From Falsiruegeria mediterranea M17 (GTDB lineage: Bacteria > Pseudomonadota > Alphaproteobacteria > Rhodobacterales > Rhodobacteraceae): DNA of 64,000 nt. Numbering within the stretch: position 1 is the stretch's first letter; the number at the start of each line of letters is the position of its first letter. Made by a program: the position numbers and the translations under genes. The notes under the pieces are model-generated. The model was given only the letters and a program-made list of their open reading frames with translations, did no database searches and was not told the DNA's origin. Where the stretch lies: the NCBI RefSeq assembly GCF_900302455.1, contig NZ_ONZG01000003.1, positions 372,001 to 436,000 of the forward strand. The letters are read 5' to 3'. Below are positions 1 to 64,000 of the stretch, piece after piece.

Positions 1-1
1 C

Positions 2-778
2 CGCGGTGTTGGCCCCTACGGCTCTCTTGGCAAGGAAAAGGGCGCAGAACTGGCGGGCAATCTTCGTGCCATCAACCCCTTTGTTCTGGGGGTCTTCTTT
101 CTATTTGCTTATGATTCCAAAGGCATCGGTGGCTGGGACGACCTGAAGGGCCGCAAAATCTATAACGGTCCGCCCCGTGGCGGTGCTTTGACCAATGCGC
201 GCAGCATGATCCAGATTGTGGCGGGTCTGAAAGACGGCGAAGACTATGAAGGCATGCAGATCAACTGGGGCCAGGGCGCCACGCTGATCAGCAGCGGAGA
301 GCCGGATGCGATCGTTCTTCCGGAACTGTTCCCAAGCCCTCGTCTGACCATCCCCAGCGCAGCAGGTAAAATGACCGGTTGGTCGATGCCCAAGTCGGCC
401 TATGAAAGCGAGGCGATGGGGAAATACATGAAGGCGCCCGGAAGCGCGCCCTGGACCGCCCCAGTTGCGGATATCGAAGCGGTCATGGGGGAGGATTGGT
501 CGTTCATCTCCGAGGATGACACTTTCCGCGCCTTTGCCACGATTGGCGGCAATGTCGTGCATAAGGACATGGATGATGAGCTCGTTCATCAGCTGGTGAC
601 GACGTACATCGAGACCCTTGATGGGCTGAAATCCAAAGCGCCCTATGGCAACACCGTCGGTTTTGACTTCCCCATGCAAGGCATGTGTGGCGCCAACCCG
701 GTCAAATACCATCCCGCAGCAGCCCGCGCCTGGCGCGAGGCAGGCTATGAAGTGGATGACTGCGCCGTCGCGCAATAA
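2..778 (+). CDS. TAXI-family TRAP transporter solute-binding protein (5' partial)
   Basis: Periplasmic substrate-binding subunit of a TRAP transporter. The reading frame is open from base 2, so the gene enters from the left and 258 C-terminal residues are visible. The visible text (a RGVGPYGSLG stretch, then GWDDLKGRKI and later GPPRGGALTN) fits the second lobe of TAXI (TRAP-associated extracytoplasmic immunogenic) proteins, which are usually about 320-370 aa with a signal peptide. That N-terminal part is missing here. The gene directly precedes a fused TRAP permease, which supports the call. The substrate is unknown. The downstream sulfatase and amidohydrolase suggest an organic sulfate ester or amide, but that is inference. 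A strong hairpin lies just after the stop. Confidence 0.85.
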   Translation, partial: RGVGPYGSLGKEKGAELAGNLRAINPFVLGVFFLFAYDSKGIGGWDDLKGRKIYNGPPRGGALTNARSMIQIVAGLKDGEDYEGMQINWGQGATLISSGEPDAIVLPELFPSPRLTIPSAAGKMTGWSMPKSAYESEAMGKYMKAPGSAPWTAPVADIEAVMGEDWSFISEDDTFRAFATIGGNVVHKDMDDELVHQLVTTYIETLDGLKSKAPYGNTVGFDFPMQGMCGANPVKYHPAAARAWREAGYEVDDCAVAQ

Positions 779-800
779 CCCCAAATCGCCAAAAGTAATA

Positions 801-824
801 AGCGCCGCCAGTTTTGGCGGCGCT
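801..824 (+). promoter_or_regulatory. Intercistronic hairpin between binding protein and permease
   Basis: A perfect 10-bp inverted repeat, AGCGCCGCCA / TGGCGGCGCT, with a 4-base loop (GTTT) lies 22 bases after the binding-protein stop. No T-run follows, so it is not a classical terminator. It could protect the upstream message or reduce read-through, giving more binding protein than permease. That role is inference from its position and shape. Confidence 0.6.
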
Positions 825-855
825 GGATCTCTTAGTTCAGAAGGCTGAGACCAAA

Positions 856-3192
856 GTGGCCGACCAAGAAAAACAAGACTTGAATAACGCGCTGTTTCCC
901 AATCGGGCGGTATATGTCCTGGCGCTGATTTTTGTGGCCATGGGGGTCGTCAACAGCACGCCCGTGATCCCAGGCTGGACCGAGATGTGGCAAAGTCTAA
1001 CCGGCGTCGAGAACCTTAAGGTTCGCAGTTTCTCGACCGAATGGTTCTATCCGATCGTGTTTTTCATCATGATGCTTATCGTGATGCTTGCGCATTCGAT
1101 TTGGCGATCTTGGCGAGGAAGACATTACGCTTGGTTCGGCGCTTTTATGGACATCGCATTGATCGTCGCGGCCGGGGCCATTTCCCTCACGTATCTCATT
1201 GAAATCGACAGTGTTTGCCTGATCGACGCATTGAACGGAGATCGTGCACGGATCATGGCCGAAACCTTGCAGGCCGAGATCGAATTTGCCGAAACCATGG
1301 GCCTGCCAGCACCTGATACGGTTGAAGACCCCAAATGCGTCAACACCACGGGGGTCTGGCTGGTGGCCATCATGGGCGCGGCCATGCTGATTTTCCTGGG
1401 CTACAACATCAAGGTGTGGGGACTTCCCTTGGTTGCAGTTGCGATCCTGATCGCGCTCTATACCTTCGGCACTGTTCTGGTCTGGTACTTCCACGGACCC
1501 GACGACATCAACAAATACTTCATGACCAAGCTCGGCGGCGAACCTCGAACCTTCCTTGACGGGGTGCCCAATGTGCATGACGCGCTGGTCAACAATGCAT
1601 CGGGCATTCTGGGGCGGTTCATGAACGTCATCATGAACATGGTGTTCCCTTACATCATTCTGGGCGCGCTCTTTGGCAAATCCGCCGGTGGACGGACGCT
1701 GATCAAGATCGCCTTCCGTTGGACCCGCCACCTGCGCGGTGGTCCGGCGCACGCGGCCATTGTCAGCTCGGCGCTGTTTGGCACGATCTCAGGCGGGCCG
1801 GTGGTCAATGTGCTTTCGACCGGCGTGCTCACCATCCCAATGATGCTGAAACGCGGGTTTTCCCGGGTTTTTGCGGGCGGGGTCGAGGCAGCAGCCTCCT
1901 CGGGCGGGTCCATCATGCCGCCTGTGATGGGCGTTGCGGCCTTCATCCTCGCCTCCATGACTGGCGTGCCCTATCGGGATGTGATCATCGCGGCAGCCCT
2001 GCCTGCGGTGGCTTACTTTCTTTGCCTGTTCCTCAGCGCCTCGTTCCAATCACGCAAGCAAGGGATCGAAGCCTTTGGAGAGCTGACCGAAGACATGCGG
2101 ATCGACCGTGAAGACATCATTCACCTCATGCAGATATTCCTGCCGATCCTGATGATCCTCATTTTCCTGCTGACCCCAAAGGACATGGTGGGCTGTGGGC
2201 CGATGGCTGCGCTTCTCGGGGCCGATGCTGTGTTCCAAAACGACCGCTGCGTCGTGACCTCACTGCCGTGGATATTGCAGGTCTTTCAGAACGCCGCGGG
2301 CGATGCAGGCGCGACTGGCTGGTGGGCTGCGGCCTTTGTTCTTGTCCTGCTGTTTCTCGACAAAGAGTTCCGCGCAAAACCTCGCAAGGTTCTGGACGCT
2401 TTGGCAGAATCGGGCATCACCATCTCAACGCTGTACCTGATGCTGCTCGCGGTGACCGTCATCGACGTCTGCCTGAACTTCACTGGGCTGTCCAAGTTCG
2501 TGGCCATTGATGTGCTGCGTTTCCTGTTGTCGCTCGATCTTGGCGGAGGCGGCTCCACGACCTTCCAGTTTGTGGCCCTCATCATCACGATGCTTCTGGC
2601 GGTGTTGTTGGGTATGGGGATGCCTGCCGTTCCCGCCTATATCAACGTGGCCCTGCTGATGGGGCCACTGTTGGTCGGGCTTGGGATCGCAACCTTCACG
2701 GCGCATATGTTCATCTTCTACTTCGCCATTGCGTCGGCAATCACGCCACCAGTGGCGCTTGCCGCCTTCGCCGCCTCGACCATAACCAAGGCCGAGCCGA
2801 TGGCGACCGGGTTCAGCGCAGTGCGATCCGGGATCGTGATGTTCGCAATCCCGTTTGTGTTTGCCTTCTATCCTGAACTGTTGCTGGTGGACCAAGCCTT
2901 GCTTGACCCGGCCAGCACCTCAGGCGAACGCCTGCCAGGGTATGAAGACGGCATCCAAACCGGGGCTCTCTTGTGGTTGTTGGCGCGTTTGATCCTGGCC
3001 CTCTACCTCGTTGCAAGTGCGCTTGCAGGGCATGATGCGCGGCCGCTCTCAATCGTCTGGGTTCTCATCCGGCTTGCGACCGCTGTGGCCGTGTTGATGC
3101 GACCGGAGACCATCCAATTTGCCGCCATCGCTTTTGCAATCGCAACACTCGCCTGGCACCGCGTTGGTGCCCGGCGAGCCGAAACCGCTTGA
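856..3192 (+). CDS. TRAP transporter fused permease (DctQ-DctM type)
   Basis: Inner-membrane permease that uses an ion gradient to import the ligand delivered by the binding protein just upstream. The 778-aa chain has a 4-helix DctQ-like N-terminal part and a long DctM-like part with many hydrophobic segments. Gly-rich motifs typical of the large subunit are visible, such as GTISGGPVVNVLSTG and EAAASSGGSIMPPVMG. Fused permeases are the usual partners of TAXI binding proteins. A longer frame begins at a TTG at 814, but that start lies inside the hairpin at 801-824. The GTG at 856 falls outside it and gives a natural soluble N-terminus (VADQEKQD), so I prefer it. The stop overlaps the region just before the sulfatase start. 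Confidence 0.88.
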   Translation: MADQEKQDLNNALFPNRAVYVLALIFVAMGVVNSTPVIPGWTEMWQSLTGVENLKVRSFSTEWFYPIVFFIMMLIVMLAHSIWRSWRGRHYAWFGAFMDIALIVAAGAISLTYLIEIDSVCLIDALNGDRARIMAETLQAEIEFAETMGLPAPDTVEDPKCVNTTGVWLVAIMGAAMLIFLGYNIKVWGLPLVAVAILIALYTFGTVLVWYFHGPDDINKYFMTKLGGEPRTFLDGVPNVHDALVNNASGILGRFMNVIMNMVFPYIILGALFGKSAGGRTLIKIAFRWTRHLRGGPAHAAIVSSALFGTISGGPVVNVLSTGVLTIPMMLKRGFSRVFAGGVEAAASSGGSIMPPVMGVAAFILASMTGVPYRDVIIAAALPAVAYFLCLFLSASFQSRKQGIEAFGELTEDMRIDREDIIHLMQIFLPILMILIFLLTPKDMVGCGPMAALLGADAVFQNDRCVVTSLPWILQVFQNAAGDAGATGWWAAAFVLVLLFLDKEFRAKPRKVLDALAESGITISTLYLMLLAVTVIDVCLNFTGLSKFVAIDVLRFLLSLDLGGGGSTTFQFVALIITMLLAVLLGMGMPAVPAYINVALLMGPLLVGLGIATFTAHMFIFYFAIASAITPPVALAAFAASTITKAEPMATGFSAVRSGIVMFAIPFVFAFYPELLLVDQALLDPASTSGERLPGYEDGIQTGALLWLLARLILALYLVASALAGHDARPLSIVWVLIRLATAVAVLMRPETIQFAAIAFAIATLAWHRVGARRAETA

Positions 3193-3209
3193 AGCAGGAA
3201 GATAACGAA

Positions 3210-4772
3210 ATGAAGAAACGCCCGAACTTCCTGTTTCTCATAACGGATCAGCAGCGCGCGGATTGGTTGGGATGTTACGGCCACCCGGTTCTGAAGACCC
3301 CCAATATCGATTCCATCGCAGCGCGCGGCACACGGTTTGACAACTTTCACACGGCATCGCCCGTCTGCATGCCAAACCGGGCCTCGCTTCTGACTGGCCG
3401 ATACCCCAGTGTGCACGGTCTTCGCTACAACGGGTGCGTCCTGCCAGAAAATGCCAGCACCTTTGTCGATGTGCTCGCCGATGCGGGCTATCACACTGCG
3501 GCAATTGGCAAGAGTCACTTGCAGCCCTTCACCGGGATTGCGCCCATGGGCAAAGACCTAAAGGACATCGCAGCCACACCAGAGGCGTGGAAAGACACTC
3601 GGTTGGCACAGTACGAAGAAGAGCCGGAGCACTATCAAGGCGAAGACCGCTACGACATCAAAACCCCATATTACGGCTACCAGCACGTCGATATGGTCAC
3701 CTCGCATGGGGACCGTTGTGGTGGGCATTATCAGCAGTGGTTCCGTGAAAATGCCAAGGATTGGGAGGCTCTGACCGATCCCGCAAATGAACTTCCGCAC
3801 AATTATTCCTGCCCGCAGGCGTATCGAACACCGATCCCCGAGGAGCTCTATCCCACCGGGTACATCCGCGACCGGGCCATCGACTATGTCCAGGCGCGGG
3901 CGGATCAGGACGAACCCTTCTTCGCCTTTGTCAGTTTTCCCGACCCACATCACCCCTTCAATCCACCGGGCAAGTACTGGGACATGTACAGCCCGGATGA
4001 TTTCGAAGTGTCCCTGCCGTTCCAGGCACACAAGAACCCGACACCCCCAATGCGCTGGTTGCATGACCAGTGGAAGAATGGCGGTGATCAGGCCACCCCT
4101 CAAACCGCGATGATGCTGGGTGAGCAACAGATCAAAGAAGCCATGGCCCTGTCGGCCGGTATGATGGCGTTTATTGATGATGCCATCGGAGACATCCTGA
4201 ACTCATTGGAAGAGAGTGGGCAACTGGACAACACTGTCATCTGCTACAACTCGGACCACGGCGATTATCTGGGTGACTTCAACATGATGCTCAAGGGCGC
4301 TTTGCCCTTCCGCAGCATCACGCGCGTGCCCTTCATCTGGTCCGATCCAGACGGGCCCTCGGAAACTTCATCGGATGCACTGTGTTCGACTGTGGACCTT
4401 GCTGCCACGATTCTCGATCGCGCAGGGCTGAAACCCTTCAACGGCAATCAAGGGCAGAGCTTTTTGCCAGCAACCCAAGGCGCGGAAGGCCCCCGGAGCG
4501 AAGCGCTGGTCGAGTACAACGATGGTGGCAATCGCCTTGGGTTCGATCTGCCGGCACGGGTGCGTTCACTCGTGACGCCCGAATGGCGCTACACCATCTA
4601 TCGGGATCAGGCCTGGGGTGAGTTGTACGATCTGACCAACGATCCAAACGAGACCGAAAACCTTTGGGACAGCCCCAATCATCAATCCGTCCGGGCACAG
4701 CTTTCCGAACGGCTTGTGCACCACTTGATTGCCCAAATGGATGAAAGCCCGCAGGCAGATCGCCTAGCTTGA
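3210..4772 (+). CDS. Type I (formylglycine-dependent) sulfatase
   Basis: Hydrolase of the alkaline-phosphatase fold that cleaves sulfate (or phosphonate) esters. At about residues 51-57 it carries PVCMPNR, which matches C-x-P-x-R: Cys53 would be converted to formylglycine by a maturase not seen in this window. The N-terminal metal-binding DQQ (NFLFLITDQQRADWLG) and a late NSDHGDYLGD metal motif are also present. Length is 520 aa, normal for the family. ATG 3210 is chosen because AGGAAG sits 8 bases upstream; an in-frame TTG at 3189 overlaps the permease stop and has no better ribosome site. No signal peptide is seen, so it probably acts in the cytoplasm on imported substrate. The exact substrate cannot be read from sequence. 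Confidence 0.88.
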   Translation: MKKRPNFLFLITDQQRADWLGCYGHPVLKTPNIDSIAARGTRFDNFHTASPVCMPNRASLLTGRYPSVHGLRYNGCVLPENASTFVDVLADAGYHTAAIGKSHLQPFTGIAPMGKDLKDIAATPEAWKDTRLAQYEEEPEHYQGEDRYDIKTPYYGYQHVDMVTSHGDRCGGHYQQWFRENAKDWEALTDPANELPHNYSCPQAYRTPIPEELYPTGYIRDRAIDYVQARADQDEPFFAFVSFPDPHHPFNPPGKYWDMYSPDDFEVSLPFQAHKNPTPPMRWLHDQWKNGGDQATPQTAMMLGEQQIKEAMALSAGMMAFIDDAIGDILNSLEESGQLDNTVICYNSDHGDYLGDFNMMLKGALPFRSITRVPFIWSDPDGPSETSSDALCSTVDLAATILDRAGLKPFNGNQGQSFLPATQGAEGPRSEALVEYNDGGNRLGFDLPARVRSLVTPEWRYTIYRDQAWGELYDLTNDPNETENLWDSPNHQSVRAQLSERLVHHLIAQMDESPQADRLA

Positions 4773-4823
4773 AAATACAGTTCTCCGTGCTTTCGTCACG
4801 GTTCCAAAGGAAGGACGCCGCCA

Positions 4824-6479
4824 TTGCCACATGCTGATGAAATCTGGACAGGCGGCACAATCCTGACGATGGATCCCGCCAATCCATTGGCCGAGGCGAT
4901 GGCTGTCACCGGCGGGAAAATCACCGCAGTTGGTCGCTCTTCTGACGTTGAAAATCTCATCGGCTCCGGCACAACCATCCACAAATTGCATGGGCGCTTT
5001 GTCATGCCGGGTCTGGTCGAAAGTCACACCCACGCCCTTTGGGGGGCCTGCCGAACGTTGTTTGACATCTACGTGGGCTTCGACGCCAGTCTTACCGATT
5101 TGCTCGATGCCGTCCAAGAACGCTGTCGGGAAAACGATCCTAGCCAGGTCGTGTTCGGTGGCCCATGGCGACCGGTGATGCGCCCGGAAATGGGGGCGAA
5201 CCCGCGCGAACTGCTCGATGCGATTTCGACAGAGCACACCATCGTGCTGCACGATGCCAGTCAGCATTTGCTGTGGTGTAACTCTCTTGCCTTGCAACGT
5301 GCGGGCATAGGCCCAGATGCCCCGGACATTCCGGGTGGCATTATCGAACGTGACCCTGCCACCGGCGCGCCCAACGGCATTCTCGCCGAAACCGCCACCG
5401 CCGCAGCCCGGGCCCTTGTCGCGCGCTCGCCAGATCAGCTTGGCGAGGCGGTGAGAGAAGCGGTGCGCTACTTCACCAGCTTTGGGTTTACTGCCTTCAA
5501 AGAACCGATGGCGTTTGAGGAAGAGCTTCGCACCTATCAGACAGCGGACCAGTGCGGCGATCTAAGCATGCACATGGCCGCGCATATCGTGCACTCCAGC
5601 CCCTTGGGCGGGAACCTCGTGCCTTATGACGCAATGGATCGCCTGCGGCGTACGTATGCCAGCGAGAATGTACGACTGGACTTTGCCAAGCTGTTTCTTG
5701 ATGGCGTGGCACCTGGGTTCACGGCGTCCTTCATCGAGCCCTATCTTGCCGAAAGCGGATATGACGCCGCCTTACACGATCCAGATGCGACCTTGCTCAT
5801 CCCGCCAGCCGAGTTGAACGACATGCTGATCCAGCTGGATCGGCGGGGCTTCACGGTGAAGATGCATGCGGTTGGGGACAACGCGATCCGCAAAGGGCTT
5901 GATGCAATCGCCGCGGCCCGAGCAGCCAACGGCCCCAGCGACATGCGCCATGAAATCGCACATTCCAGCTTTGTCTCGGATACGGACTTGTGCCGTTTCA
6001 ACGGCCTGAACGCCGTCGCCGAGGTTTCGCCCAAGATGTGGTACCCCAATCCGGGCACAGCGGTTCAAAAGGCTCTGTTGGGAACAGACCGGGTCGAAAA
6101 GAACCACCGCATCGCCGATCTCCTCGCCGCTGGTGCCGAAGTGATCTATGGCTCAGACTGGCCCGCATCGGCGCCCGACGCCAATCCCTGGACCGGCTTG
6201 GCAGGCATGATGACACGTCGCAGCGTCGACCCGAATTTTCCCGGTACATTGGCGCCGAACCAAGCGATCTCGCTGGCGAATGCTCTTCCAATCTTTACGT
6301 CAAACGGCGCGCGTTCACTTGGTATGGAGCACGAGACGGGCTCTATCCAAGCGGGTAAATGGGCCGATTTCATTATCTTGAAAGAAGACCTTCTAAACAC
6401 CCAGCCAATGGACGTTGCAGCGATCCGTCCTCAAAGAACCTACTGGAAGGGACGGGTTGTATTCGAGTCCTGTGACTGA
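4824..6479 (+). CDS. YtcJ-like metal-dependent amidohydrolase (amidohydrolase family 3)
   Basis: Cytoplasmic hydrolase of the amidohydrolase superfamily, 551 aa. Metal-site elements are visible in order: ESHTHALWG (H-x-H), a KLFLDG segment, MHAVGDNAIR, HEIAHSSFV and YGSDWPAS with the catalytic Asp. The N-terminal beta part (WTGGTILTMDPANPLAEAMAV) and the C-terminal WADFIIL strand complete the usual composite beta domain. The start is a TTG: the sequence AAGGAAGGA ends 8 bases before it and no in-frame ATG is nearby. The gene is 51 bases after the sulfatase in the same direction, so the TRAP genes, sulfatase and amidohydrolase probably form one catabolic operon. The substrate is unknown; YtcJ-like proteins act on varied amides. 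Confidence 0.85.
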   Translation: MPHADEIWTGGTILTMDPANPLAEAMAVTGGKITAVGRSSDVENLIGSGTTIHKLHGRFVMPGLVESHTHALWGACRTLFDIYVGFDASLTDLLDAVQERCRENDPSQVVFGGPWRPVMRPEMGANPRELLDAISTEHTIVLHDASQHLLWCNSLALQRAGIGPDAPDIPGGIIERDPATGAPNGILAETATAAARALVARSPDQLGEAVREAVRYFTSFGFTAFKEPMAFEEELRTYQTADQCGDLSMHMAAHIVHSSPLGGNLVPYDAMDRLRRTYASENVRLDFAKLFLDGVAPGFTASFIEPYLAESGYDAALHDPDATLLIPPAELNDMLIQLDRRGFTVKMHAVGDNAIRKGLDAIAAARAANGPSDMRHEIAHSSFVSDTDLCRFNGLNAVAEVSPKMWYPNPGTAVQKALLGTDRVEKNHRIADLLAAGAEVIYGSDWPASAPDANPWTGLAGMMTRRSVDPNFPGTLAPNQAISLANALPIFTSNGARSLGMEHETGSIQAGKWADFIILKEDLLNTQPMDVAAIRPQRTYWKGRVVFESCD

Positions 6480-7014
6480 ACCGAGCGCGACCCTCTATCT
6501 CATGATCGGGCCGTTACAAGCGGGCGGCAAGTACAGGGCAGCGAAGACATCGCAGAAGCTATGCAGAGCCAGGTGTGTGGTGGGAGGGGCGAAGTGCCGG
6601 CTGCAGGGCCTTTGCGGCTGCATGGCGTGGCCAGTTGAGATGGTCCGCTTTCAGCCCAAAGCGGACGTGGACTTGACCTAGTTAACTTGAGAAATATGGG
6701 CTCAAAACAACCGAGCCGGGTGGCCTTCGGAATGGCGCTTTGGGGATGTTGGTTAGAATTTGCAAAGGTCGCCTTACTACGGGCGCTTTCGCGGTGGTTT
6801 TTCATCTCCTGAATCAATGCTGAGTACCTGCAGAAACAGCGCACGAATCGGTTTCAAGTGGATTGCCGTCGAGGTGCGTCCGGTTAGCAGCGCTGCATGG
6901 GTTTCATAGGGATTTGCACGGAATCTGGGTATAAATCTGGTGGATTTCGACAGATTTACGAAGCCGGAATGGCCGCGAAGCGTGGCTTAAGGAGTTGTTT
7001 TTGGAAGTTTTTCA
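6480..7014. other. Non-coding stretch next to tRNA-Thr
   Basis: About 535 bases without a convincing gene: frames are short and show no family signature. It contains one perfect palindrome (6643-6666), listed separately. It lies directly beside the 3' end of a tRNA gene, the usual entry point for integrating elements, but I found no integrase frame and no repeated copy of the tRNA 3' end. It may be decayed element DNA or plain spacer. Confidence 0.5.
6643..6666. repeat. Perfect palindrome, possible dispersed repeat
   Basis: GTCCGCTTT, a 6-base loop (CAGCCC) and AAAGCGGAC form a perfect 9-bp stem in the non-coding stretch. There is no T-run on either side. It resembles small palindromes scattered in Roseobacter-type genomes, but this window holds only one copy, so its dispersed nature is inference. 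Confidence 0.45.
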
Positions 7015-7089
<75 letters not shown>

Positions 7090-7172
7090 GCCGTGGGGGG
7101 CTGATTAGACTCAAACGAAACCGGGTGCAAGGGCATCTGGACGGTTTTTTTCGGCTCCTGTAGAGAAGAGTT

Positions 7173-7328
7173 ATGGCAGACAAAGATACACCCCGACAAA
7201 AGGCAAAAACCGAAGCGTCGCGCGAAGACAGGCTCAAGGCGGCGCTCAAGGCAAACCTGGGTCGGCGCAAGGCGCAGGCCAAGGCGCGCACGGTTCAAAG
7301 CGACGGTAATGAGGAAAGCGAGGGTTAA
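7173..7328 (+). CDS. Small conserved basic protein upstream of murA
   Basis: A 51-aa frame starting MADKDTPRQKAKTEASREDR and ending in NEESEG. The centre is an alternating Lys/Arg/Ala/Leu helix (RLKAALKANLGRRKAQAKAR), highly basic, with an acidic tail. A purine-rich ribosome site (AGAGAAGAG) lies just before the ATG, and the stop is only 6 bases before murA, so the two are probably co-transcribed. I recall similar short proteins ahead of murA in related genomes, but no function is known to me. It could be RNA- or ribosome-associated, judging only by charge. Confidence 0.7.
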   Translation: MADKDTPRQKAKTEASREDRLKAALKANLGRRKAQAKARTVQSDGNEESEG

Positions 7329-7334
7329 GGGCAG

Positions 7335-8600
7335 ATGGATTCGATTCTGGTGACAGGGAATGGCGCGCTGAGCGGCCAGATCCCGATTGCAGGGGCCAAA
7401 AACGCGTGTCTGACGCTGATGCCCGCCACGCTGCTCAGCGAAGAACCGCTGACGCTGACCAATGCGCCGCGTCTGAGCGACATCAAGACCATGACCGCGC
7501 TTCTACAGTCGCTGGGGGCCGAGGTTTCGACGCTGCAGGACGGGCAGGTCATCGCCATGTCCAGTCACGACCTGACCAGCCACACGGCGGACTATGAAAT
7601 CGTGCGCAAGATGCGCGCGTCGAACTTGGTGCTTGGGCCGTTGTTGGCACGGTTCGGTCAGGCCGTGGTCTCGCTGCCGGGCGGATGTGCTATTGGCGCG
7701 CGGCCGATGGACCTTCACACCGAAGGGCTTGAAGCGCTGGGGGCCGAGATCGAACTCAAGGACGGGTATCTTCACGCGAGCGCTCCTCGTGGTTTGACAG
7801 GCGCAGTGCATGAGATGCGGTTTGCATCTGTCGGCGCGACGGAAAACATCGTCATGGCCGCGACGCTGGCCAAAGGCACCACGGTGCTCAAGAACGCCGC
7901 GCGTGAACCCGAGATCGTCGATCTGGTCGAATGCCTGCGCAAGATGGGTGCGCAGATTTCGGGCGAGGGGACGTCGACCATCGAAATCCAAGGCGTCGAT
8001 CGCCTGCATGGCGCCACGCATCAGGTGGTGACCGACCGGATCGAATTGGGCACGTATATGCTGGCACCAGCGATCTGCGGCGGTGAGGTTGAATTGCTGG
8101 GCGGACGTCTGAGCCTGGTAGGAGCCTTTGTTGAAAAGCTTGATGCCGCCGGGATTGATGTCGAAGAGACGGCAAAGGGTCTGAAAGTGCGCCGCCGCAA
8201 TGGCCGGGTTCAGGCCGTAGACGTGACAACCGAGCCGTTTCCGGGGTTCCCGACCGATTTGCAGGCGCAGATGATGGCGTTGTTGTGCACGGCCGAGGGC
8301 ACCAGTGTGCTGGAAGAGAAGATTTTCGAGAACCGTTTCATGCATGCGCCGGAGTTGACCCGCATGGGTGCGCGGATCGATGTGCAGGGCGGAACGGCCA
8401 CCGTGACCGGGGTGGATCGCCTAAAAGGCGCGCCGGTGATGGCGACCGATTTGCGGGCCAGTGTTTCACTGATACTCGCGGGGCTGGCGGCCGAGGGTGA
8501 AACCGTGGTCAGTCGGGTCTATCATCTTGATCGGGGGTACGAACATGTGGTGCAGAAACTCGAAGGTGTGGGTGCAAAAATCGAACGGATCAAAAGCTGA
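7335..8600 (+). CDS. murA: UDP-N-acetylglucosamine 1-carboxyvinyltransferase
   Basis: First committed enzyme of peptidoglycan synthesis: it transfers enolpyruvate from PEP to UDP-GlcNAc in the cytoplasm and is the target of fosfomycin. The 421 aa match the family length. The substrate Lys-Asn pair (AGAKNA, K22/N23) and the catalytic loop [12 protein letters not shown] are present. The loop has Cys118 (the fosfomycin-reactive cysteine), so the enzyme should be sensitive unless other mechanisms exist. The stop shares one base with the next start (TGATG), giving tight coupling to the DUF2948 gene. Confidence 0.97.
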
Positions 8601-9076
8601 TGGTTGACGCAACATTCGAAGACGGCCGCGAGGCTCCGCTGAACCTGGGCGCACTGGATGACGAGGACCTGAAGGTTATCTCGACCCTTTCCCAGGACGC
8701 GGTGTTTCCAATCACCGAGATGTCCTGGCGCGCATCCGAGCGGCGTTTTGCACTCCTGATCAACCGCTTTCGGTGGGAGGACGAGGACGCCGCACGCAAA
8801 CGCGGCCGCGCCTTTGAGCGGGTGCAATCGGTGCTGGTGGTCGACAATGTGCTCAAAGTGGCAAGTCAGGGCATCGACCGGTCCGACAAGGACATGGTTC
8901 TGTCACTGTTGTCAGTCGAATTCGAAGCGGGCGAGGACGGCACGGGCCATGTGTTGTTGACGCTTGCGGGTGACGGCGCGATCAGGTTGCAGGTCGAGGC
9001 GCTCGACGTCTCGCTCAAGGATGTGACACGGCCCTATGTGGCGCCGTCGAAACACGTGCCCAGCCATTCGGACTGA
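8600..9076 (+). CDS. DUF2948 family protein
   Basis: A 158-aa soluble protein of the alphaproteobacterial DUF2948 family. The opening LNLGALDDEDLKVISTLSQDAV, the central ERRFALLINRFRWEDED segment, and the closing ALDVSLKDVTRPYVAPSKHVPSH, are typical of it. No catalytic motif is recognised and the function is unknown. In Rhodobacteraceae this gene is regularly found between murA and hisD, which is its place here. It overlaps murA by one base and the following acetyltransferase gene by one base. Confidence 0.88.
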   Translation: MVDATFEDGREAPLNLGALDDEDLKVISTLSQDAVFPITEMSWRASERRFALLINRFRWEDEDAARKRGRAFERVQSVLVVDNVLKVASQGIDRSDKDMVLSLLSVEFEAGEDGTGHVLLTLAGDGAIRLQVEALDVSLKDVTRPYVAPSKHVPSHSD

Positions 9077-9585
9077 TGCAGAACAAGCGGGGTATTTCGC
9101 AGACGTTTGGCGGTGTGCCCCAAGGTCAGCGGGTGCGCACGGCCACGGTGTTCGATGTCTTCGACATGAGCCGGGTTCTAATCCGGTCGATCACCGAACT
9201 GTGCGAGGCGGACCATCAGGGTGACCCGGACCAGATTGCTGCGTGGACCGCCAACAAGTCCCCCGAGGGGATCCGGCAGTGGTTGAGCGGCGCGCACGAT
9301 CTGTGGGTGGCCGAACTGCAGGGGCAGATCTGTGGTGTTGGTGCAGCCTCTCCGGATGGGGTGGTGTCGGTTCTTTATGTAGATCCGTCAGCCGTTGGGC
9401 GCGGGGTTGGAACCGCATTGCTAATGCAGGCCGAACAGCACCTGCGCGAGGCCGGGCATCACAAAGCCACGTTGGACAGCACTGCAACAGCGCGCGACTT
9501 TTATCTGCGCCTTGGGTGGTCTGAAGACTGCACCCCTCAGGTTGGCTTTGCGAAAGCCAAGTACCCACTCAGCAAGGTGCTCTGA
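9076..9585 (+). CDS. GNAT family N-acetyltransferase
   Basis: A 169-aa acetyl-CoA-dependent transferase. Motif A, SVLYVDPSAVGRGVGTALLMQAEQ, contains the acetyl-CoA pyrophosphate-binding G-R-G-V-G-T. It is followed by the usual second helix and a late RDFYLRLGW segment. The first 25 residues look dispensable, so a later start is possible, but the one-base overlap with the DUF2948 stop favours 9076. The acceptor substrate is not predictable. It interrupts the conserved DUF2948-hisD neighbourhood, suggesting later insertion. Confidence 0.85.
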   Translation: MQNKRGISQTFGGVPQGQRVRTATVFDVFDMSRVLIRSITELCEADHQGDPDQIAAWTANKSPEGIRQWLSGAHDLWVAELQGQICGVGAASPDGVVSVLYVDPSAVGRGVGTALLMQAEQHLREAGHHKATLDSTATARDFYLRLGWSEDCTPQVGFAKAKYPLSKVL

Positions 9586-9672
9586 AATTTTTGAAATTGT
9601 TGTGTTTTTGGCGACGGACTTGAGGCATTGCTTCGTTCAAGACACATCAGATTGTAAGCTCAAGGTTTCGAT

Positions 9673-10179
9673 ATGCGCATTGTTTTGATTTCTCTGTCCC
9701 TGTTGTCTCTGCTGTTTGCAGGAGCCATCTTTGGGTTCTTCTACGCCTGGGTGTGTTCAACCATGTGGGGGTTGGATCAGGCGGACCCCAACGTCGCAAT
9801 CCAGGCGATGCAGGCCATGAATGCGAGCGTCCGAAATGGTGTCTTTGCGCCTGCGTTCTTTGGGACACCATTTGTATTGCTTCTGACCGGTGTGGTCGCC
9901 TGGCGTGCAGGGGCGCGTCGCGCCGCTCTTTTTATTCTGTCCGGCGCAGCGATCTATTTCGGCGGTGGGATGCTTTTGACGATGTCTGTTAACGTGCCCA
10001 TGAACGAGGCGCTGGCCTTGATCGAAACTCCGCTGCCCGAGGCAGAGGCCTCAACGATCTGGTCCGAGTATTCGTCTGTTTGGCAGGTTTGGAACCAGAT
10101 CCGAACGGTCTTTTCGGGGCTGACCTTGTTGCTTGTAGGCATGGCGATCTTTTCCTTGCCCCATAAGCCGCGGCTATAG
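9673..10179 (+). CDS. DUF1772 / anthrone-oxygenase-family membrane protein
   Basis: A 168-aa membrane protein with four hydrophobic segments. The first forms the N-terminus (IVLISLSLLSLLFAGAIFGF), followed by FVLLLTGVVAW, LFILSGAAIYFGG and GLTLLLVGMAIF. The pattern, with conserved Trp/Met and an MNVPMNEALA-like loop (SVNVPMNEAL), fits DUF1772. That family includes fungal anthrone oxygenases, but most bacterial members have no known activity, so oxygenase function should not be assumed. It stands between the acetyltransferase and hisD, another insertion into the conserved block. Confidence 0.75.
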   Translation: MRIVLISLSLLSLLFAGAIFGFFYAWVCSTMWGLDQADPNVAIQAMQAMNASVRNGVFAPAFFGTPFVLLLTGVVAWRAGARRAALFILSGAAIYFGGGMLLTMSVNVPMNEALALIETPLPEAEASTIWSEYSSVWQVWNQIRTVFSGLTLLLVGMAIFSLPHKPRL

Positions 10180-10230
10180 TTCTTGAGGCCGGTGGCTGCT
10201 GCGGGTATGTGACCGGCAAAGGAGACACCG

Positions 10231-11532
10231 ATGCCCAAGTTCCTCGACACCACGCAGCCCGATTTCGAACAGGCCTTTGCTGAGTTGCTGAGCGCCAAGC
10301 GCGAAGACAGCCCGGATGTGGATGATGTCGTGGCCGGGATCATTGCGGATGTCCGCGCCCGCGGTGACGCGGCTGTGATCGAGCTGACGGAACGGTTCGA
10401 CCGGATGACTCTGACGCCCGAGACGCTGGCGATTCCAGCAGCTGAGGTGGATGCAGCGATTGCTGAGGTCTCGACCGAGGAGAGCGAAGCGCTGGATCTG
10501 GCAGTCAAGCGGATCCGGGCCTATCACGAACGGCAAATGCCAGCGGACGACAGCTGGACGGATGAGAGCGGAGCCACATTGGGCTGGCGTTGGTCGGCGG
10601 TGTCGGCGGCCGGGCTGTATGTGCCGGGTGGGCTGGCGTCCTATCCGTCGTCCGTTCTGATGAACGCCATTCCCGCCAAAGTGGCCGGCGTCGATCGGCT
10701 GGCCATTGCAGTGCCAACGCCAGACGGTCAGATCAACCCGCTGGTTCTGTTGGCTGCGCGACTGTCGGGCGTGGATGAGATTTACCGCATCGGCGGCGCG
10801 CAGGCGATTGCCGCACTTGCCTATGGGACCGAGAGCATTGCTCCGGTGGACAAGATCACTGGCCCCGGCAACGCTTTTGTCGCCGCCGCCAAGCGGCGTG
10901 TGTTTGGCAAGGTGGGCATCGACATGATCGCCGGCCCGTCCGAGATTCTGGTGATTGCCGACAAGGACAACGATCCCGATTGGATCGCGCTGGATCTGCT
11001 CAGCCAAGCGGAGCACGATGAGAGTGCGCAATCGATTCTCATCACCGATGACGCCGCATTTGGCCGTGCCGTTGGCGCAGCCGTCGAGCAACGTCTCACC
11101 TCCTTGCAGCGTCGCGCCATCGCCGGTCCGAGCTGGCGCGATTTTGGCGCCGTCATCACCGCGCGAGATCTGGATGAGGCCGCGAGCTTGTCGAACCGGA
11201 TTGCGCCGGAACACCTGGAGCTGTGCGTGGCCGATCCGGACGCGTTGAGCCAGAAAACGGTGCATGCGGGAGCGATTTTCCTCGGCCAGTTCACCCCCGA
11301 GGCCATTGGCGACTATGTGGGCGGGCCGAACCACGTACTGCCCACGGCACGATCGGCGCGGTTTTCCTCTGGCTTGTCGGTGATGGATTTCCTCAAACGC
11401 ACCACGCTCAGCAAGATGACGCCCGAGGCCCTGCGTGCCATCGGCCCGGCCGCCGAACGCCTGGCGCAGTCCGAAAGCCTTGAGGCACACGGGCTTTCGG
11501 TCAAGGTGCGTCTGGATGCGCTGAACCGCTAA
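10231..11532 (+). CDS. hisD: Histidinol dehydrogenase
   Basis: Catalyses the last two steps of histidine biosynthesis, oxidising L-histidinol to L-histidine with two NAD. The 433 aa match the family. Recognised landmarks in order are GLYVPGGLASYPSSVLMN, ITGPGNAFVAAAKR, DMIAGPSEILV, the zinc/catalytic SQAEHDE and the EHLEL segment near the C-terminus. AAAGGAGA lies about 7 bases before the ATG. It is the second backbone gene of the murA-hisD block. The DUF1772 gene is only 51 bases upstream, so read-through is likely. Confidence 0.97.
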   Translation: MPKFLDTTQPDFEQAFAELLSAKREDSPDVDDVVAGIIADVRARGDAAVIELTERFDRMTLTPETLAIPAAEVDAAIAEVSTEESEALDLAVKRIRAYHERQMPADDSWTDESGATLGWRWSAVSAAGLYVPGGLASYPSSVLMNAIPAKVAGVDRLAIAVPTPDGQINPLVLLAARLSGVDEIYRIGGAQAIAALAYGTESIAPVDKITGPGNAFVAAAKRRVFGKVGIDMIAGPSEILVIADKDNDPDWIALDLLSQAEHDESAQSILITDDAAFGRAVGAAVEQRLTSLQRRAIAGPSWRDFGAVITARDLDEAASLSNRIAPEHLELCVADPDALSQKTVHAGAIFLGQFTPEAIGDYVGGPNHVLPTARSARFSSGLSVMDFLKRTTLSKMTPEALRAIGPAAERLAQSESLEAHGLSVKVRLDALNR

Positions 11533-11742
11533 TACCTGTATTTCTCGGACAGCCTTAGACGCGCAGCGATTGTCCTCGATCGGCTGGATGCCGCGTGGCA
11601 ACAGAGGGGCTTTGGTGCAGGTTTCGTGGCCTTGATGTCGCAGCCATTTCGGCGAATCCGGACACGGGTAACCGGGCGTTGCCCCTGCTGACGCGATCCT
11701 GTAGGACCGTGCGCAACTTACGCTGACCGAGACCGCGCACAG

Positions 11743-12222
11743 ATGAACCGCATCAGTCAAATCGAACTGGACGACCGCAACCTGCCCCCGCCGACACCCG
11801 AGATCGAGCAGGAGCGCAAGGTGGCGATGTTCGACCTGCTGGAAGAGAACAGTTTTGCCCTGCCCAAGCGAGACGATCGCGTCATTCCGGACGGTCCATA
11901 TCACCTGAACCTGTCGATCCGCGACAAGCGTCTGGTGTTCGACGTGAATACGGAAGCCGAGGAAAAGGCTGCGGAATTTCACTTGTCGTTGGGGCCGTTC
12001 CGCCAGGTGGTCAAAGACTACTTTCAGATCTGCGAAAGCTATTTCAACGCGGTGAAAACCTTGCCACCCAGCCAGATCGAAACGATCGACATGGCGCGGC
12101 GGGGCATTCACAACGAGGGCAGCCGCGTCTTGCAGGAAAGGCTGGAAGGGAAGGCCGATATCGACACCGACACCGCCCGCCGCCTGTTCACGCTGATCTG
12201 CGTGCTGCATTTCGGGGGCTGA
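11743..12222 (+). CDS. UPF0262 family protein
   Basis: A 159-aa cytoplasmic protein matching UPF0262, a family confined mainly to Alphaproteobacteria. Typical stretches are an N-terminal ISQIELDD, then DGPYHLNLSIRDKRLVFD, and FHLSLGPFRQVVKDY. The function is unknown. It is 2 bases from the next gene, the tyrosine-phosphatase-like protein, and this pairing is conserved in the family, suggesting a shared role. About 210 bases of spacer without a gene separate it from hisD. Confidence 0.88.
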   Translation: MNRISQIELDDRNLPPPTPEIEQERKVAMFDLLEENSFALPKRDDRVIPDGPYHLNLSIRDKRLVFDVNTEAEEKAAEFHLSLGPFRQVVKDYFQICESYFNAVKTLPPSQIETIDMARRGIHNEGSRVLQERLEGKADIDTDTARRLFTLICVLHFGG

Positions 12223-12224
12223 AG

Positions 12225-12686
12225 GTGGTTTTGCCGCTTCCGCAGTCGGTTTTGTTTTGCTGCGACCACAATGCGGTGCGATCCCCGATGGCCGAAGGTA
12301 TCATGAAGAAATTCTACGGAATGGACACCTATGTTCAGTCCGCAGGTGTTCACAACGATATGGAGATCGATGGTTTTTCCATCGCGGTCTGCCAGGAGAT
12401 GGATGTCGAGCTGAGCCGCCACCGCTCGCGCTCGTTCGACATGATGGAACAGTGGGGCGACGATCTGAGCTCCTTTGACCTGGTGATTGCTCTGTCGCCG
12501 GCCAGCCAGCGCCGGGCGCTGGAACTCACGCGATATTTTCACCTCGATGTCGAATATTGGCCAATAATGGACCCTACTGGGCTCGGCGAGACGCGGAATG
12601 ACAAGCTAAACAGCTATCGACAGACCCGCGATCAGATCATTCAGCATCTCAAGGATCGTTGGGGCGAACCAACGGAGATGACATGA
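12225..12686 (+). CDS. Low-molecular-weight protein-tyrosine-phosphatase-like protein
   Basis: A 153-aa protein of the low-molecular-weight phosphatase / arsenate-reductase fold. The P-loop CDHNAVRS fits C-x5-R-S, with nucleophile Cys13 and Arg19. The general-acid Asp is probably in WPIMDPTG. A second Cys (Cys12) precedes the nucleophile. Either phosphotyrosine hydrolysis or arsenate reduction is possible; no ars genes are nearby. The stop overlaps the next start as ATGA. Confidence 0.85.
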   Translation: MVLPLPQSVLFCCDHNAVRSPMAEGIMKKFYGMDTYVQSAGVHNDMEIDGFSIAVCQEMDVELSRHRSRSFDMMEQWGDDLSSFDLVIALSPASQRRALELTRYFHLDVEYWPIMDPTGLGETRNDKLNSYRQTRDQIIQHLKDRWGEPTEMT

Positions 12687-13081
12687 ACGATACCGTCAAA
12701 CGCTATTTTTCGGCCTTCAACGCTGGTGATGTGGACACCATGTTGGACTGCCTGTCCGACGATGTGGCCCACCATGTGAACGAGGGGCAGATCCGCGTCG
12801 GGCGCGAGAAGTTTGCGGACTTCTGCGCGCATATGAACCGCTGCTACAAAGAAGAGCTAACCGATATGGTTGTGTTCGAGGCGGAAGGCGGCACCCGCGC
12901 GGCGGCGGAATACATCGTCAACGGCACCTATCTGGAAACGGACCCAGGTCTGCCTGAAGCCAAGGGCCAGACCTATCGCCTGCCTGCTGGATCCTTTTTT
13001 GATCTGCGGGACGGCAAGATCACCCGTGTCACCACCTATTACAACCTTGCGGATTGGGTGAAGCAGGTTTCGAATGGCTAA
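12683..13081 (+). CDS. SnoaL/ketosteroid-isomerase-like (NTF2 fold) protein
   Basis: A 132-aa NTF2-fold protein. VKRYFSAFNAGDVDTMLDCLSDDVAHHVNEG is the classic opening helix and cone strand of this group, and AGSFFDLRDGKITRVTTYYN the closing beta strands. Members are isomerases, dehydratases or simply ligand-binding proteins, so no reaction is assigned. The start at 12683 is set by the ATGA overlap with the upstream phosphatase; an upstream TTG at 12659 is less likely. It overlaps the next gene by 8 bases, so the last four genes probably form an operon. Confidence 0.8.
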   Translation: MNDTVKRYFSAFNAGDVDTMLDCLSDDVAHHVNEGQIRVGREKFADFCAHMNRCYKEELTDMVVFEAEGGTRAAAEYIVNGTYLETDPGLPEAKGQTYRLPAGSFFDLRDGKITRVTTYYNLADWVKQVSNG

Positions 13082-13667
13082 GGTCACGGATGTCCGTGTC
13101 CTGACCGGCGCGGCGCTCGAGGCGGCGCTGGATGATGTGGCTGCTCTGCGGATCGCGGTGTTTCGGGCCTTTCCCTATCTGTATGATGGGGATTTGGAGT
13201 ACGAGCGCGACTATTTGCAGACGTATCGCGACAGCGATGGGGCGGTCCTTGTTGGCGCCTTTGATGGCGATCGGCTGATCGGCGCGTCCACGGGTACGCC
13301 GCTGACGGATCATGCAGATGATTTCGGAGCAGCCTTTGCCGGAACAGGTCACGATTTGGCGGACGTCTTTTATTGTGCCGAATCCGTGCTGTTGCCCGAA
13401 TACAGGGGCCAGGGTGTGGGGCATCGGTTTTTTGATCTACGTGAGGCACTTGCACGCGAGCTCGGGCTTCCGAAGGTTGCGTTTTGTGGCGTTCAACGCC
13501 CGCCGGATCACCCGCTCAAACCCAAAGATTATCAGCCGCTAGACCAGTTCTGGATTGCGCGCGGGTATGCAAAGGTACCCGGTGCTGTTGCCCAGTTTTC
13601 CTGGAAGGATCTGGATGAGATGGCAGAAACACAAAAGCCGCTCCAGTTTTGGATCCGTGAGCTGTAA
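13074..13667 (+). CDS. GNAT family N-acetyltransferase
   Basis: A 197-aa acetyltransferase. Motif A is AESVLLPEYRGQGVGHRFFDLRE, with the acetyl-CoA-binding R-G-Q-G-V-G. The sequence after it (CGVQRPPDHPLKPKDYQPLDQFWIARGY) keeps the typical late Phe-W-x-x-x-G-Y strand. The gene starts inside the last codons of the SnoaL-like gene, an arrangement indicating translational coupling. The substrate is unknown. It ends the rightward operon, and a GC-rich hairpin is found 126 bases on. Confidence 0.85.
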   Translation: MAKVTDVRVLTGAALEAALDDVAALRIAVFRAFPYLYDGDLEYERDYLQTYRDSDGAVLVGAFDGDRLIGASTGTPLTDHADDFGAAFAGTGHDLADVFYCAESVLLPEYRGQGVGHRFFDLREALARELGLPKVAFCGVQRPPDHPLKPKDYQPLDQFWIARGYAKVPGAVAQFSWKDLDEMAETQKPLQFWIREL

Positions 13668-13792
13668 ATCGGAAACAGGGGTCCGCCTTGCCGGTGTCCG
13701 GCGGGTGTATTTGCAGGCTTGGTTGAAAAGATCCGAAGCGCTCCCGCCCGTCGTCGATGTTTATGGCGAAACACCTCCTTCCGTTGGGCCGG

Positions 13793-13813
13793 GCGCCGCG
13801 CTATGCGCGGCGC
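13793..13813. terminator. GC-rich hairpin between convergent genes
   Basis: GCGCCGCGC, TAT and GCGCGGCGC form a perfect 9-bp stem in the 244-base space between the rightward operon and the leftward TetR gene. No U-run follows, so it may be a weak or factor-assisted terminator serving either side. Nothing else is recognised in this space. Confidence 0.35.
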
Positions 13814-13911
13814 GGTACCGCAGAGCACTGGTGGAGCGATGGAGACAGGCGTGTTTGGATGCTAGACCTTTTCAGAAGATCAGGCCGACCTCGTTCCGCC
13901 CTGTGTGAGCC

Positions 13912-14538
13912 TTATGCTTGCTCTGTCAGATGCCTGGACATGAAGCGCCCCACGTCGCTTTCGCTGGGGCGCTGCCCCGTAAAGACTTCGACATAATCCG
14001 GCACCCGCGCAATGCGTTTCCAATGGCTTTCCTGCACTTGCATCGAGAGATAGCCGATCTGGGTGTAGAGCACAGTCATGGTACGGACCTCGGCTTCGGC
14101 CTCTGAATAGCCGTGATAGGTGAACATGGACTGTATAGCGGTCAGGCGCTGTTCATCGGCACGGTTCAGGCGATCTTGCAAGGCCTCATCGGTGCGAGCC
14201 CAGTTTCTGATGGCCAGATCCAGGCGGGAATCAAACAGCGCGTCATCCAGCCAGCAGTCGCACAGGTTGAACATCGCCTCGCAGATATTTTCGGCAAATG
14301 CCTCGGTCCGGGCCACCAGATTGCCTGTGTTCTTGGCCTCCCACCGCTGGATCAGTGCCTCGAGCAAGGCCTCGCGGTCGCGGAAATGCCAATAGAAGCC
14401 GGTGCGGGACAGGCCAAGACGTTTTGCCAATGGCATGACTTTGACGGCGTCGATGCCTGCTTCGCAGAGCAGTTGCGCAGCAGCATCCAGCCACAGGGTT
14501 TCTGACCCGCGTTGGCGGGGAGGGGTCTGGTCGTTCAT
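13912..14538 (-). CDS. TetR family transcriptional regulator
   Basis: A 208-aa repressor-type regulator. The helix-turn-helix lies at about residues 30-55 (GIDAVKVMPLAKRLGLSRTGFYWHFRDREALLEAL), ending in the diagnostic F-Y-W-H-F. The C-terminal ligand domain is helical and includes WKRIARVPDYVEVFTGQRP. It is divergent from the flavoprotein gene, and a 16-bp palindrome sits between them (14600-14615). It therefore probably controls the neighbouring catabolic cluster and itself, with a pathway compound as inducer. Confidence 0.9.
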   Translation of the reverse strand: MNDQTPPRQRGSETLWLDAAAQLLCEAGIDAVKVMPLAKRLGLSRTGFYWHFRDREALLEALIQRWEAKNTGNLVARTEAFAENICEAMFNLCDCWLDDALFDSRLDLAIRNWARTDEALQDRLNRADEQRLTAIQSMFTYHGYSEAEAEVRTMTVLYTQIGYLSMQVQESHWKRIARVPDYVEVFTGQRPSESDVGRFMSRHLTEQA

Positions 14539-14599
14539 GATGCACGCTTAGCACCGCAGGCAAAGGCTCACAACTGTCTTGACACTTTTGTTCTTAAAA

Positions 14600-14615
14600 T
14601 CGACAGTCATGTCGA
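14600..14615. promoter_or_regulatory. Candidate TetR operator
   Basis: TCGACA-GTCA-TGTCGA is a perfect palindrome with 6-bp arms, 26 bases before the flavoprotein start and 62 bases before the TetR start. A TTGACA hexamer (14579-14584) precedes it, so a bound repressor would cover the promoter. The role is inferred from symmetry and position. Confidence 0.6.
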
Positions 14616-14640
14616 CAAAGCCAACCAAGGTGCGACCGCC

Positions 14641-16686
14641 ATGTCCAAGGATCCGCTGCTGCAGCCCTATCGCCTCAAGCATCTGACGCTCAAGAACAGG
14701 ATCATGACGACAGCGCATGAACCGGCCTATCCCGAAGACGGGATGCCCAAGGATCGCTATCGCGCGTATCACGAAGAACGGGCCAAGGCCGGGGTGGCTC
14801 TGACCATGACGGCGGGGTCAGCCGCGGTCAGTACGGATTCGCCGCCGGTTTTCAACAATGTTTTGGCCTACAAGGATGAGGTCGTCCCGTGGATCCGCAA
14901 CCTAACGGATGCTTGCCACGAACACGGCTGTGCGGTGATGATCCAGCTGACGCATCTGGGGCGCAGAACCGGGTGGAACAAGGGCGATTGGCTGCCTTCG
15001 GTCTCGTCCACGCCGCACCGTGAACCGGCACACCGCAGCTTTCCCAAACTGATCGAGGAGTGGGACATCGAGCGGATCATCCGCGACTATGCTGATGCGG
15101 CCGAACGAATGCAGGCGGGCGGTATGGATGGGATCGAGCTTGAGGCTTATGGCCATCTGATCGATCAGTTCTGGTCGCCGCTCACCAACCATCTTGAGGG
15201 CAGGTACGGGGCCGAAAGCCTGAACAGTCGAATGCAGTTCGGCATGGATGTGATCAGGGCCATCCGTGACCGCGTCGGCCCGGATTTCCTGATCGGTGTG
15301 CGGTACACGGCGGATGAAAGCGCGACGGGCGGCATAACGCCCGAGATTGGGTTGGACATGGCTCGGGTGATGCAGGACAGCGGACAGGTGGATTTCCTTA
15401 ATGTGATCCGGGGACGCATTCATACCGACCCGGCGATGACCGATGTGATCCCGGTCCAAGGCATGCGCACGGCACCACATCTGGATTTCGCAGGCCGGGT
15501 CAGGGCCGAGATCGGCATGCCCACCTTCCACGCTTCGCGCATACCCGATGTGGCCACTGCGCGCCATGCGGTGGCCGAGGGGCTACTGGACATGGTGGGC
15601 ATGACCCGTGCGCATATGGCCGATCCCCACGTGGTGCAAAAGATCGCCCAAGGGCGCGAGGATGACATTCGCCCTTGCGTCGGGGCCACTTATTGTCTGG
15701 ATCGCATCTATCAAGCGGGCGAGGCGTTGTGCATGCACAACGCCGCCACCGGGCGGGAACTGACAATGCCACATGTGATCTCGGCCGCTGACGTGCAGCA
15801 GCGCGTGGTTGTCGTGGGCGCGGGTCCTGGCGGGCTTGAGGCTGCGCGGGTGGCGGCTGAGCGCGGCCATGACGTCACCGTGTTCGAGGCGTCGGCAGAT
15901 CCTGGCGGGCAGGTGCGTCTGACGGCGCAAACCCTGCACCGGCGCGAGATGATCGGGATCATCGACTGGCGCATGGCCCAATGTGCGGCGCGGGATGTGC
16001 AGTTTCACTTCAACACCTGGGCCGAGGCTGACGATGTGCTGGGTCTGTCCCCGGATGTGGTGATCATCGCCACTGGCGGGCTGCCGAACACCTGCCTTTT
16101 TGAAACGGCAGACGAACAGCCCCTGGCGGTCAGCAGTTGGGACGTGATCTCGGGTGCAGTGAAACCGGCGGGACGGGTGTTGATCTATGACGAAAGTGGC
16201 GATCACCCGGCGCTGCAGGCGGCGATGGCGGCGTGCGCTGCGGGGGCGGAGGTCGAGGTGATGACGCCCGACCGGATCTTTGCCCCCGACATCATGGCGA
16301 TGAACCTGGTGCCTTACATGCGCGATCTTCAGACCAAGGGCGTGGCGTTCACCGTCACTCGCCGCCTGTGTGGGATCGAGCGCGAAGGAAACCGTCTGCG
16401 GGCGGCGATCGGGACGGATTACAGCGATCTGATCGAACAGCAAACCTATGATATGATCATCGTGAACTATGGCACGCTGCCGAACGCCGACCTTTATTTC
16501 GACCTGCGTCCACGATCACGCAATGGGGGAGAGGTCGATCATGCTGCGCTGATCGCGGGACGTCCGCAATCGGTGGTGCGCAACCCTGATGGCGCGTTTG
16601 ACCTGTTTCGGATCGGTGATGCGGTATCGGCCAGAAACACCCATGCGGCCATCTATGATGCGCTGCGCTTGATGAAGGATATCTGA
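14641..16686 (+). CDS. Old-yellow-enzyme type NADH:flavin oxidoreductase (N-methylproline / dimethylglycine demethylase-like)
   Basis: A 681-aa two-part flavoprotein of the trimethylamine-dehydrogenase / 2,4-dienoyl-CoA-reductase family. Residues 1-335 form the FMN barrel (LKNRIMTTAHEP; IQLTHLGRRTG). Residues 346-364 form the iron-sulfur segment. From 390 there is an FAD/ADP-binding half starting VVVVGAGPGGLEAAR. Related enzymes remove N-methyl groups from dimethylglycine or N-methylproline in betaine breakdown, and the adjacent ProC-like gene fits the latter, but this is inference. In the Fe-S segment the cysteines expected at four positions are C346, A349, C352 and C364, so one ligand is alanine. 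ATG 14641 is used; the longer frame would start inside the TetR gene. Confidence 0.85.
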   Translation: MSKDPLLQPYRLKHLTLKNRIMTTAHEPAYPEDGMPKDRYRAYHEERAKAGVALTMTAGSAAVSTDSPPVFNNVLAYKDEVVPWIRNLTDACHEHGCAVMIQLTHLGRRTGWNKGDWLPSVSSTPHREPAHRSFPKLIEEWDIERIIRDYADAAERMQAGGMDGIELEAYGHLIDQFWSPLTNHLEGRYGAESLNSRMQFGMDVIRAIRDRVGPDFLIGVRYTADESATGGITPEIGLDMARVMQDSGQVDFLNVIRGRIHTDPAMTDVIPVQGMRTAPHLDFAGRVRAEIGMPTFHASRIPDVATARHAVAEGLLDMVGMTRAHMADPHVVQKIAQGREDDIRPCVGATYCLDRIYQAGEALCMHNAATGRELTMPHVISAADVQQRVVVVGAGPGGLEAARVAAERGHDVTVFEASADPGGQVRLTAQTLHRREMIGIIDWRMAQCAARDVQFHFNTWAEADDVLGLSPDVVIIATGGLPNTCLFETADEQPLAVSSWDVISGAVKPAGRVLIYDESGDHPALQAAMAACAAGAEVEVMTPDRIFAPDIMAMNLVPYMRDLQTKGVAFTVTRRLCGIEREGNRLRAAIGTDYSDLIEQQTYDMIIVNYGTLPNADLYFDLRPRSRNGGEVDHAALIAGRPQSVVRNPDGAFDLFRIGDAVSARNTHAAIYDALRLMKDI

Positions 16687-17441
16687 TGCGGATCGGGATT
16701 TTAGGAACCGGGACTATTGCTACGGCTGTGGTGCGGGGGATCGTCCACGATGGTCACCAGATCGTTGTTTCAGAACGTTCGCAGGCCAACGCACAAGCAC
16801 TGTCCCAAGAATTTGCCGCCGTATCTGTCGTGGCAAATCAAGAGGTGCTGGACCAAAGTGATGTGGTGATCCTGGGCCTGATGCCAGATGTCGCGCGCGC
16901 TTTGCTGCCGGATCTGCGGTTTCGGGACGGTCAATCGGTCATCTCGTTGATGGCCGAAGTGCCAAAACTCGAATTGGCGGGACTGGTGGCGCCCGCAAAG
17001 GTCGAAGGTATTGCCATTCCCTTTCCGGCCATCGCACAGGGGGGCTCGCCCGTCTTGTGCTGTCCAGCATCGTCACTGATGCATGACCTGTTTGGCGCAA
17101 ACAACCATGTGATTTCGGTCAATAGCGCCGCAGATCTAGAGGCGTTTCTGTCGGCCCAAGCCATCCTCTCTCCTGCGGTCAAACAGCTTGCCCTGACACG
17201 CGACTGGCTGGCGGCCAAAACCGGCGAAGCAGGCGAGGCAGAGCGGTTCCTGCGGCTTTTGGTGGGCGGCGGCCTGCTGGCAGCGCCGCTTGAGCACGAG
17301 GGCGCGCTGGATGATCTGCTCGCAGCCCTAGGCACGCCCGGCGGGTTCAATGCCGAATTGCGGGATTTCCTGCTCGAACGGGGGATGCAACAGCACATCG
17401 ACGAAGGGTTGGAGACGCTTTTCAGCCGCTTTGGCACTTGA
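16686..17441 (+). CDS. Pyrroline-5-carboxylate-reductase-like (ProC family) oxidoreductase
   Basis: A 251-aa NAD(P)-dependent enzyme. The N-terminal Rossmann motif is MRIGILGTGTIATAVVRG and the body follows the ProC fold: DVVILGLMPDVARALLPDL, then a helical dimerisation half with LLVGGGLLAAPLEHEG. True ProC enzymes keep a longer conserved PGGTT segment; here LGTPGGFNAEL occupies that place, so it belongs to a divergent branch and proline synthesis should not be assumed. It starts on the last base of the flavoprotein stop (TGATG), so the two are coupled and probably act in one pathway. Confidence 0.78.
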   Translation: MRIGILGTGTIATAVVRGIVHDGHQIVVSERSQANAQALSQEFAAVSVVANQEVLDQSDVVILGLMPDVARALLPDLRFRDGQSVISLMAEVPKLELAGLVAPAKVEGIAIPFPAIAQGGSPVLCCPASSLMHDLFGANNHVISVNSAADLEAFLSAQAILSPAVKQLALTRDWLAAKTGEAGEAERFLRLLVGGGLLAAPLEHEGALDDLLAALGTPGGFNAELRDFLLERGMQQHIDEGLETLFSRFGT

Positions 17442-17546
17442 ATTCAACCGCGTACTGGCCTGCGACCTTGCGTCAACCCTGACCGAGCGTCTGGATTTGC
17501 CCTCCCTCTGGGCCTTTGATGGGGCAAGGAAAGAAGGGGCGTACCG

Positions 17547-20500
17547 ATGTTCAAGAAACTGCTGATCGCCAATCGGGGCGAGATTGCCATCCGCATCGCG
17601 CGTACCGCGGCACAGATGGGGGTGTCCGTGGTCACGGTCCACACCGCCGACGACGCGCGCTGCCTGCATGTCAAACATGGGGATCAGAGTTGCGAACTGC
17701 CTGGCGCGGGGGCGGCGGGCTACATGGACGTAGATGCGCTGATCCGAACAGCTGTCGAGACAGGTTGTGAGGCCGTGCACCCTGGCTATGGCCTTCTGAG
17801 TGAGCGCGCGGATTTTGCCCGGGCCAGTGCAGAGGCTGGTTTGACCTTTGTTGGTCCTGATCCCGAAACGCTTGAGGAAATGGGCGACAAGCTGCGGGCC
17901 CGCGCGGTGGCGCAATCCTTGGATGTGCCCGTGCCGCTGGGCGACGGCCCGTTTGCGACTGTCGAAGAGGCACGCGCGTTTCTGGACAAGGTTGGCGACC
18001 CGATCATGCTCAAGGCCGTGCAGGGCGGCGGCGGCCGCGGAATGCGCCGGGTCGAGACGTCCGACGAATTGGCATCAGTCTTTGAACAGGCCCGCGCCGA
18101 AGCGGCGTCAGGCTCGGGTATGGCGGACATCTATGCCGAGGAGTACCTGGCGGACCAACGCCACATCGAGGTTCAGGTTCTGGGGGACGGAAAGGCCGTA
18201 ACGCACCTGTGGGATCGGGATTGCACGCTGCAACGCCGAAACCAGAAGGTTGTTGAACTTGCACCTGCTGTGGGGCTGACCGACGACCTGCGCGGGCAGA
18301 TGATCCAAGCCTCCTTGACCCTTGCGCGCGCATCCAAGCTGCGTGGTGTGGCAACGGTCGAGTTTCTGGTGGACATGCAGGCAGGCGCATTTCGGTTCAT
18401 CGAAACCAATCCGCGCATACAGGTCGAGCATACTGTGACCGAAGAGGTTACGGGGTATGATCTGGTCGAGCTGCAATTGCGGTTGGCGGCGGGTGAGGTT
18501 TTGGCGGATATCGACCAGCACCTTTTGACCCCCGCCGCGCCCATGGGGACAGCAATCGAGGTGCGTGTGAACACGCAGACACTCCAGCCGGACGGAACTG
18601 TCCTGCCGGTTAGTGGCACGCTGGAGCGGTTTCACATGCCGGGTGGGCAAGGCGTTCGGGTCGAAACCCATGGATATGCGAACTATGCCACCAATCCCGG
18701 TTTTGATCCCATGTTGGTCAAGATCATTGTCCATCACCGCAGAGACGATCTGCCTGGTCTGCTGCAACGCGCAGATCGCGCCCTGTCCGAGACCGAAATC
18801 TCTGGCGTGGACACCAACCTCGGGCAGCTTCGCTCTATCCTGGCCGCACCCGAGGTGCAGAAGTGGGACGTTACCACCCGGTTTCTGGACGGGTTCTCGG
18901 GCGCGGCCGCGCAACCGGGTCGCGTGTTTGATGCGCGGCAGGACTCTCCCAAGGAGACCGTTTCACCGATTGACGTGCCCGAGGGATGCGTGAGTGTGGC
19001 GGCTCCGATCCAGGCCCTTGTCAGTGATGTCCTGGTCACGCCCGGGGATAAGGTTCAGGCCGGACAAGAGCTGATGATCATCGAAGCGATGAAGATGCAG
19101 CATCCAATCGTCGCCCCTCAGTCGGGCCGGATCGAAGAGCTCCCAGCCACGAAGGGCGACACCGTCCCAGTCGGCGCGACGCTGTGCATTCTTCGACCCG
19201 ATGGAGACACGCACGAGGCCCAAGAGCATGAAACTGCGATTGATCCGGACAGCCCGCGCGGCGACCTGACCAAGCTTAGTGAGCGCGTGGCGCTGACGTT
19301 GGATAGGGCCCGACCCAAAGCGGTTGAACGCCGCCGGACCCGGGGACAGGCGACAACGCGCGAGAACGTCGAACGGCTGTGCGCAGGTGGGGAATTCCAT
19401 GAATACGGCCAGCTGGTCATCGCAGCGCAACGCAAGAAACTGGGTGTTGAAGCGTTGATCAAATCCTCGCCCGCCGATGGGATCGTGACCGGTTTGGGCA
19501 CCGTCAACGCGGGCCAGTTTGAAGATGCGGCAGGGCAGGTCGCCATCTTGGCCTATGACTCGACCGTGATGGCGGGCACCCAAGGCGTGTTTGGACATCG
19601 CAAAACCGACCGACTGTTGGAAAAGGCGGCGGAGTTGGGCTTGGCCAGCATCTTTCTGACCGAAGGTGGCGGGGGGCGGCCCAATGATGACGACTTTGCG
19701 GGCACCATGCATTGCGCGCTCGATGTCAAAACCTTTACCGCCTACGCAGGTCTGCGCGGGTGGGGGCCCAAGATAGCGGTGAATTCAGGCTTTTGTTTCG
19801 CGGGCAATGCGGCGTTGTTTGGGGCTGGCGACATTCGCATCGCCGCCCGCAACAGCTGGATTGGCCTGGGCGGCCCTGCCATGATCGAGGCCGGAGGATT
19901 GGGTCGTTTTGACCCGCGCGAAGTTGGCCCGGCACCAATGCAGGCCGAGATCGGATTGGTCGATATTCTGACCGAAGATGACACCCAGGCGGTCGATGCA
20001 GCACGTCAGGTTCTGTCGTATTTCCAGGGCGCAACCGATGATTGGACCGTGGCGGACGAGCGGATGCTGCGCCATCTGGTGCCCGAGGACCGCAAGCGGA
20101 TCTACGATCCGCGCAAGGTGGTGCAGGCCTTGGCCGACGCGGGCAGCTTTTTGGAGCTTGGCGCGCAGTTCGGGGTCGGGCTGATCACCGGGTTTCTCAG
20201 GATCGAAGGGCGCCCCATGGGGGTCATGCTGAACAACCCGCACCATCTGGGCGGCGCGTTGGATGCGCAGGCCTCGACCAAGGGGGCGCGGTTCATGCGG
20301 TTGTGCAACCGCTTTGGTCTGCCGCTCCTGTCTTTGTGCGATACGCCGGGGTTCATGGTTGGTCCCGACAGCGAGCGTGAGGGTGGGGTGGCTGCTGCCT
20401 GTGATTTCATCGGGGCTGGGGCCGATCTTTCCGTGCCGCTTTTCTTTGTCGCCCTGCGCAAGGGATACGGCATTGGCGCCCAGGCCATGGCGGGCGGCAG

Positions 20501-20780
20501 TTTCGCCAACCCGGTATTTACCATCTCATGGCCGACCGGAGAGTTCGGAGCCATGGGGCTCGAAGGGGGGGTGCGTTTGGGCTATCGCAAGGAGTTGGAG
20601 GCGCTAACCGACCCGGAAGCGCGCGAGGCCCTGTTCGGCAAGCTGGTGGCGCGTGCCTATGCCGAAGGGGGCGCGATCAACGTGGCCTCGTACAATGAAA
20701 TCGATGCGGTGATTGACCCGGCCGATACCCGGTCCTGGATCATGCGTGGTTTGAACGCGCATCAAGCCGCCGACGTGTGA
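17547..20780 (+). CDS. Single-chain biotin-dependent acyl-CoA carboxylase (BC-BCCP-CT fusion)
   Basis: A 1077-aa chain uniting all parts of an acyl-CoA carboxylase. Residues 1-445 are biotin carboxylase (LLIANRGEIAIRIAR, the ATP loop KAVQGGGGRGMR, FIETNPRIQVEHTVTE). Residues 475-550 are the biotinyl carrier, with the biotin lysine K516 in EAMKM. From about 585 to the end is a carboxyltransferase with both crotonase-like halves. Most bacteria keep these as separate subunits; single chains of this order are known as long-chain acyl-CoA carboxylases in a few groups. The substrate is unknown but the neighbours suggest a catabolic CoA ester. A 105-base gap separates it from the ProC-like gene. Confidence 0.88.
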   Translation: MFKKLLIANRGEIAIRIARTAAQMGVSVVTVHTADDARCLHVKHGDQSCELPGAGAAGYMDVDALIRTAVETGCEAVHPGYGLLSERADFARASAEAGLTFVGPDPETLEEMGDKLRARAVAQSLDVPVPLGDGPFATVEEARAFLDKVGDPIMLKAVQGGGGRGMRRVETSDELASVFEQARAEAASGSGMADIYAEEYLADQRHIEVQVLGDGKAVTHLWDRDCTLQRRNQKVVELAPAVGLTDDLRGQMIQASLTLARASKLRGVATVEFLVDMQAGAFRFIETNPRIQVEHTVTEEVTGYDLVELQLRLAAGEVLADIDQHLLTPAAPMGTAIEVRVNTQTLQPDGTVLPVSGTLERFHMPGGQGVRVETHGYANYATNPGFDPMLVKIIVHHRRDDLPGLLQRADRALSETEISGVDTNLGQLRSILAAPEVQKWDVTTRFLDGFSGAAAQPGRVFDARQDSPKETVSPIDVPEGCVSVAAPIQALVSDVLVTPGDKVQAGQELMIIEAMKMQHPIVAPQSGRIEELPATKGDTVPVGATLCILRPDGDTHEAQEHETAIDPDSPRGDLTKLSERVALTLDRARPKAVERRRTRGQATTRENVERLCAGGEFHEYGQLVIAAQRKKLGVEALIKSSPADGIVTGLGTVNAGQFEDAAGQVAILAYDSTVMAGTQGVFGHRKTDRLLEKAAELGLASIFLTEGGGGRPNDDDFAGTMHCALDVKTFTAYAGLRGWGPKIAVNSGFCFAGNAALFGAGDIRIAARNSWIGLGGPAMIEAGGLGRFDPREVGPAPMQAEIGLVDILTEDDTQAVDAARQVLSYFQGATDDWTVADERMLRHLVPEDRKRIYDPRKVVQALADAGSFLELGAQFGVGLITGFLRIEGRPMGVMLNNPHHLGGALDAQASTKGARFMRLCNRFGLPLLSLCDTPGFMVGPDSEREGGVAAACDFIGAGADLSVPLFFVALRKGYGIGAQAMAGGSFANPVFTISWPTGEFGAMGLEGGVRLGYRKELEALTDPEAREALFGKLVARAYAEGGAINVASYNEIDAVIDPADTRSWIMRGLNAHQAADV

Positions 20781-20854
20781 CGTCAGGAAGTGTTTGCCCA
20801 GCCTTGGCTTTCTGGGCAATTTGATTGTTGGACTGCAAACAAAAGGGCAAGCGC

Positions 20855-21367
20855 ATGAGCGAAACCGCTATCAGTGGCCATGACGGGCCTTACCCTGCGC
20901 CGATCGTCGTGCGGGACATGTTCGTGAAACCGGACTGGATCGACTATAACAAGCACATGAACGTGGGCTACTACGGCGTGGCGTTCGATCTGGCGCTGGA
21001 AAAGATGGTTGGCGACTACCTGGGCATCGGCGAAGACTATGTTCGAACCGCCGGAGCTGGTCCCTACATGATCCAATCGCATATTCAGTTCCTGCGAGAA
21101 TTGCTTGAAGGCGACAAGTTCTATTTTCATTTTCGCCTGGTCGATCATGATCACAAGCGTCTGCACTATTTCGGGCAGATGTACGCGGAAAAGGATGACG
21201 TTCTGTGTGCCACTCAAGAGGGGATGATCATCAACGTCAGTCAGGAAACAGGGCGCTCTTCCAACTACCCCGACTGGGCACAAAAGCGGCTGGCGCAGAT
21301 GCTTGAGGATCACCGAGGGTTACCAACCGCACCACAGATTGGCGCAAAACTGGGTATCCGCAAATAA
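20855..21367 (+). CDS. Hotdog-fold acyl-CoA thioesterase family protein
   Basis: A 170-aa 4-hydroxybenzoyl-CoA-thioesterase-like protein. The active-site segment DWIDYNKHMNVGYYGVAFD contains the D-x-x-x-H-M-N signature with the catalytic acid. It resembles thioesterases of carnitine/betaine breakdown (betainyl-CoA thioesterase group), which fits a methylated-amine cluster, but identity is not proven. ATG 20855 is chosen for AAAGGG about 8 bases before it; a TTG at 20825 has no site. It is 74 bases after the carboxylase and directly before a terminator, closing the operon. Confidence 0.8.
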   Translation: MSETAISGHDGPYPAPIVVRDMFVKPDWIDYNKHMNVGYYGVAFDLALEKMVGDYLGIGEDYVRTAGAGPYMIQSHIQFLRELLEGDKFYFHFRLVDHDHKRLHYFGQMYAEKDDVLCATQEGMIINVSQETGRSSNYPDWAQKRLAQMLEDHRGLPTAPQIGAKLGIRK

Positions 21368-21396
21368 AAAAGGACCGGCGATGGCCGGTCCTTTTT
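21367..21396. terminator. Rho-independent terminator (bidirectional form)
   Basis: GGACCGGC, loop GATG and GCCGGTCC form an 8-bp stem, extended by five A-T pairs into a five-T run (21392-21396). It directly follows the thioesterase stop. The A-run on the left makes it usable from the other strand too, so it may also end the leftward repeat-protein gene, which stops at 21415. Confidence 0.9.
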
Positions 21397-21414
21397 GGTT
21401 TGTGTGGACGTGGC

Positions 21415-23466
21415 TTACGCCATGACGTCGACCTCATCGTCGTCCCATTTGTCGTCAGAATGGGCGTCGTCGATGTCTTCGGTCCCCTTGTTCATCAGGG
21501 CCATGAAGTCTTCGGACTTGGCAGCTCCCTTGGTGCCGCCCGACCCGTAAACCACGGTCTCGTCGTAGGAATGATCTTCGTCTTTCCCGTCGTCCTTGTA
21601 CTTCGGCAGGCCATAGTCGGAGCCCTTGGTACCGCCGGAGCCTGAGCCCTTGGTGCCACCCGAGCCGGAGCCCTTGGTGCCACCTGAGCCGGAACCCTTG
21701 GTGCCACCCGAGCCGGAGCCCTTGGTGCCACCTGAGCCGGAACCCTTGGTGCCGCCGGAGCCTGAGCCTTTGGTGCCACCCGAACCGGAACCCTTGGTGC
21801 CACCCGAGCCGGAGCCTTTGGTGCCACCCGAGCCGGAGCCCTTGGTGCCACCCGAGCCGGAACCCTTGGTGCCGCCGGAGCCTGAGCCTTTGGTGCCACC
21901 CGAACCGGAACCCTTGGTGCCACCCGAGCCGGAGCCTTTGGTGCCGCCTGAGCCGGAGCCCTTGGTACCACCCGAGCCGGACCCTTTGGTGCCGCCGGAG
22001 CCTGAGCCCTTGGTGCCGCCGGAGCCGGAGCCTTTGGTGCCACCCGAACCGGAACCCTTGGTACCGCCGGAGCCGGAACCCTTGGTACCGCCGGAGCCGG
22101 AACCCTTGGTACCGCCTGAGCCGGAACCCTTGGTACCGCCTGAGCCGGAGCCTTTGGTACCGCCTGAGCCGGAGCCTTTGGTGCCACCCGAGCCAGAGCC
22201 CTTTGTGCCACCCGAACCGGAGCCCTTTGTGCCACCCGAGCCGGAACCTTTGGTGTCCGAATACTTGTCGCCCAGCGTCTTGTCATACCAATCATCCAGG
22301 CCGTCGCCTTCGACGCCACCGTTATGATATGCGTCCGACGTACTGGCCCCGGAATTCACCGCGTCCGATTCCGTCAGCAGTTGAGCATCCGGCGAGTTCG
22401 TGTCGACTGCCACGCCAATGCTATCCAGATCGATGTCTGCCAACGTCAGCGGGCCGTTGTTGGACCAGAGCGTGAAGTTGATGTCATAGATCTCGTCACC
22501 AAACTCCTGATCGCCGGGGTTTTCCACCGTGTCGCCAAACTCGAACGCCGCATCGAAGGGCATCGGAACCGTAAAGCCGTTTGCCAGCCCGGTGACCGAG
22601 TTTGCGTTGGCTTGATGACCAGTCACGCCGCGTTCACCGTCAGACGGGAAGAAGTTGAGCGCCGCGACTTCGTTATCGTCGGTCATGTTGAAGAAGAAGC
22701 CGTCGATGTCACCTTCGGTGCCGTCGTATTCGGTCGGCGACAGGCGGATGAACAGCTCGCCACTGTCGAGAGCCGCGATTTCAACCGTCACCTGCGGGTC
22801 TTCGCCAACCTCGAATGTGACCTTGGTCTTTTCAGGTTCGACCGGATCGGTCCCTTTGGTGCCGGAACCCTTGGTGCCGCCCGTGCCGGAACCCTTGGTG
22901 CCACCCGTGCCGGAACCCTTGGTGCCGCCCGAGCCGGAACCCTTGGTGCCGCCCGTGCCGGAACCCTTGGTGCCGCCCGTGCCGGACCCCTTGGTGCCGC
23001 CGGTGCCGGAACCCTTGGTGCCACCCGTGCCGGAACCCTTGGTGCCGCCCGTGCCGGAACCCTTGGTGCCGCCCGTGCCGGACCCCTTGGTGCCGCCCGT
23101 GCCGGACCCCTTGGTGCCGCCCGTGCCGGAACCCTTGGTGCCACCCGTGCCGGAACCCTTGGTGCCACCCGTGCCGGACCCTTTGGTGCCGCCCGTGCCG
23201 GACCCTTTGGTGCCGCCCGAGCCGGAACCCTTGGTGCCGCCCGTGCCGGAACCCTTGGTGCCGCCCGTGCCGGACCCCTTGGTGCCGCCGGTGCCGGAAC
23301 CCTTGGTGCCACCTGAGCCGGAGCCCTTGGTGTCACCGTACCCTGACCCATACTTTCCATTGAGATAGGAGTCATACCAGTCGCAGAAGTCGTCACCTTC
23401 GACCCCGCCATTATGATACGACTTGCTACCGCCGTATCCGTACCAATTCCAATAACTGTATCCCAT
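21415..23466 (-). CDS. Glycine/lysine octapeptide-repeat protein with central beta domain
   Basis: A 683-aa protein of unknown function. The layout is an aromatic N-terminus (GYSYWNWYGYGG), a YHNGGVEGD...DWYD motif, a first repeat array (residues 47-199), a non-repetitive acidic domain of about 200 aa, a second YHNGGVEGD...DWYD motif, a second array (406-614) and an acidic tail ending DEVDVMA. The repeat is GTKGSG(T/S)G. The central domain (SGELFIRLSPTEYDGTEGDIDGFFFNM is part of it) looks like beta domains of secreted calcium-binding proteins. No N-terminal signal peptide is seen, so type I export is the likeliest route if secreted. ATG 23466 has GGGGGAG just upstream; an upstream start at 23508 is less likely. 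A matrix or adhesin role is inference. Confidence 0.8.
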   Translation of the reverse strand: MGYSYWNWYGYGGSKSYHNGGVEGDDFCDWYDSYLNGKYGSGYGDTKGSGSGGTKGSGTGGTKGSGTGGTKGSGTGGTKGSGSGGTKGSGTGGTKGSGTGGTKGSGTGGTKGSGTGGTKGSGTGGTKGSGTGGTKGSGTGGTKGSGTGGTKGSGTGGTKGSGTGGTKGSGTGGTKGSGSGGTKGSGTGGTKGSGTGGTKGSGTKGTDPVEPEKTKVTFEVGEDPQVTVEIAALDSGELFIRLSPTEYDGTEGDIDGFFFNMTDDNEVAALNFFPSDGERGVTGHQANANSVTGLANGFTVPMPFDAAFEFGDTVENPGDQEFGDEIYDINFTLWSNNGPLTLADIDLDSIGVAVDTNSPDAQLLTESDAVNSGASTSDAYHNGGVEGDGLDDWYDKTLGDKYSDTKGSGSGGTKGSGSGGTKGSGSGGTKGSGSGGTKGSGSGGTKGSGSGGTKGSGSGGTKGSGSGGTKGSGSGGTKGSGSGGTKGSGSGGTKGSGSGGTKGSGSGGTKGSGSGGTKGSGSGGTKGSGSGGTKGSGSGGTKGSGSGGTKGSGSGGTKGSGSGGTKGSGSGGTKGSGSGGTKGSGSGGTKGSGSGGTKGSGSGGTKGSGSGGTKGSDYGLPKYKDDGKDEDHSYDETVVYGSGGTKGAAKSEDFMALMNKGTEDIDDAHSDDKWDDDEVDVMA
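21626..22249 (-). repeat. Tandem array B: 26 copies of a 24-bp unit
   Basis: Twenty-six contiguous in-frame 24-bp units code for GTKGSGSG in the C-terminal half of the repeat protein; the variable residue is uniformly Ser. Longer periods are visible: units 6-8 (21746-21817) are identical to units 11-13 (21866-21937), a 120-bp shift, and units 2-3 equal units 4-5. This implies recent block duplication. Counted by hand from the sequence. Confidence 0.92.
22871..23326 (-). repeat. Tandem array A: 19 copies of a 24-bp unit
   Basis: Nineteen full 24-bp units plus partial ends code mostly for GTKGSGTG in the N-terminal half of the repeat protein; Ser replaces Thr in only a few units. Units 3-6 (22919-23014) are identical to units 15-18 (23207-23302), a 288-bp shift. 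The Thr/Ser difference from array B shows the two arrays have been homogenised separately. Confidence 0.92.
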
Positions 23467-23860
23467 GCGTATCACTCCCCCTATGGACGTGTGCATTTTC
23501 CCTGCCACCAGAACCGCAATTGGCCCCCCAGTGCTTCTGGCAGCAGGCTTTCATCGAATACCGGTCAGGTTATGGGCCGACGGCAATTCGGGCAATTTTG
23601 TGTCAACTTTCTGACAAATATGCCTTTGTATTGGCTGGAGATGCGAAACAATGACTGCGCGGCTCGGTCAATTGATTGCCGATCACCGCCAATCGCGGCT
23701 CACCCTAGGTCAACTCTGCGGTCGAATCGGCAGGATGTGGTATCGGAGCCTGACGTATTGCTTCCTCAGAATCGCCAAAGTCGCAGGGTATTCATTTGGC
23801 CATTCGAGCAATCCGGGCGCAGTTGCGTGCGTGATCAGATTATGAACGTGAGGTGTTATT
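23467..23860. other. Divergent intergenic region
   Basis: About 394 bases between the repeat-protein start and the phosphotransferase. It should hold promoters for both. On the leftward strand a TTGACA hexamer (plus-strand TGTCAA, 23601-23606) is present but has no clear -10 partner. A 64-aa rightward frame (23651-23845) begins RLGQLIADHRQSRLTLGQL, faintly like a Cro/CI helix-turn-helix, then loses all similarity; I treat it as doubtful. Confidence 0.4.
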
Positions 23861-24895
23861 GTGGCCAAGACTGACAACGACGATCGAATGAAGCGTATCG
23901 TGGAGACTGCTGAAGATCACTTTGATCGCGCGGTTCTCAAGGTGACGGCGCCTGGCGGTGAAGGGCGGTCCAGCTTTCGCCTGCACTTTGACGATATGGA
24001 TGTGATCGCGACCTTCCGCCCTAACTTTCGCCGCACCCATCTTGAGGCGCATGTTCTGGAAGAGCTGCGGACCTACTGCGATGACACTCCCGAAGTTCTG
24101 GGTGTTGTGGGCGAGATCATGTTTCAGAGCGATGTCGGGCGTCGCCGCCTCAACCAGGAAATCGTTCGACACGAAAGCGCCGGTCAATTGGACCTGGCTG
24201 CACAGGCGGTGGCGTCGATCTTTCGCTATCAGAGTGCCGCACGCAAATCCGACCTGCACGAGATGATGCCGCATCTTGGTACCAACAAAAACTGGATCGA
24301 CAATGTGGTGGGCGCGATCAGCGCGCTGCAACCCTATTCGATGGGTATCTCTGATAGCTTTGATGGCACAGCCGCGCGCGAGGCCGTGGCCCAACCGGGC
24401 CGACAGTTCGTCAAATGGGATTGCCGCTCGGGCAATGCGGCCATTGGCAAGGACGGCAAATTGCGCTGGTTCGACTTTGAATATGCGGGCCTGCGTCACG
24501 GCGCCGAGGATTTTGCCTGGCTGATCGGGGACGAGGCCTGGCCCATTGCGCCGGATCAGATGGTCGATGTGATGATCGATTGTTTCGATCCCGAATGTGG
24601 TCACGACATTGGCGCCTATCTGGAATACCTGTCGATCTATCAGACGTTCCATTGCGTGCAGCGGTTCAAGCTGATCGTGAAAGAGGCCCAAAAACGCGGC
24701 TGGCTGTCCAAACAGCGCGTGCGCAAATATGACGACGCAGGGGTGCATCCTGAATTTGCGGCCCAGATTTGTCAGGTTGGTGCTTATTTCTCGGCTCAGG
24801 CCAAGGTGACCGCCCCCTTGACCCGAAATTTCGAAGGCGCGCGCGACAGCTTTCTTGAAATTCTCAAGGAAGGCCGCTCGCTGAAAAGCGCGTGA
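23861..24895 (+). CDS. Aminoglycoside-phosphotransferase-family protein
   Basis: A 344-aa protein of the APH / choline-kinase fold. The catalytic loop is FVKWDCRSGNAAI, keeping the Asp and Asn of H-x-D-x4-N but with Trp-Asp in place of His-x-Asp. The metal-binding segment is WFDFEYAGLRHGAEDFAW, with D-F-E. The start is GTG with GAGGTG upstream; an ATG lies nine codons later. A small-molecule kinase acting on a hydroxylated metabolite is likely; antibiotic resistance should not be assumed. The stop overlaps the next gene start (TGATG), so the pair is co-translated. Confidence 0.78.
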   Translation: MAKTDNDDRMKRIVETAEDHFDRAVLKVTAPGGEGRSSFRLHFDDMDVIATFRPNFRRTHLEAHVLEELRTYCDDTPEVLGVVGEIMFQSDVGRRRLNQEIVRHESAGQLDLAAQAVASIFRYQSAARKSDLHEMMPHLGTNKNWIDNVVGAISALQPYSMGISDSFDGTAAREAVAQPGRQFVKWDCRSGNAAIGKDGKLRWFDFEYAGLRHGAEDFAWLIGDEAWPIAPDQMVDVMIDCFDPECGHDIGAYLEYLSIYQTFHCVQRFKLIVKEAQKRGWLSKQRVRKYDDAGVHPEFAAQICQVGAYFSAQAKVTAPLTRNFEGARDSFLEILKEGRSLKSA

Positions 24896-26130
24896 TGACA
24901 GTTCATCGCGCCATTTCCGAACAAGGCAGCGCCGCCGGGTTGAGGGTTGAATACGTCGATAGCTTGGACGGATTTCGCGCCTTGCGTCCGGCCTGGGAAG
25001 CTCTGGAACAGAAGGACGCTGAGGGCACGGTTTTTCTGTCCTGGGCCTGGTTGCGACAGGCCTTTGAACGAACGACGGGTCGTTGGCGGGTGATCACGGC
25101 TTGGGTCGATCAGGACCTGGTGGCAGTGCTGCCGCTGAAATATCGCGTCCACTGGAGCAAGACCCGAACCGAGTTTCAAACCGAGATCGAGGCGGGCGGG
25201 CGTCTGTTGTGGAGCGAGTACACCGGGTTTTTGTGTGATCCCGCGCACGAAGAGATGGCGATCACGGCAATCGCCAACCGCTTGCAATCTCTTCCGTGGA
25301 TCAAGTTGTCTTTGCGATATGTCCTGTCTGAACGCAGGGTGGGGATCTTCACTCGGGCGTTTTCGCAAGATGCGCACCGTGTACGTCTCAAACCCTATCG
25401 CATCAACCGTGGTGAAACGGACAACCTGTTGTGCCCGCAGGTTCAATTGCCGGGCAGCTATGATCAGTACCTGAGTGACTGCCTGAGCCGGAACACAAGG
25501 CAAAAGATCAAACGATTTGAACGAAAGTTCCTGGAGAGCGGCGCGCTGACGTTTGCCGCGACCACGGATCATACACGCGACATTGATGCATTGCTGACGC
25601 TTTGGCAGGCCAAGTGGGCGCAGGTCAAAGGCGCTGAAACAGCGCGTCAGGTCGCAGGGAACTACCTTCAGGTGTTGATGGCTGCGCAGAAATTTGGGCT
25701 ACTGTATCTGTCAGTCCTGCGCGATGGTGACAGGATGCTGGGTGCCTTGGGTCACGTCCTGGACCCGCATCACAAACGCATGCATTTCATCGTGGCCGGA
25801 CGAGACGAGACCGCCCGGGGTCACCACATCGGGGCGCTGTTGCATTCACAGAGCATTCGGTGGGCCATCGACAACGGTTATGGCGTCTATGATTTCTGCC
25901 ATGGCAACGAAAGCTACAAATACGGCTACGGGGCCAAGGACGTGCAGGCGTTGTACCTGTCGATCCGTCCCAGAAAACTGCGACAGCCGGGGGCTTATCT
26001 GGATGCGCTGAGCCACAAGGAGGCTCTGGCGCGTGTATTGTCCTTTATTGAAGAAGGGCAGAATGATCGCGCGACCACTGGGACGCGGCAGTTGCTGAAC
26101 TTGCTTCACAACGGAGATATGGCGCGCTAG
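24895..26130 (+). CDS. BioF2/Mig-14-like (CelD/BcsL-type) GNAT acyltransferase
   Basis: A 411-aa two-GNAT-domain protein. The N-terminal half contains FLSWAWLRQAFERTTG and the C-terminal half YDQYLSDCLSRNTRQKIKRFERKF followed by MHFIVAGRDETARGHHIGALLHSQSIRWAIDNGYGVYDF, the pattern of the Acetyltransf_6 / CelD group. Such proteins acylate polysaccharide or cell-wall precursors, which fits the surface-polymer island that begins 3 kb on, but the acceptor is unknown. It starts on the last base of the kinase stop. Its TAG stop overlaps the stop of the opposing EthD gene in the four bases CTAG. Confidence 0.78.
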   Translation: MTVHRAISEQGSAAGLRVEYVDSLDGFRALRPAWEALEQKDAEGTVFLSWAWLRQAFERTTGRWRVITAWVDQDLVAVLPLKYRVHWSKTRTEFQTEIEAGGRLLWSEYTGFLCDPAHEEMAITAIANRLQSLPWIKLSLRYVLSERRVGIFTRAFSQDAHRVRLKPYRINRGETDNLLCPQVQLPGSYDQYLSDCLSRNTRQKIKRFERKFLESGALTFAATTDHTRDIDALLTLWQAKWAQVKGAETARQVAGNYLQVLMAAQKFGLLYLSVLRDGDRMLGALGHVLDPHHKRMHFIVAGRDETARGHHIGALLHSQSIRWAIDNGYGVYDFCHGNESYKYGYGAKDVQALYLSIRPRKLRQPGAYLDALSHKEALARVLSFIEEGQNDRATTGTRQLLNLLHNGDMAR

Positions 26131-26435
26131 CCGATCACCTCGCCGATCAGCATGTTTGGCTGAACATTGGTAAAGTTGGGCAAATCCGCCATTACCGGAC
26201 CGGCTGCACCCATGGCCGCACCAAGCGCATCTTTGTCGGCAAAGACGATTGTGGCGACCGCGTGATATCCTGCGGGGACATCCGGACCGCCGGCGAGCCC
26301 TTTTGTGACCAATGTGGATTGGATATGTGGGCCCATGTGCTCTGCGACCAATGACATATGCGTGTTTGCATAATAGTCGTGATCAAAGGTGGACCCGTCT
26401 GCGACAGGATAAATGACTTGCAAGGAAACTGGCAT
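26127..26435 (-). CDS. EthD family reductase/domain protein
   Basis: A 102-aa ferredoxin-like alpha-beta barrel protein. MPVSLQVIYPVADGSTFDHDYYANTHMSLV has the EthD pattern (start strand, then Y-x-x-x-H), and the C-terminus (NFTNVQPNMLIGEVI) matches too. EthD proteins are small dimers linked to degradation of ethers and other compounds; the activity of single-domain members is mostly unknown. The start is the ATG with AGGAG 9 bases upstream; a longer frame to 26501 would run into the LysR gene end. It follows the LysR gene by 62 bases on the same strand. Confidence 0.8.
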   Translation of the reverse strand: MPVSLQVIYPVADGSTFDHDYYANTHMSLVAEHMGPHIQSTLVTKGLAGGPDVPAGYHAVATIVFADKDALGAAMGAAGPVMADLPNFTNVQPNMLIGEVIG

Positions 26436-26497
26436 CCGTTGGGACTCCTGAATGGAATGAAGGCACTTTGCCATTAAGCCCTGATGCTTTGGTTCCG

Positions 26498-27403
26498 TCA
26501 AAGCCTGTTCTTGGGGGACTGAGCCAGTTGATGCACCAGAAAATCGATGAAGGCACGTACCTTGGGCTGCGTGAAGCGGCCAGGGGGATAGACGGCACAG
26601 ACCGGTTGCAACTGTTCTGGCAGCGTCGGCATGACGTCGCGTAACAGGTCAAGCTCGACGGCTTCGCGAAACAGAAACTCGGGCAAGTAAGCGATCCCCA
26701 GACCTGCGACAGCCGCATTGAGCAGGGATTGCCCATCGTTGACACTTAGCCCGCCGGTCGCAGCCACCTGGCGCACGGCGCCTGTTTCGTCCGTCAAGCG
26801 CCAGATGTTGGCGCCAGGCCGGGTCGATGCGCTCAGCAACTGGTGCCCTTCCAGATCGGCGGGTTTTTCAGGAGTTCCATGTGTCTTCAGATACTCGGGG
26901 CTGGCCACAAGGCGCATCGGAAATTCCATCAGCTTGCGGGCACGCAGACTGCTGTCTCTCAGCTCTCCCACGCGGATGGCCAGGTCGAACCCTTCAGCGA
27001 TCAGGTCCATGGTCTGGTCGCTCAGTTCAAGGTTCACGGTGATGTCGGGATATTCGGTGAGAAAATCGCTAAGAAGGGGCGACAACTCGTGAATGCCGAA
27101 ATCGCTGGCGGCCGAAACCTGCAACAAACCCGAAGGCTGCGCATGCAATGCGGCGACCAAGGCGTCGGCCTCGCCAGCGTCATTCAGGATGCGGCTGGCC
27201 CGATCGTAATAGGCCAGCCCAATCTCGGTCGGGTTGACGCGCCGTGTCGTGCGGCTCAGCAGGCGGGCGCCCAAACGGGATTCCAGGGCCGAGATGTGTT
27301 TCGACACCGCGGACTTGGAGATCCCCATCTTGCGCGCAGCATCGGTAAAGCCACCTTCTTCGACGACGGTGGCAAAAGCTTCCATTTCAGTCAGGCGGCT
27401 CAT
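26498..27403 (-). CDS. LysR family transcriptional regulator
   Basis: A 301-aa LysR regulator. The N-terminal winged helix-turn-helix is MSRLTEMEAFATVVEEGGFTDAARKMGISKSAVSKHISALE followed by RLGARLLSRTTRRVNPTEIG. The co-inducer domain occupies residues 90-300 (FDLAIRVGELRDSSL; AAVAGLGIAYLPEFL). It belongs to the CrgA/DsdC-like branch with the SRTTRRV motif. It is followed by the EthD gene on the same strand and is divergent from the AraC-type gene across 282 bases, so either may be a target. Confidence 0.93.
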   Translation of the reverse strand: MSRLTEMEAFATVVEEGGFTDAARKMGISKSAVSKHISALESRLGARLLSRTTRRVNPTEIGLAYYDRASRILNDAGEADALVAALHAQPSGLLQVSAASDFGIHELSPLLSDFLTEYPDITVNLELSDQTMDLIAEGFDLAIRVGELRDSSLRARKLMEFPMRLVASPEYLKTHGTPEKPADLEGHQLLSASTRPGANIWRLTDETGAVRQVAATGGLSVNDGQSLLNAAVAGLGIAYLPEFLFREAVELDLLRDVMPTLPEQLQPVCAVYPPGRFTQPKVRAFIDFLVHQLAQSPKNRL

Positions 27404-27685
27404 TCAGACCCTCCAAAAATCCCGATCTTGCAGGCGACCCCCAAGCACCCCTATCGAGGTACTGGGTGTCGGCCTGCGTTCTAATGTCATGGGAGATTTG
27501 AGCATTGGGGACGAGCTATGCTTAGGGATATTGGACAAATCATTCGGCGAGCCGGTCATTTTGCTGGGGATTTCTGGCCAGCAAGTGCTATGTTCCAAAA
27601 AACTCGGTTGAAACAACAAGGGTATAGGCAGAATTGTTGCAGACAGTTTGGCGGGAATTCATGCGGGCAAGGGGGGACGCCTGAC

Positions 27686-28696
27686 ATGGTACAGCCAACC
27701 CCCATGCACGGTGCCGTGTTCGTTCAGACATTGGCCAAGGATCTGTTGGCCCAAGGGTTCAGCGAGCACAAAGTGTTCAATGCGACCGGTATTTCTCCCG
27801 AGCTGCTGAATCAGGAGAAGCCGTTCCTGCCATTCGATCAGATCGCCACATTTTTTGAACACGCCAGCGAGCTGACGGGCGATGATGTCTTGGGGTTCGC
27901 GCGCGGCGCCAAACGAGAGATGCGCCGAACGGGGATGATTTGCTATGTGGGCATGTCCTCGCCCACGGTAAGAGACTTCATTCGCAACGTGACCCGCTAT
28001 CGTCGGGTGTTTAGTGATGCGGTCGAAATCGACATCGATCGGCTGGACAGCGACGGCGTGTTGCGGTGGTATTTTGCCGTGCCCACCCATGTGCGGCGGC
28101 GCCATTATGTCGAGTTTGGTGCATCGGGGCTGCTGTTTGCCATGCGGCAGGCAACCAACCGTGACTTTCGTCCCCAGCTAGTGACCTTTCATCACGCCCG
28201 CAATTCCAACGTCGACGTGTTTGAGCGGTTTTTCGGCTGTCCGGTCAAATTCGGACAGACGGCTAACGCATATCACTTCAAACCAGAAGACCTGGATCTG
28301 CCCCTGATGACGGCGGACAATGAACTCTACAAGGTATTGGTCGATCTGTGTGATCGCGTTCTGCAAGACAAATCAAGGAACCTGCCGCCTATTGTGGTCG
28401 AGGTCGAGCGCGCAATTGCCGACCGGTTGTCATCCGGTGAGGTCGGACAAGAGACGGTGGCGCGTACTTTGGGCATGAGTGCGCGCACGTTGTCGCGACG
28501 TTTGGCGGATCAAAACACGACGTTTTTCAAGACGCTCGAAGATCTTCGCACGGCGCTGGCGATCAATTATCTCAAGGACAGCGATCTGTCCTTGGCAGAG
28601 ATTTCATACCTTCTTGGATATTCTGGTTTGAGCAGCTTCAATGATGCGTTCAAGCGCTGGACTGGGAACACCCCGGGGCAATACCGGGTGGCCTAG
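27686..28696 (+). CDS. AraC family regulator with arabinose-binding-like N-terminal domain
   Basis: A 336-aa regulator. Residues 20-210 form the Arabinose_bd-type sensor domain (QIATFFEHASELTGDDVLG...). Residues 230-336 are the double helix-turn-helix: TVARTLGMSARTLSRRLADQNTTF, then LSLAEISYLLGYSGLSSFNDAFKRWTGNTPGQYR. This OruR/VirF-like group usually senses small metabolites such as amines. ATG 27686 is preferred because AAGGGGGGAC lies about 7 bases upstream; the frame extends left but without a ribosome site. The target is not evident; the downstream surface-polymer genes are 500 bases away. Confidence 0.88.
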   Translation: MVQPTPMHGAVFVQTLAKDLLAQGFSEHKVFNATGISPELLNQEKPFLPFDQIATFFEHASELTGDDVLGFARGAKREMRRTGMICYVGMSSPTVRDFIRNVTRYRRVFSDAVEIDIDRLDSDGVLRWYFAVPTHVRRRHYVEFGASGLLFAMRQATNRDFRPQLVTFHHARNSNVDVFERFFGCPVKFGQTANAYHFKPEDLDLPLMTADNELYKVLVDLCDRVLQDKSRNLPPIVVEVERAIADRLSSGEVGQETVARTLGMSARTLSRRLADQNTTFFKTLEDLRTALAINYLKDSDLSLAEISYLLGYSGLSSFNDAFKRWTGNTPGQYRVA

Positions 28697-29194
28697 TCGG
28701 TCTGGTGAGATGGGCGTGATGCTATTGAGCGTCAGTCGATTGTGACGTTGAGGCGCGAAATTGGGCTTACGCCATGTTTGCGCCGCATTTCAGCGTTTTC
28801 CCCTTTAACGCTGATTGGCGACAGGGCAATTTGATTCTGCATCCGGCACTATCTTCGATTTGTGAACAATGGGTCTGGTTTTTGGGGGACTGGTTCTTGG
28901 AAAAGTCGAGAAATCACGCTTTTTCGCTGTGTTACGAGCGGAAACAATCTGTTTACGCGGATTTTCTGAAAATTGGATGGGCCGGTGGTACCTTCAATCG
29001 TGGCAGAACAATGGCATAACTTGGCCGTGTTCTGGTCGACCAAACAGTCGCGATGGGTGCGGACGCGACATATATGAAACAAGAACCCGCTCGGAGCAGC
29101 CACTGCGTTTCGAGCCAGAGTGAGAGTAAAGGTGCAGCGTCCCTCGTTGGTGGTGTAGCCAGCGAAATTTTTAGACGCACACATGGGGGAAACG
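28697..29194 (+). promoter_or_regulatory. Long leader ahead of the polysaccharide operon
   Basis: About 498 bases without a credible gene, directly upstream of the ExoY-like gene. It is visibly less GC-rich than its surroundings. It includes an inverted repeat, CAGCGTT (28791-28797) and AACGCTG (28807-28813), with a 9-base loop rich in C and T. Its length and position suggest a regulated promoter or leader RNA for the polysaccharide genes. No known riboswitch was recognised. Confidence 0.45.
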
Positions 29195-29953
29195 ATGAAG
29201 GATTATGTCCAGGAAGCGGCCTTGGAAGCATCCGGTCGAGTAATAGCGATACCCAATGACGGCGTCGGTTCTGTTGCGGCCATGGGGGTTGTGCCTGCAA
29301 ACATCAATGCTGGCGTCGAGGCATCGGCCAAAGGGTTGGGTCAGTCGACCTATGCCCTATTCGGCAAACGTGTTCTTGACGTTAGCCTGATTGTGCTGAC
29401 GGCGCCCATTTGGATGCTGGTGATTGGGATTTGTGCCATCGCCTTGATGCTCGAGGGGGGCAACCCGTTCTACCGTCAGACCCGCCTGGGGCGCGGAGGT
29501 CGCTCGTTCAAAATGCTGAAGCTGCGCACCATGGTCATGGACGCGGACGTGCAGTTCGACCATCTGATGAAAACGGACCCCGCCCTGCGGCATGAGTGGG
29601 AGACGACGCAGAAACTGAAAAACGATCCGCGGATCACGCGTGTGGGGAATATCCTGCGCAAGACCTCGTTGGATGAACTGCCACAGCTGTGGAACGTTCT
29701 GATCGGAGACATGAGCCTGGTTGGCCCACGCCCGATGATGCCGGATCAGCTGCCGCTCTATGGTCCCAGTGGCCCTTATTTGTCGCTGCGCCCGGGCATC
29801 ACGGGATTGTGGCAGGTGTCGGCGCGCAACGAAGAAGTGTTCAGCTTCCGCTCGCGTGTAGATGCGACTTATGCCCGATCGGTGAGCTTCAGGCAGGACG
29901 TTGTTCTGCTGTTCAAGACCCTCGGCGTCGTGGCGCGGCGCACCGGGTACTGA
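29195..29953 (+). CDS. ExoY-like undecaprenyl-phosphate sugar-1-phosphate transferase
   Basis: Priming enzyme of polysaccharide repeat assembly: it moves a sugar-1-phosphate from a nucleotide sugar to undecaprenyl phosphate at the inner membrane. The 252 aa hold one hydrophobic anchor (VLDVSLIVLTAPIWMLVIGI) and the catalytic domain with FKMLKLRTMVMDAD, KTSLDELPQLWNVLIGDMSL followed by VGPRP, and RPGITGLWQVSARN. It lacks the extra N-terminal helices of WbaP-type proteins. ATG 29195 is chosen as GGGGGAA lies 5 bases before it; an ATG at 29183 has no site. It leads the cluster. Confidence 0.92.
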   Translation: MKDYVQEAALEASGRVIAIPNDGVGSVAAMGVVPANINAGVEASAKGLGQSTYALFGKRVLDVSLIVLTAPIWMLVIGICAIALMLEGGNPFYRQTRLGRGGRSFKMLKLRTMVMDADVQFDHLMKTDPALRHEWETTQKLKNDPRITRVGNILRKTSLDELPQLWNVLIGDMSLVGPRPMMPDQLPLYGPSGPYLSLRPGITGLWQVSARNEEVFSFRSRVDATYARSVSFRQDVVLLFKTLGVVARRTGY

Positions 29954-30010
29954 CTACAGAGGCAACATGGTTGTGATCGTTCAGGAAAAAAGTGGTCTGG
30001 GAGCCGCGAC

Positions 30011-30913
30011 ATGAGTTATTATGATACCAAGATGATGTCGGATTTTGATAATGTTCGCAGCCCGTCCCTGGTCGAGAATACGCCCGGGGAACCCGAGGAG
30101 TCGTATCGGCCCTTCCGCCGCAAGGCCGCTCTGCGGGATGAGCCGATTGAGCCCCACGTCCTGTCCGAAGACGTGCGTGTGGAAACTTTGCCAGCCGTAC
30201 TGCCGGACACTTGGGATCAGTTGCAGCCCGTTTCCATCAGTGCCCGTGATCGCTTTCAATCACGGGCACCCTTGGTCAATTTCTTTCGAGACACCCCGAC
30301 AGCGCGAGCATTCGATATTCTTCGCACTCGACTGTTGCAGACCCTCAAACACGAGGGGTGGCGCCAAGTTGCGATCGTTGCGCCCACGTCTGGATGTGGG
30401 GCGACGTTTACGGCAACCAACCTGGCGTTGAGTTTGGCGCGGGTTCCGGACAGCCGCACGGTCCTGATGGATATGAACCTGCGTAGCCCCGGCGTGCAAT
30501 CCGCGTTGGATATCGCCGCTGCGGGTCGGCAAAAAGACTTTCTGAACGGACAACTGGCATTGCAGGACCATTTTGTGCGGTGCAGCGATACGCTTGCTGT
30601 TGGGCTGACGGATGCTGCCAGTCCCGATGCGGCAGAGCTGTTGCAGTCGCAAACTTGCGCTGAAGCGCTGGACGCAATGATCGAAGACCTGCAGCCGGAT
30701 GTTGTTCTCTATGATCTGCCACCGGTTCTGGCACATGATGATCTGGCGGCCTTCATGGGACAGATCGACGGTGTGTTGATGGTCTCGGATGGGGAGCAGA
30801 CCACATCGGATCAGATCAAGGCCTGTGAAAAGATCATCGGTGGCCATGTACCGTTGCTCGGCGTGATTTTGAACCGCGGTCGTGGATCGCGTCTTGAAGC
30901 TTACGCCTCCTGA
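30011..30913 (+). CDS. CpsD/CapB-like polysaccharide-export ATPase-fold protein with altered Walker A
   Basis: A 300-aa protein of the bacterial tyrosine-kinase (BY-kinase) P-loop fold. A 100-residue charged N-terminal part precedes FFRDTPTARAFDILRTRLLQ, then the Walker region. Walker A reads APTSGCGATFT: the invariant Lys of G-x-G-K-(S/T) is Ala (codon GCG). The Walker A' equivalent is VLMDMNLRSPG and Walker B VVLYDLPPV. There is no tyrosine cluster at the C-terminus, only one Tyr (EAYAS). It therefore may not hydrolyse ATP or phosphorylate itself, and could be a regulatory partner of the Wzz-like protein next door. GGGAG precedes the ATG. Confidence 0.8.
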   Translation: MSYYDTKMMSDFDNVRSPSLVENTPGEPEESYRPFRRKAALRDEPIEPHVLSEDVRVETLPAVLPDTWDQLQPVSISARDRFQSRAPLVNFFRDTPTARAFDILRTRLLQTLKHEGWRQVAIVAPTSGCGATFTATNLALSLARVPDSRTVLMDMNLRSPGVQSALDIAAAGRQKDFLNGQLALQDHFVRCSDTLAVGLTDAASPDAAELLQSQTCAEALDAMIEDLQPDVVLYDLPPVLAHDDLAAFMGQIDGVLMVSDGEQTTSDQIKACEKIIGGHVPLLGVILNRGRGSRLEAYAS

Positions 30914-31037
30914 CACCAGCTAGGACTTGCTGACGCCATAGTTTCGCCTGTTTGCTGTGGTTAAAAAACTGTGTCGACCCAAAACGAGGTTGGCAGAGCA
31001 GCAAGAAACAAAGCTATTTGCAGGTTGGATAAGGCAC

Positions 31038-32318
31038 ATGGGGCCGATCTTTTCGCTAGATGAACTGATGGATATGTTCCGTCGCAGGGCATGGATGATC
31101 GTGGCCATCATTGCGCTTGGCTGCGTTGCATCGGTGATGTTGGCGCTCAGCCAAACTCACGAGTATGAATCCGCCGAAGTCATTCAAATCGCCCAACCCG
31201 TGATTGCCGATGACCTGGCCCGAACTACGGTCGAGGGGTCCTCGGCCAGACGATTGCAGTTGATCCAGCAGCGTCTGATGACACGGGGTACGGTACTTGA
31301 AATCATTGACAAATTTGGTTTGTATCAGAACCTTCCCGATCTGAAAGACAGTGCGCGCATCGATCGATTGCGCCGCTCGGTTCGGATCGAAGGTATTGCG
31401 GCGGCGCGCGAAGGGTTTTCTGACGACGGCACAATCTCTGTCCTGACAATCACGGCCCGGATGGAAACGCCTGAACTGGCGCAGGCCGTCGCACATGAGT
31501 TTGGTCAACGTACCATCGAACTGAGCAAACAGAATCGAATTGAACAGGCCAGCAAGACCTTGGCGTTCTTTGATGCGCAGGAACAAGCAATCGCTGACGA
31601 GATCACGGCGCTGGACAACGAAATCACCGAATATCGCAACACGCATGACCTGTCGCTGCCCGGCAGCTTGGAATTCCGCCGCGAAGAAGTGTCGACCATC
31701 AACGACGGTCTTCTGGACATTGCGCGAGACCGGATCGAGGTTGAACGTGCGATGGAGCTTGCGGAAAAGAGCCAAAGACCCGCCACTGCAGAACGGTTGC
31801 GAGGGGACTATCTGGAACAGCTCGCCACGCTCGAAGCACAGCGTCAGCTGTTGATGGACCGCAAGCAAGAGCTTGAGGCATTGATTGAAACCTCTCCCGA
31901 GGTTCAGCGCCAGATTGGTGTCTATGAACGCCAACTTGAACAGTTGCGCGACGAGCTGTCGAACATCGCGGCCCGCCGCACAGACGCTGAATTGGGTTTC
32001 CGCCTCGAAGATCAGCGCCAAGCCGAGCGTTTGACCGTCATCGAAGAGGCCGCGCTGCCCGATTATCCGGTGACGGAAAGCCGGACAAGAAAGGCCATAC
32101 TGGGCGGCGCCGCAAGCGTCTTTTTCGCCTTCGCCTTCGCCTATCTGCTTGAGATGCGCAATCCGGTCATGCGCTCGGCTGCTCAGATGGAGCGAGAGCT
32201 GGGGCTGGCACCGGTGGTGACCGTGCCGTATCTGGACACGCGCGAGCCACGCCGATCCATTTGGGCGCGTATAACGTCGCTCTTTTCCAGCAAAAGACCC
32301 GGCGGTGGGGCCGCCTAG
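31038..32318 (+). CDS. Wzz-type polysaccharide chain-length determinant protein
   Basis: A 426-aa inner-membrane protein that sets polymer length and links to the CpsD-like partner. It has an N-terminal helix (AWMIVAIIALGCVASVMLALS), a long periplasmic coiled-coil region (residues about 160-330, rich in Glu/Gln/Arg/Leu) and a second helix near the end (AILGGAASVFFAFAFAYLLEM) after the Pro-rich PDYPVTESRTRKA motif. ATG 31038 is chosen; a longer frame from 30957 has no ribosome site. The kinase-like gene precedes it, the reverse of the common order. Its stop is 3 bases from the opposing flippase stop. Confidence 0.87.
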   Translation: MGPIFSLDELMDMFRRRAWMIVAIIALGCVASVMLALSQTHEYESAEVIQIAQPVIADDLARTTVEGSSARRLQLIQQRLMTRGTVLEIIDKFGLYQNLPDLKDSARIDRLRRSVRIEGIAAAREGFSDDGTISVLTITARMETPELAQAVAHEFGQRTIELSKQNRIEQASKTLAFFDAQEQAIADEITALDNEITEYRNTHDLSLPGSLEFRREEVSTINDGLLDIARDRIEVERAMELAEKSQRPATAERLRGDYLEQLATLEAQRQLLMDRKQELEALIETSPEVQRQIGVYERQLEQLRDELSNIAARRTDAELGFRLEDQRQAERLTVIEEAALPDYPVTESRTRKAILGGAASVFFAFAFAYLLEMRNPVMRSAAQMERELGLAPVVTVPYLDTREPRRSIWARITSLFSSKRPGGGAA

Positions 32319-32321
32319 ACC

Positions 32322-33680
32322 CTACATCTGGGACAAGTTGTTGATCTGGTCCCAGTGATACCACAACAGCAGAGCAACGCCCGCGCTTGAAATGGCAATG
32401 GCTATGGCATCGTGGAGCGGGTCCCAGACGCGGTGCTTTACGCTCAACCAGACAAGGGCGGGGTAGGTGAAGATCATCGACAATCCCAGCCCGGCCATCG
32501 CGCCCAGCAGACCAAAGTTCAGAACACCAAAGATGATGCAAAGGGTCTGCGACGTGGCCTTGACCAAGCTCAGCACAAAGAATGACCGGCTGTCTCCGGC
32601 GGATAGGGCGGCGGCGTCATAGGTCATGATGATTGCTTGCGGGATCAGCGCACAAGCGATCAGGGTCACGATGGGGCCGGACAGGTGATAGCGATCATCA
32701 TAAAGGACATCGACCAGCCACGGGCCCGCAGCGGCCATGACCAGCAGCAGTCCAACAATCCCGCAAGTCATGGCGGCCCGCAGCAGCCTCTGCTTGCGCA
32801 GCATCGCCGGGTCCTCTTGTGCGGGGCGGTCACGATACACGGGGATCATGATCTTTGGCGAAACCGCGTGGCCCAGCATCGATGGGAAGCTGCCCAGAAA
32901 GAAGCCGATGTTGTAGAGCCCCAAGACCTCAAGCGTCAGGAAGCGGCCCAGGATCGCCCGGTCGCCTTGGCTGATCAGAAAGGCCAGGCCGGTGCTCAGG
33001 AAAATCCACTTGCCAAAATGCACGATTTCATAAGCGGCGGGTTTTTCCCAGCGGAACGTGTTGCGCGGGCCGGGCAAGCCGTAGTGCGTGAGCACCAGCT
33101 TGGCGACGGCCTGCACCACACCGCCCAGAACCAGGGCTAGAACCGAACCGGTGGCCATGGCAAACCAGATCATGAACCCTATTCCGATGACTTGGCTTGC
33201 CAGATCCAACAGCGTCAGCCGCCCCACCAGCAGATGCCGATTGGCGGTTTCGATCCGCGTCGGGTTGAATCCCGAAACTAGCAGCGCAACGGCTGCAATC
33301 GGCAAGTAGAGTTTCAAGTCCGGCTCACCATAGAACGCGGCCACAGGTCCGGCCAGGGCCCAGGCCAAACCAAACAGAAACACGCCCCGGATCACTTGAA
33401 TGGTCCAGGCCGTGTCCAGAAAATCGGGGTCATCCCCGCGTTTGTTCTGTGCGATGGACGGACCGATCCCAACGTCCGAGAACAGGTTCAAGCCCACAGT
33501 CACAACGCTGACCAGCGCCATCAGGCCAAAGGCTTCGGGAAATAGGATACGGGTCAGGATCAGGTTAGCCGCCAGCCGCAATGCCTGACTGCCGCCATAA
33601 CCGATGATCAACCACGAGGCGCTGCGCAGCACACGCGCCATCAGGCCGGACCCGGCAAAGGCTGATACCATCCTGTTCAT
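32322..33680 (-). CDS. Wzx-like lipid-linked oligosaccharide flippase
   Basis: A 452-aa polytopic membrane protein of the MOP/MATE exporter superfamily, with about 12-14 hydrophobic segments. Start: SASWLIIGYGGSQALRLAANLILTRIL, then PEAFGLMALVSVVTVGLNLFSDVGIG, the standard opening of polysaccharide flippases, followed by SIAQNKRGDDPDF. It should move lipid-linked repeat units to the periplasm. ATG 33680 has AGGA 8 bases upstream; the longer frame to 33749 lies in the divergent promoter region. It is divergent from the glycosyltransferase to the right. Confidence 0.88.
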   Translation of the reverse strand: MNRMVSAFAGSGLMARVLRSASWLIIGYGGSQALRLAANLILTRILFPEAFGLMALVSVVTVGLNLFSDVGIGPSIAQNKRGDDPDFLDTAWTIQVIRGVFLFGLAWALAGPVAAFYGEPDLKLYLPIAAVALLVSGFNPTRIETANRHLLVGRLTLLDLASQVIGIGFMIWFAMATGSVLALVLGGVVQAVAKLVLTHYGLPGPRNTFRWEKPAAYEIVHFGKWIFLSTGLAFLISQGDRAILGRFLTLEVLGLYNIGFFLGSFPSMLGHAVSPKIMIPVYRDRPAQEDPAMLRKQRLLRAAMTCGIVGLLLVMAAAGPWLVDVLYDDRYHLSGPIVTLIACALIPQAIIMTYDAAALSAGDSRSFFVLSLVKATSQTLCIIFGVLNFGLLGAMAGLGLSMIFTYPALVWLSVKHRVWDPLHDAIAIAISSAGVALLLWYHWDQINNLSQM

Positions 33681-33829
33681 CTTGTCCTGCAGCCCCCATG
33701 TCCCTGCAATTGGGGGGATAGTGCCTGTAGGTATTGGGGTACACAACAAAAACCGATTGTTTGACCCTGCTTTTCAGATTGCAGACAACAGGTTACGACT
33801 TGGATGACCCATATCTTCGGTGCCTCCTC

Positions 33830-35035
33830 GTGAAAATCGCCTATGTCCTGAACACCTATCCGCAACCCTCGCACAGCTTTATCCGGCGCGAGGTCCAGGC
33901 GTTGGAGCGGCAGGGTTTCGACATCACCCGCCTGGCCATGCGCCGCAGCGATTCCACCTTGGTCGATGCCCGAGATCAGGCCGAGGCAGAGAAAACCGGC
34001 TATGTTCTTGATCGCGGCGCGCTTGGCCTGCTTGGCGATGCGTTTAAGCAAACGCTTGGCGCCCCGATCAAGACGGCCAAGGGGCTGGCCATGGCTTGGC
34101 GTTTGGGCCGTGCCTCGCAAATCGGCATATTGCGGCACTTGATCTATCTGGCCGAGGCCGCGCATGTCGCGCAGCGGTGCCGGGCGGATGGTGTCGCACA
34201 TGTTCATGCCCATTTCGGAACCAATGCCGCAGCGGTGGCGATGCTGTCCCATGTGCTGGGTGGGCCGAGCTATTCCTTCACGGTTCATGGACCAGAAGAA
34301 TTTGATGCTCCGCACAGCCTGTCTTTGGGTGACAAACTGGATCATGCGGCATTTGCGGTCGGTGTTAGTTCGTTTGGTCGCAGTCAACTCTGCCGGTGGG
34401 CAAACTTTTCCACCTGGGACCGGCTGCATGTGGTCCATTGCGGGATCGAATCCGCGGCTTATGAAGCTTTTGCGCCTGTGCCGGACGGCCCGTTGCGATT
34501 GGTCGCCATTGGGCGATTTGTGGAACAAAAGGGACAGATGGTTTTGGTGCGTGCGCTGCGCCGACTGAAAGACACCCACCCGGACATGCAGCTGGCATTG
34601 CTTGGTGACGGCGAGATGCGCAACGATCTGGAACAGGCCGTGGCCCAGGCGGGACTTGTCGACATGGTGCGCTTCACCGGCTGGCTGGATCAGGACGGTG
34701 TGCGGGCCGAGATCGACGCGGCCCATGCGCTGGTGATGCCCAGCTTTGCCGAAGGCCTGCCCATGGTGATCATGGAGGCGATGGCCAACGCGCGCCCGGT
34801 GATTGCGACCTATATTGCTGGCACGCCCGAGTTGGTGCTTGATGGACAAACCGGATGGATTGTCCCCGCTGGCGATAACCAAGCGTTGGCCAATGCGATC
34901 GAAATGCTTGCAGAGACACCCACCGAAGATCTGAACCGCATGGGTGAAACCGCGCGTGCTCGGGTTCTACAACGTCACGACATCGACGATCAGGCCCGTA
35001 AGCTGGGCGATCTGTTTCGCGCGGCAGCGCGATGA
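33830..35035 (+). CDS. GT4-type glycosyltransferase (WcaL-like)
   Basis: A 401-aa retaining glycosyltransferase of the GT-B fold. The N-terminus KIAYVLNTYPQPSHSFIRRE is typical of colanic-acid WcaL-like enzymes. The nucleotide-sugar site is in the C-terminal half: IGRFVEQKGQMVLVRAL and the E-x7-E segment AEGLPMVIMEAMANARPVI. The start is a GTG; the ribosome site is weak and the frame extends 32 codons left, so the N-terminus is uncertain by a few residues. It should add one sugar to the lipid-linked repeat. It ends 1 base before the opposing GT2 stop. Confidence 0.87.
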   Translation: MKIAYVLNTYPQPSHSFIRREVQALERQGFDITRLAMRRSDSTLVDARDQAEAEKTGYVLDRGALGLLGDAFKQTLGAPIKTAKGLAMAWRLGRASQIGILRHLIYLAEAAHVAQRCRADGVAHVHAHFGTNAAAVAMLSHVLGGPSYSFTVHGPEEFDAPHSLSLGDKLDHAAFAVGVSSFGRSQLCRWANFSTWDRLHVVHCGIESAAYEAFAPVPDGPLRLVAIGRFVEQKGQMVLVRALRRLKDTHPDMQLALLGDGEMRNDLEQAVAQAGLVDMVRFTGWLDQDGVRAEIDAAHALVMPSFAEGLPMVIMEAMANARPVIATYIAGTPELVLDGQTGWIVPAGDNQALANAIEMLAETPTEDLNRMGETARARVLQRHDIDDQARKLGDLFRAAAR

Positions 35036-35881
35036 TCAGCGCCCGCGCACCCAATCCGATGTGGTGCGAAAGAGCGGGGTTTTGACCGCCAGGGCGACGG
35101 TGGCGTAAACCAAAAATCCCACCGGATGTCGCAGCATGCGTTGGAACAATCCGCTCACACCCATCGGCGCGTTGTCATCGTTGCACAACAGCTCGGGATA
35201 CAGCTTGGCAATCTGCGCGACGCCCTCATTCTGGCGTCTGCGCACCCGAACAAGGTTTCGAAACCCTTCGACCAGTGGCCAGTGGTATGCGGCCTCCACG
35301 CGAATGCGCTCGGCCGGGGCAAAGTTCAACCGGGCAAAGGTGTCGTCCGATATGATCTGCGACCAGTCCCCCCATCGCGCGCGCCCCGCTTGGTTCATGG
35401 CAAACACGCCAAATCCCGGAGAGCCCTGCGCCACAAAGGGAAGCGTCACCCAGAACCGCCCATAGGTGCGCGTGATCCAGCTGTGTCCCCTGGACACCAC
35501 TGGTGACCCGCCACCATAGGCAGGTTCGGGCCTGTCCAGTCCAGCGATCAACTGCGGCAAGAGCGCGGGGGACATGAGAACGTCGGCGTCCAGATAGACG
35601 CGTACGTCGCCCACGGCGGCGGTATCTCCGGCGTTCAACGCGCCGGGTTTGCTGCCTTGGTCCAACTCGATGACCCGCCATTCCCATCCGCGCGCCTCAG
35701 CGGCGCTGGTATGGGCGCTGGCCCGCGCGCCGGTGTCGTCGGAGCATCCGTTGGCCACGATGATCACCTGCGCTCGCCATCCGTCTGGCAAAGGATCGCT
35801 CTGCAACAATGCCCGGGCGCAGGCGTCGATATAATCCGCCTCGTTGTGTGCGGGCAGGATGATGCTGACGGTCCAGGTCAT
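35036..35881 (-). CDS. GT2 family glycosyltransferase
   Basis: A 281-aa inverting glycosyltransferase of the GT-A fold. TVSIILPAHNEADYIDACARAL opens the domain; the metal-binding D-x-D is in VRVYLDADVLM; QIISDDTFARLNF supplies the later acidic motif. A hydrophobic stretch near the C-terminus may touch the membrane. The start is set by an ATGA overlap with the SGNH-glycosidase gene upstream, so it is the last gene of that leftward operon. Donor and acceptor are unknown. Confidence 0.88.
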   Translation of the reverse strand: MTWTVSIILPAHNEADYIDACARALLQSDPLPDGWRAQVIIVANGCSDDTGARASAHTSAAEARGWEWRVIELDQGSKPGALNAGDTAAVGDVRVYLDADVLMSPALLPQLIAGLDRPEPAYGGGSPVVSRGHSWITRTYGRFWVTLPFVAQGSPGFGVFAMNQAGRARWGDWSQIISDDTFARLNFAPAERIRVEAAYHWPLVEGFRNLVRVRRRQNEGVAQIAKLYPELLCNDDNAPMGVSGLFQRMLRHPVGFLVYATVALAVKTPLFRTTSDWVRGR

Positions 35882-38436
35882 CGAAACGCTGACAACGCTT
35901 GCCACCGCGGGTTGTCATCGCTCAGGTGCCGCAGGTGGCCCCAGCTGCCCCATTTGTTGGGGCGATAAACATCTGCATAGGCGTTGAACAGTTTTCCGCC
36001 AAGTGCATGCCAGCCACGGATCAATTCGGTATACAGCGCGCCCATCTCTGGCGAATAGTTGAGATGGGTGAAAAAGGCGGTCAGTTCATCGTCGTCGACC
36101 ATCGGTCCGACGCCGACCACATGTGTGCCGCCTTCGTACATAATCAGATCCAGGCCATAGGTGTCGGCAATTTGGACGTGGTATGGCAGGCGTTCGGTCA
36201 GGTTGTGCGCCAGCGAGTCCTCTGCCTGACCGCTCACCAGCCCGTCGCGCAGTTCAACCCAGGCCAGTGCCGAGGCGGCGTCAAAGCGATGCTGCGTGAC
36301 GTACTCCTGCAATGCCTCACCACTCAAGCCCTCGGACTTGCCTTGCGCCGACGCCTGCGCCCGGCTTTCCGCCAGCCAGCCCTCGACCATGTCCCGGCGA
36401 TCCTCAAGCCCCAGAACACCGCCGAAATACCCGGTTACGGCATAGGCATCGAAATAGTCGGCAGGACGTTTGCGGCCGGGGTCGTCAGCAACCCAAGGCG
36501 GCGCTTCGAGGATCAGCTCCTCCAACCCGATCCAACCTGTTTGGGTGGAGATCACGCGCACCATCCGCTCGGTTGCCTGATCGCCATACACTTGCGCCCA
36601 GATTTGCGCCATTTCAGCCGCCCGCCCGCCATAGAAGGCGACCCAGTGGTCCTTTTTGTCCCAAGCCGCCAGAGCCTGCTCATCGGCCCAATTGGCCTGT
36701 TGAAACTGCCAGTTCCAGACCTCGTTGGAATATTCGACATAAGCCTTTTGATCGATCCAAAGCGTGTCACGAACATATTCGGCAAAGGTCCGCATGTAAT
36801 CGTCATCCGCCATATGGGGCATGTTGAACCACCCATCCGCGCCGGTGCGGTTGAGCAATTCGACCATCACCTCCAGCGGAACGCCGTGGCGGGCATAGGT
36901 ATAGTCGCTGGGGCGCGGTCGACCGTCCCAGTTGGATTGGGTCGAATTGTTCGTCTCCATCCAATCCATGAAACGCAGCACCTGAAACCCCTGCAGATGA
37001 TCCAACCACAGCGGGTTGAAGATCGCGCCCGCGTCATAAGCGGCCTCATGATCCAGCTTCACGACCGAGACGTTGCGGATGTAATCGCCGCCCAGATGGG
37101 TGCGTTGAATGCGGATGTCGACGGGGCCGGGGCCGGGTTCAAAGTCGAACTCGATCCGGTTCTTGCCATAGCGCACATTCTTGGCGCGGCCGCCGACCTC
37201 GACGATCCCTTTGCCCTGATAGCGCAACGCATAGCGCCCCGTTGTCGATACCGCATCAGGCGGCAAATCGGTCAGGATCAACGTCCCGATCGAACCCAAC
37301 TCGGGCGGGATTTCGACAGGCCAGCCATACTCGTCCAGATAGCCTGCGGCTTGCAGGTCATCATGCGAGGCGCCGCCAAATTGGCGCGGCAGATGGCCGA
37401 TCCAGGGGCGGGCGGTTTTCATTACGTCCAGAAACGGTTGTTGCACAGACCAGTCGTTGACACCCGCCAGCCCGATCGCCAGGGGCACACGGCCCTCGGG
37501 TTCGGGCGGCGAAGGAAACCCCTCTGGCAAGGGGACGGGATCCGTGGTCGTGTCGGTTGCCACAGGCGCCTCCGGCGCAGCCGGTGCAGGCGGGGTGTCC
37601 GCCTGTACCGGCTGCGCCGCCCCCGGCTTTGGACGAACGGCGTCATAGGCCGAGACTGCCTCAAACGCGATCTGTTGCAGCCGTTGAGCCAACGCAGGGT
37701 TCGGGGCCTTGAACGATCCGCCCCATTTGTCACGCAGCTTTCGCGGCAGACCTTCGGGGCTTTCGCCGGTGATGGCTGCGTATTGCACCATGGTCAGGAA
37801 ATAGAATCCCAGGTCGTTGGGGTGGATGGTGTCGGAAAACACATCGTCAATGCGCCCGATGCCAGGCACGGACCCTGCGGCAATTTCATCGGCAAGCCGC
37901 GCAATGGCCTGTCCGGCCGGGAGCAATTGCATGGGGGGCACTTCGGGCGCGCGGTCTGTGTTTACCGCTTCGACGATCCCTTCCCACACTGGCAGATCCT
38001 GTTCGATCCGCTGCAGCCAGGGGGTGCCGTCGCCCTCGTCATATTCGATGTCCACTCCGCTTCCCGAGCGCAGATCGTGCCAGGTCTCTTGCAAGAAAAC
38101 GCGCGTCTCGGGGTTGGCGCCGGTGGCGAGGTCAAAATACTTGCGGGCATAGCCTGCGCTGTCGTTGAACTCGATCTGATTGGCCAGCGGGATCGCCTCG
38201 GTCAGGATCACCACGTTGTAATCCCCGCCCGCCAATGCGCGGCGTGCGTTCAACCCCTCGCCCCGGTTCGCCTCGGTCCAGTTGTAGGACAGCGGTGCGC
38301 CGTTGATGATCTGATAATCCACCTGCGCCTGCGGCGCAGCGCGATCCAGCACCTGCGCCATCATTTGCGGGTTGGTGGGGCCGAACAGGCTGTGGCCGAC
38401 AAAGAACACGCCCATCAGGGTGGACAGCCAGCTCAT
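35878..38436 (-). CDS. SGNH-like hydrolase domain fused to a glycosidase-like domain
   Basis: An 852-aa protein with no close family I can name. Residues 1-260 repeat the fold of the next gene's product: VFFVGHSLFG with Ser16, and SDTIHPNDLGFY with Asp202 and His205, a plausible SGNH triad. A Pro/Ala/Thr linker spans 270-315. The remainder contains VEYSNEVWNWQF (Asn571-Glu572) and LIMYEGGTH (Glu768), an arrangement like the acid/base and nucleophile of clan GH-A glycosidases. It could de-esterify and cut the polysaccharide, but both assignments are inference. No clear signal peptide is seen. It overlaps both neighbours by 4 bases. Confidence 0.65.
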   Translation of the reverse strand: MSWLSTLMGVFFVGHSLFGPTNPQMMAQVLDRAAPQAQVDYQIINGAPLSYNWTEANRGEGLNARRALAGGDYNVVILTEAIPLANQIEFNDSAGYARKYFDLATGANPETRVFLQETWHDLRSGSGVDIEYDEGDGTPWLQRIEQDLPVWEGIVEAVNTDRAPEVPPMQLLPAGQAIARLADEIAAGSVPGIGRIDDVFSDTIHPNDLGFYFLTMVQYAAITGESPEGLPRKLRDKWGGSFKAPNPALAQRLQQIAFEAVSAYDAVRPKPGAAQPVQADTPPAPAAPEAPVATDTTTDPVPLPEGFPSPPEPEGRVPLAIGLAGVNDWSVQQPFLDVMKTARPWIGHLPRQFGGASHDDLQAAGYLDEYGWPVEIPPELGSIGTLILTDLPPDAVSTTGRYALRYQGKGIVEVGGRAKNVRYGKNRIEFDFEPGPGPVDIRIQRTHLGGDYIRNVSVVKLDHEAAYDAGAIFNPLWLDHLQGFQVLRFMDWMETNNSTQSNWDGRPRPSDYTYARHGVPLEVMVELLNRTGADGWFNMPHMADDDYMRTFAEYVRDTLWIDQKAYVEYSNEVWNWQFQQANWADEQALAAWDKKDHWVAFYGGRAAEMAQIWAQVYGDQATERMVRVISTQTGWIGLEELILEAPPWVADDPGRKRPADYFDAYAVTGYFGGVLGLEDRRDMVEGWLAESRAQASAQGKSEGLSGEALQEYVTQHRFDAASALAWVELRDGLVSGQAEDSLAHNLTERLPYHVQIADTYGLDLIMYEGGTHVVGVGPMVDDDELTAFFTHLNYSPEMGALYTELIRGWHALGGKLFNAYADVYRPNKWGSWGHLRHLSDDNPRWQALSAFR

Positions 38437-39380
38437 TGCGGCACCCCGGTCTTGGGATAGCTGGTGACCGTGTCCCAGACGACCTGTTGCATCAATCGCG
38501 CGGCTGCGTCAGAGGGCACCTGCGCAGGCGTTCCATTCGCCTTCATCAGCGTGTGCGGCAGGCCCACGGGCGATTTCTGATACAGCACTGCGTAATGCGT
38601 CAGCGCCACCAGATAGTTGCCCAGATCACCCATGTGGATCGGATCTAGCTTGCCCTCTGGATCAAGGCCAAACAAATCTTCGGGACCGTCGATGCCTTCG
38701 ACACCGCCTGCGTTGCGCATGGCGCGCATGAAATTCAACAGCACCTGCCCGGCGGGGATCACATGCACGGGCCGGTCGGGGTGACGCGCCAGATCCGCCA
38801 GCAGCAGGCGGTTTTCCCACAGGTCTGCCAGGTCCTGCTCCAACCGAACCTCCCAACCTTTGGGGTCGGTCAGCCAATGCCATGTTTCATAAAGGTAAAT
38901 CGGCGCGTCCGGCCTGCTCGCATGTGCAAGATCGGCCCACTGGCCAAGGTATTTCACACTGTCGTGGTATTTGATGGCATCGCTCAGCTCGACCATCTCG
39001 GTCAGCACCACAGCGTCATAGTCGCCCGAGCCGATGGCCTCTTTGGCGGCTCGAAAGACGCCCGGTTGGGCGTTGCTTTCGTCAAAGCCCAGGATCTCTA
39101 CATCCTCTTCCCAGTGGGCTTTCATCGGCGTGCCCCAGCCCAACTGACTGTTGTAGTCGTGCCCTTCGGGCGCCAGCTGCGCCAGCATCGCGGGCATGTC
39201 CTGATTGACCAGGCTGTGCCCCAGAAAGTAGACCTGCATCGGCCCATCAGGGGCAGGCACCGGCTTGGCATAGGTGGCAGTAACCATCTCGGGCGCGGGC
39301 AGGCGCGGTTTGAACCAGACCCACCAGGCGCCAGCGCCCAGAAGGATCACGACAAGCAGGATCAGCAGAACCAAACGCAT
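38433..39380 (-). CDS. Membrane-anchored SGNH-like hydrolase
   Basis: A 315-aa protein with an N-terminal anchor helix (LVLLILLVVILLGAGAWWVW) and a periplasmic domain. VYFLGHSLVNQDMP holds Ser56 and LDPIHMGDLGNYLVALTHY the Asp/His pair, a plausible SGNH-type triad. It aligns by eye with the N-terminal domain of the following gene product (shared GHSL, VVLTE, ETWH and IH...DLG segments), so the two are paralogues. O-acetyl removal or transfer on the polysaccharide is a reasonable guess. Its stop overlaps the next start (ATGA). A 61-base gap separates it from the phosphopantetheinyl transferase upstream. Confidence 0.68.
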   Translation of the reverse strand: MRLVLLILLVVILLGAGAWWVWFKPRLPAPEMVTATYAKPVPAPDGPMQVYFLGHSLVNQDMPAMLAQLAPEGHDYNSQLGWGTPMKAHWEEDVEILGFDESNAQPGVFRAAKEAIGSGDYDAVVLTEMVELSDAIKYHDSVKYLGQWADLAHASRPDAPIYLYETWHWLTDPKGWEVRLEQDLADLWENRLLLADLARHPDRPVHVIPAGQVLLNFMRAMRNAGGVEGIDGPEDLFGLDPEGKLDPIHMGDLGNYLVALTHYAVLYQKSPVGLPHTLMKANGTPAQVPSDAAARLMQQVVWDTVTSYPKTGVPQ

Positions 39381-39441
39381 CTTGGGGGTCTTATGCTCCG
39401 ATTGGGGTCGGGAAGTACTGTAGCGCGCCTACACTTGGGTT

Positions 39442-40113
39442 TCACGCGCGAACTGCGACGGATGTCACGATCAACCCATCGCCACGGGCAATTTTGCCCG
39501 GGATTTGATCCCCTTGGGCAAAGGGCGGGACGGATCGGGTGAAACGCGCAACAAACTGTTTGTGATCGTCGCCGAGCTCGACTTCGAGTGTCTGAAAATC
39601 AAAGAGGGTCTGGCTGAGCGGATATTGCGCCTTATAGGCACATTCCTTGGCTGAAAAGATCGCCTTGGCGGCCTGACCGGGGTCAGGCTGCGTGTCCAGC
39701 CAGCGGCGTTCTGCCGAGGTGCAAACCGTGTCCAGCAGATCATCGGTCAGTGGCGTGTCTTCCTCGATGTCCAGTGCCAGCATCCGCACTTCGCCGGTCC
39801 AGGCGACGGCGGCCAGGCAGGCCGTATCGCAATGGGTGATCGTCCCGACAAGCGGGGCAGGCCAGATCGGGGCGCGGTCAGATCCCATCGGCACGGCCAG
39901 CGGTGGCGCGCCAAGTTCGGCCATTGCCTGTCGCGCCGCAACGCGGCCTGCCGAAAATTCCCGCAATCTTTTGGACACCGCGCCCGGGATTGCGGCCAGT
40001 TCTTCGTCATAGGCCGCGTGATCGCCGCGCGGATCCGTGGCGGACACGGCGATGACTGGATCCAGAAGCGCCCCGGCCAGCATCAAGGCGGTGGTGTGGT
40101 CGGCCTGGATCAT
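39442..40113 (-). CDS. 4'-phosphopantetheinyl transferase (Sfp/EntD type)
   Basis: Activates carrier proteins by attaching the phosphopantetheine arm from CoA to the conserved Ser. The 223 aa hold the family motifs in order: VGTITHC (P1-like), MLALDIEED (Mg-binding Asp/Glu) and IFSAKECAYKAQYP (W/F-S-x-K-E-x-x-x-K). It overlaps the NRPS stop by 4 bases, so it is almost surely dedicated to the carrier domains of the adjacent NRPS and PKS (Ser1465 and Ser1808). Confidence 0.93.
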   Translation of the reverse strand: MIQADHTTALMLAGALLDPVIAVSATDPRGDHAAYDEELAAIPGAVSKRLREFSAGRVAARQAMAELGAPPLAVPMGSDRAPIWPAPLVGTITHCDTACLAAVAWTGEVRMLALDIEEDTPLTDDLLDTVCTSAERRWLDTQPDPGQAAKAIFSAKECAYKAQYPLSQTLFDFQTLEVELGDDHKQFVARFTRSVPPFAQGDQIPGKIARGDGLIVTSVAVRA

Positions 40114-43100
40114 TGGGTTTTCATCCGCCGTCCGGCTCGCATCGCACGACGTTTGGACATGGTGTCCGCGCGGGCTGCCGTATCCTCGACCGGGGTCTCC
40201 TTGGTCGGTTTGTCGGCTTGGACATGCGTACTGAGCCCCGACAGGGTGGGGAAGCGAAAGATGTCGGTGATCGACAGGCGCGGCAGCTCCAGCGTTTCGC
40301 GGATTTCACGATGCGCCTGCACCGCAAGCAACGAATGCCCCCCAAGCGTAAAGAAGTTATCGTCCGCCCGGATGTCCGCCACACCCAGAATGCGCGACCA
40401 GATTGCGGCGATCCGGGTCTGGACGTCGCCACTTGCGGGTGCGCTGGTTGCAGCGGGCGTGGTGCTGCGCTGTGGCACCGGATCGGGCAACGCCTTGCGG
40501 TCGATTTTCTTGTTGGGCGTCAGCGGCAAGGCATCCAGTGTCATGATGTGCGTGGGCACCATCACCTCGGGCAAACGCTCGGCCAGATGGTCGCGCAGGG
40601 CAGCGTCCGAAACCGGCGCATCCGTGGTGATATAGCCCACCAGCTGCGTGTTGCCGCCGTGTTCGCGCGCGATGACCACGCTGGAGCGAACGCCAGCGAA
40701 ACCGGTCAGTGCGTTTTCGATCTCGCCCAGCTCGATCCGCTGGCCACGGATCTTGATCTGGTGATCGGCACGGCCCAGGAAATCCAACGTCCCATCCGCG
40801 CGCCACCGCACCATGTCGCCGGTGCGATACATCAACGGTGCGGCAGTGACGGTCAGCCCGGCCTCGGCCGCAAAGGGATCCAGCACAAACCGCTCGTCGG
40901 TCAGCTCGGAGCGTTGCCAATAGCCGCGCGTTACACCTTCGCCACCTATGAACAGCTCACCTGGCACACCGATGGGGCAGGGCGCACTCGTGGCGTCCAG
41001 AACATAGACCGAGGTGTTGGCAATCGGCGCGCCGATGTCGACGATTCCGGTGGCCTGTGCAGGGACCACGCGGCAGGTCGACCAGATCGTGGTTTCGGTC
41101 GGCCCGTACATGTTGAGGATCTGCGCCTTGGTGCAATGGCGCAGATCGTCCACCAGATCGCCCGGCAGCGCCTCTCCCCCCAGCAAAAGATGCTCGACCC
41201 GGCCAAGGGCCACGCGCGCCTCATCGTTCATGGCGATGATGCGGGCCATGGACGGGGTGCATTGCAGGTGAGTCACGTCGTGGCGAATGATCTGAGCGGC
41301 CAGGGAATAGTCATCCTCGGCCAGCGTGCTTGGTGCATTGGCGCGTTTGAGCACTTCGGCCAATGGCTTCAGCCCCTCCATGACCAGCGTGGGGTCAATG
41401 CCATAGTCTATCAGGCAAGCAACCTCATCCACGCCGATCCGCTTGAGGCTTTCGACACGCACCACGGCATCGTCGATGGTGCCGAACAGGCCGGAATCCT
41501 CGAAATACCGCTCGAACGCGAAATCCAGGATCGCCTCCAGTTCGTCCTCGGTCAGTTGCCCCAGATCCATCTCAAACGGGTTCGACACGCCTTTGGGTTT
41601 CTTGAAGGCAGGAAAGGCCCAGGCGTATTGCTTGATCAAAGCAGCAGCCGAGCGCAGGTAATCCTTCATCGGTTCGCGCGCGATGCGGGCGGCTTCTTCT
41701 CGTGTGTCAGCCAGATAGCTGTGCAGCATCAGCGTCACGCGATGCGCGTCCGGGTCATGTCCGGCCTCGCGCAGGGCCCCTCGATACAGGTGGATCTTTT
41801 CCGCCACCTCGTCGATGCTCTGCCCCAGAAGGTGGGTCAGCACATTGGCGCCGATGCGCCCGGCCTCGATCCAGGTTTCGGGGTTGCCTGCGGTGGTGAC
41901 CCAGACGGGCAGCTCATCCGACACCGGACGGGGTTGAGTGATGACCTCATGGGTGGAGCCGTCGGCCTTGGGGAAACCTACGGCCTCACCCCGCCAAAGT
42001 TTGCGCACGGTCTCGATCGCTTCGAACATCGCGGGTTTGTTCTGCGGAGGGGTGTTTTCAGGGCGCAAGATGAAATCATCCGGTTGCCAGCCCGAGGCAA
42101 AACCGATGGCCGCGCGGCCCCCGGTCAGGTTGTCGATCACGGCCCAATCTTCGGCAATCCTTGCCGGGTGATGCAGGGGGGCGACGCAGCTGCCTGCGCG
42201 CACCGACAGGTTCTTGGTCACCGCTGCCACTGCTGCCCCGGTCACGGCCGGGTTGGGGTAGGGGCCGCCAAAGGCGTGAAAATGCCGCTCGGGCGTCCAG
42301 ACCGCATTGAACCCATGAGCGTCAGCGAATTTGGCCCCCTCAAGCAGAAGCTCGTATTTCTTCGGCCCTGGCCCGTCGTCATTTCCCCAATACATCAGGT
42401 TGAAATCAATATGCCGGTCACTGCGCGCAATCGGTCCATTCGACACAACGGCGCGGTTTTCATTGCCGGTCAGCACCACCTTGAAGCCGCGCGCCAAGGT
42501 CCAGAACAGCTCAAGCACCGAGATGTCAAAGTTCAAGCTGGTGACCGCCAACCACACTGCGCCCGTCGAATGATCAATTCGATCATCCATCCCGGCAAAG
42601 AAATTGGCTACGTTGCGGTGCTCGACCATCACACCTTTGGGCGTCCCGGTGGAGCCGGAGGTGTAGATCAGATAGGCGAGGTCATCAGCCGTCGCGCCAC
42701 CATCCACGTCCTGCGCATTCGGGTCTGTCTCGACGGTGTCGATGCACAGTACATCAGCGTCAGAAGCGGGCAGGTTACTTGCCAGAGCGCTCTGGCTCAG
42801 CAGCACGCTGGCTTGACTGTCGGCGATGTAATGCGCGATCCGGTCTGCCGGATAGGCCGGGTCCAGCGGCACATATGCTCCGCCTGCCTTGAGGATCGCC
42901 AAAGCTCCTACAACCATGTCCAGCGAGCGGTCGGTGTACAGGCCAACATGCGCGCCGGGGCCAACCCCCATCGCCCGCAGACGCTCGGCCACGCTGTTGG
43001 CGCGGGTGTTGAGTTGGCCGTAGGAGAGCTGGTGATCTTCGATCACCAGGGCGATTGCCTCGGGGGTGCGGTTGACCTGCGCCTCGAACGCCTGGTGCAG

Positions 43101-44726
43101 GGTTTCGGTTCGGTCATAGTCGCGGGCGCTGCTGTTCCAGGTTGTCAGAACCTGCGCGCGTTCCGCCGCCGAAAGGATCGAGATATCAGCCAGCGTCGTG
43201 TCTTCGGTGGCTGCGCGCACGGCCTCCATCGCGGTTTCCAGCCGCTGCGCCAACAACTCGACACTGCGCGCGTCGACGGCTGTTCTGTCAATGTGCAAGG
43301 TGGCTTGGCCCTGGGACAGCGACACGGTGGCCAGCGTTCCGGGAACAGGACCTGCGCCGTCCAGAGACACAGCAATTTGTGGCAGGGCGAAGTTCTGAAT
43401 TTCGGGGTCACGCGCTGGCAGGTCCGAAGGGAACGCGCCAAGACCGTCCGCGGTCTCAGTCGCCTGTGCCAGCCGCTCTGCGAGGTTCGAAACGCTATTT
43501 TCAGCGCTCAATGTGAGCGGGACCCACGGCTCCACATAGTTCGGTGCCTTGGCTGCTGCCGATTGCAGCGTGTCACCGGTCAAGGCGACGGTGACCATTT
43601 CGGCGCCATCCCCTTGCTGCGCCCAATGGAGCGCGGCGACACCCGCGTAACGGACGTCGATGCCATGAGGCACGGCAATGCGCACCGCATCCCATTCACC
43701 ACTGGTCGTGTCCCCGGCCAGAGGCATCTGCACCGGTTGCATTTTTTGCAACGCGGGCCGCCAGTGCCGTTCAGCAGCAAGGGCGGCGCTGATTGCGCTT
43801 GTGCGTGCCTTTGATTGCTCGGGCGTTAGGTGGGAGAAGATGTCGCCAACAGCTGCGATCTCGGACGGTTGTAAAGGTGCGCCATGCGGGCTGCGCAAGT
43901 GGTCCAGCCGCAGATCGCCATCACCAGTGGCCACAATCAGACCGCCTGTGTCAAATTCCAACACCGTACCGGGCGCTTTGCCGCTGTTGGTGCCGGTGGG
44001 TATGGCTTGGCCAACCAGAACAGACCGGGTGCCCGTCTCGACACGGGGGCTGAGCAGCGGGTTCCAATATTCCCCGAAATGCAACGCCCGGACGCGGGCC
44101 GCGATCTGGGGTGCGGATTTTGTCAGGTCCAGCGCCCCGCCACCCTCGGGCCTGTCATCCCGAGCGAAATAGCGCCGGTCGGTGGTGTCTTGCGGCGTGG
44201 GGGTCAGCCCGGTTTCCAGTTGCGTCAGCACATCCGCAAAACTGTCGAGCGCGGCGGCGTAGCATTTGGAGTTCAGCGACAGTGCGGTTTCATCCTCAGC
44301 AATGTCGAACCCGGGCCGGGCCAGGATGTCGCCCGTGTCGATGCCGCTTTCGATCATGTGCCAGGTGACACCATATCGGGTTTCGCCGTTCAGCAGCGCC
44401 CAGACGGGCGTGTTCAGACCGGCATAGCGCGGCAGGGGACCATCGTGGAAGTTCACCGCCCCTTTGGCAGGCAGGGCCAGGATCTGATCCGAAATGATTT
44501 GAAGGTTTGCAATCGACAACAGCCAGTCAAAATCGCCCGGCTGAAACTGATCGGTCAAAGACAACAGCTCATCCGCTTGCGGCAGGCCTTTGCTGGCGGT
44601 CCAGGACTTGATCGTCGGGTCAGACGAGATCACGGCCTTGATCTGATGTCCCCGATCCAAGAGCGCATCTGCACATCCGATCAACAGGGATTCATTGCCG
44701 ATGATAACGCAGGAAAATCCAGTCAT
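40110..44726 (-). CDS. NRPS: formyltransferase - adenylation (with inserted luciferase-like monooxygenase) - carrier
   Basis: A 1538-aa synthetase. Residues 1-300 resemble methionyl-tRNA formyltransferase (Asn92/His94 in VNFHDGPLP, Asp130 in ESGIDTGDI). Residues 300-520 look like half a condensation domain without H-H-x-x-x-D-G. The adenylation domain runs from 530 to 1415 with LIYTSGSTGTPKG, FDISVLELFW, NMYGPTETT and YRTGDMVRW, but between FDIS (about 733) and the A5 region it is split by residues 772-1130. That insert is a flavin-dependent luciferase-like monooxygenase of the MupA/Atu3671 type (WTPERHFHAFGG; GRAAIGFASGWQPDDF). The carrier Ser1465 is in GGHSL. There is no thioesterase, so it should be an initiation module feeding the PKS. 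Overlaps of 4 bases tie it to both neighbours. Confidence 0.9.
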   Translation of the reverse strand: MTGFSCVIIGNESLLIGCADALLDRGHQIKAVISSDPTIKSWTASKGLPQADELLSLTDQFQPGDFDWLLSIANLQIISDQILALPAKGAVNFHDGPLPRYAGLNTPVWALLNGETRYGVTWHMIESGIDTGDILARPGFDIAEDETALSLNSKCYAAALDSFADVLTQLETGLTPTPQDTTDRRYFARDDRPEGGGALDLTKSAPQIAARVRALHFGEYWNPLLSPRVETGTRSVLVGQAIPTGTNSGKAPGTVLEFDTGGLIVATGDGDLRLDHLRSPHGAPLQPSEIAAVGDIFSHLTPEQSKARTSAISAALAAERHWRPALQKMQPVQMPLAGDTTSGEWDAVRIAVPHGIDVRYAGVAALHWAQQGDGAEMVTVALTGDTLQSAAAKAPNYVEPWVPLTLSAENSVSNLAERLAQATETADGLGAFPSDLPARDPEIQNFALPQIAVSLDGAGPVPGTLATVSLSQGQATLHIDRTAVDARSVELLAQRLETAMEAVRAATEDTTLADISILSAAERAQVLTTWNSSARDYDRTETLHQAFEAQVNRTPEAIALVIEDHQLSYGQLNTRANSVAERLRAMGVGPGAHVGLYTDRSLDMVVGALAILKAGGAYVPLDPAYPADRIAHYIADSQASVLLSQSALASNLPASDADVLCIDTVETDPNAQDVDGGATADDLAYLIYTSGSTGTPKGVMVEHRNVANFFAGMDDRIDHSTGAVWLAVTSLNFDISVLELFWTLARGFKVVLTGNENRAVVSNGPIARSDRHIDFNLMYWGNDDGPGPKKYELLLEGAKFADAHGFNAVWTPERHFHAFGGPYPNPAVTGAAVAAVTKNLSVRAGSCVAPLHHPARIAEDWAVIDNLTGGRAAIGFASGWQPDDFILRPENTPPQNKPAMFEAIETVRKLWRGEAVGFPKADGSTHEVITQPRPVSDELPVWVTTAGNPETWIEAGRIGANVLTHLLGQSIDEVAEKIHLYRGALREAGHDPDAHRVTLMLHSYLADTREEAARIAREPMKDYLRSAAALIKQYAWAFPAFKKPKGVSNPFEMDLGQLTEDELEAILDFAFERYFEDSGLFGTIDDAVVRVESLKRIGVDEVACLIDYGIDPTLVMEGLKPLAEVLKRANAPSTLAEDDYSLAAQIIRHDVTHLQCTPSMARIIAMNDEARVALGRVEHLLLGGEALPGDLVDDLRHCTKAQILNMYGPTETTIWSTCRVVPAQATGIVDIGAPIANTSVYVLDATSAPCPIGVPGELFIGGEGVTRGYWQRSELTDERFVLDPFAAEAGLTVTAAPLMYRTGDMVRWRADGTLDFLGRADHQIKIRGQRIELGEIENALTGFAGVRSSVVIAREHGGNTQLVGYITTDAPVSDAALRDHLAERLPEVMVPTHIMTLDALPLTPNKKIDRKALPDPVPQRSTTPAATSAPASGDVQTRIAAIWSRILGVADIRADDNFFTLGGHSLLAVQAHREIRETLELPRLSITDIFRFPTLSGLSTHVQADKPTKETPVEDTAARADTMSKRRAMRAGRRMKTQ

Positions 44727-45742
44727 TTGGGGTCCTCCAGAATGGAAACGGGGGCGGCGGGCACCGGGTGGGCAGGGCCGCGAAATGGGGTGGCTATGGC
44801 GTGCCAGATCAAGTCGATCAGAAACCGGTCGGGATCAGCTTGCGGCTTGCGCTGCACCAGCCTGCGCAGCCGCCAGAGCGTGCCAGCGGTGATCAGACCC
44901 AAGGTCGACAGGATCGTGTAGAAAACGCCGTGGTTCTTTGTGAAGTAGCGTATCCGGGAATCGAACCAATATTGCGGGGTCCGGCTCCAGGTCTTCATGC
45001 CTGTGCTCACCGAGCCGATGTGAACCACATGGCTGTCAGGCTGATAGTGCGTCGACCATCCGGCGCTGATGGCGCGGCGGCATAGATCGGTCTCTTCGAA
45101 ATAGAGAAAAAACTTTTCGTCAAACCCACCGGTGGCCTCGATCACTTCGCTTTTGATCATCAGGCTAGCCCCGGCGGTCCAGTCGACGCGGGAAATGGCC
45201 GTGGGTTGCGGCAGCGGCACGATGGAATCTTTGAGCAGGCGACTGATCACACCAGTCCGCGCTGCGGCCTCGAACTCTCCGGCGATCGAGGGAAAGCGAA
45301 AGGCGGTTGTATGGGTGACCCCATCGGGGCCCTTGATGTGGCTGCCGACCAGCCCCGCCGTAGGGGTGTCGCGCAAAAAGTCGCGCAGCAGGCGGATGGC
45401 ACCGGCTTCTGGCCAGGCATCCGAATTGAGCAGATAGTAGTAGTCCGGCACTTGGCCAGACGTCAGCCCGGCCCGCATGCCAAAGTTCATGCCCGCGCCA
45501 AACCCCCCGTTCCAGCCGCTTTGCAAGACGCGCAAGCGGTTGTCTTCGGTCCAACCCCTATCCAGCGCCGCCTGTTGCAGGATGTCGAATGAGCCGTCGC
45601 CAGAGGCGTTGTCGACCACCACGATCTCGCCGGTTATCCCTTCCATTTCGCGCATCGCGGCCTCGCAGGCCTTCAGCGTCAGATCGGGCGTGCGATAGTT
45701 CAGGATAATTGTGAGGACCGTGGGATCTGCCATGTTGTTCAC
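44723..45742 (-). CDS. GT2 family (rhamnosyltransferase-like) glycosyltransferase
   Basis: A 339-aa GT-A glycosyltransferase. VLTIILNYRTPDLTLKACEAAM opens it, VVVDNASGDGS binds the nucleotide, YLLNSDAWPE is the metal site and GASLMIKSEVIEATGGFDEKFFLYFEETDLCRRA the acceptor-side motif of rhamnosyltransferase-like enzymes. A hydrophobic stretch follows (VFYTILSTLGLITAGTLW). The start is GTG with a GTGA overlap with the PKS stop; an ATG three codons later is possible. Its place between PKS and NRPS genes suggests it glycosylates their product, which is inference. Confidence 0.87.
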   Translation of the reverse strand: MNNMADPTVLTIILNYRTPDLTLKACEAAMREMEGITGEIVVVDNASGDGSFDILQQAALDRGWTEDNRLRVLQSGWNGGFGAGMNFGMRAGLTSGQVPDYYYLLNSDAWPEAGAIRLLRDFLRDTPTAGLVGSHIKGPDGVTHTTAFRFPSIAGEFEAAARTGVISRLLKDSIVPLPQPTAISRVDWTAGASLMIKSEVIEATGGFDEKFFLYFEETDLCRRAISAGWSTHYQPDSHVVHIGSVSTGMKTWSRTPQYWFDSRIRYFTKNHGVFYTILSTLGLITAGTLWRLRRLVQRKPQADPDRFLIDLIWHAIATPFRGPAHPVPAAPVSILEDPK

Positions 45743-48700
45743 TCGGCAGCCGTTGCTTTGGGCCAGGTGACACCTGCGTCGGCCTGATCCAGATAGGTTC
45801 GCAGTCTTTCGGCCATAACCGAGACGTTCGGCACAAGGACCATGCTATCATGATCGCCCGGTACCTCGACCACCTCGATTTTTGGGGCCCATTTGCCCCA
45901 ATCGTTGTCGGCAAAGACGTACTCGCGTTCCGAGCTCACCCATTTGTTGCCGCTGACCTTCCAGTGTTTGTCGAGGGGGGGCCGGAACAGGGTCAATGGG
46001 CCGTCCCAAGGCTCGACTTCGTAGATCTTGATCGCGTCAAGAAACGCCAGCTCAACTTTCACATTGTTAAAGGCCGTTGCGACGTTTTCTTCCGGACGGG
46101 GGGCGTTGCGCTTGCGCACCTCCCATTCCCATCGTTTGCGGGCCCATTCGCTGAAATAGGCGGGGCCTTTGCGTTTGAATTCCTGTAGCTTGATCAGCGC
46201 CTTGTCGGTGCGGTTGAGGACCGGGCGCATGGGTTGCGGCGAGTCCAGAAGCGCCAGAACCGAGACCTCTTCTCCGGCCGCCTTGAGTTGCTGGGCCATC
46301 TCATAGGCTGTGATGCCGCCGCCGGAAAACCCGCTGAGCATGTAGGGGCCATGGGGCTGCACCTGCCGCAGCTCTTCGACATATGCGGTTGCGGCCTCGA
46401 CCAGATCATGATGGGGTTTCTCGTCCCCGATCAAGCCGCGCGCTTGCAGGCCATAGACGGGGCGGTCACGGCCGAGCATCAGCGCCAAGTGCCGCAAATT
46501 CAGGACGTTGCCGCCCATGCCGGCCACAAGGAAGAAGGGCCTTGCGGTTGTCTCGGCGCCCTGATGCAGTGGCACCAAATGTTTGAAGTCGGGTCCGTCA
46601 CTTTGCGATGAGGGGCCGTCCGGGGATGCAACATCGCCCACGCGGGCTGCGATCCGTTCTGCGATCCGGGCCACGCTTGGCGCTTCGAACAGGACCGAGA
46701 TGGGAAACTCGACCTGATAGGTCCGGTTGATCTGTGCAAACAGTCGCACGGCGATCAGGGAATGCCCGCCAAGGTCAAAGAAACTGTCCTGTGTACCGAC
46801 CTGACTGACGCCCAGAAGGGTTTCAAAGAACCCGGCCAGCGTCTTTTCGATCTCGCTTTCCGGCGCGACGTATTCGGTGTCCAGGTCCGGGCGTTCAAAG
46901 CTCTGGCTTTCGTCCGTCGATGTCTCTGACACTGCGTCGGCCTGCTGGATCAGCGCGGGCAGGTCCAGCGAGCTGAGGACCACCTGCGGGCGACCTGCCG
47001 CAATCGCGCGGCGCAGGGCTTGGGGACCTTCGTCGGCGCGAATACCTTGGGCAACCTGACGGTGCAGGCGCTGCTCTTCGGGTGACAGAGGTGTGTCCAT
47101 GCTGCGCGCGGTCAAGCCGAGATCAGCCGAGCTCGCATCAGCCGTCTCGGGGGCTTCAAGGCTCAGCGCCTCGGTAAGGCGCTTCATCTGAAAGCCCTCG
47201 ATCTCGGCGCAGACCGTGCCATGGGTGTCGAATAAGGTCACGTCGAATGAGGCAAAGCCGCCGATGGGCGTGGCCCCGGGCGACAGCCGGACCCAACTGC
47301 GCAAATCGGCAGGCAGCGGCGCATAAACCCGCAGGCTGCGGTATGAGACCGGCACCCAAAGCGCGTCGTTGTCATAGCCATCGATTAGCGAGATCGCCCA
47401 GCCGGTGGCCAGATCCATCAGACCGGGATGCAGCTGATACCCTTGCGCCAAGTCACTGCCATAGACATCCGGCAGCACCAGTCGCGCGACGCCTTCACCG
47501 TCGCCAAAGGCGGTGCTGCGGATCACATGCCAGCGGGGGCCAAAGTTCAGATGACGCTCTTGCGGCGATCGCAGCCGACCCTCGGCGGGGGCGGTTTCGG
47601 TTTTGGGGCAGCGGGCTGCGATGTCCGGCAGGGACACCGGGACAGGGGCCGTGGCATCCAGAAAGGCCAGCGTGGCCTGTGCGTTCAGGACATAACCGTC
47701 AGTGGCGGCGCTGTGCACGGTGAACCCGACGGCGTCTGCCTTTTGTTCCAACCGGACAACGATCTCGCGCGGTTGTCCCGGCTTCACCTCAAGTGGGCGG
47801 AAGAAGAATAGATCGCGGATCTCATATGGCACCTTGATCCCATGCGCCTTGAGCGCTTGGGCTGCCAATTCGATGTATCCGGTGCCAGGCATCAGCGCGG
47901 TGCCATCGCGGGTGCGGTGTTCGTCCAGAACCCAAGTGTCATCCAGTGACAGGGTCGAGACAAAGATCCGGTTGCCATCGGCGTCGAACCCCATCTCATC
48001 CAGCAACGGCGCGTCGATGGCCTCCCGCTCGGTCGGCTGTGTGCCGCCGGTGCGGGCCGACATGGCGTCGGCGGCCATGCCGACATCGGCCCAAACGCCC
48101 CAATTCACCGCAATCACCCGCGTCGCTGCATTGCGCCGCGACCGGGCCCAGGCGTTGAGGTATTCGTTGGCGGCCACATAGTCGACCTGACCCGCCGGGC
48201 GGGTGGCCGTACTGGACGAGGCAAAGAGCACCATCAGCTCGAGCATCCCGTCCGGAAACAGGGTGTTCAGCACCTGCAAGCCGTTGATCTTGGGGGCCAG
48301 AACCTGTTGGATTTCGGCCTCGCTCTTGGTGGCGATCAGGCCGTCGGCAATATGGCCTGCGGCATGTATCACACCATTCAAAGCACCAAATGCATCCTCG
48401 GCCTGTCGCACGGCGACACGCATCTGATCAATGTTGCAGACATCTGCCGCCAGAGCCACGACCTGCCCGGTTTCGATGGTTTGCAGGTCTTGCAGCGCAT
48501 TGATCCGGCGGGCAATTTGGTCGTTGGGACTGTGGCTGTGCAGGTAGTCGGCCCATTGATCCTGCGCGGGCAGATCCTCGCGCGACAACAGCACGATATT
48601 TGCCCCGTTGTTCCGCATCAGATCTGCGGCCAGTGTCAAACCGATGCCACCAAAGCCACCGGTAATCAAATAGGTGCCGCCGTCGGTGAACACCGGGCCT

Positions 48701-51700
48701 TCGGGCGCATCCAGCGGCAGGCGCTTGTAGCTTTGTCCAAACCGCTGATTGCCGCGCAGCGCGGCGATCGAGTTGCCCGGTTCCGCCAGCAGCTCTTCGA
48801 GAATGCGGTTGGTTAGGGTATCATCCCCCAAGGGCGAGGCTTTGCGTCCGCGCGACCAGAAACCCGCCGCCTCGACCTCGGGCAGATCGATGTCGACCGT
48901 GGCGCAAGTCACGCCGGGCATCTCATGCGGGATGACCCCGGCCGGGCCTGCGATGGTGGCTTTTTCGGGATAGGGCAGTTCCTCTCCACGCACCTGCGCG
49001 GCGCCCGAGGTGAAAACGGCAATGTGCAAAGCGTCAGGCAGTTCGACGCTGGTCATGGCTTGTGCCAAGGAGGTGAGGCTCAGGAAGCCCTGCTCCATGT
49101 TGCGGTCATAAAAGCTGTGCCCAGGGCGGAAGGTCTCGGACCGTGTCACCAGCCAGAAATGCCCGATCCGATCCGGCAGGCGGTCGGCCTCGGTCAGCTG
49201 ATGGAACAGGCTGTCAAAGCCGTGTCGCCCTTGCTCGGGCGGGACTTGGTACAGGTCGTCGCCCAGCTTGGCATAGGTGTCACCCGCGCGCACCCGCGTC
49301 ACGGAATGACCCGCCGCGGTCAGGCGGTCGATGGCTGAGGCGGCAACACCCTCGTCATCTTCGAAAATCAACCACTTCAGCGGCTGGGTTTCGTCAAGTT
49401 CACTCTCGACGTCCACATCGCATTCCGCCAGACGCGGACGCCACGCGGGACGCGAGCCCCAATCGGACAGATCATCCGAGCGTTTCAGTGCCGGAGTACT
49501 GACCCGCGCAGCCTTTGTGCCGGGTTCGATGAAATAGCGGCTGCGCTGGAACGCATAGGTGGGCAGTGGCAGGCGATGGCGCTTGGCCTCGCCCCAGATC
49601 TGTGCCCAGTCTGCCGCGACCCCGCAGGCCCAAAGACGGCCAATGACCTGCAAGAAATAGGCGTCATCGGCAATGTCCTGATCCGGGTGACGCAGCGAGC
49701 TGAGCACTTGCCCCGGCAAAACCCCATCGGCCATTTGCGTCAATGAGCTCAGCGCCTTGCCCGGACCGACCTCAAGGAACAGACGCGAGGGTTCGGCGGC
49801 CAGCGTGTCGATGCAATCGGCGAAATGCACGGTGTTGCGCAGTTGACCCACCCAATAGTCGGGGTCGGTCGCCTGCTCGGTCGTCAGCACCTGTCCAGTG
49901 CGGTTTGACAGCACTTGCATCTGTGGCGGGTTGAGTGTGATGCTTTGCAAAAATGCACGATAGTCGGCCAAAATCGGCTCTAGCATCCGCGAATGTGCCG
50001 CGATGTCGATGGCGATCCGCTGGTGATCGATGTCTTGCGCGAGCAGGGTTTCCGCCAATTTGTCCAACGCCTCTTGCGGTCCGCTGACGGCCGTCAGGCG
50101 TGGGGCGTTGACCGAGGCAATGTCCAGATCATCGCCCACCAGCGCCTCAACCTCGGCCAGCGGCAGCGAGATCGACAGCATCCCGCCCGCAGGCACCGTG
50201 TCAAACAAACGCCCGCGCAGCAGAACCAAGTCGATGCAATCCTCAAACGACATGACCCCGGCCAGGCAGGCGGCGGTGTTTTCGCCCATGGAATGACCGA
50301 CCAGTGCGGCCGGTTTGACGCCCCAGTCGATCCAAAGCTGTGCCAGAGCATATTCCACGATCATGATCAGCGGCAGCTGAACAGACGGCTGCGTCAGCTT
50401 GGCGTCGGCCTCGCCTGTGTCCTCTTCGGGCAGCCAGATGGCGCGAATGTCATAGTCGAGCTGCTTTTGCAGATGCTCCAGCCCGCGGTCCATCCAGTCG
50501 GCAAAGACCGGCTCGGTTTCATACAGGTCACGCGCCATGCCCGCATATTGTGCGCCACCGCCGGGGAACATGAACACCGTGTCGGGTGTGCCCGAGATAG
50601 CGTCATGGGTGAACACCTGACGGGGGTCATTTGCATCCAGAATCTCGGCGGCCTGCTCAGGCGTTTCAGCCACCAGAACACGGCGCTTATCAAAGGCACG
50701 TCGACCCTCTTTCAGGGTATAGGCCACATCCGCCAGATTGACATCGGGATTGGCGCGCAGATGCTCGGCCAACTGTTTGGCATTGGCATCCAGGGCAGAC
50801 CGTGAGCGGCCGGACAGGCAAAGGATGTGAAAGGGAAAGTCGCTCTCGTCCGAGGCACCCCGGTTGGGTGCTTGCTCGAGGATCGTGTGGGCATTGGTGC
50901 CCCCAACGCCAAGCGCGTTCACGGCGGCGCGGCGCGGGCCCTTGTGAGAAGTCCAGTCGTCCAGCCGATCATTGACCTTGAACGGGCTGGTCTCAAAATC
51001 GATGGCGGGGTTCGGGGCTTCATACCCCAGCGACGGGGGGATCTGTTCGTGATGCAGTCCAAGCGTGGCCTTGACCAGCCCGGCGATGCCGGCAGCCGTG
51101 TCCAGATGGCCGATGTTGGTCTTGACCGAGCCAACGCGGCAATAGCCGGTGTCGTCGGTCTGGACGCGATAAGCCTCGGTCAGGGCCGAGATTTCGATGG
51201 GATCGCCCAGATAGGTACCGGTGCCGTGGCATTCGACATAATCGATGGTCTCGGGCGTCACCTGCGCGTCCTTCAACGCGGCGCTCACAGCGGCGGCCTG
51301 ACCGTCAACGCTCGGAGCGAGGTAACCCGCCTTGGCCGCGCCATCGTTGTTCACGGCTGATCCCTTGATCACCGCCCAAATGTGGTCGCCATCGGCTTGC
51401 GCATCCTCAAGTCGCCGCAGCGCCACCGCGCCCGAGCCTGAGCCGAACACGGTGCCCTGCGCCCGGTGGTCGAAGGCGTGGCAGTGGCCGTCCGGCGACA
51501 GGATTTCGTTTTCCTTGTAGAGATATCCGCGCCCTTGCGGCAGTTCGATGGTGACACCGCCCGCAAGCGCCATATCGACCTCGCCATCGCGCAGCGCCTT
51601 GCTGGCATAGTGGATGGCCACAAGAGAGGTAGAACAGGCGGTCTGGATGTTGATCGACGGCCCTTTCAGGTCGAAGACGTGACTGACACGGGTGGACAGG

Positions 51701-52182
51701 AAATCCTTGTCGTTGCCGGTGTGGCGCAGCAGGAACATACCGGTTTCATCCACTAGACCCGGATTTGAGCAGATGTTGAAATAGAAATAGCTGCCCATGC
51801 CGCAGCCCGCATAAACGCCGATGGCCCCCGGGATGCTTTCGGGCGGGTGGCCTGCATTCTCCATCGCTTCCCACGCAACCTCAAGGAACTTGCGGTGTTG
51901 GGGGTCCAGGATCGCGGCCTCTTTCGGACTGAAGCCAAAGAACTCGGCATCAAAGTCTGCAAACCCGTCGAGCACTGCTGCAGAGGGGACATAATTGGGA
52001 TCGGCCAGCACAGCAGGGTCTTCGCCTGCGGCCAGCAAAGCCTCTTCGCTCAAGGGCTGAATGGATTCCACACCGTCGCGCAGATTGCGCCAAAACTCGG
52101 CCGTGGACGCCGCGCCCGGAACGCAGACAGACATACCAACAATGGCAATGTCGCCGGAAAATTTTTTTGTATTCGCTACCAT
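45739..52182 (-). CDS. Type I polyketide synthase, KS-AT-KR-DH-ACP-TE
   Basis: A 2147-aa single-module synthase. KS: residues 10-435 with Cys183 (TACSTSL), His319 (HGTGT) and His359 (NIGHL). AT: 535-840 with Ser631 (GHSMG). KR: about 930-1370 with a structural half and NAD(P) loop ITGGFGGIG, Ser-rich FASSS and Tyr in DYVAAN. DH: about 1405-1665 with His1422 (DEHRTRDGTALMPG) and Asp1590 (HPGLMD). ACP Ser1808 (GGHSL). TE: 1875-2147 with Ser1953 (GFSGGG) and His2111. DH after KR reverses the usual order. No methyltransferase or enoyl reductase is seen. ATG 52182 is used; a TTG at 52203 is also open. It probably extends the NRPS-bound starter and releases the product. Confidence 0.92.
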   Translation of the reverse strand: MVANTKKFSGDIAIVGMSVCVPGAASTAEFWRNLRDGVESIQPLSEEALLAAGEDPAVLADPNYVPSAAVLDGFADFDAEFFGFSPKEAAILDPQHRKFLEVAWEAMENAGHPPESIPGAIGVYAGCGMGSYFYFNICSNPGLVDETGMFLLRHTGNDKDFLSTRVSHVFDLKGPSINIQTACSTSLVAIHYASKALRDGEVDMALAGGVTIELPQGRGYLYKENEILSPDGHCHAFDHRAQGTVFGSGSGAVALRRLEDAQADGDHIWAVIKGSAVNNDGAAKAGYLAPSVDGQAAAVSAALKDAQVTPETIDYVECHGTGTYLGDPIEISALTEAYRVQTDDTGYCRVGSVKTNIGHLDTAAGIAGLVKATLGLHHEQIPPSLGYEAPNPAIDFETSPFKVNDRLDDWTSHKGPRRAAVNALGVGGTNAHTILEQAPNRGASDESDFPFHILCLSGRSRSALDANAKQLAEHLRANPDVNLADVAYTLKEGRRAFDKRRVLVAETPEQAAEILDANDPRQVFTHDAISGTPDTVFMFPGGGAQYAGMARDLYETEPVFADWMDRGLEHLQKQLDYDIRAIWLPEEDTGEADAKLTQPSVQLPLIMIVEYALAQLWIDWGVKPAALVGHSMGENTAACLAGVMSFEDCIDLVLLRGRLFDTVPAGGMLSISLPLAEVEALVGDDLDIASVNAPRLTAVSGPQEALDKLAETLLAQDIDHQRIAIDIAAHSRMLEPILADYRAFLQSITLNPPQMQVLSNRTGQVLTTEQATDPDYWVGQLRNTVHFADCIDTLAAEPSRLFLEVGPGKALSSLTQMADGVLPGQVLSSLRHPDQDIADDAYFLQVIGRLWACGVAADWAQIWGEAKRHRLPLPTYAFQRSRYFIEPGTKAARVSTPALKRSDDLSDWGSRPAWRPRLAECDVDVESELDETQPLKWLIFEDDEGVAASAIDRLTAAGHSVTRVRAGDTYAKLGDDLYQVPPEQGRHGFDSLFHQLTEADRLPDRIGHFWLVTRSETFRPGHSFYDRNMEQGFLSLTSLAQAMTSVELPDALHIAVFTSGAAQVRGEELPYPEKATIAGPAGVIPHEMPGVTCATVDIDLPEVEAAGFWSRGRKASPLGDDTLTNRILEELLAEPGNSIAALRGNQRFGQSYKRLPLDAPEGPVFTDGGTYLITGGFGGIGLTLAADLMRNNGANIVLLSREDLPAQDQWADYLHSHSPNDQIARRINALQDLQTIETGQVVALAADVCNIDQMRVAVRQAEDAFGALNGVIHAAGHIADGLIATKSEAEIQQVLAPKINGLQVLNTLFPDGMLELMVLFASSSTATRPAGQVDYVAANEYLNAWARSRRNAATRVIAVNWGVWADVGMAADAMSARTGGTQPTEREAIDAPLLDEMGFDADGNRIFVSTLSLDDTWVLDEHRTRDGTALMPGTGYIELAAQALKAHGIKVPYEIRDLFFFRPLEVKPGQPREIVVRLEQKADAVGFTVHSAATDGYVLNAQATLAFLDATAPVPVSLPDIAARCPKTETAPAEGRLRSPQERHLNFGPRWHVIRSTAFGDGEGVARLVLPDVYGSDLAQGYQLHPGLMDLATGWAISLIDGYDNDALWVPVSYRSLRVYAPLPADLRSWVRLSPGATPIGGFASFDVTLFDTHGTVCAEIEGFQMKRLTEALSLEAPETADASSADLGLTARSMDTPLSPEEQRLHRQVAQGIRADEGPQALRRAIAAGRPQVVLSSLDLPALIQQADAVSETSTDESQSFERPDLDTEYVAPESEIEKTLAGFFETLLGVSQVGTQDSFFDLGGHSLIAVRLFAQINRTYQVEFPISVLFEAPSVARIAERIAARVGDVASPDGPSSQSDGPDFKHLVPLHQGAETTARPFFLVAGMGGNVLNLRHLALMLGRDRPVYGLQARGLIGDEKPHHDLVEAATAYVEELRQVQPHGPYMLSGFSGGGITAYEMAQQLKAAGEEVSVLALLDSPQPMRPVLNRTDKALIKLQEFKRKGPAYFSEWARKRWEWEVRKRNAPRPEENVATAFNNVKVELAFLDAIKIYEVEPWDGPLTLFRPPLDKHWKVSGNKWVSSEREYVFADNDWGKWAPKIEVVEVPGDHDSMVLVPNVSVMAERLRTYLDQADAGVTWPKATAAE

Positions 52183-52371
52183 AGTCTGACCAAACGATCC
52201 CAAGTTCGTTCACATCAGCCCACTCACCCTTGGGCAAAGTACCCCAGGCACTTACAGGCCGAAAGCATTCAATTTTATCTATTCTCCCGCCAAGAGCCTA
52301 TCGCACTGATAACGTGCCACAAAGCATTTCAAGTGTATCGCACGACGCCCGATAACAGCAGAACAGTTCCC

Positions 52372-52417
52372 TTGATCAGTGAATATTGTGGCGATATTGC
52401 GAACAATATGTGATCAA
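52372..52417. promoter_or_regulatory. Nested imperfect dyad upstream of the PKS operon
   Basis: Two pairs of inverted arms are nested: TTGATCA (52372) with TGATCAA (52411), and ATATTGT (52383) with ACAATAT (52403). The DNA around it is AT-rich compared with its neighbours. It lies about 190 bases before the PKS start and just beyond the ligase stop, so it may be an operator for the PKS operon or a transcript end. No T-run follows. Confidence 0.5.
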
Positions 52418-52446
52418 TGAAGACCTTGAAGCAGGGGAAAACTCGG

Positions 52447-53910
52447 TCACAACAGACTGCGCTTTTCCGGGGGAATAACCGATCTCCCGATGACGGGTCC
52501 CTCGCCAAAAAGCAGCTTCTCCTCAGGCGCTTTGGTGGGGAACCTCAGACGTTCAGCATAACCCAGAACCGCCCCTGCACAAAGCCACGTAAAAGGCGTC
52601 AGGGTGGCATTCAAGAGCATGTCCATCATGGTTGCGGCCAGAATGATCGTAATTGGCGCCACATAGGGGGAAAACTCAGAAACCGGGGTTCGCCTGGAAT
52701 AGGAAAACAGCAGCAGGATCGGGCCAGCCAGCAAGCCCATCTGCGCAAGGTAGCCGACCCAGCCAAAGGTCCCAAAAACAATGATCCAGCTTCCATCCGG
52801 AACGGTCAGGATCTCGGCTGTTTCAGGGTGACGCACCAGATTGCGACCCCATCCGCCCCATCCAAACCACGGCTTTTCATGCGCCCGGTCCAGCATCTGC
52901 TCTTCGTTGTCAAACCGGTATCCCAACGATTGCGCACGCGCGGGGTTGATCTCTTCGGCTTGCGCCACGATCGCGTCCAACGGCACGACGCCAAAGTTGC
53001 GCAACATCGGATAGGTGATTGCGATAGAGGCCAGCACAAGAGCCAGCATGATCTTGGTCCGCGCACCCACGAACAGCATCACTGGCGTCAGCACCAGACC
53101 ATAGCTGAGCGACGCCAGACTTTTGCATGCATTCAGCACCAGCAGCATATAGAGCGTCGCCCCACCCCAATAGAGACGTGCCTTGTCCCTTGAGACACGA
53201 GCCAATGCGGCGACTGATAGCAATGCCGTGACAAAGAAAAAGGCCAGCCACAATCCGTGCGGCAGGAAGACGATCGGGCGGAAGCCGCCCTCGCGGATCA
53301 TTTGGCGGAAATCATGCTGGAAGAACCCATAGACGTAAATGTTGATGAGCGGGCTGATGATTGTTTCGATCAGTGCAGGTACAGAATACACCAAACCCGC
53401 CACGGCAAGGGCCAGAATGATCTCGCGCAGGCCGTTTTCGGACGACAAATAGGTCATCGCCAGAAAGAAGGGCAAAAGCACAATTACTTGGTTGATTGTC
53501 ACCGACAGCAGGTCACGCAGACCCATTCCGGGTAGATAGCCCGTGATGAATCGGATCGGCTGGCTGCTGGCCAGAACCTCGAATATCATTGGTTCGCGGT
53601 TGGTCAGCACGGTTGGGATCACCACCAGCATGAACACGGCGAGCAAAACCTGCATGGACCAGGATTTGGGCCAGAAAGACACGCGCTTTCGAGCGATGAA
53701 AATACAGCCCACTGTGGCACTTACCGCAGCAATGGAATCCTTGTTCATCGACGGGATCAGCGGCAGGTCGAATTCGGCGACCGGGGGCAGGATCAGGTAA
53801 CCGCCCAGAATGCTCCAGATGATGGCGCGCTCGACGGGCATACGCCGAAACAGGGCCACGCAGACAAGCGGCCATGTCATCAGCATCAGATATGCAAACG
53901 CATTGGGCAT
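52447..53910 (-). CDS. O-antigen ligase / Wzy polymerase-like membrane protein
   Basis: A 487-aa polytopic membrane protein with about 10-12 hydrophobic segments and one longer periplasmic loop near the middle to C-terminal third (HEKPWFGWGGWGRNLVRHP), where ligases and polymerases keep conserved Gly/His/Arg residues. The sequence fits the Wzy_C/WaaL superfamily only loosely, so ligase versus polymerase cannot be decided. It would polymerise repeat units or attach the finished glycan in the periplasm. It is 244-265 bases upstream of the PKS on the same strand and divergent from the WecG-type gene. Confidence 0.8.
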   Translation of the reverse strand: MPNAFAYLMLMTWPLVCVALFRRMPVERAIIWSILGGYLILPPVAEFDLPLIPSMNKDSIAAVSATVGCIFIARKRVSFWPKSWSMQVLLAVFMLVVIPTVLTNREPMIFEVLASSQPIRFITGYLPGMGLRDLLSVTINQVIVLLPFFLAMTYLSSENGLREIILALAVAGLVYSVPALIETIISPLINIYVYGFFQHDFRQMIREGGFRPIVFLPHGLWLAFFFVTALLSVAALARVSRDKARLYWGGATLYMLLVLNACKSLASLSYGLVLTPVMLFVGARTKIMLALVLASIAITYPMLRNFGVVPLDAIVAQAEEINPARAQSLGYRFDNEEQMLDRAHEKPWFGWGGWGRNLVRHPETAEILTVPDGSWIIVFGTFGWVGYLAQMGLLAGPILLLFSYSRRTPVSEFSPYVAPITIILAATMMDMLLNATLTPFTWLCAGAVLGYAERLRFPTKAPEEKLLFGEGPVIGRSVIPPEKRSLL

Positions 53911-54108
53911 TCAGGATGTTTACCGTTTCCAATCGTTGGTCCGCGCAGCATAGCAGCTTGGGCAGGTACTGTCGTGACATAGCGCGGGATTGGGGCAAGG
54001 TCATGGCGACAATGGCACGGTTTTTCAGTGAAACCGGGTCGCGGGCAGGCAGAACTGGCGCATCGGGCGCAGGCTCGTTAATCAGTTGGCAAACGACAGG
54101 AGCATCAG

Positions 54109-54864
54109 GTGCAGTTCACCTTTTCGGATCAGGTTTTGCGTGTGAATTATCCCGACCGCGACAGTTTGTTTGCGGCAATCTGCGACCATTTTCGGGCGGG
54201 GCAGGGGTTCTCGCTGGCGACGATCAACTTGGATCACCTGGTGAAACTTGGCGATGATCCGTCATTTGCTCGTGTGTACGCGGCTCAGGACATGATCATC
54301 GCTGATGGCCGCCCCATTGTCTGGTTGTCGCGGCTGGCAGGGCGCAGGGTCGAGCTGTTGCCTGGCTCCGATATGGTGCGTCCGTTGGCCAAATTGGCAG
54401 CAGAATGTGGGGTCAAGGTGGCGCTTGTCGGCAGCACCGAGGTGGCCCTAAATGACGCCAAGCGTGCGCTCGAGGAGGAAACACCCGGTCTGCAGGTTGT
54501 CTTATGTCACGCGCCACCGTTGGGGTTCGATCCAAACGGAGATGGCGCCGCTGCGGTCTTGTCGCAATTGGATGAGGCAGACGTTCAGCTGTGTTTCCTG
54601 GCGCTTGGCGCGCCGAAACAGGAAACGCTGGCGCTGCGGGGGCGCAAGTTGGCCCCCAAGGTCGGCTTTGCCTCAATCGGGGCAGGGCTGGATTTTCTGG
54701 GTGGGCATCAGACCCGCGCACCGCGCCCGGTGCGGGCCTTGGCGTTGGAGTGGGTCTGGCGTGCACTGTCGAACCCGGTGCGCCTGATTCCACGCTATGC
54801 GCGCTGCCTGGCCATATTGCCGGGTCAGATCATCCAGGCGCGCAGGCTGCGCAATCAGGATTAG
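54109..54864 (+). CDS. WecG/TagA/CpsF family glycosyltransferase (GT26)
   Basis: A 251-aa inverting transferase adding the second sugar to a lipid-linked precursor, often N-acetylmannosamine or a uronic acid form. Signature segments are ATINLDHLVKLGDDPSFARVYAAQDMIIADGRPIVW, where the catalytic Asp-Gly lies in the DGRP, and FLALGAPKQE. The last 40 residues are basic and may bind the membrane. The start is GTG with ACAGGAG 6 bases upstream. It stands alone on the plus strand inside the island; its stop overlaps the opposing oxidoreductase-epimerase stop. Confidence 0.9.
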   Translation: MQFTFSDQVLRVNYPDRDSLFAAICDHFRAGQGFSLATINLDHLVKLGDDPSFARVYAAQDMIIADGRPIVWLSRLAGRRVELLPGSDMVRPLAKLAAECGVKVALVGSTEVALNDAKRALEEETPGLQVVLCHAPPLGFDPNGDGAAAVLSQLDEADVQLCFLALGAPKQETLALRGRKLAPKVGFASIGAGLDFLGGHQTRAPRPVRALALEWVWRALSNPVRLIPRYARCLAILPGQIIQARRLRNQD

Positions 54865-56969
54865 AACCCGAACAGATTGGCCTGGGTTATAGCCTTGCGA
54901 ATGAATTCGGCGCGGTTCGCCTCAGGCTCCCATCCCAGCACACGGCGGGCCTTGGCGTTATCAAACGGGCTGAGGTGCGCGCGCGATTTCCAATCCGCCA
55001 GCGAAGGGCGCGTCAGCCCGTGCCGTCGCAGCACATGATGCTTGAGCTGATGTTTGACGTAATCGGCGGCAAACATCGCGGTCAGATTGCCATATCCCAC
55101 CCGCAGCCGGGCCCCCATCGCGTCATGGATGACGTCAAAATAGTCGCGCCCGGTCATCATCGGTGCACCAATCAGGTTGAAATCACCGCCCTCGATCCCG
55201 TTGACCTCGGCCAGCTTCACCAAAGCTTCGACGGTGTCGTCGATCAGCACAAACGGCAGGATGTTGCGCCCGTTGCCCCAGAGCTTGACAGCGCCCGCGC
55301 CGTGCCAGCGCCCGATGCCCCAATGCTGCAAAGGCCCGCCGTGCCCCACGACGATTCCGGGGCGGGCAATAACCAGCGGCAGACCCTTGGAGCGATGCAT
55401 CGCCAACAGGCGGCGCTCGCATTCGGCCTTGGACCTGGCATAAAGGTTGCGGTCGCTCATGTCTCCGGCAAAGCCGGTGTCCTCGGAAATCTGCACATTC
55501 GGATCGGACATGTCATACGAAGCGATGGTGCCGGTATAGATCAGTCGATTGACCCCCGCGTCCAGTGCGGCCTGACCAATCCCTTCGGCAATAGCGACGT
55601 CGTGTTTCAGGCACTCCTCCCAAGAGGTGTCGACGGAACGCGCAAGGTTATAGACCGTGTCCATCCCCTGCATCGCCTTGGCCAGCCCTTCGGTATCGGC
55701 CAGCGACAAACCCACGGTTTCCACCTGATCTGGCAGATCAGCAAAGGGGCCAGTGCTGCCCCGGCTGACCACGCGCACATCCTTGCCCAGATCGACCAGG
55801 CGACGGGTCAGGGCGCGGCCAATGAACCCGGTGCCGCCGATTACCATCACCGTTGGCTTCGGTGCGCGGGTGGAGTGCGGCGGCGCGGGCAACTCACGTT
55901 TTTCCGAAGGCATCAGCGCCAAAGCTTGATCCAGTGCGCCCATCACTTGAACAGCGGAGGCGCCCGAGAACCGCGCGTCAGGCGCTGCGTTGCGTGTCAG
56001 CGGGTCATAGATGCCGCGCATCATGCCCCGAAAGCTCAGCCCATAAGGTGATTTTGCGTTCAGTGACGTCAATTGCCGGGCGGCGTTCACACAGCCGACT
56101 TTCAGGTGCTGGCCACTTTGTGACAGTTGCCGCCAAAGCGGATTGGCCACCAGATCGGCGGTATTCTCGGTGTCCACAATCAGCGTATCTGCCGCCAGAT
56201 CCAGCCGGGCCCGCCCGGTCGAGCCGCGCAGGGTCACAGATCGGTCGTCACTTGTCTCCACAAGCGAGATCATCAGGCTCAGTTCGACATCACCAACGCT
56301 GGCGCGCATATGCCAGGTCTGTGGACGTTCACCGTTTCCAGGGATGGCAATGGGATGCGACAGGCCAAGGTCATGCACCTCTGCCGCACCAAACAGATCC
56401 TGCACCATAGCAAACAAATGCGGACCAATCTCAAGCAACAGGTTTTCCGGCTTGCGCATCAGCCACAGGCCAAACGGCCCGGACCGCAAAGGCGGCAATG
56501 GGAAACACCACCGCACTTCGGCAGAGGAGATCCGCCCCAATTTGCCAGCCAGGGCCATGGTCTTGAGTCGCTCGTACGACGGCAGGCCCAAGAAGTTGTG
56601 CCCGGCATGAAAACGCTTCCCCGCCTTTTGCGCGGCGTCTTCGATGGCTTGGGTGTGCCGGGCGGACAGCGCCACAGGCTTTTCGACCAGCACGTGAAGC
56701 CCGGCCTCAAGGCATTGAACTGCCAAATCGCGATGGCTGTCCGGTGGCGTCAGGATGTGAACCGCATCGCACAGGCCCGCCGCGATCAGATCCTCAACCG
56801 CGGCAAACCCCGTCACACCATATGCATCGGCCAGACCATGCGCGGCGTCGGCGGCCCGGTCACAGATCGCAGTCAACGCAACGCCTGGTGTGGCCTTGAT
56901 TGCGTCAGCGTGCCAGGTGGCGATATATCCGGCGCCGATCAGGCCGATGCGGATGGGGGAATGGGTCAT
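54861..56969 (-). CDS. Gfo/Idh/MocA oxidoreductase fused to an NAD-dependent epimerase/dehydratase
   Basis: A 702-aa two-enzyme chain. Residues 1-345 are a Gfo/Idh/MocA dehydrogenase (IRIGLIGAGYIATWHADAI; VEKPVAL with Lys97; IGPHLFAM with His184). Residues 370-702 are an extended short-chain dehydrogenase (VIGGTGFIGRAL at 378-384; Y-x3-K at Tyr510/Lys514 in YARSKAE). Together they could carry a nucleotide sugar or other donor through linked redox and epimerase steps. Such a fusion is uncommon. It is 10 bases after the GT2 gene on the same strand, so it is part of the same operon. Confidence 0.88.
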   Translation of the reverse strand: MTHSPIRIGLIGAGYIATWHADAIKATPGVALTAICDRAADAAHGLADAYGVTGFAAVEDLIAAGLCDAVHILTPPDSHRDLAVQCLEAGLHVLVEKPVALSARHTQAIEDAAQKAGKRFHAGHNFLGLPSYERLKTMALAGKLGRISSAEVRWCFPLPPLRSGPFGLWLMRKPENLLLEIGPHLFAMVQDLFGAAEVHDLGLSHPIAIPGNGERPQTWHMRASVGDVELSLMISLVETSDDRSVTLRGSTGRARLDLAADTLIVDTENTADLVANPLWRQLSQSGQHLKVGCVNAARQLTSLNAKSPYGLSFRGMMRGIYDPLTRNAAPDARFSGASAVQVMGALDQALALMPSEKRELPAPPHSTRAPKPTVMVIGGTGFIGRALTRRLVDLGKDVRVVSRGSTGPFADLPDQVETVGLSLADTEGLAKAMQGMDTVYNLARSVDTSWEECLKHDVAIAEGIGQAALDAGVNRLIYTGTIASYDMSDPNVQISEDTGFAGDMSDRNLYARSKAECERRLLAMHRSKGLPLVIARPGIVVGHGGPLQHWGIGRWHGAGAVKLWGNGRNILPFVLIDDTVEALVKLAEVNGIEGGDFNLIGAPMMTGRDYFDVIHDAMGARLRVGYGNLTAMFAADYVKHQLKHHVLRRHGLTRPSLADWKSRAHLSPFDNAKARRVLGWEPEANRAEFIRKAITQANLFGF

Positions 56970-56979
56970 GACGTGCGGC

Positions 56980-57945
56980 TCACTGATACTCGATGATTTC
57001 CGGAGTTCGATTTCGAACCCGGTTCAGGTGGTACTTTGCCATTCCCAACAGATTGGGGAATTTCGACAGGGTCAGAAAGAGGGCATGTTTACGTGCCTCA
57101 TCACGGGGCAGCCCTTCGGCCTGCAACCCCTTGATCGTACGCGCGTGGGACACCGCATAAAGGCCAAGAACCAGAATGGGCAGCCAAAGGGACAACGCGG
57201 ATCCCAGCACAGCAACAAGCGGCAGGATCAGGCCAAAAAGCATCACGCGGCGTTTTTCGGTGTGAAAATACCCGTCATGCAGATCGCCCACCTGCGCAAA
57301 GCCATGCCCGGCCCGCACGGCGCGCCGCCACCATTGGCCGAACCGGGTTATCGCGGCATCGTGGCGGGTCATCTCAAGCGGCAGGCGTTCCAACCGCCAG
57401 TTCGCCGCACCCAGACGCAAGCAAAACTCGTCATCTTCGGCGGCGACCACATGCGGGGAAAAGCCGCCAACCTGCCGAAACGCTTCGGCCCGGACGAGCA
57501 TGTCGCCGCCGCAGGCGGTGATTGGACCAGCAGGGCGATGCCATTCGTGGTCGCACATCTGGTTGTAAACACTGGCGTTGCGATGAATCTCTGACCGCCA
57601 GCCTGTGACCACAGCCAGCTTGGGATCGGTTTTGATATGGGCCACAGCCGCTTCGACCCAGCCGGGCACAAGGGCACAGTCGCCGTCGATGAACTGAACA
57701 AATGCGGGCGCGCCGTCCTGTTCAAGCCGGGCAAACCCGGCGTTTCGTGCACGGGCTGCGCTGAAGGCGGTGGACATATCCAGTTCAACCACCCTTGCCC
57801 CGGCTGCGCGGGCCGCAGCGACGCTGTCGTCCGAGGAACCGGAATCCACATAGACGATACGATCCGCTTGCCCGACGGCCGCATCCAGCGCCCGTTTCAG
57901 CCGGTCGCCTTCGTTGCGTCCGATCAGTACCAGATCGACACTCAT
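56980..57945 (-). CDS. GT2 family glycosyltransferase
   Basis: A 321-aa GT-A glycosyltransferase. The N-terminus VDLVLIGRNEGDRLKRAL, IVYVDSGSSDDSVAAARAAG, the metal site FIDGDCALVPGWVE and the late VVAAEDDEFCLRLGAANW form the expected series. Two hydrophobic segments (VMLFGLILPLVAVLGSALSLW and a shorter one) at the C-terminal side suggest membrane association. The ATG overlaps the stop of the preceding GT4 gene by 4 bases. Sugar specificity unknown. Confidence 0.88.
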   Translation of the reverse strand: MSVDLVLIGRNEGDRLKRALDAAVGQADRIVYVDSGSSDDSVAAARAAGARVVELDMSTAFSAARARNAGFARLEQDGAPAFVQFIDGDCALVPGWVEAAVAHIKTDPKLAVVTGWRSEIHRNASVYNQMCDHEWHRPAGPITACGGDMLVRAEAFRQVGGFSPHVVAAEDDEFCLRLGAANWRLERLPLEMTRHDAAITRFGQWWRRAVRAGHGFAQVGDLHDGYFHTEKRRVMLFGLILPLVAVLGSALSLWLPILVLGLYAVSHARTIKGLQAEGLPRDEARKHALFLTLSKFPNLLGMAKYHLNRVRNRTPEIIEYQ

Positions 57946-59033
57946 GCCGGATCTCCGTTCACAAGCGTCTCAAGGACATGTTCCATCCGGTCGCAGGCCT
58001 GTTCCCAACCGTTGTTCTGCGCAAGTTCGACGCAAGCTTGGGACATGTTTTTCCAATCGTCATTGGACAGGTTTAGGATCGTCGCAGCGGCCTGTGCCAA
58101 GGCGGTTTCATCCCCAACATCGACAACATATCCCGTCTGTCCGTCGGTAATCAGGTCGGGCGCCGCGCCAACTCTGGTGCTGACAACTGGCGTGCGACAG
58201 GCCATTGCCTCAAGCAGAGGCAGGAAGAATCCCTCGGACGTGCTGCCGCCCAGGAAAACATCGCAGTCGGAATAGATATTGCGAATGAAGTCCTGTTCTG
58301 GTTGCCGGTGGTATGTGCTGTTCGGCGGCAAGGGCAGATCATCTGAAACGGCCTCGGTCCCGAAGGCCACGACGTGAAGATCGGGAAAGTCGCGCAGCAG
58401 ATGCTCGATCGCGGCAAGCACGGTTTTGGTGCCTTTGATCGGTGATGTGGAATACAGGAAACCGACGTGGGGGATTGATGATTTGTCCCTGGGCTCTGCG
58501 TTGAATTGGGACAAATCGGTGCCGTTCGGTACCAATATTGCGTCATCCCGATTGTAATCCTGGCGCAGAACATCCTCTAACCAACTGGCGATCACCAGGG
58601 GTTGCAGCGGCAGCAAATACGTCGCTCTGGAGATCTGCCAAGGCAGCGGATCAAACACCTCGTGCCCCTGGATCAGGTAACACTTCCGGCCTTTTTCCGG
58701 TGGCATTGCCGCTACGGCAAAAGCCGTTTCCCACCAGGTCGCGATGATGACGTCCGCGTCCGGTACATCGTTGTCATTGAACAGGAAATCATCACAATGC
58801 GCCTCGCATACCGGGACAGTGAGGTTCTGGAAGTGCCCACCCGTATCACTGTCCGTTTCCGGCACCCGGCCTTGCAGCAGGGATTTGACCCAGGTCTTGG
58901 TCGTGACTTTTCGCTTTGCGGGCGTGACGATGGATACCTGATGCCCTCGATCCCGAAGCATCTGAGCATAGGTTGCGATCACGCGCAGGCCGCCCGACAG
59001 GTTCGAGCGTGGGCTAAGAAACGTGATCCGCAA
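57942..59033 (-). CDS. GT4-type glycosyltransferase
   Basis: A 363-aa GT-B glycosyltransferase. The N-terminus is MRITFLSPRSNLSGGLRVIATYAQML, a common opening of GT4 enzymes, and the C-terminal donor site has FLGGSTSEGFFLPLLEAMACRTPVVSTRVGAAPDLI, with the E-x7-E pair. It is the first gene of a three-gene leftward operon with the GT2 and the oxidoreductase-epimerase fusion. It is divergent from the xylose genes, which marks the right edge of the polysaccharide island. Confidence 0.88.
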   Translation of the reverse strand: MRITFLSPRSNLSGGLRVIATYAQMLRDRGHQVSIVTPAKRKVTTKTWVKSLLQGRVPETDSDTGGHFQNLTVPVCEAHCDDFLFNDNDVPDADVIIATWWETAFAVAAMPPEKGRKCYLIQGHEVFDPLPWQISRATYLLPLQPLVIASWLEDVLRQDYNRDDAILVPNGTDLSQFNAEPRDKSSIPHVGFLYSTSPIKGTKTVLAAIEHLLRDFPDLHVVAFGTEAVSDDLPLPPNSTYHRQPEQDFIRNIYSDCDVFLGGSTSEGFFLPLLEAMACRTPVVSTRVGAAPDLITDGQTGYVVDVGDETALAQAAATILNLSNDDWKNMSQACVELAQNNGWEQACDRMEHVLETLVNGDPA

Positions 59034-59212
59034 AATGGGTCTCCGGGGTCGTTGCTGTCTGATGCGGTTTTAGCACCAAATTTTGGGTGGTGGGCTGCTT
59101 TTCGATCTTGGCCGAAAATTAGCCCCACAAGCAGCAGGAATTAGGGCCGGTATATGGTCAATCTGAGGCAGCGCGCAGGGTGCCGGGCTGGGTGCAAATC
59201 GAGTTTCAGTTT

Positions 59213-59235
59213 TTTAATTTGACACTTGAATTAAA
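59213..59235. promoter_or_regulatory. Candidate operator upstream of xylB
   Basis: TTTAATT (59213-59219) and AATTAAA (59229-59235) form a perfect 7-bp inverted repeat around a 9-base centre that contains TTGACA-like bases (TGACAC). It lies 37 bases before the xylB start in an AT-rich stretch. A xylose-responsive repressor is the likely ligand; no such gene is in the window. Confidence 0.55.
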
Positions 59236-59271
59236 TATGGAGACAGTAAGTGAACAGCGCGGGGAGGGCGT

Positions 59272-60720
59272 ATGTTTATCGGATTGGATCTGGGAACGTC
59301 GGGGGTTCGGGCCCTTTTGGTTGATGGTGAGGGCGCGGTTCTTGCCAGTGCCGATCGCGGCTTGCAGGTATCGCATACTCAGCCCGGATGGAGCGAACAG
59401 AACCCGCAAGACTGGGTCACGGCCAGCCGCGAGGCCCTGCAGGAACTGCATGCAAAGGCTCAGGCCGAGATGGCGCAGGTGCAGGGGATTGGGCTGTCCG
59501 GGCAGATGCATGGTGCGACCCTGCTGGATGCCGATGGGGCGGTTTTGCGGCCTTGCATCTTGTGGAACGACACGCGCAGCCACGTGCAGGCGGCGGCTCT
59601 GGATGTTATGGCAGATGTCCGCGCCTTGTCCGGCAATATCGTGTTCCCCGGTTTCACCGCGCCCAAGCTGATGTGGGTGGCCGAGCATGAGCCTGATGTT
59701 TTTGCAAAAGTCGCCAAAGTGCTGCTGCCCAAGGACTACCTGAGTTTCTGGCTTACCGGTCGCGCGGCGTCCGACATGTCCGACAGCGCCGGGACAAGCT
59801 GGCTGGACGTGGGTGCACGCGGATGGTCGGACAGGCTCCTTGCAGCGGGTAACATGCGCCGCGACCAGATGCCTGATGTGATCGAAGGGACGGATGTTAT
59901 CGGAACCCTTCGTCCGGATCTGGCACAAGAGCTGGGCCTGTCTGCCGATGTGCAAGTCGTGGCGGGCGGCGGTGACAATGCTGCGTCTGCTTGTGGTGTT
60001 GGCGCATTGCGTGAGGGAGACGGCTTTGTCTCACTGGGTACGTCTGGGGTGATACTGGCGGCGCGGAGCGGGTTTCACCCCGATCCGGGCAGTGCGGTGC
60101 ATACGTTCTGCCACGCGGTGCCCGGCAGGTGGTATCAGATGGGCGTGATGCTGGCTGCGACGGACAGTCTGAATTGGCTGGCCGGGATCACCGGAGCCTC
60201 GCCCGCAGATCTGACCGCAGAACTGTCAGACCTGCGCTTACCCTCCAACGTGCGCTTCCTGCCGTATCTGTCAGGCGAGCGTACGCCGCATAATGACAGC
60301 GCCGTGCGGGGGGCTTTTGTGGGTCTTGATATCGCGACAGACAGGGCGGAACTTACCCAAGCTGTTCTGGAGGGGGTCAGCTTCGGTTTGCGGGACAGCT
60401 TTGAGGCCTTGCGCGGAACCGGGGCAGACCTGCCCGCGCTCCTGGCGATCGGCGGCGGCACCGGATCACGCTATTGGGTCGAGCTTTTGGCCACCATCCT
60501 GGGAGTGCCATTGCAATTGCCCGCTCAGGGCGAATTTGGGGCCGCCCTTGGGGCCGCGCGGCTGGCGATGTGCGGCGTGACCGGGGACGACCCGTTGCAG
60601 ATCATGACCAAGCCAGACATCGCCGAGACCATCGACCCGAACACACACCATAGCGCCGCCTTTGACGAGGCTTATGCCGCCTTCCGATCTTCATATCCTG
60701 CTTTGAAAGCCATGCCATGA
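59272..60720 (+). CDS. xylB: Xylulokinase
   Basis: Phosphorylates D-xylulose to D-xylulose 5-phosphate in the cytoplasm, the second step of the isomerase pathway. The 482 aa fit the FGGY family: [18 protein letters not shown] at the N-terminus, [20 protein letters not shown], then [17 protein letters not shown] and [22 protein letters not shown] precedes the ATG by 4-5 bases. It is first in the operon; its stop overlaps the xylA start as ATGA. Confidence 0.95.
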
Positions 60721-62021
60721 CACAGTTCTTTGCCGATATCGCCCCGATCACATATCAGGGCCCCGACACCGCCGACGAGCTGGCGTTCCGCCATTACAAC
60801 CCGGACGAGGTGGTTCTGGGCAAACGGATGGAGGATCACCTGCGCTTTGCCGTGGCTTATTGGCATTCCTTTGCTTGGGAAGGTGGCGACCCCTTTGGCG
60901 GGCAGACCTTTGAACGCCCCTGGCACCCGCAAGACGAAATGGGCCGCGCCAAAATCAAGGCCGATGCGGCATTCGAGATGTTCGACATCCTTGGCCAGCC
61001 CTATTTCTGCTGGCACGATGCGGACATCCGGCCCGAGGGTGCCGATTTTGCCGAATCCTTGCGCAATTTCGAAGAGATCATCGACTATTTCCTCGCCAAG
61101 ATGGAGGGCCGCAATACACAGCTCTTGTGGGGTACGGCCAACATGTTCAGCCACCGTCGCTGGATGTCGGGCGCCTCGACCAACCCCGACCCGGATGTCT
61201 TTGCTTATTCCGCTGCCACGGTGAAAACCTGCATGGATGCGACCCACAAGATGGGCGGTGAGAACTATGTGCTCTGGGGCGGGCGCGAAGGGTATGAGAC
61301 GCTGCTCAACACTGATCTGGGGCGCGAGCTGGATCACATGGGCCGGTTCCTGAACATGGTGGTCGAGTACAAGCACAAGATCGGGTTCAAGGGCACCATC
61401 CTGGTCGAACCCAAGCCGCAGGAGCCGTCAAAGCACCAGTATGACTTCGACGCCGCCACTTGCATTGGGTTCTTGCGCAAATACGGGCTTGAGGATGAGG
61501 TGAAGCTGAACCTGGAACAGGGCCATGCGATCCTGGCAGGGCATTCGTTTGAGCATGAGGTCGCCGTCGCCGCGGCCGAGGGGATGCTGGGTTCGATCGA
61601 CATGAACCGCAACGATTATCAATCGGGCTGGGACACCGACCAGTTCCCCAACAATGTCCCCGAAGTTGCACTGACCTATTATCACATCCTGCGGGCGGGC
61701 GGCTTGGGCACTGGCGGTACCAATTTTGACGCCAAGTTGCGGCGGCAATCGCTGGATGCCAAGGATCTGATCGCGGCCCACGTCGGGGGCATGGACATCT
61801 GCGCGCGGGGCCTGAAAGCAGCCGCCGCGATGATCGATGACGGGGGCCTGGATGCGGCGCTGCGGGATCGCTACGCGGGCTGGGACAGCAACGTTGCGCA
61901 AGAGATGCTGAACAGTGATTTCGACACCATCTTTGCCAATGTGCTCAGTGGTCAGATCAACCCCAAGCCACGCTCGGGTCGGCAGGAAATTTTGGAAAAC
62001 TACGTCAATCGGTTCGTCTGA
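60717..62021 (+). CDS. xylA: Xylose isomerase
   Basis: Converts D-xylose to D-xylulose using divalent metal ions. The 434 aa match class II enzymes. Active-site elements: [11 protein letters not shown] with the ring-opening His, [23 protein letters not shown] with the bridging Glu, and [20 protein letters not shown] with metal-binding Asp. It overlaps xylB by 4 bases and ends immediately before the mutarotase start, so all three are co-translated. No xylose transporter is seen in the window. Confidence 0.97.
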
Positions 62022-62960
62022 ATGACGCAGATCCGGCGGCACGTCCTGAACGATGGCGATGTCTCGGTCGCCATCCTGTCGCTTGGATGCATAACGCAGG
62101 ACTGGCTGGTTCCGGTTCGAGGCAAGCAGGTGTCCGCCGTTCTGGGCTACCGTGATCCGCAGTCCTACGTGCACAACCCGTACTACCTGGGCGCCATTGT
62201 GGGACGCGTGGCAAATCGGACCTCGGGGGCTGTGTTCGAGTTGAATGGTGAGCGGTTTGCCTTGGACACGAACGAGCCACCGCACCATCTGCATGGCGGG
62301 ACGCGTGGCTTGCACACCCAAAATTGGACGATGGAAGCGGACGGAAACCGAGCGGTGCAATTGCAGACAACGTCACCTGATGGCGAGGGGGGCTATCCGG
62401 GGCAGCTGGAGTTGACCGTAACAATCGCGTTGCAGGGGCATCGGCTGACCTATGATATGGTGGCCCGCTGCGACCGGCCCACGCCTGTCAACTTGGCGCA
62501 GCATTCCTATTACGCTTTTGGGCAAGCAACGGTTCAGATCCCCGCCAAGACCTACACCCCGTTGGATGAGCAAATGATACCGCTGGGGACGGTCGAGCCG
62601 CTGTTGGGCAAACCGTTTGACTTTGGTGATGCCAAACCTCTGTCCGAGGCGGTTTCAGAGGGCAAAGGGTTGGACATGAACTTTGTACTGGATGGCACTC
62701 GGGTCGAGGCCAGGGGAGGCGGATTGCATCTGCGCATGAAAACGGATCAAACCTGTTTGCAACTCTACACTGCCCAGCACCTGCGGCGCGTGGCCGAGCC
62801 GCTTGCGGGGCAGACTCACACGCCGTTCTCGGGGTTTTGCCTTGAGCCGCAGGGCTTTCCCAACGCAATCAACACGCCTGGGTTTCCCCTGTCCCTGGCA
62901 ACCCCTGAACAGTCTTATCGACAACGCCTGACCGTCTCGATCCACGAGGAGGTCGCATGA
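62022..62960 (+). CDS. Aldose 1-epimerase (mutarotase, GalM-like)
   Basis: Interconverts alpha and beta sugar anomers so that xylose is supplied in the form XylA uses. The 312 aa carry GRVANRTSGAVFELNG (early), NLAQHSYYAFG with the catalytic His and FCLEPQGFPNAINTPGFP with the catalytic Glu, the classical GalM pair. It begins on the base after the xylA stop and its own stop overlaps the next start, so all genes here form one transcript. The cytoplasmic location is inferred from the lack of a signal peptide. Confidence 0.92.
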   Translation: MTQIRRHVLNDGDVSVAILSLGCITQDWLVPVRGKQVSAVLGYRDPQSYVHNPYYLGAIVGRVANRTSGAVFELNGERFALDTNEPPHHLHGGTRGLHTQNWTMEADGNRAVQLQTTSPDGEGGYPGQLELTVTIALQGHRLTYDMVARCDRPTPVNLAQHSYYAFGQATVQIPAKTYTPLDEQMIPLGTVEPLLGKPFDFGDAKPLSEAVSEGKGLDMNFVLDGTRVEARGGGLHLRMKTDQTCLQLYTAQHLRRVAEPLAGQTHTPFSGFCLEPQGFPNAINTPGFPLSLATPEQSYRQRLTVSIHEEVA

Positions 62961-64000
62961 TCCGCTATTTGATTGCCCTCTGTTTGGGAACCTCTGCATG
63001 GGCCGACGGCCTCCCGTTGGCCGAGCCCGTGTTTCCACCGCTCGACATGGCCGAGGTCGAATTGGGGCATCTGTTGTTCTACGATCCAGTCCTCAGTGGC
63101 AGTCGCACGGTGTCATGCGCCACCTGCCACCACCCGCGTTTTGCGACATCTGATGGGGTGTCGCTTGGGATCGGGGACGGCGGCGTCGGTCTGGGGCCGG
63201 ACCGGGTGTTCGACGCGAAAAACCGCCCCGAACAGCGCATCCCCCGCAACTCGCCCGCGTTGTTCAATCTGGGCGCGACCGAGTTCACATCGTTCTTTCA
63301 CGACGGGCGGCTTGAGGTCGATGAGACCCGCCCCTCGGGCATCCGCACGCCACTTGGGACCGAGATGGAGCATGGGTTTGCTTCGGTCCTGAGCGCCCAG
63401 ACGATGTTCCCGGTGCTTTCGGGCGACGAGATGGCTGGACACTATTCGGAAAACGACGTGGCACAGGCCGTGCGGCAAGGGTTCCTGACCGGACCCGGTG
63501 GCGCTTGGGATATCCTGTCGAACCGTGTCGAGGCGCTGCCGGAGTACCGCGACCGGTTCGATCAGGTGATCGGGGAGCGCCCCATCGCATTCACCGACAT
63601 CTCAAACATGATCGCTGCCTTCATCGCGTTTGAATGGCGCGCCGATGACAGCCCGTTTGACCGGCATCTGCGTGGAAAGGACGTCCTGAGTACTGACGAA
63701 CTACGCGGAATGACGCTGTTTTATGGCGAGGCGGGCTGCGCGTCCTGCCATTCTGGATGGTTCCAGACCGATCACGGGTTCCACGCCATTGCCATGCCGC
63801 AGATCGGACCGGGCAAGGCCGCCCGTTTTGAGCGCCACAACCGCGACGTTGGCCGGATGCGAGTGACGGGCAGGTCCGAGGATGCGTTTGCCTTTCGCAC
63901 GCCGTCCCTGCGCAACGTGACCCAGACCGCGCCTTATGGGCATTCGGGGGCCTATGCGACGCTGGACGCGTTGATCCGGCATCATCTGGATCCGGTCCAA
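62957..64000 (+). CDS. Di-haem cytochrome c peroxidase / MauG family protein (3' partial)
   Basis: A 348-residue open frame that runs off the window edge without a stop. The N-terminus MIRYLIALCLGTSAWA is a signal peptide, so it is periplasmic. Haem-binding motifs are CATCH (Cys54, Cys57, His58) and CASCH (Cys261, Cys264, His265), spaced as in bacterial cytochrome c peroxidase and MauG proteins. LGHLLFYDPVLSGSRTVSC is the usual opening. It starts ATGA-coupled to the mutarotase, so it is in the xylose operon by position, but its link to xylose is not obvious. It may reduce peroxide or oxidise a protein or metabolite. Confidence 0.88.
   Translation, partial: MIRYLIALCLGTSAWADGLPLAEPVFPPLDMAEVELGHLLFYDPVLSGSRTVSCATCHHPRFATSDGVSLGIGDGGVGLGPDRVFDAKNRPEQRIPRNSPALFNLGATEFTSFFHDGRLEVDETRPSGIRTPLGTEMEHGFASVLSAQTMFPVLSGDEMAGHYSENDVAQAVRQGFLTGPGGAWDILSNRVEALPEYRDRFDQVIGERPIAFTDISNMIAAFIAFEWRADDSPFDRHLRGKDVLSTDELRGMTLFYGEAGCASCHSGWFQTDHGFHAIAMPQIGPGKAARFERHNRDVGRMRVTGRSEDAFAFRTPSLRNVTQTAPYGHSGAYATLDALIRHHLDPVQ

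Follow-up and report, generated by a model that had tools for sequence, protein, structure and literature searches.

A predicted formylating, glycine-oxidizing NRPS module with a PKS and a dedicated glycosyltransferase in an exopolysaccharide locus of Falsiruegeria mediterranea

A nonribosomal peptide synthetase (NRPS) and a type I polyketide synthase (PKS) are encoded within an exopolysaccharide (EPS) locus of Falsiruegeria mediterranea M17, in the 64,000-nucleotide stretch of DNA analyzed here (the window). We give a probability of about 0.5 to the reading that both enzymes form a two-module assembly line, which would supply the exopolysaccharide with a C4 acyl unit derived from N-formyl-alpha-hydroxyglycine, where both the chemistry and the attachment are what we infer. 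A first-pass annotation implied that the NRPS architecture was novel. The insertion of a monooxygenase between motifs A4 and A5 of an adenylation (A) domain is already in print, whereas a starter bearing a formyltransferase (FT), accompanied by a PKS and a dedicated family-2 glycosyltransferase (GT2) in EPS loci, looks new.

Architecture of the NRPS and its surroundings

The NRPS (1538 residues) is a single open reading frame at 40110..44726 of the reverse strand, where all its domains also lie. Pfam, TIGR04020, a motif alignment, and the predicted structure give the order FT, half condensation domain, A domain of probable glycine specificity with a luciferase-like monooxygenase (LLM) inserted between A4 and A5, and carrier protein (PCP). 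The FT domain (residues 1-300, 43827..44726) contains the Pfam matches Formyl_trans_N (58-157) and Formyl_trans_C (198-291), and N92, H94, and D130, which we take to be the catalytic residues, are kept in 110 of 111 rows of the family alignment. Between the FT and A domains, residues 330-530 (43137..43739) superpose in the predicted structure on the C-terminal lobe, and only on that lobe, of a condensation domain; the HHxxxDG motif is absent from all 111 rows, and Pfam gave no Condensation match in this protein at E<=0.01. Pfam, motifs, and the predicted structure also delimit the two parts of the A domain, the first with motifs A1-A4 (residues 536-755, 42462..43121) and the second with A5-A10 (residues 1131-1415, 40482..41336), and accordingly AMP-binding is matched in two stretches (best 547-757), with AMP-binding_C at 1335-1407. 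The carrier protein (residues 1437-1502, 40221..40418; PP-binding 1438-1502) has its Ser1465 in 110/111 rows. An FT with its N, H, and D residues, followed by A and PCP, is the order of an LgrA-type initiation module.

The position of the LLM (residues 772-1130, 41337..42413) is as first annotated, being flanked in the 111-row alignment by A4 (FDISVLELFW, 733-742) and A5 (NMYGPTE, 1205-1211). The insert matches Bac_luciferase at residues 788-1100 and, at 775-1125, positions 1-340 of the 341 of TIGR04020, with 478.4 bits where the curated cut-off is 244.45. The insert is thus a member of the MupA/Atu3671 family and a predicted FMN-dependent oxygenase. Also, the predicted structure suggests that both the A-domain and the LLM folds are kept, and the dN/dS of the insert against two close relatives titled Tropicibacter (0.003 and 0.018) is the lowest among the domains compared. 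The early proposal of an FT and a MupA/Atu3671-type monooxygenase in one initiation-type module is therefore supported by Pfam, TIGR04020, conserved catalytic motifs, and the structural model. That annotation covered one protein, and the half condensation lobe, the GT2, the PKS, and the EPS locus were absent from it.

The GT2 gene (44723..45742, reverse strand) joins the NRPS to the PKS (45739..52203, reverse strand), each junction being an overlap of 4 bases, and the NRPS overlaps by another 4 bases a 4'-phosphopantetheinyl transferase gene (PPTase; 39442..40113, reverse strand). The PKS (2154 residues, KS-AT-KR-DH-ACP-TE) keeps its checked active-site residues in 75/75 rows, among them the Ser, Asp, and His of the TE. 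Its DH motif is one residue longer than the usual spacing, the textbook spacing being the reference, which speaks against the assembly line proposed below. On the same strand follow an SGNH-fold protein of 315 residues, an esterase or acyltransferase with an N-terminal hydrophobic helix (38433..39380; GHS at 54-56 and D246/H249 invariant in 44 rows), and an 852-residue protein (35878..38436), whose SGNH-like N-terminal part shows 33% to that 315-residue protein and whose C-terminal ~550 residues gave no Pfam or PDB sequence match.

The remaining genes describe a Wzx-type EPS locus, with a Wzx-like flippase (Polysacc_synt_3, 32322..33749, reverse), a Wzz-like chain-length determinant (30957..32318, forward), and an initiating undecaprenyl-phosphate sugar transferase (Bac_transf, 29183..29953, forward), all above the Pfam gathering score. 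Another family-2 glycosyltransferase is recognized by Pfam (35036..35905, reverse), and an EpsE-like GT4 glycosyltransferase (33734..35035, forward) and a BY-kinase-like ATPase (30011..30913, forward) score below the cut-offs of their models. A Wzy/O-antigen-ligase-like membrane protein (52447..53910, reverse) has a weak Wzy_C match (E 5.3e-4, 20.2 bits, below the cut-off of 31.7). In the same EPS locus, a 702-residue ORF (54861-56969, reverse) fuses a Gfo/Idh/MocA oxidoreductase (6-195) to an NAD-dependent epimerase (374-599). The ORFs scanned in the window include no flavin reductase, a gene that does lie close by in relatives from Streptomyces and Burkholderia; this counts against the assembly line proposed below.

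Distribution and genomic company

The NRPS is found in 160 of the 390 genomes of an order-level sample, about two fifths, with a best E printed as 0 in each, and among the matches listed those outside the genus are 53-70% identical and nearly all near full length. This indicates that the architecture is neither an assembly artefact nor a chance event. At class level it appears in 7/385 genomes, 2 of them outside the family of the window, and at phylum level in 16/398, with 6 outside that family, two of which (G1057 and G1025) are condensation-type. In the order sample, the GT2 (E<=1e-60) accompanies the NRPS in 159 of 160 positive genomes versus 0 of 230 negative ones, an association whose counts, like those of synteny, and any p-value are inflated by shared descent. 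The survey of loci comprised 30 of the 160 matching genomes and 80 loci kept of at least 579 relatives (L006-L115, with L006 as the copy from the window itself); the two sets may overlap in some species. PKS and GT2 are present in all 74 loci of at least 20 kb, the PPTase in 72, at least one EPS homologue in 72, and Wzx or Wzy in 65; starts in this survey were the in-frame start nearest the previous stop, which favours short intergenic distances. Two of the long loci showed no homologue of any EPS gene of the window; when 10 of their ORFs were compared with Pfam, one locus proved to encode ManC-type and acyltransferase proteins and the second GT4 and LicD.

Among the matches listed, the 80 named loci are mostly from Rhodobacteraceae or roseobacters, four being titled Hydrogenophaga and one Nocardioides. 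The two Hydrogenophaga LLMs placed in the tree fall among Rhodobacterales, which suggests transfer. One of these loci, from Hydrogenophaga pseudoflava, carries an extra 2001-residue NRPS (L071:18900-24905) between the NRPS/PPTase and SGNH genes, with AMP-binding in two stretches, Condensation, two carrier domains, and TE; one of its A domains is uninterrupted and has the glycine-type code DILQLGMVW. The contig titled Nocardioides marinus (L050) holds a 61% identical, syntenic locus of Rhodobacterales type and is probably mislabelled or a mixed assembly. Plasmid-borne copies occur in Parasedimentitalea, Ruegeria, and Paracoccus. On a Ruegeria conchae plasmid, the PKS-GT-NRPS operon is preceded by the gene for the VPLPA-CTERM exosortase XrtD along with dTDP-rhamnose genes (L152:1146-2798).

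Polysaccharide genes appear in other arrangements in Aminobacter, Paracoccus, Ruegeria, Deinococcus, L143, and L144. No EPS family was detected in the two flanking ORFs scanned at each of three loci with an FT-A(LLM)-T protein plus PKS (L141, L142, and L145), and the NRPS of L151 adjoins nitrous-oxide-reductase genes, so this type can exist without a recognized EPS locus. Where the A(LLM) protein lacks an FT, as in Streptomyces, Nostoc, and Burkholderia plasmids, the annotated features listed include no polysaccharide gene. Moreover, a PKS homologue lies beside a condensation-type A(LLM) protein (L146), thus the PKS is not tied to formylation.

Orphan genes of this kind have been reported in roseobacters, namely Inhi_1972 and Inhi_1974 of Phaeobacter inhibens T5 and T1PKS and NRPS-like clusters of Tritonibacter mobilis AK171. 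These are probably the same genes as the PKS-NRPS pair of the window, because other Phaeobacter and T. mobilis NBRC101030 have homologues and the numbering of the locus tags allows for one gene in between. The relevant portions of those reports record the genes as present, and those of AK171 as unlike known clusters, and give no product or EPS link.

Substrate, oxidation site, and formylation

The ten-residue code of the A domain, read by alignment with positions set by motif and with the numbering that we take to be the usual one, is DILQLGMIWK. This code or DILQMGMIWK occurs in 97 of the 111 rows of the NRPS alignment. Among interrupted A domains, 116 of 117 rows (drawn from L036-L154, with some loci held twice, e.g. 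L125 and L141) show DILQxGM(I/V)W and the remaining one DMVQLGMVW; only 4 uninterrupted domains were available for comparison, of which 1 has a code of this type. The glycine-type code is also present in 19 A(LLM) proteins inspected singly, including those from Streptomyces, Nostoc, Burkholderia, and Deinococcus. The sections of PMC12283262 on this subject report four glycine-activating domains with a monooxygenase (MOX) domain that share exactly DILQLGMIWK, and describe the MOX domain as cleaving glycine. The substrate of the window NRPS is thus probably glycine.

Among known systems, the closest insertion is that of the myxothiazol and melithiazol modules, to which we assign the gene names MtaG and MelG. 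In these glycine modules a flavin monooxygenase occupies the same a4-a5 site, and the glycine, once alpha-hydroxylated, is cleaved (PMC10204066, in its account of these modules). Based on their description, MtaG and MelG take a peptide through a complete upstream condensation domain and end the chain, whereas the window NRPS lacks that domain and is instead an FT-bearing starter whose only condensation part is a half lobe; a PKS comes after it, and both lie in an EPS locus. Module 4 of SolF also has a flavin monooxygenase in its glycine A domain, a pairing connected with the alpha-hydroxyglycine of solanimycin B; however, its insert lies between a8 and a9 and acts mid-chain (PMC10204066, same account), and a8-a9 is likewise where the introduction of PMC12283262 places MOX inserts.

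The LLM itself is closest among solved sequences to the flavin monooxygenase domain of a hybrid PKS-NRPS, PuwE (6ket), with 346 bits by sequence and, for the predicted structure, a TM of 0.88 of target length. The PuwE domain was solved as an isolated chain of 362 residues. With the LgrA initiation module of linear gramicidin (F-A-PCP), the NRPS shares the N-terminal formyltransferase, the A domain, and the carrier protein, and LgrA chains are its top PDB sequence matches, with a score that sums two A domains. Nonetheless, the LgrA A domain begins near residue 205, too early for a half condensation lobe to fit before it, and presumably has no monooxygenase insert; the direct FT-A joining with an uninterrupted A domain is not found in the window NRPS.

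If glycine is the substrate, the beta-hydroxylation that had been entertained falls away, since glycine has no beta carbon, and only the nitrogen or the alpha carbon is left. For the same reason, the term beta-hydroxylation in the discussion of PMC12283262, where all MOX modules of that work are in glycine domains, cannot apply to glycine. The first-pass annotation held the oxidized atom to be unpredictable, but the glycine code and the MtaG/MelG precedent make the alpha carbon the likeliest site by analogy.

The formyl group could have a role in this step. According to Pfam, the four A(LLM) proteins with an FT (window, L141, L142, and L151) all lack a Condensation match, and 7 of 8 without an FT have one, a tally that leaves out the FT-bearing L116-L119 and L143-L145. 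In L153, Condensation is matched in two stretches, of which only the downstream one was located, and the annotated gene directly upstream encodes a condensation protein. The eighth FT-less protein, from a Deinococcus actinosclerus plasmid (L120), also lacks Condensation, its FT being a separate gene that precedes A(LLM)-T and PKS, adjoined by polysaccharide genes and a GNAT/FemAB-like protein. The alternation of FT and Condensation suggests a monooxygenase that acts on the glycyl thioester only once it is N-acylated, by a condensation domain mid-chain and by the formyl group at the start. A starter module in which an FT is coupled with oxidation of glycine would show how an enzyme that elsewhere works on peptidyl-glycine could act at the chain start.

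Proposed assembly line and alternative readings

In the proposed sequence of events, the A domain would load glycine, as its code predicts, on the PCP, and the FT domain, judging by its fold and motifs, would formylate the amine to give N-formyl-glycyl-S-PCP. The LLM would then hydroxylate the alpha carbon, as suggested by the glycine code and the MtaG/MelG precedent, with the formyl group as the N-acyl cap in place of the upstream condensation domain of elongation versions. The PKS may add one C2 unit, reduce, and dehydrate (the extender unit, the dehydration, and the geometry being putative), and release or transfer a C4 acyl group such as 4-formamido-4-hydroxybut-2-enoyl. Finally, synteny and co-occurrence suggest that the GT2, and possibly the SGNH protein, would attach this acyl unit to one of the sugars of the polysaccharide. 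A more specific version, which we regard as quite unlikely, has the GT2 glycosylate the hydroxyl of the N-formyl hemiaminal formed on carrier-bound glycine (an N,O-acetal) and the TE esterify the other end to a second sugar, thus the NRPS-PKS unit would bridge or crosslink the polymer, in roseobacters and some other bacteria. In the open-licence papers listed by literature searches for such a link, no title or abstract beginning describes one.

It is also conceivable, if rather unlikely, that the NRPS-PKS pair makes a freely diffusing metabolite and merely shares its locus with EPS genes. The PKS ends in a TE whose triad is invariant, the relatives L141, L142, L145, and L151 have no EPS genes seen alongside, and the neighbour of the PKS in Aminobacter is a TolC-family gene, in agreement with secretion of the product as well. 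However, the GT2 tracks the NRPS and 72 of the 74 long loci contain EPS homologues, both of which speak for the polymer, and among the window ORFs scanned the only exporter found was the EPS machinery.

Other readings concern the chemistry of the LLM. In one that we consider unlikely, the carbinolamide formed on N-formylglycyl-S-PCP would collapse, as with MtaG, to formamide and a glyoxylyl thioester, which the PKS would extend to a 4-oxobut-2-enoyl (aldehyde) unit that could crosslink the polysaccharide. The identical A4-A5 site and the cleavage ascribed to MtaG, MelG, and MOX domains with the same code agree with this (PMC10204066 and PMC12283262, in their passages on glycine modules); however, in the MtaG/MelG systems the glyoxylyl thioester undergoes hydrolysis and the amide is what remains as product, whereas here the thioester side would be passed on, and solanimycin B retains its alpha-hydroxyglycine (PMC10204066, same passages). 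It is very improbable that the LLM oxidizes the nitrogen instead and the FT caps it, giving N-formyl-N-hydroxyglycine, a metal-binding hydroxamate on the polymer or on a small molecule, although the nitrogen is one of the two positions that glycine offers. The monooxygenase domains of glycine modules act at carbon in the accounts of PMC10204066 and PMC12283262. No siderophore receptor family was found among the window ORFs scanned. An FT with an N-oxygenase is the known logic of formyl-hydroxamate siderophores, and to that extent N-hydroxylation would be in keeping with the domain content.

Returning to the assembly line for a polysaccharide, the recurrence of the NRPS with its own GT2 gene hints at a polymer that carries an unusual peptide-polyketide group. 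The constant company of the GT2, with EPS genes in most loci, turns the orphan PKS-NRPS of roseobacters into a testable hypothesis, that of a polysaccharide to which an assembly line adds an acyl unit, as decoration or as link. If the polymer does carry the product, this would be something larger than a variant of a known insertion. Roseobacters are often attached to surfaces and algae, and the make-up of their exopolysaccharide therefore bears on adhesion and biofilms.
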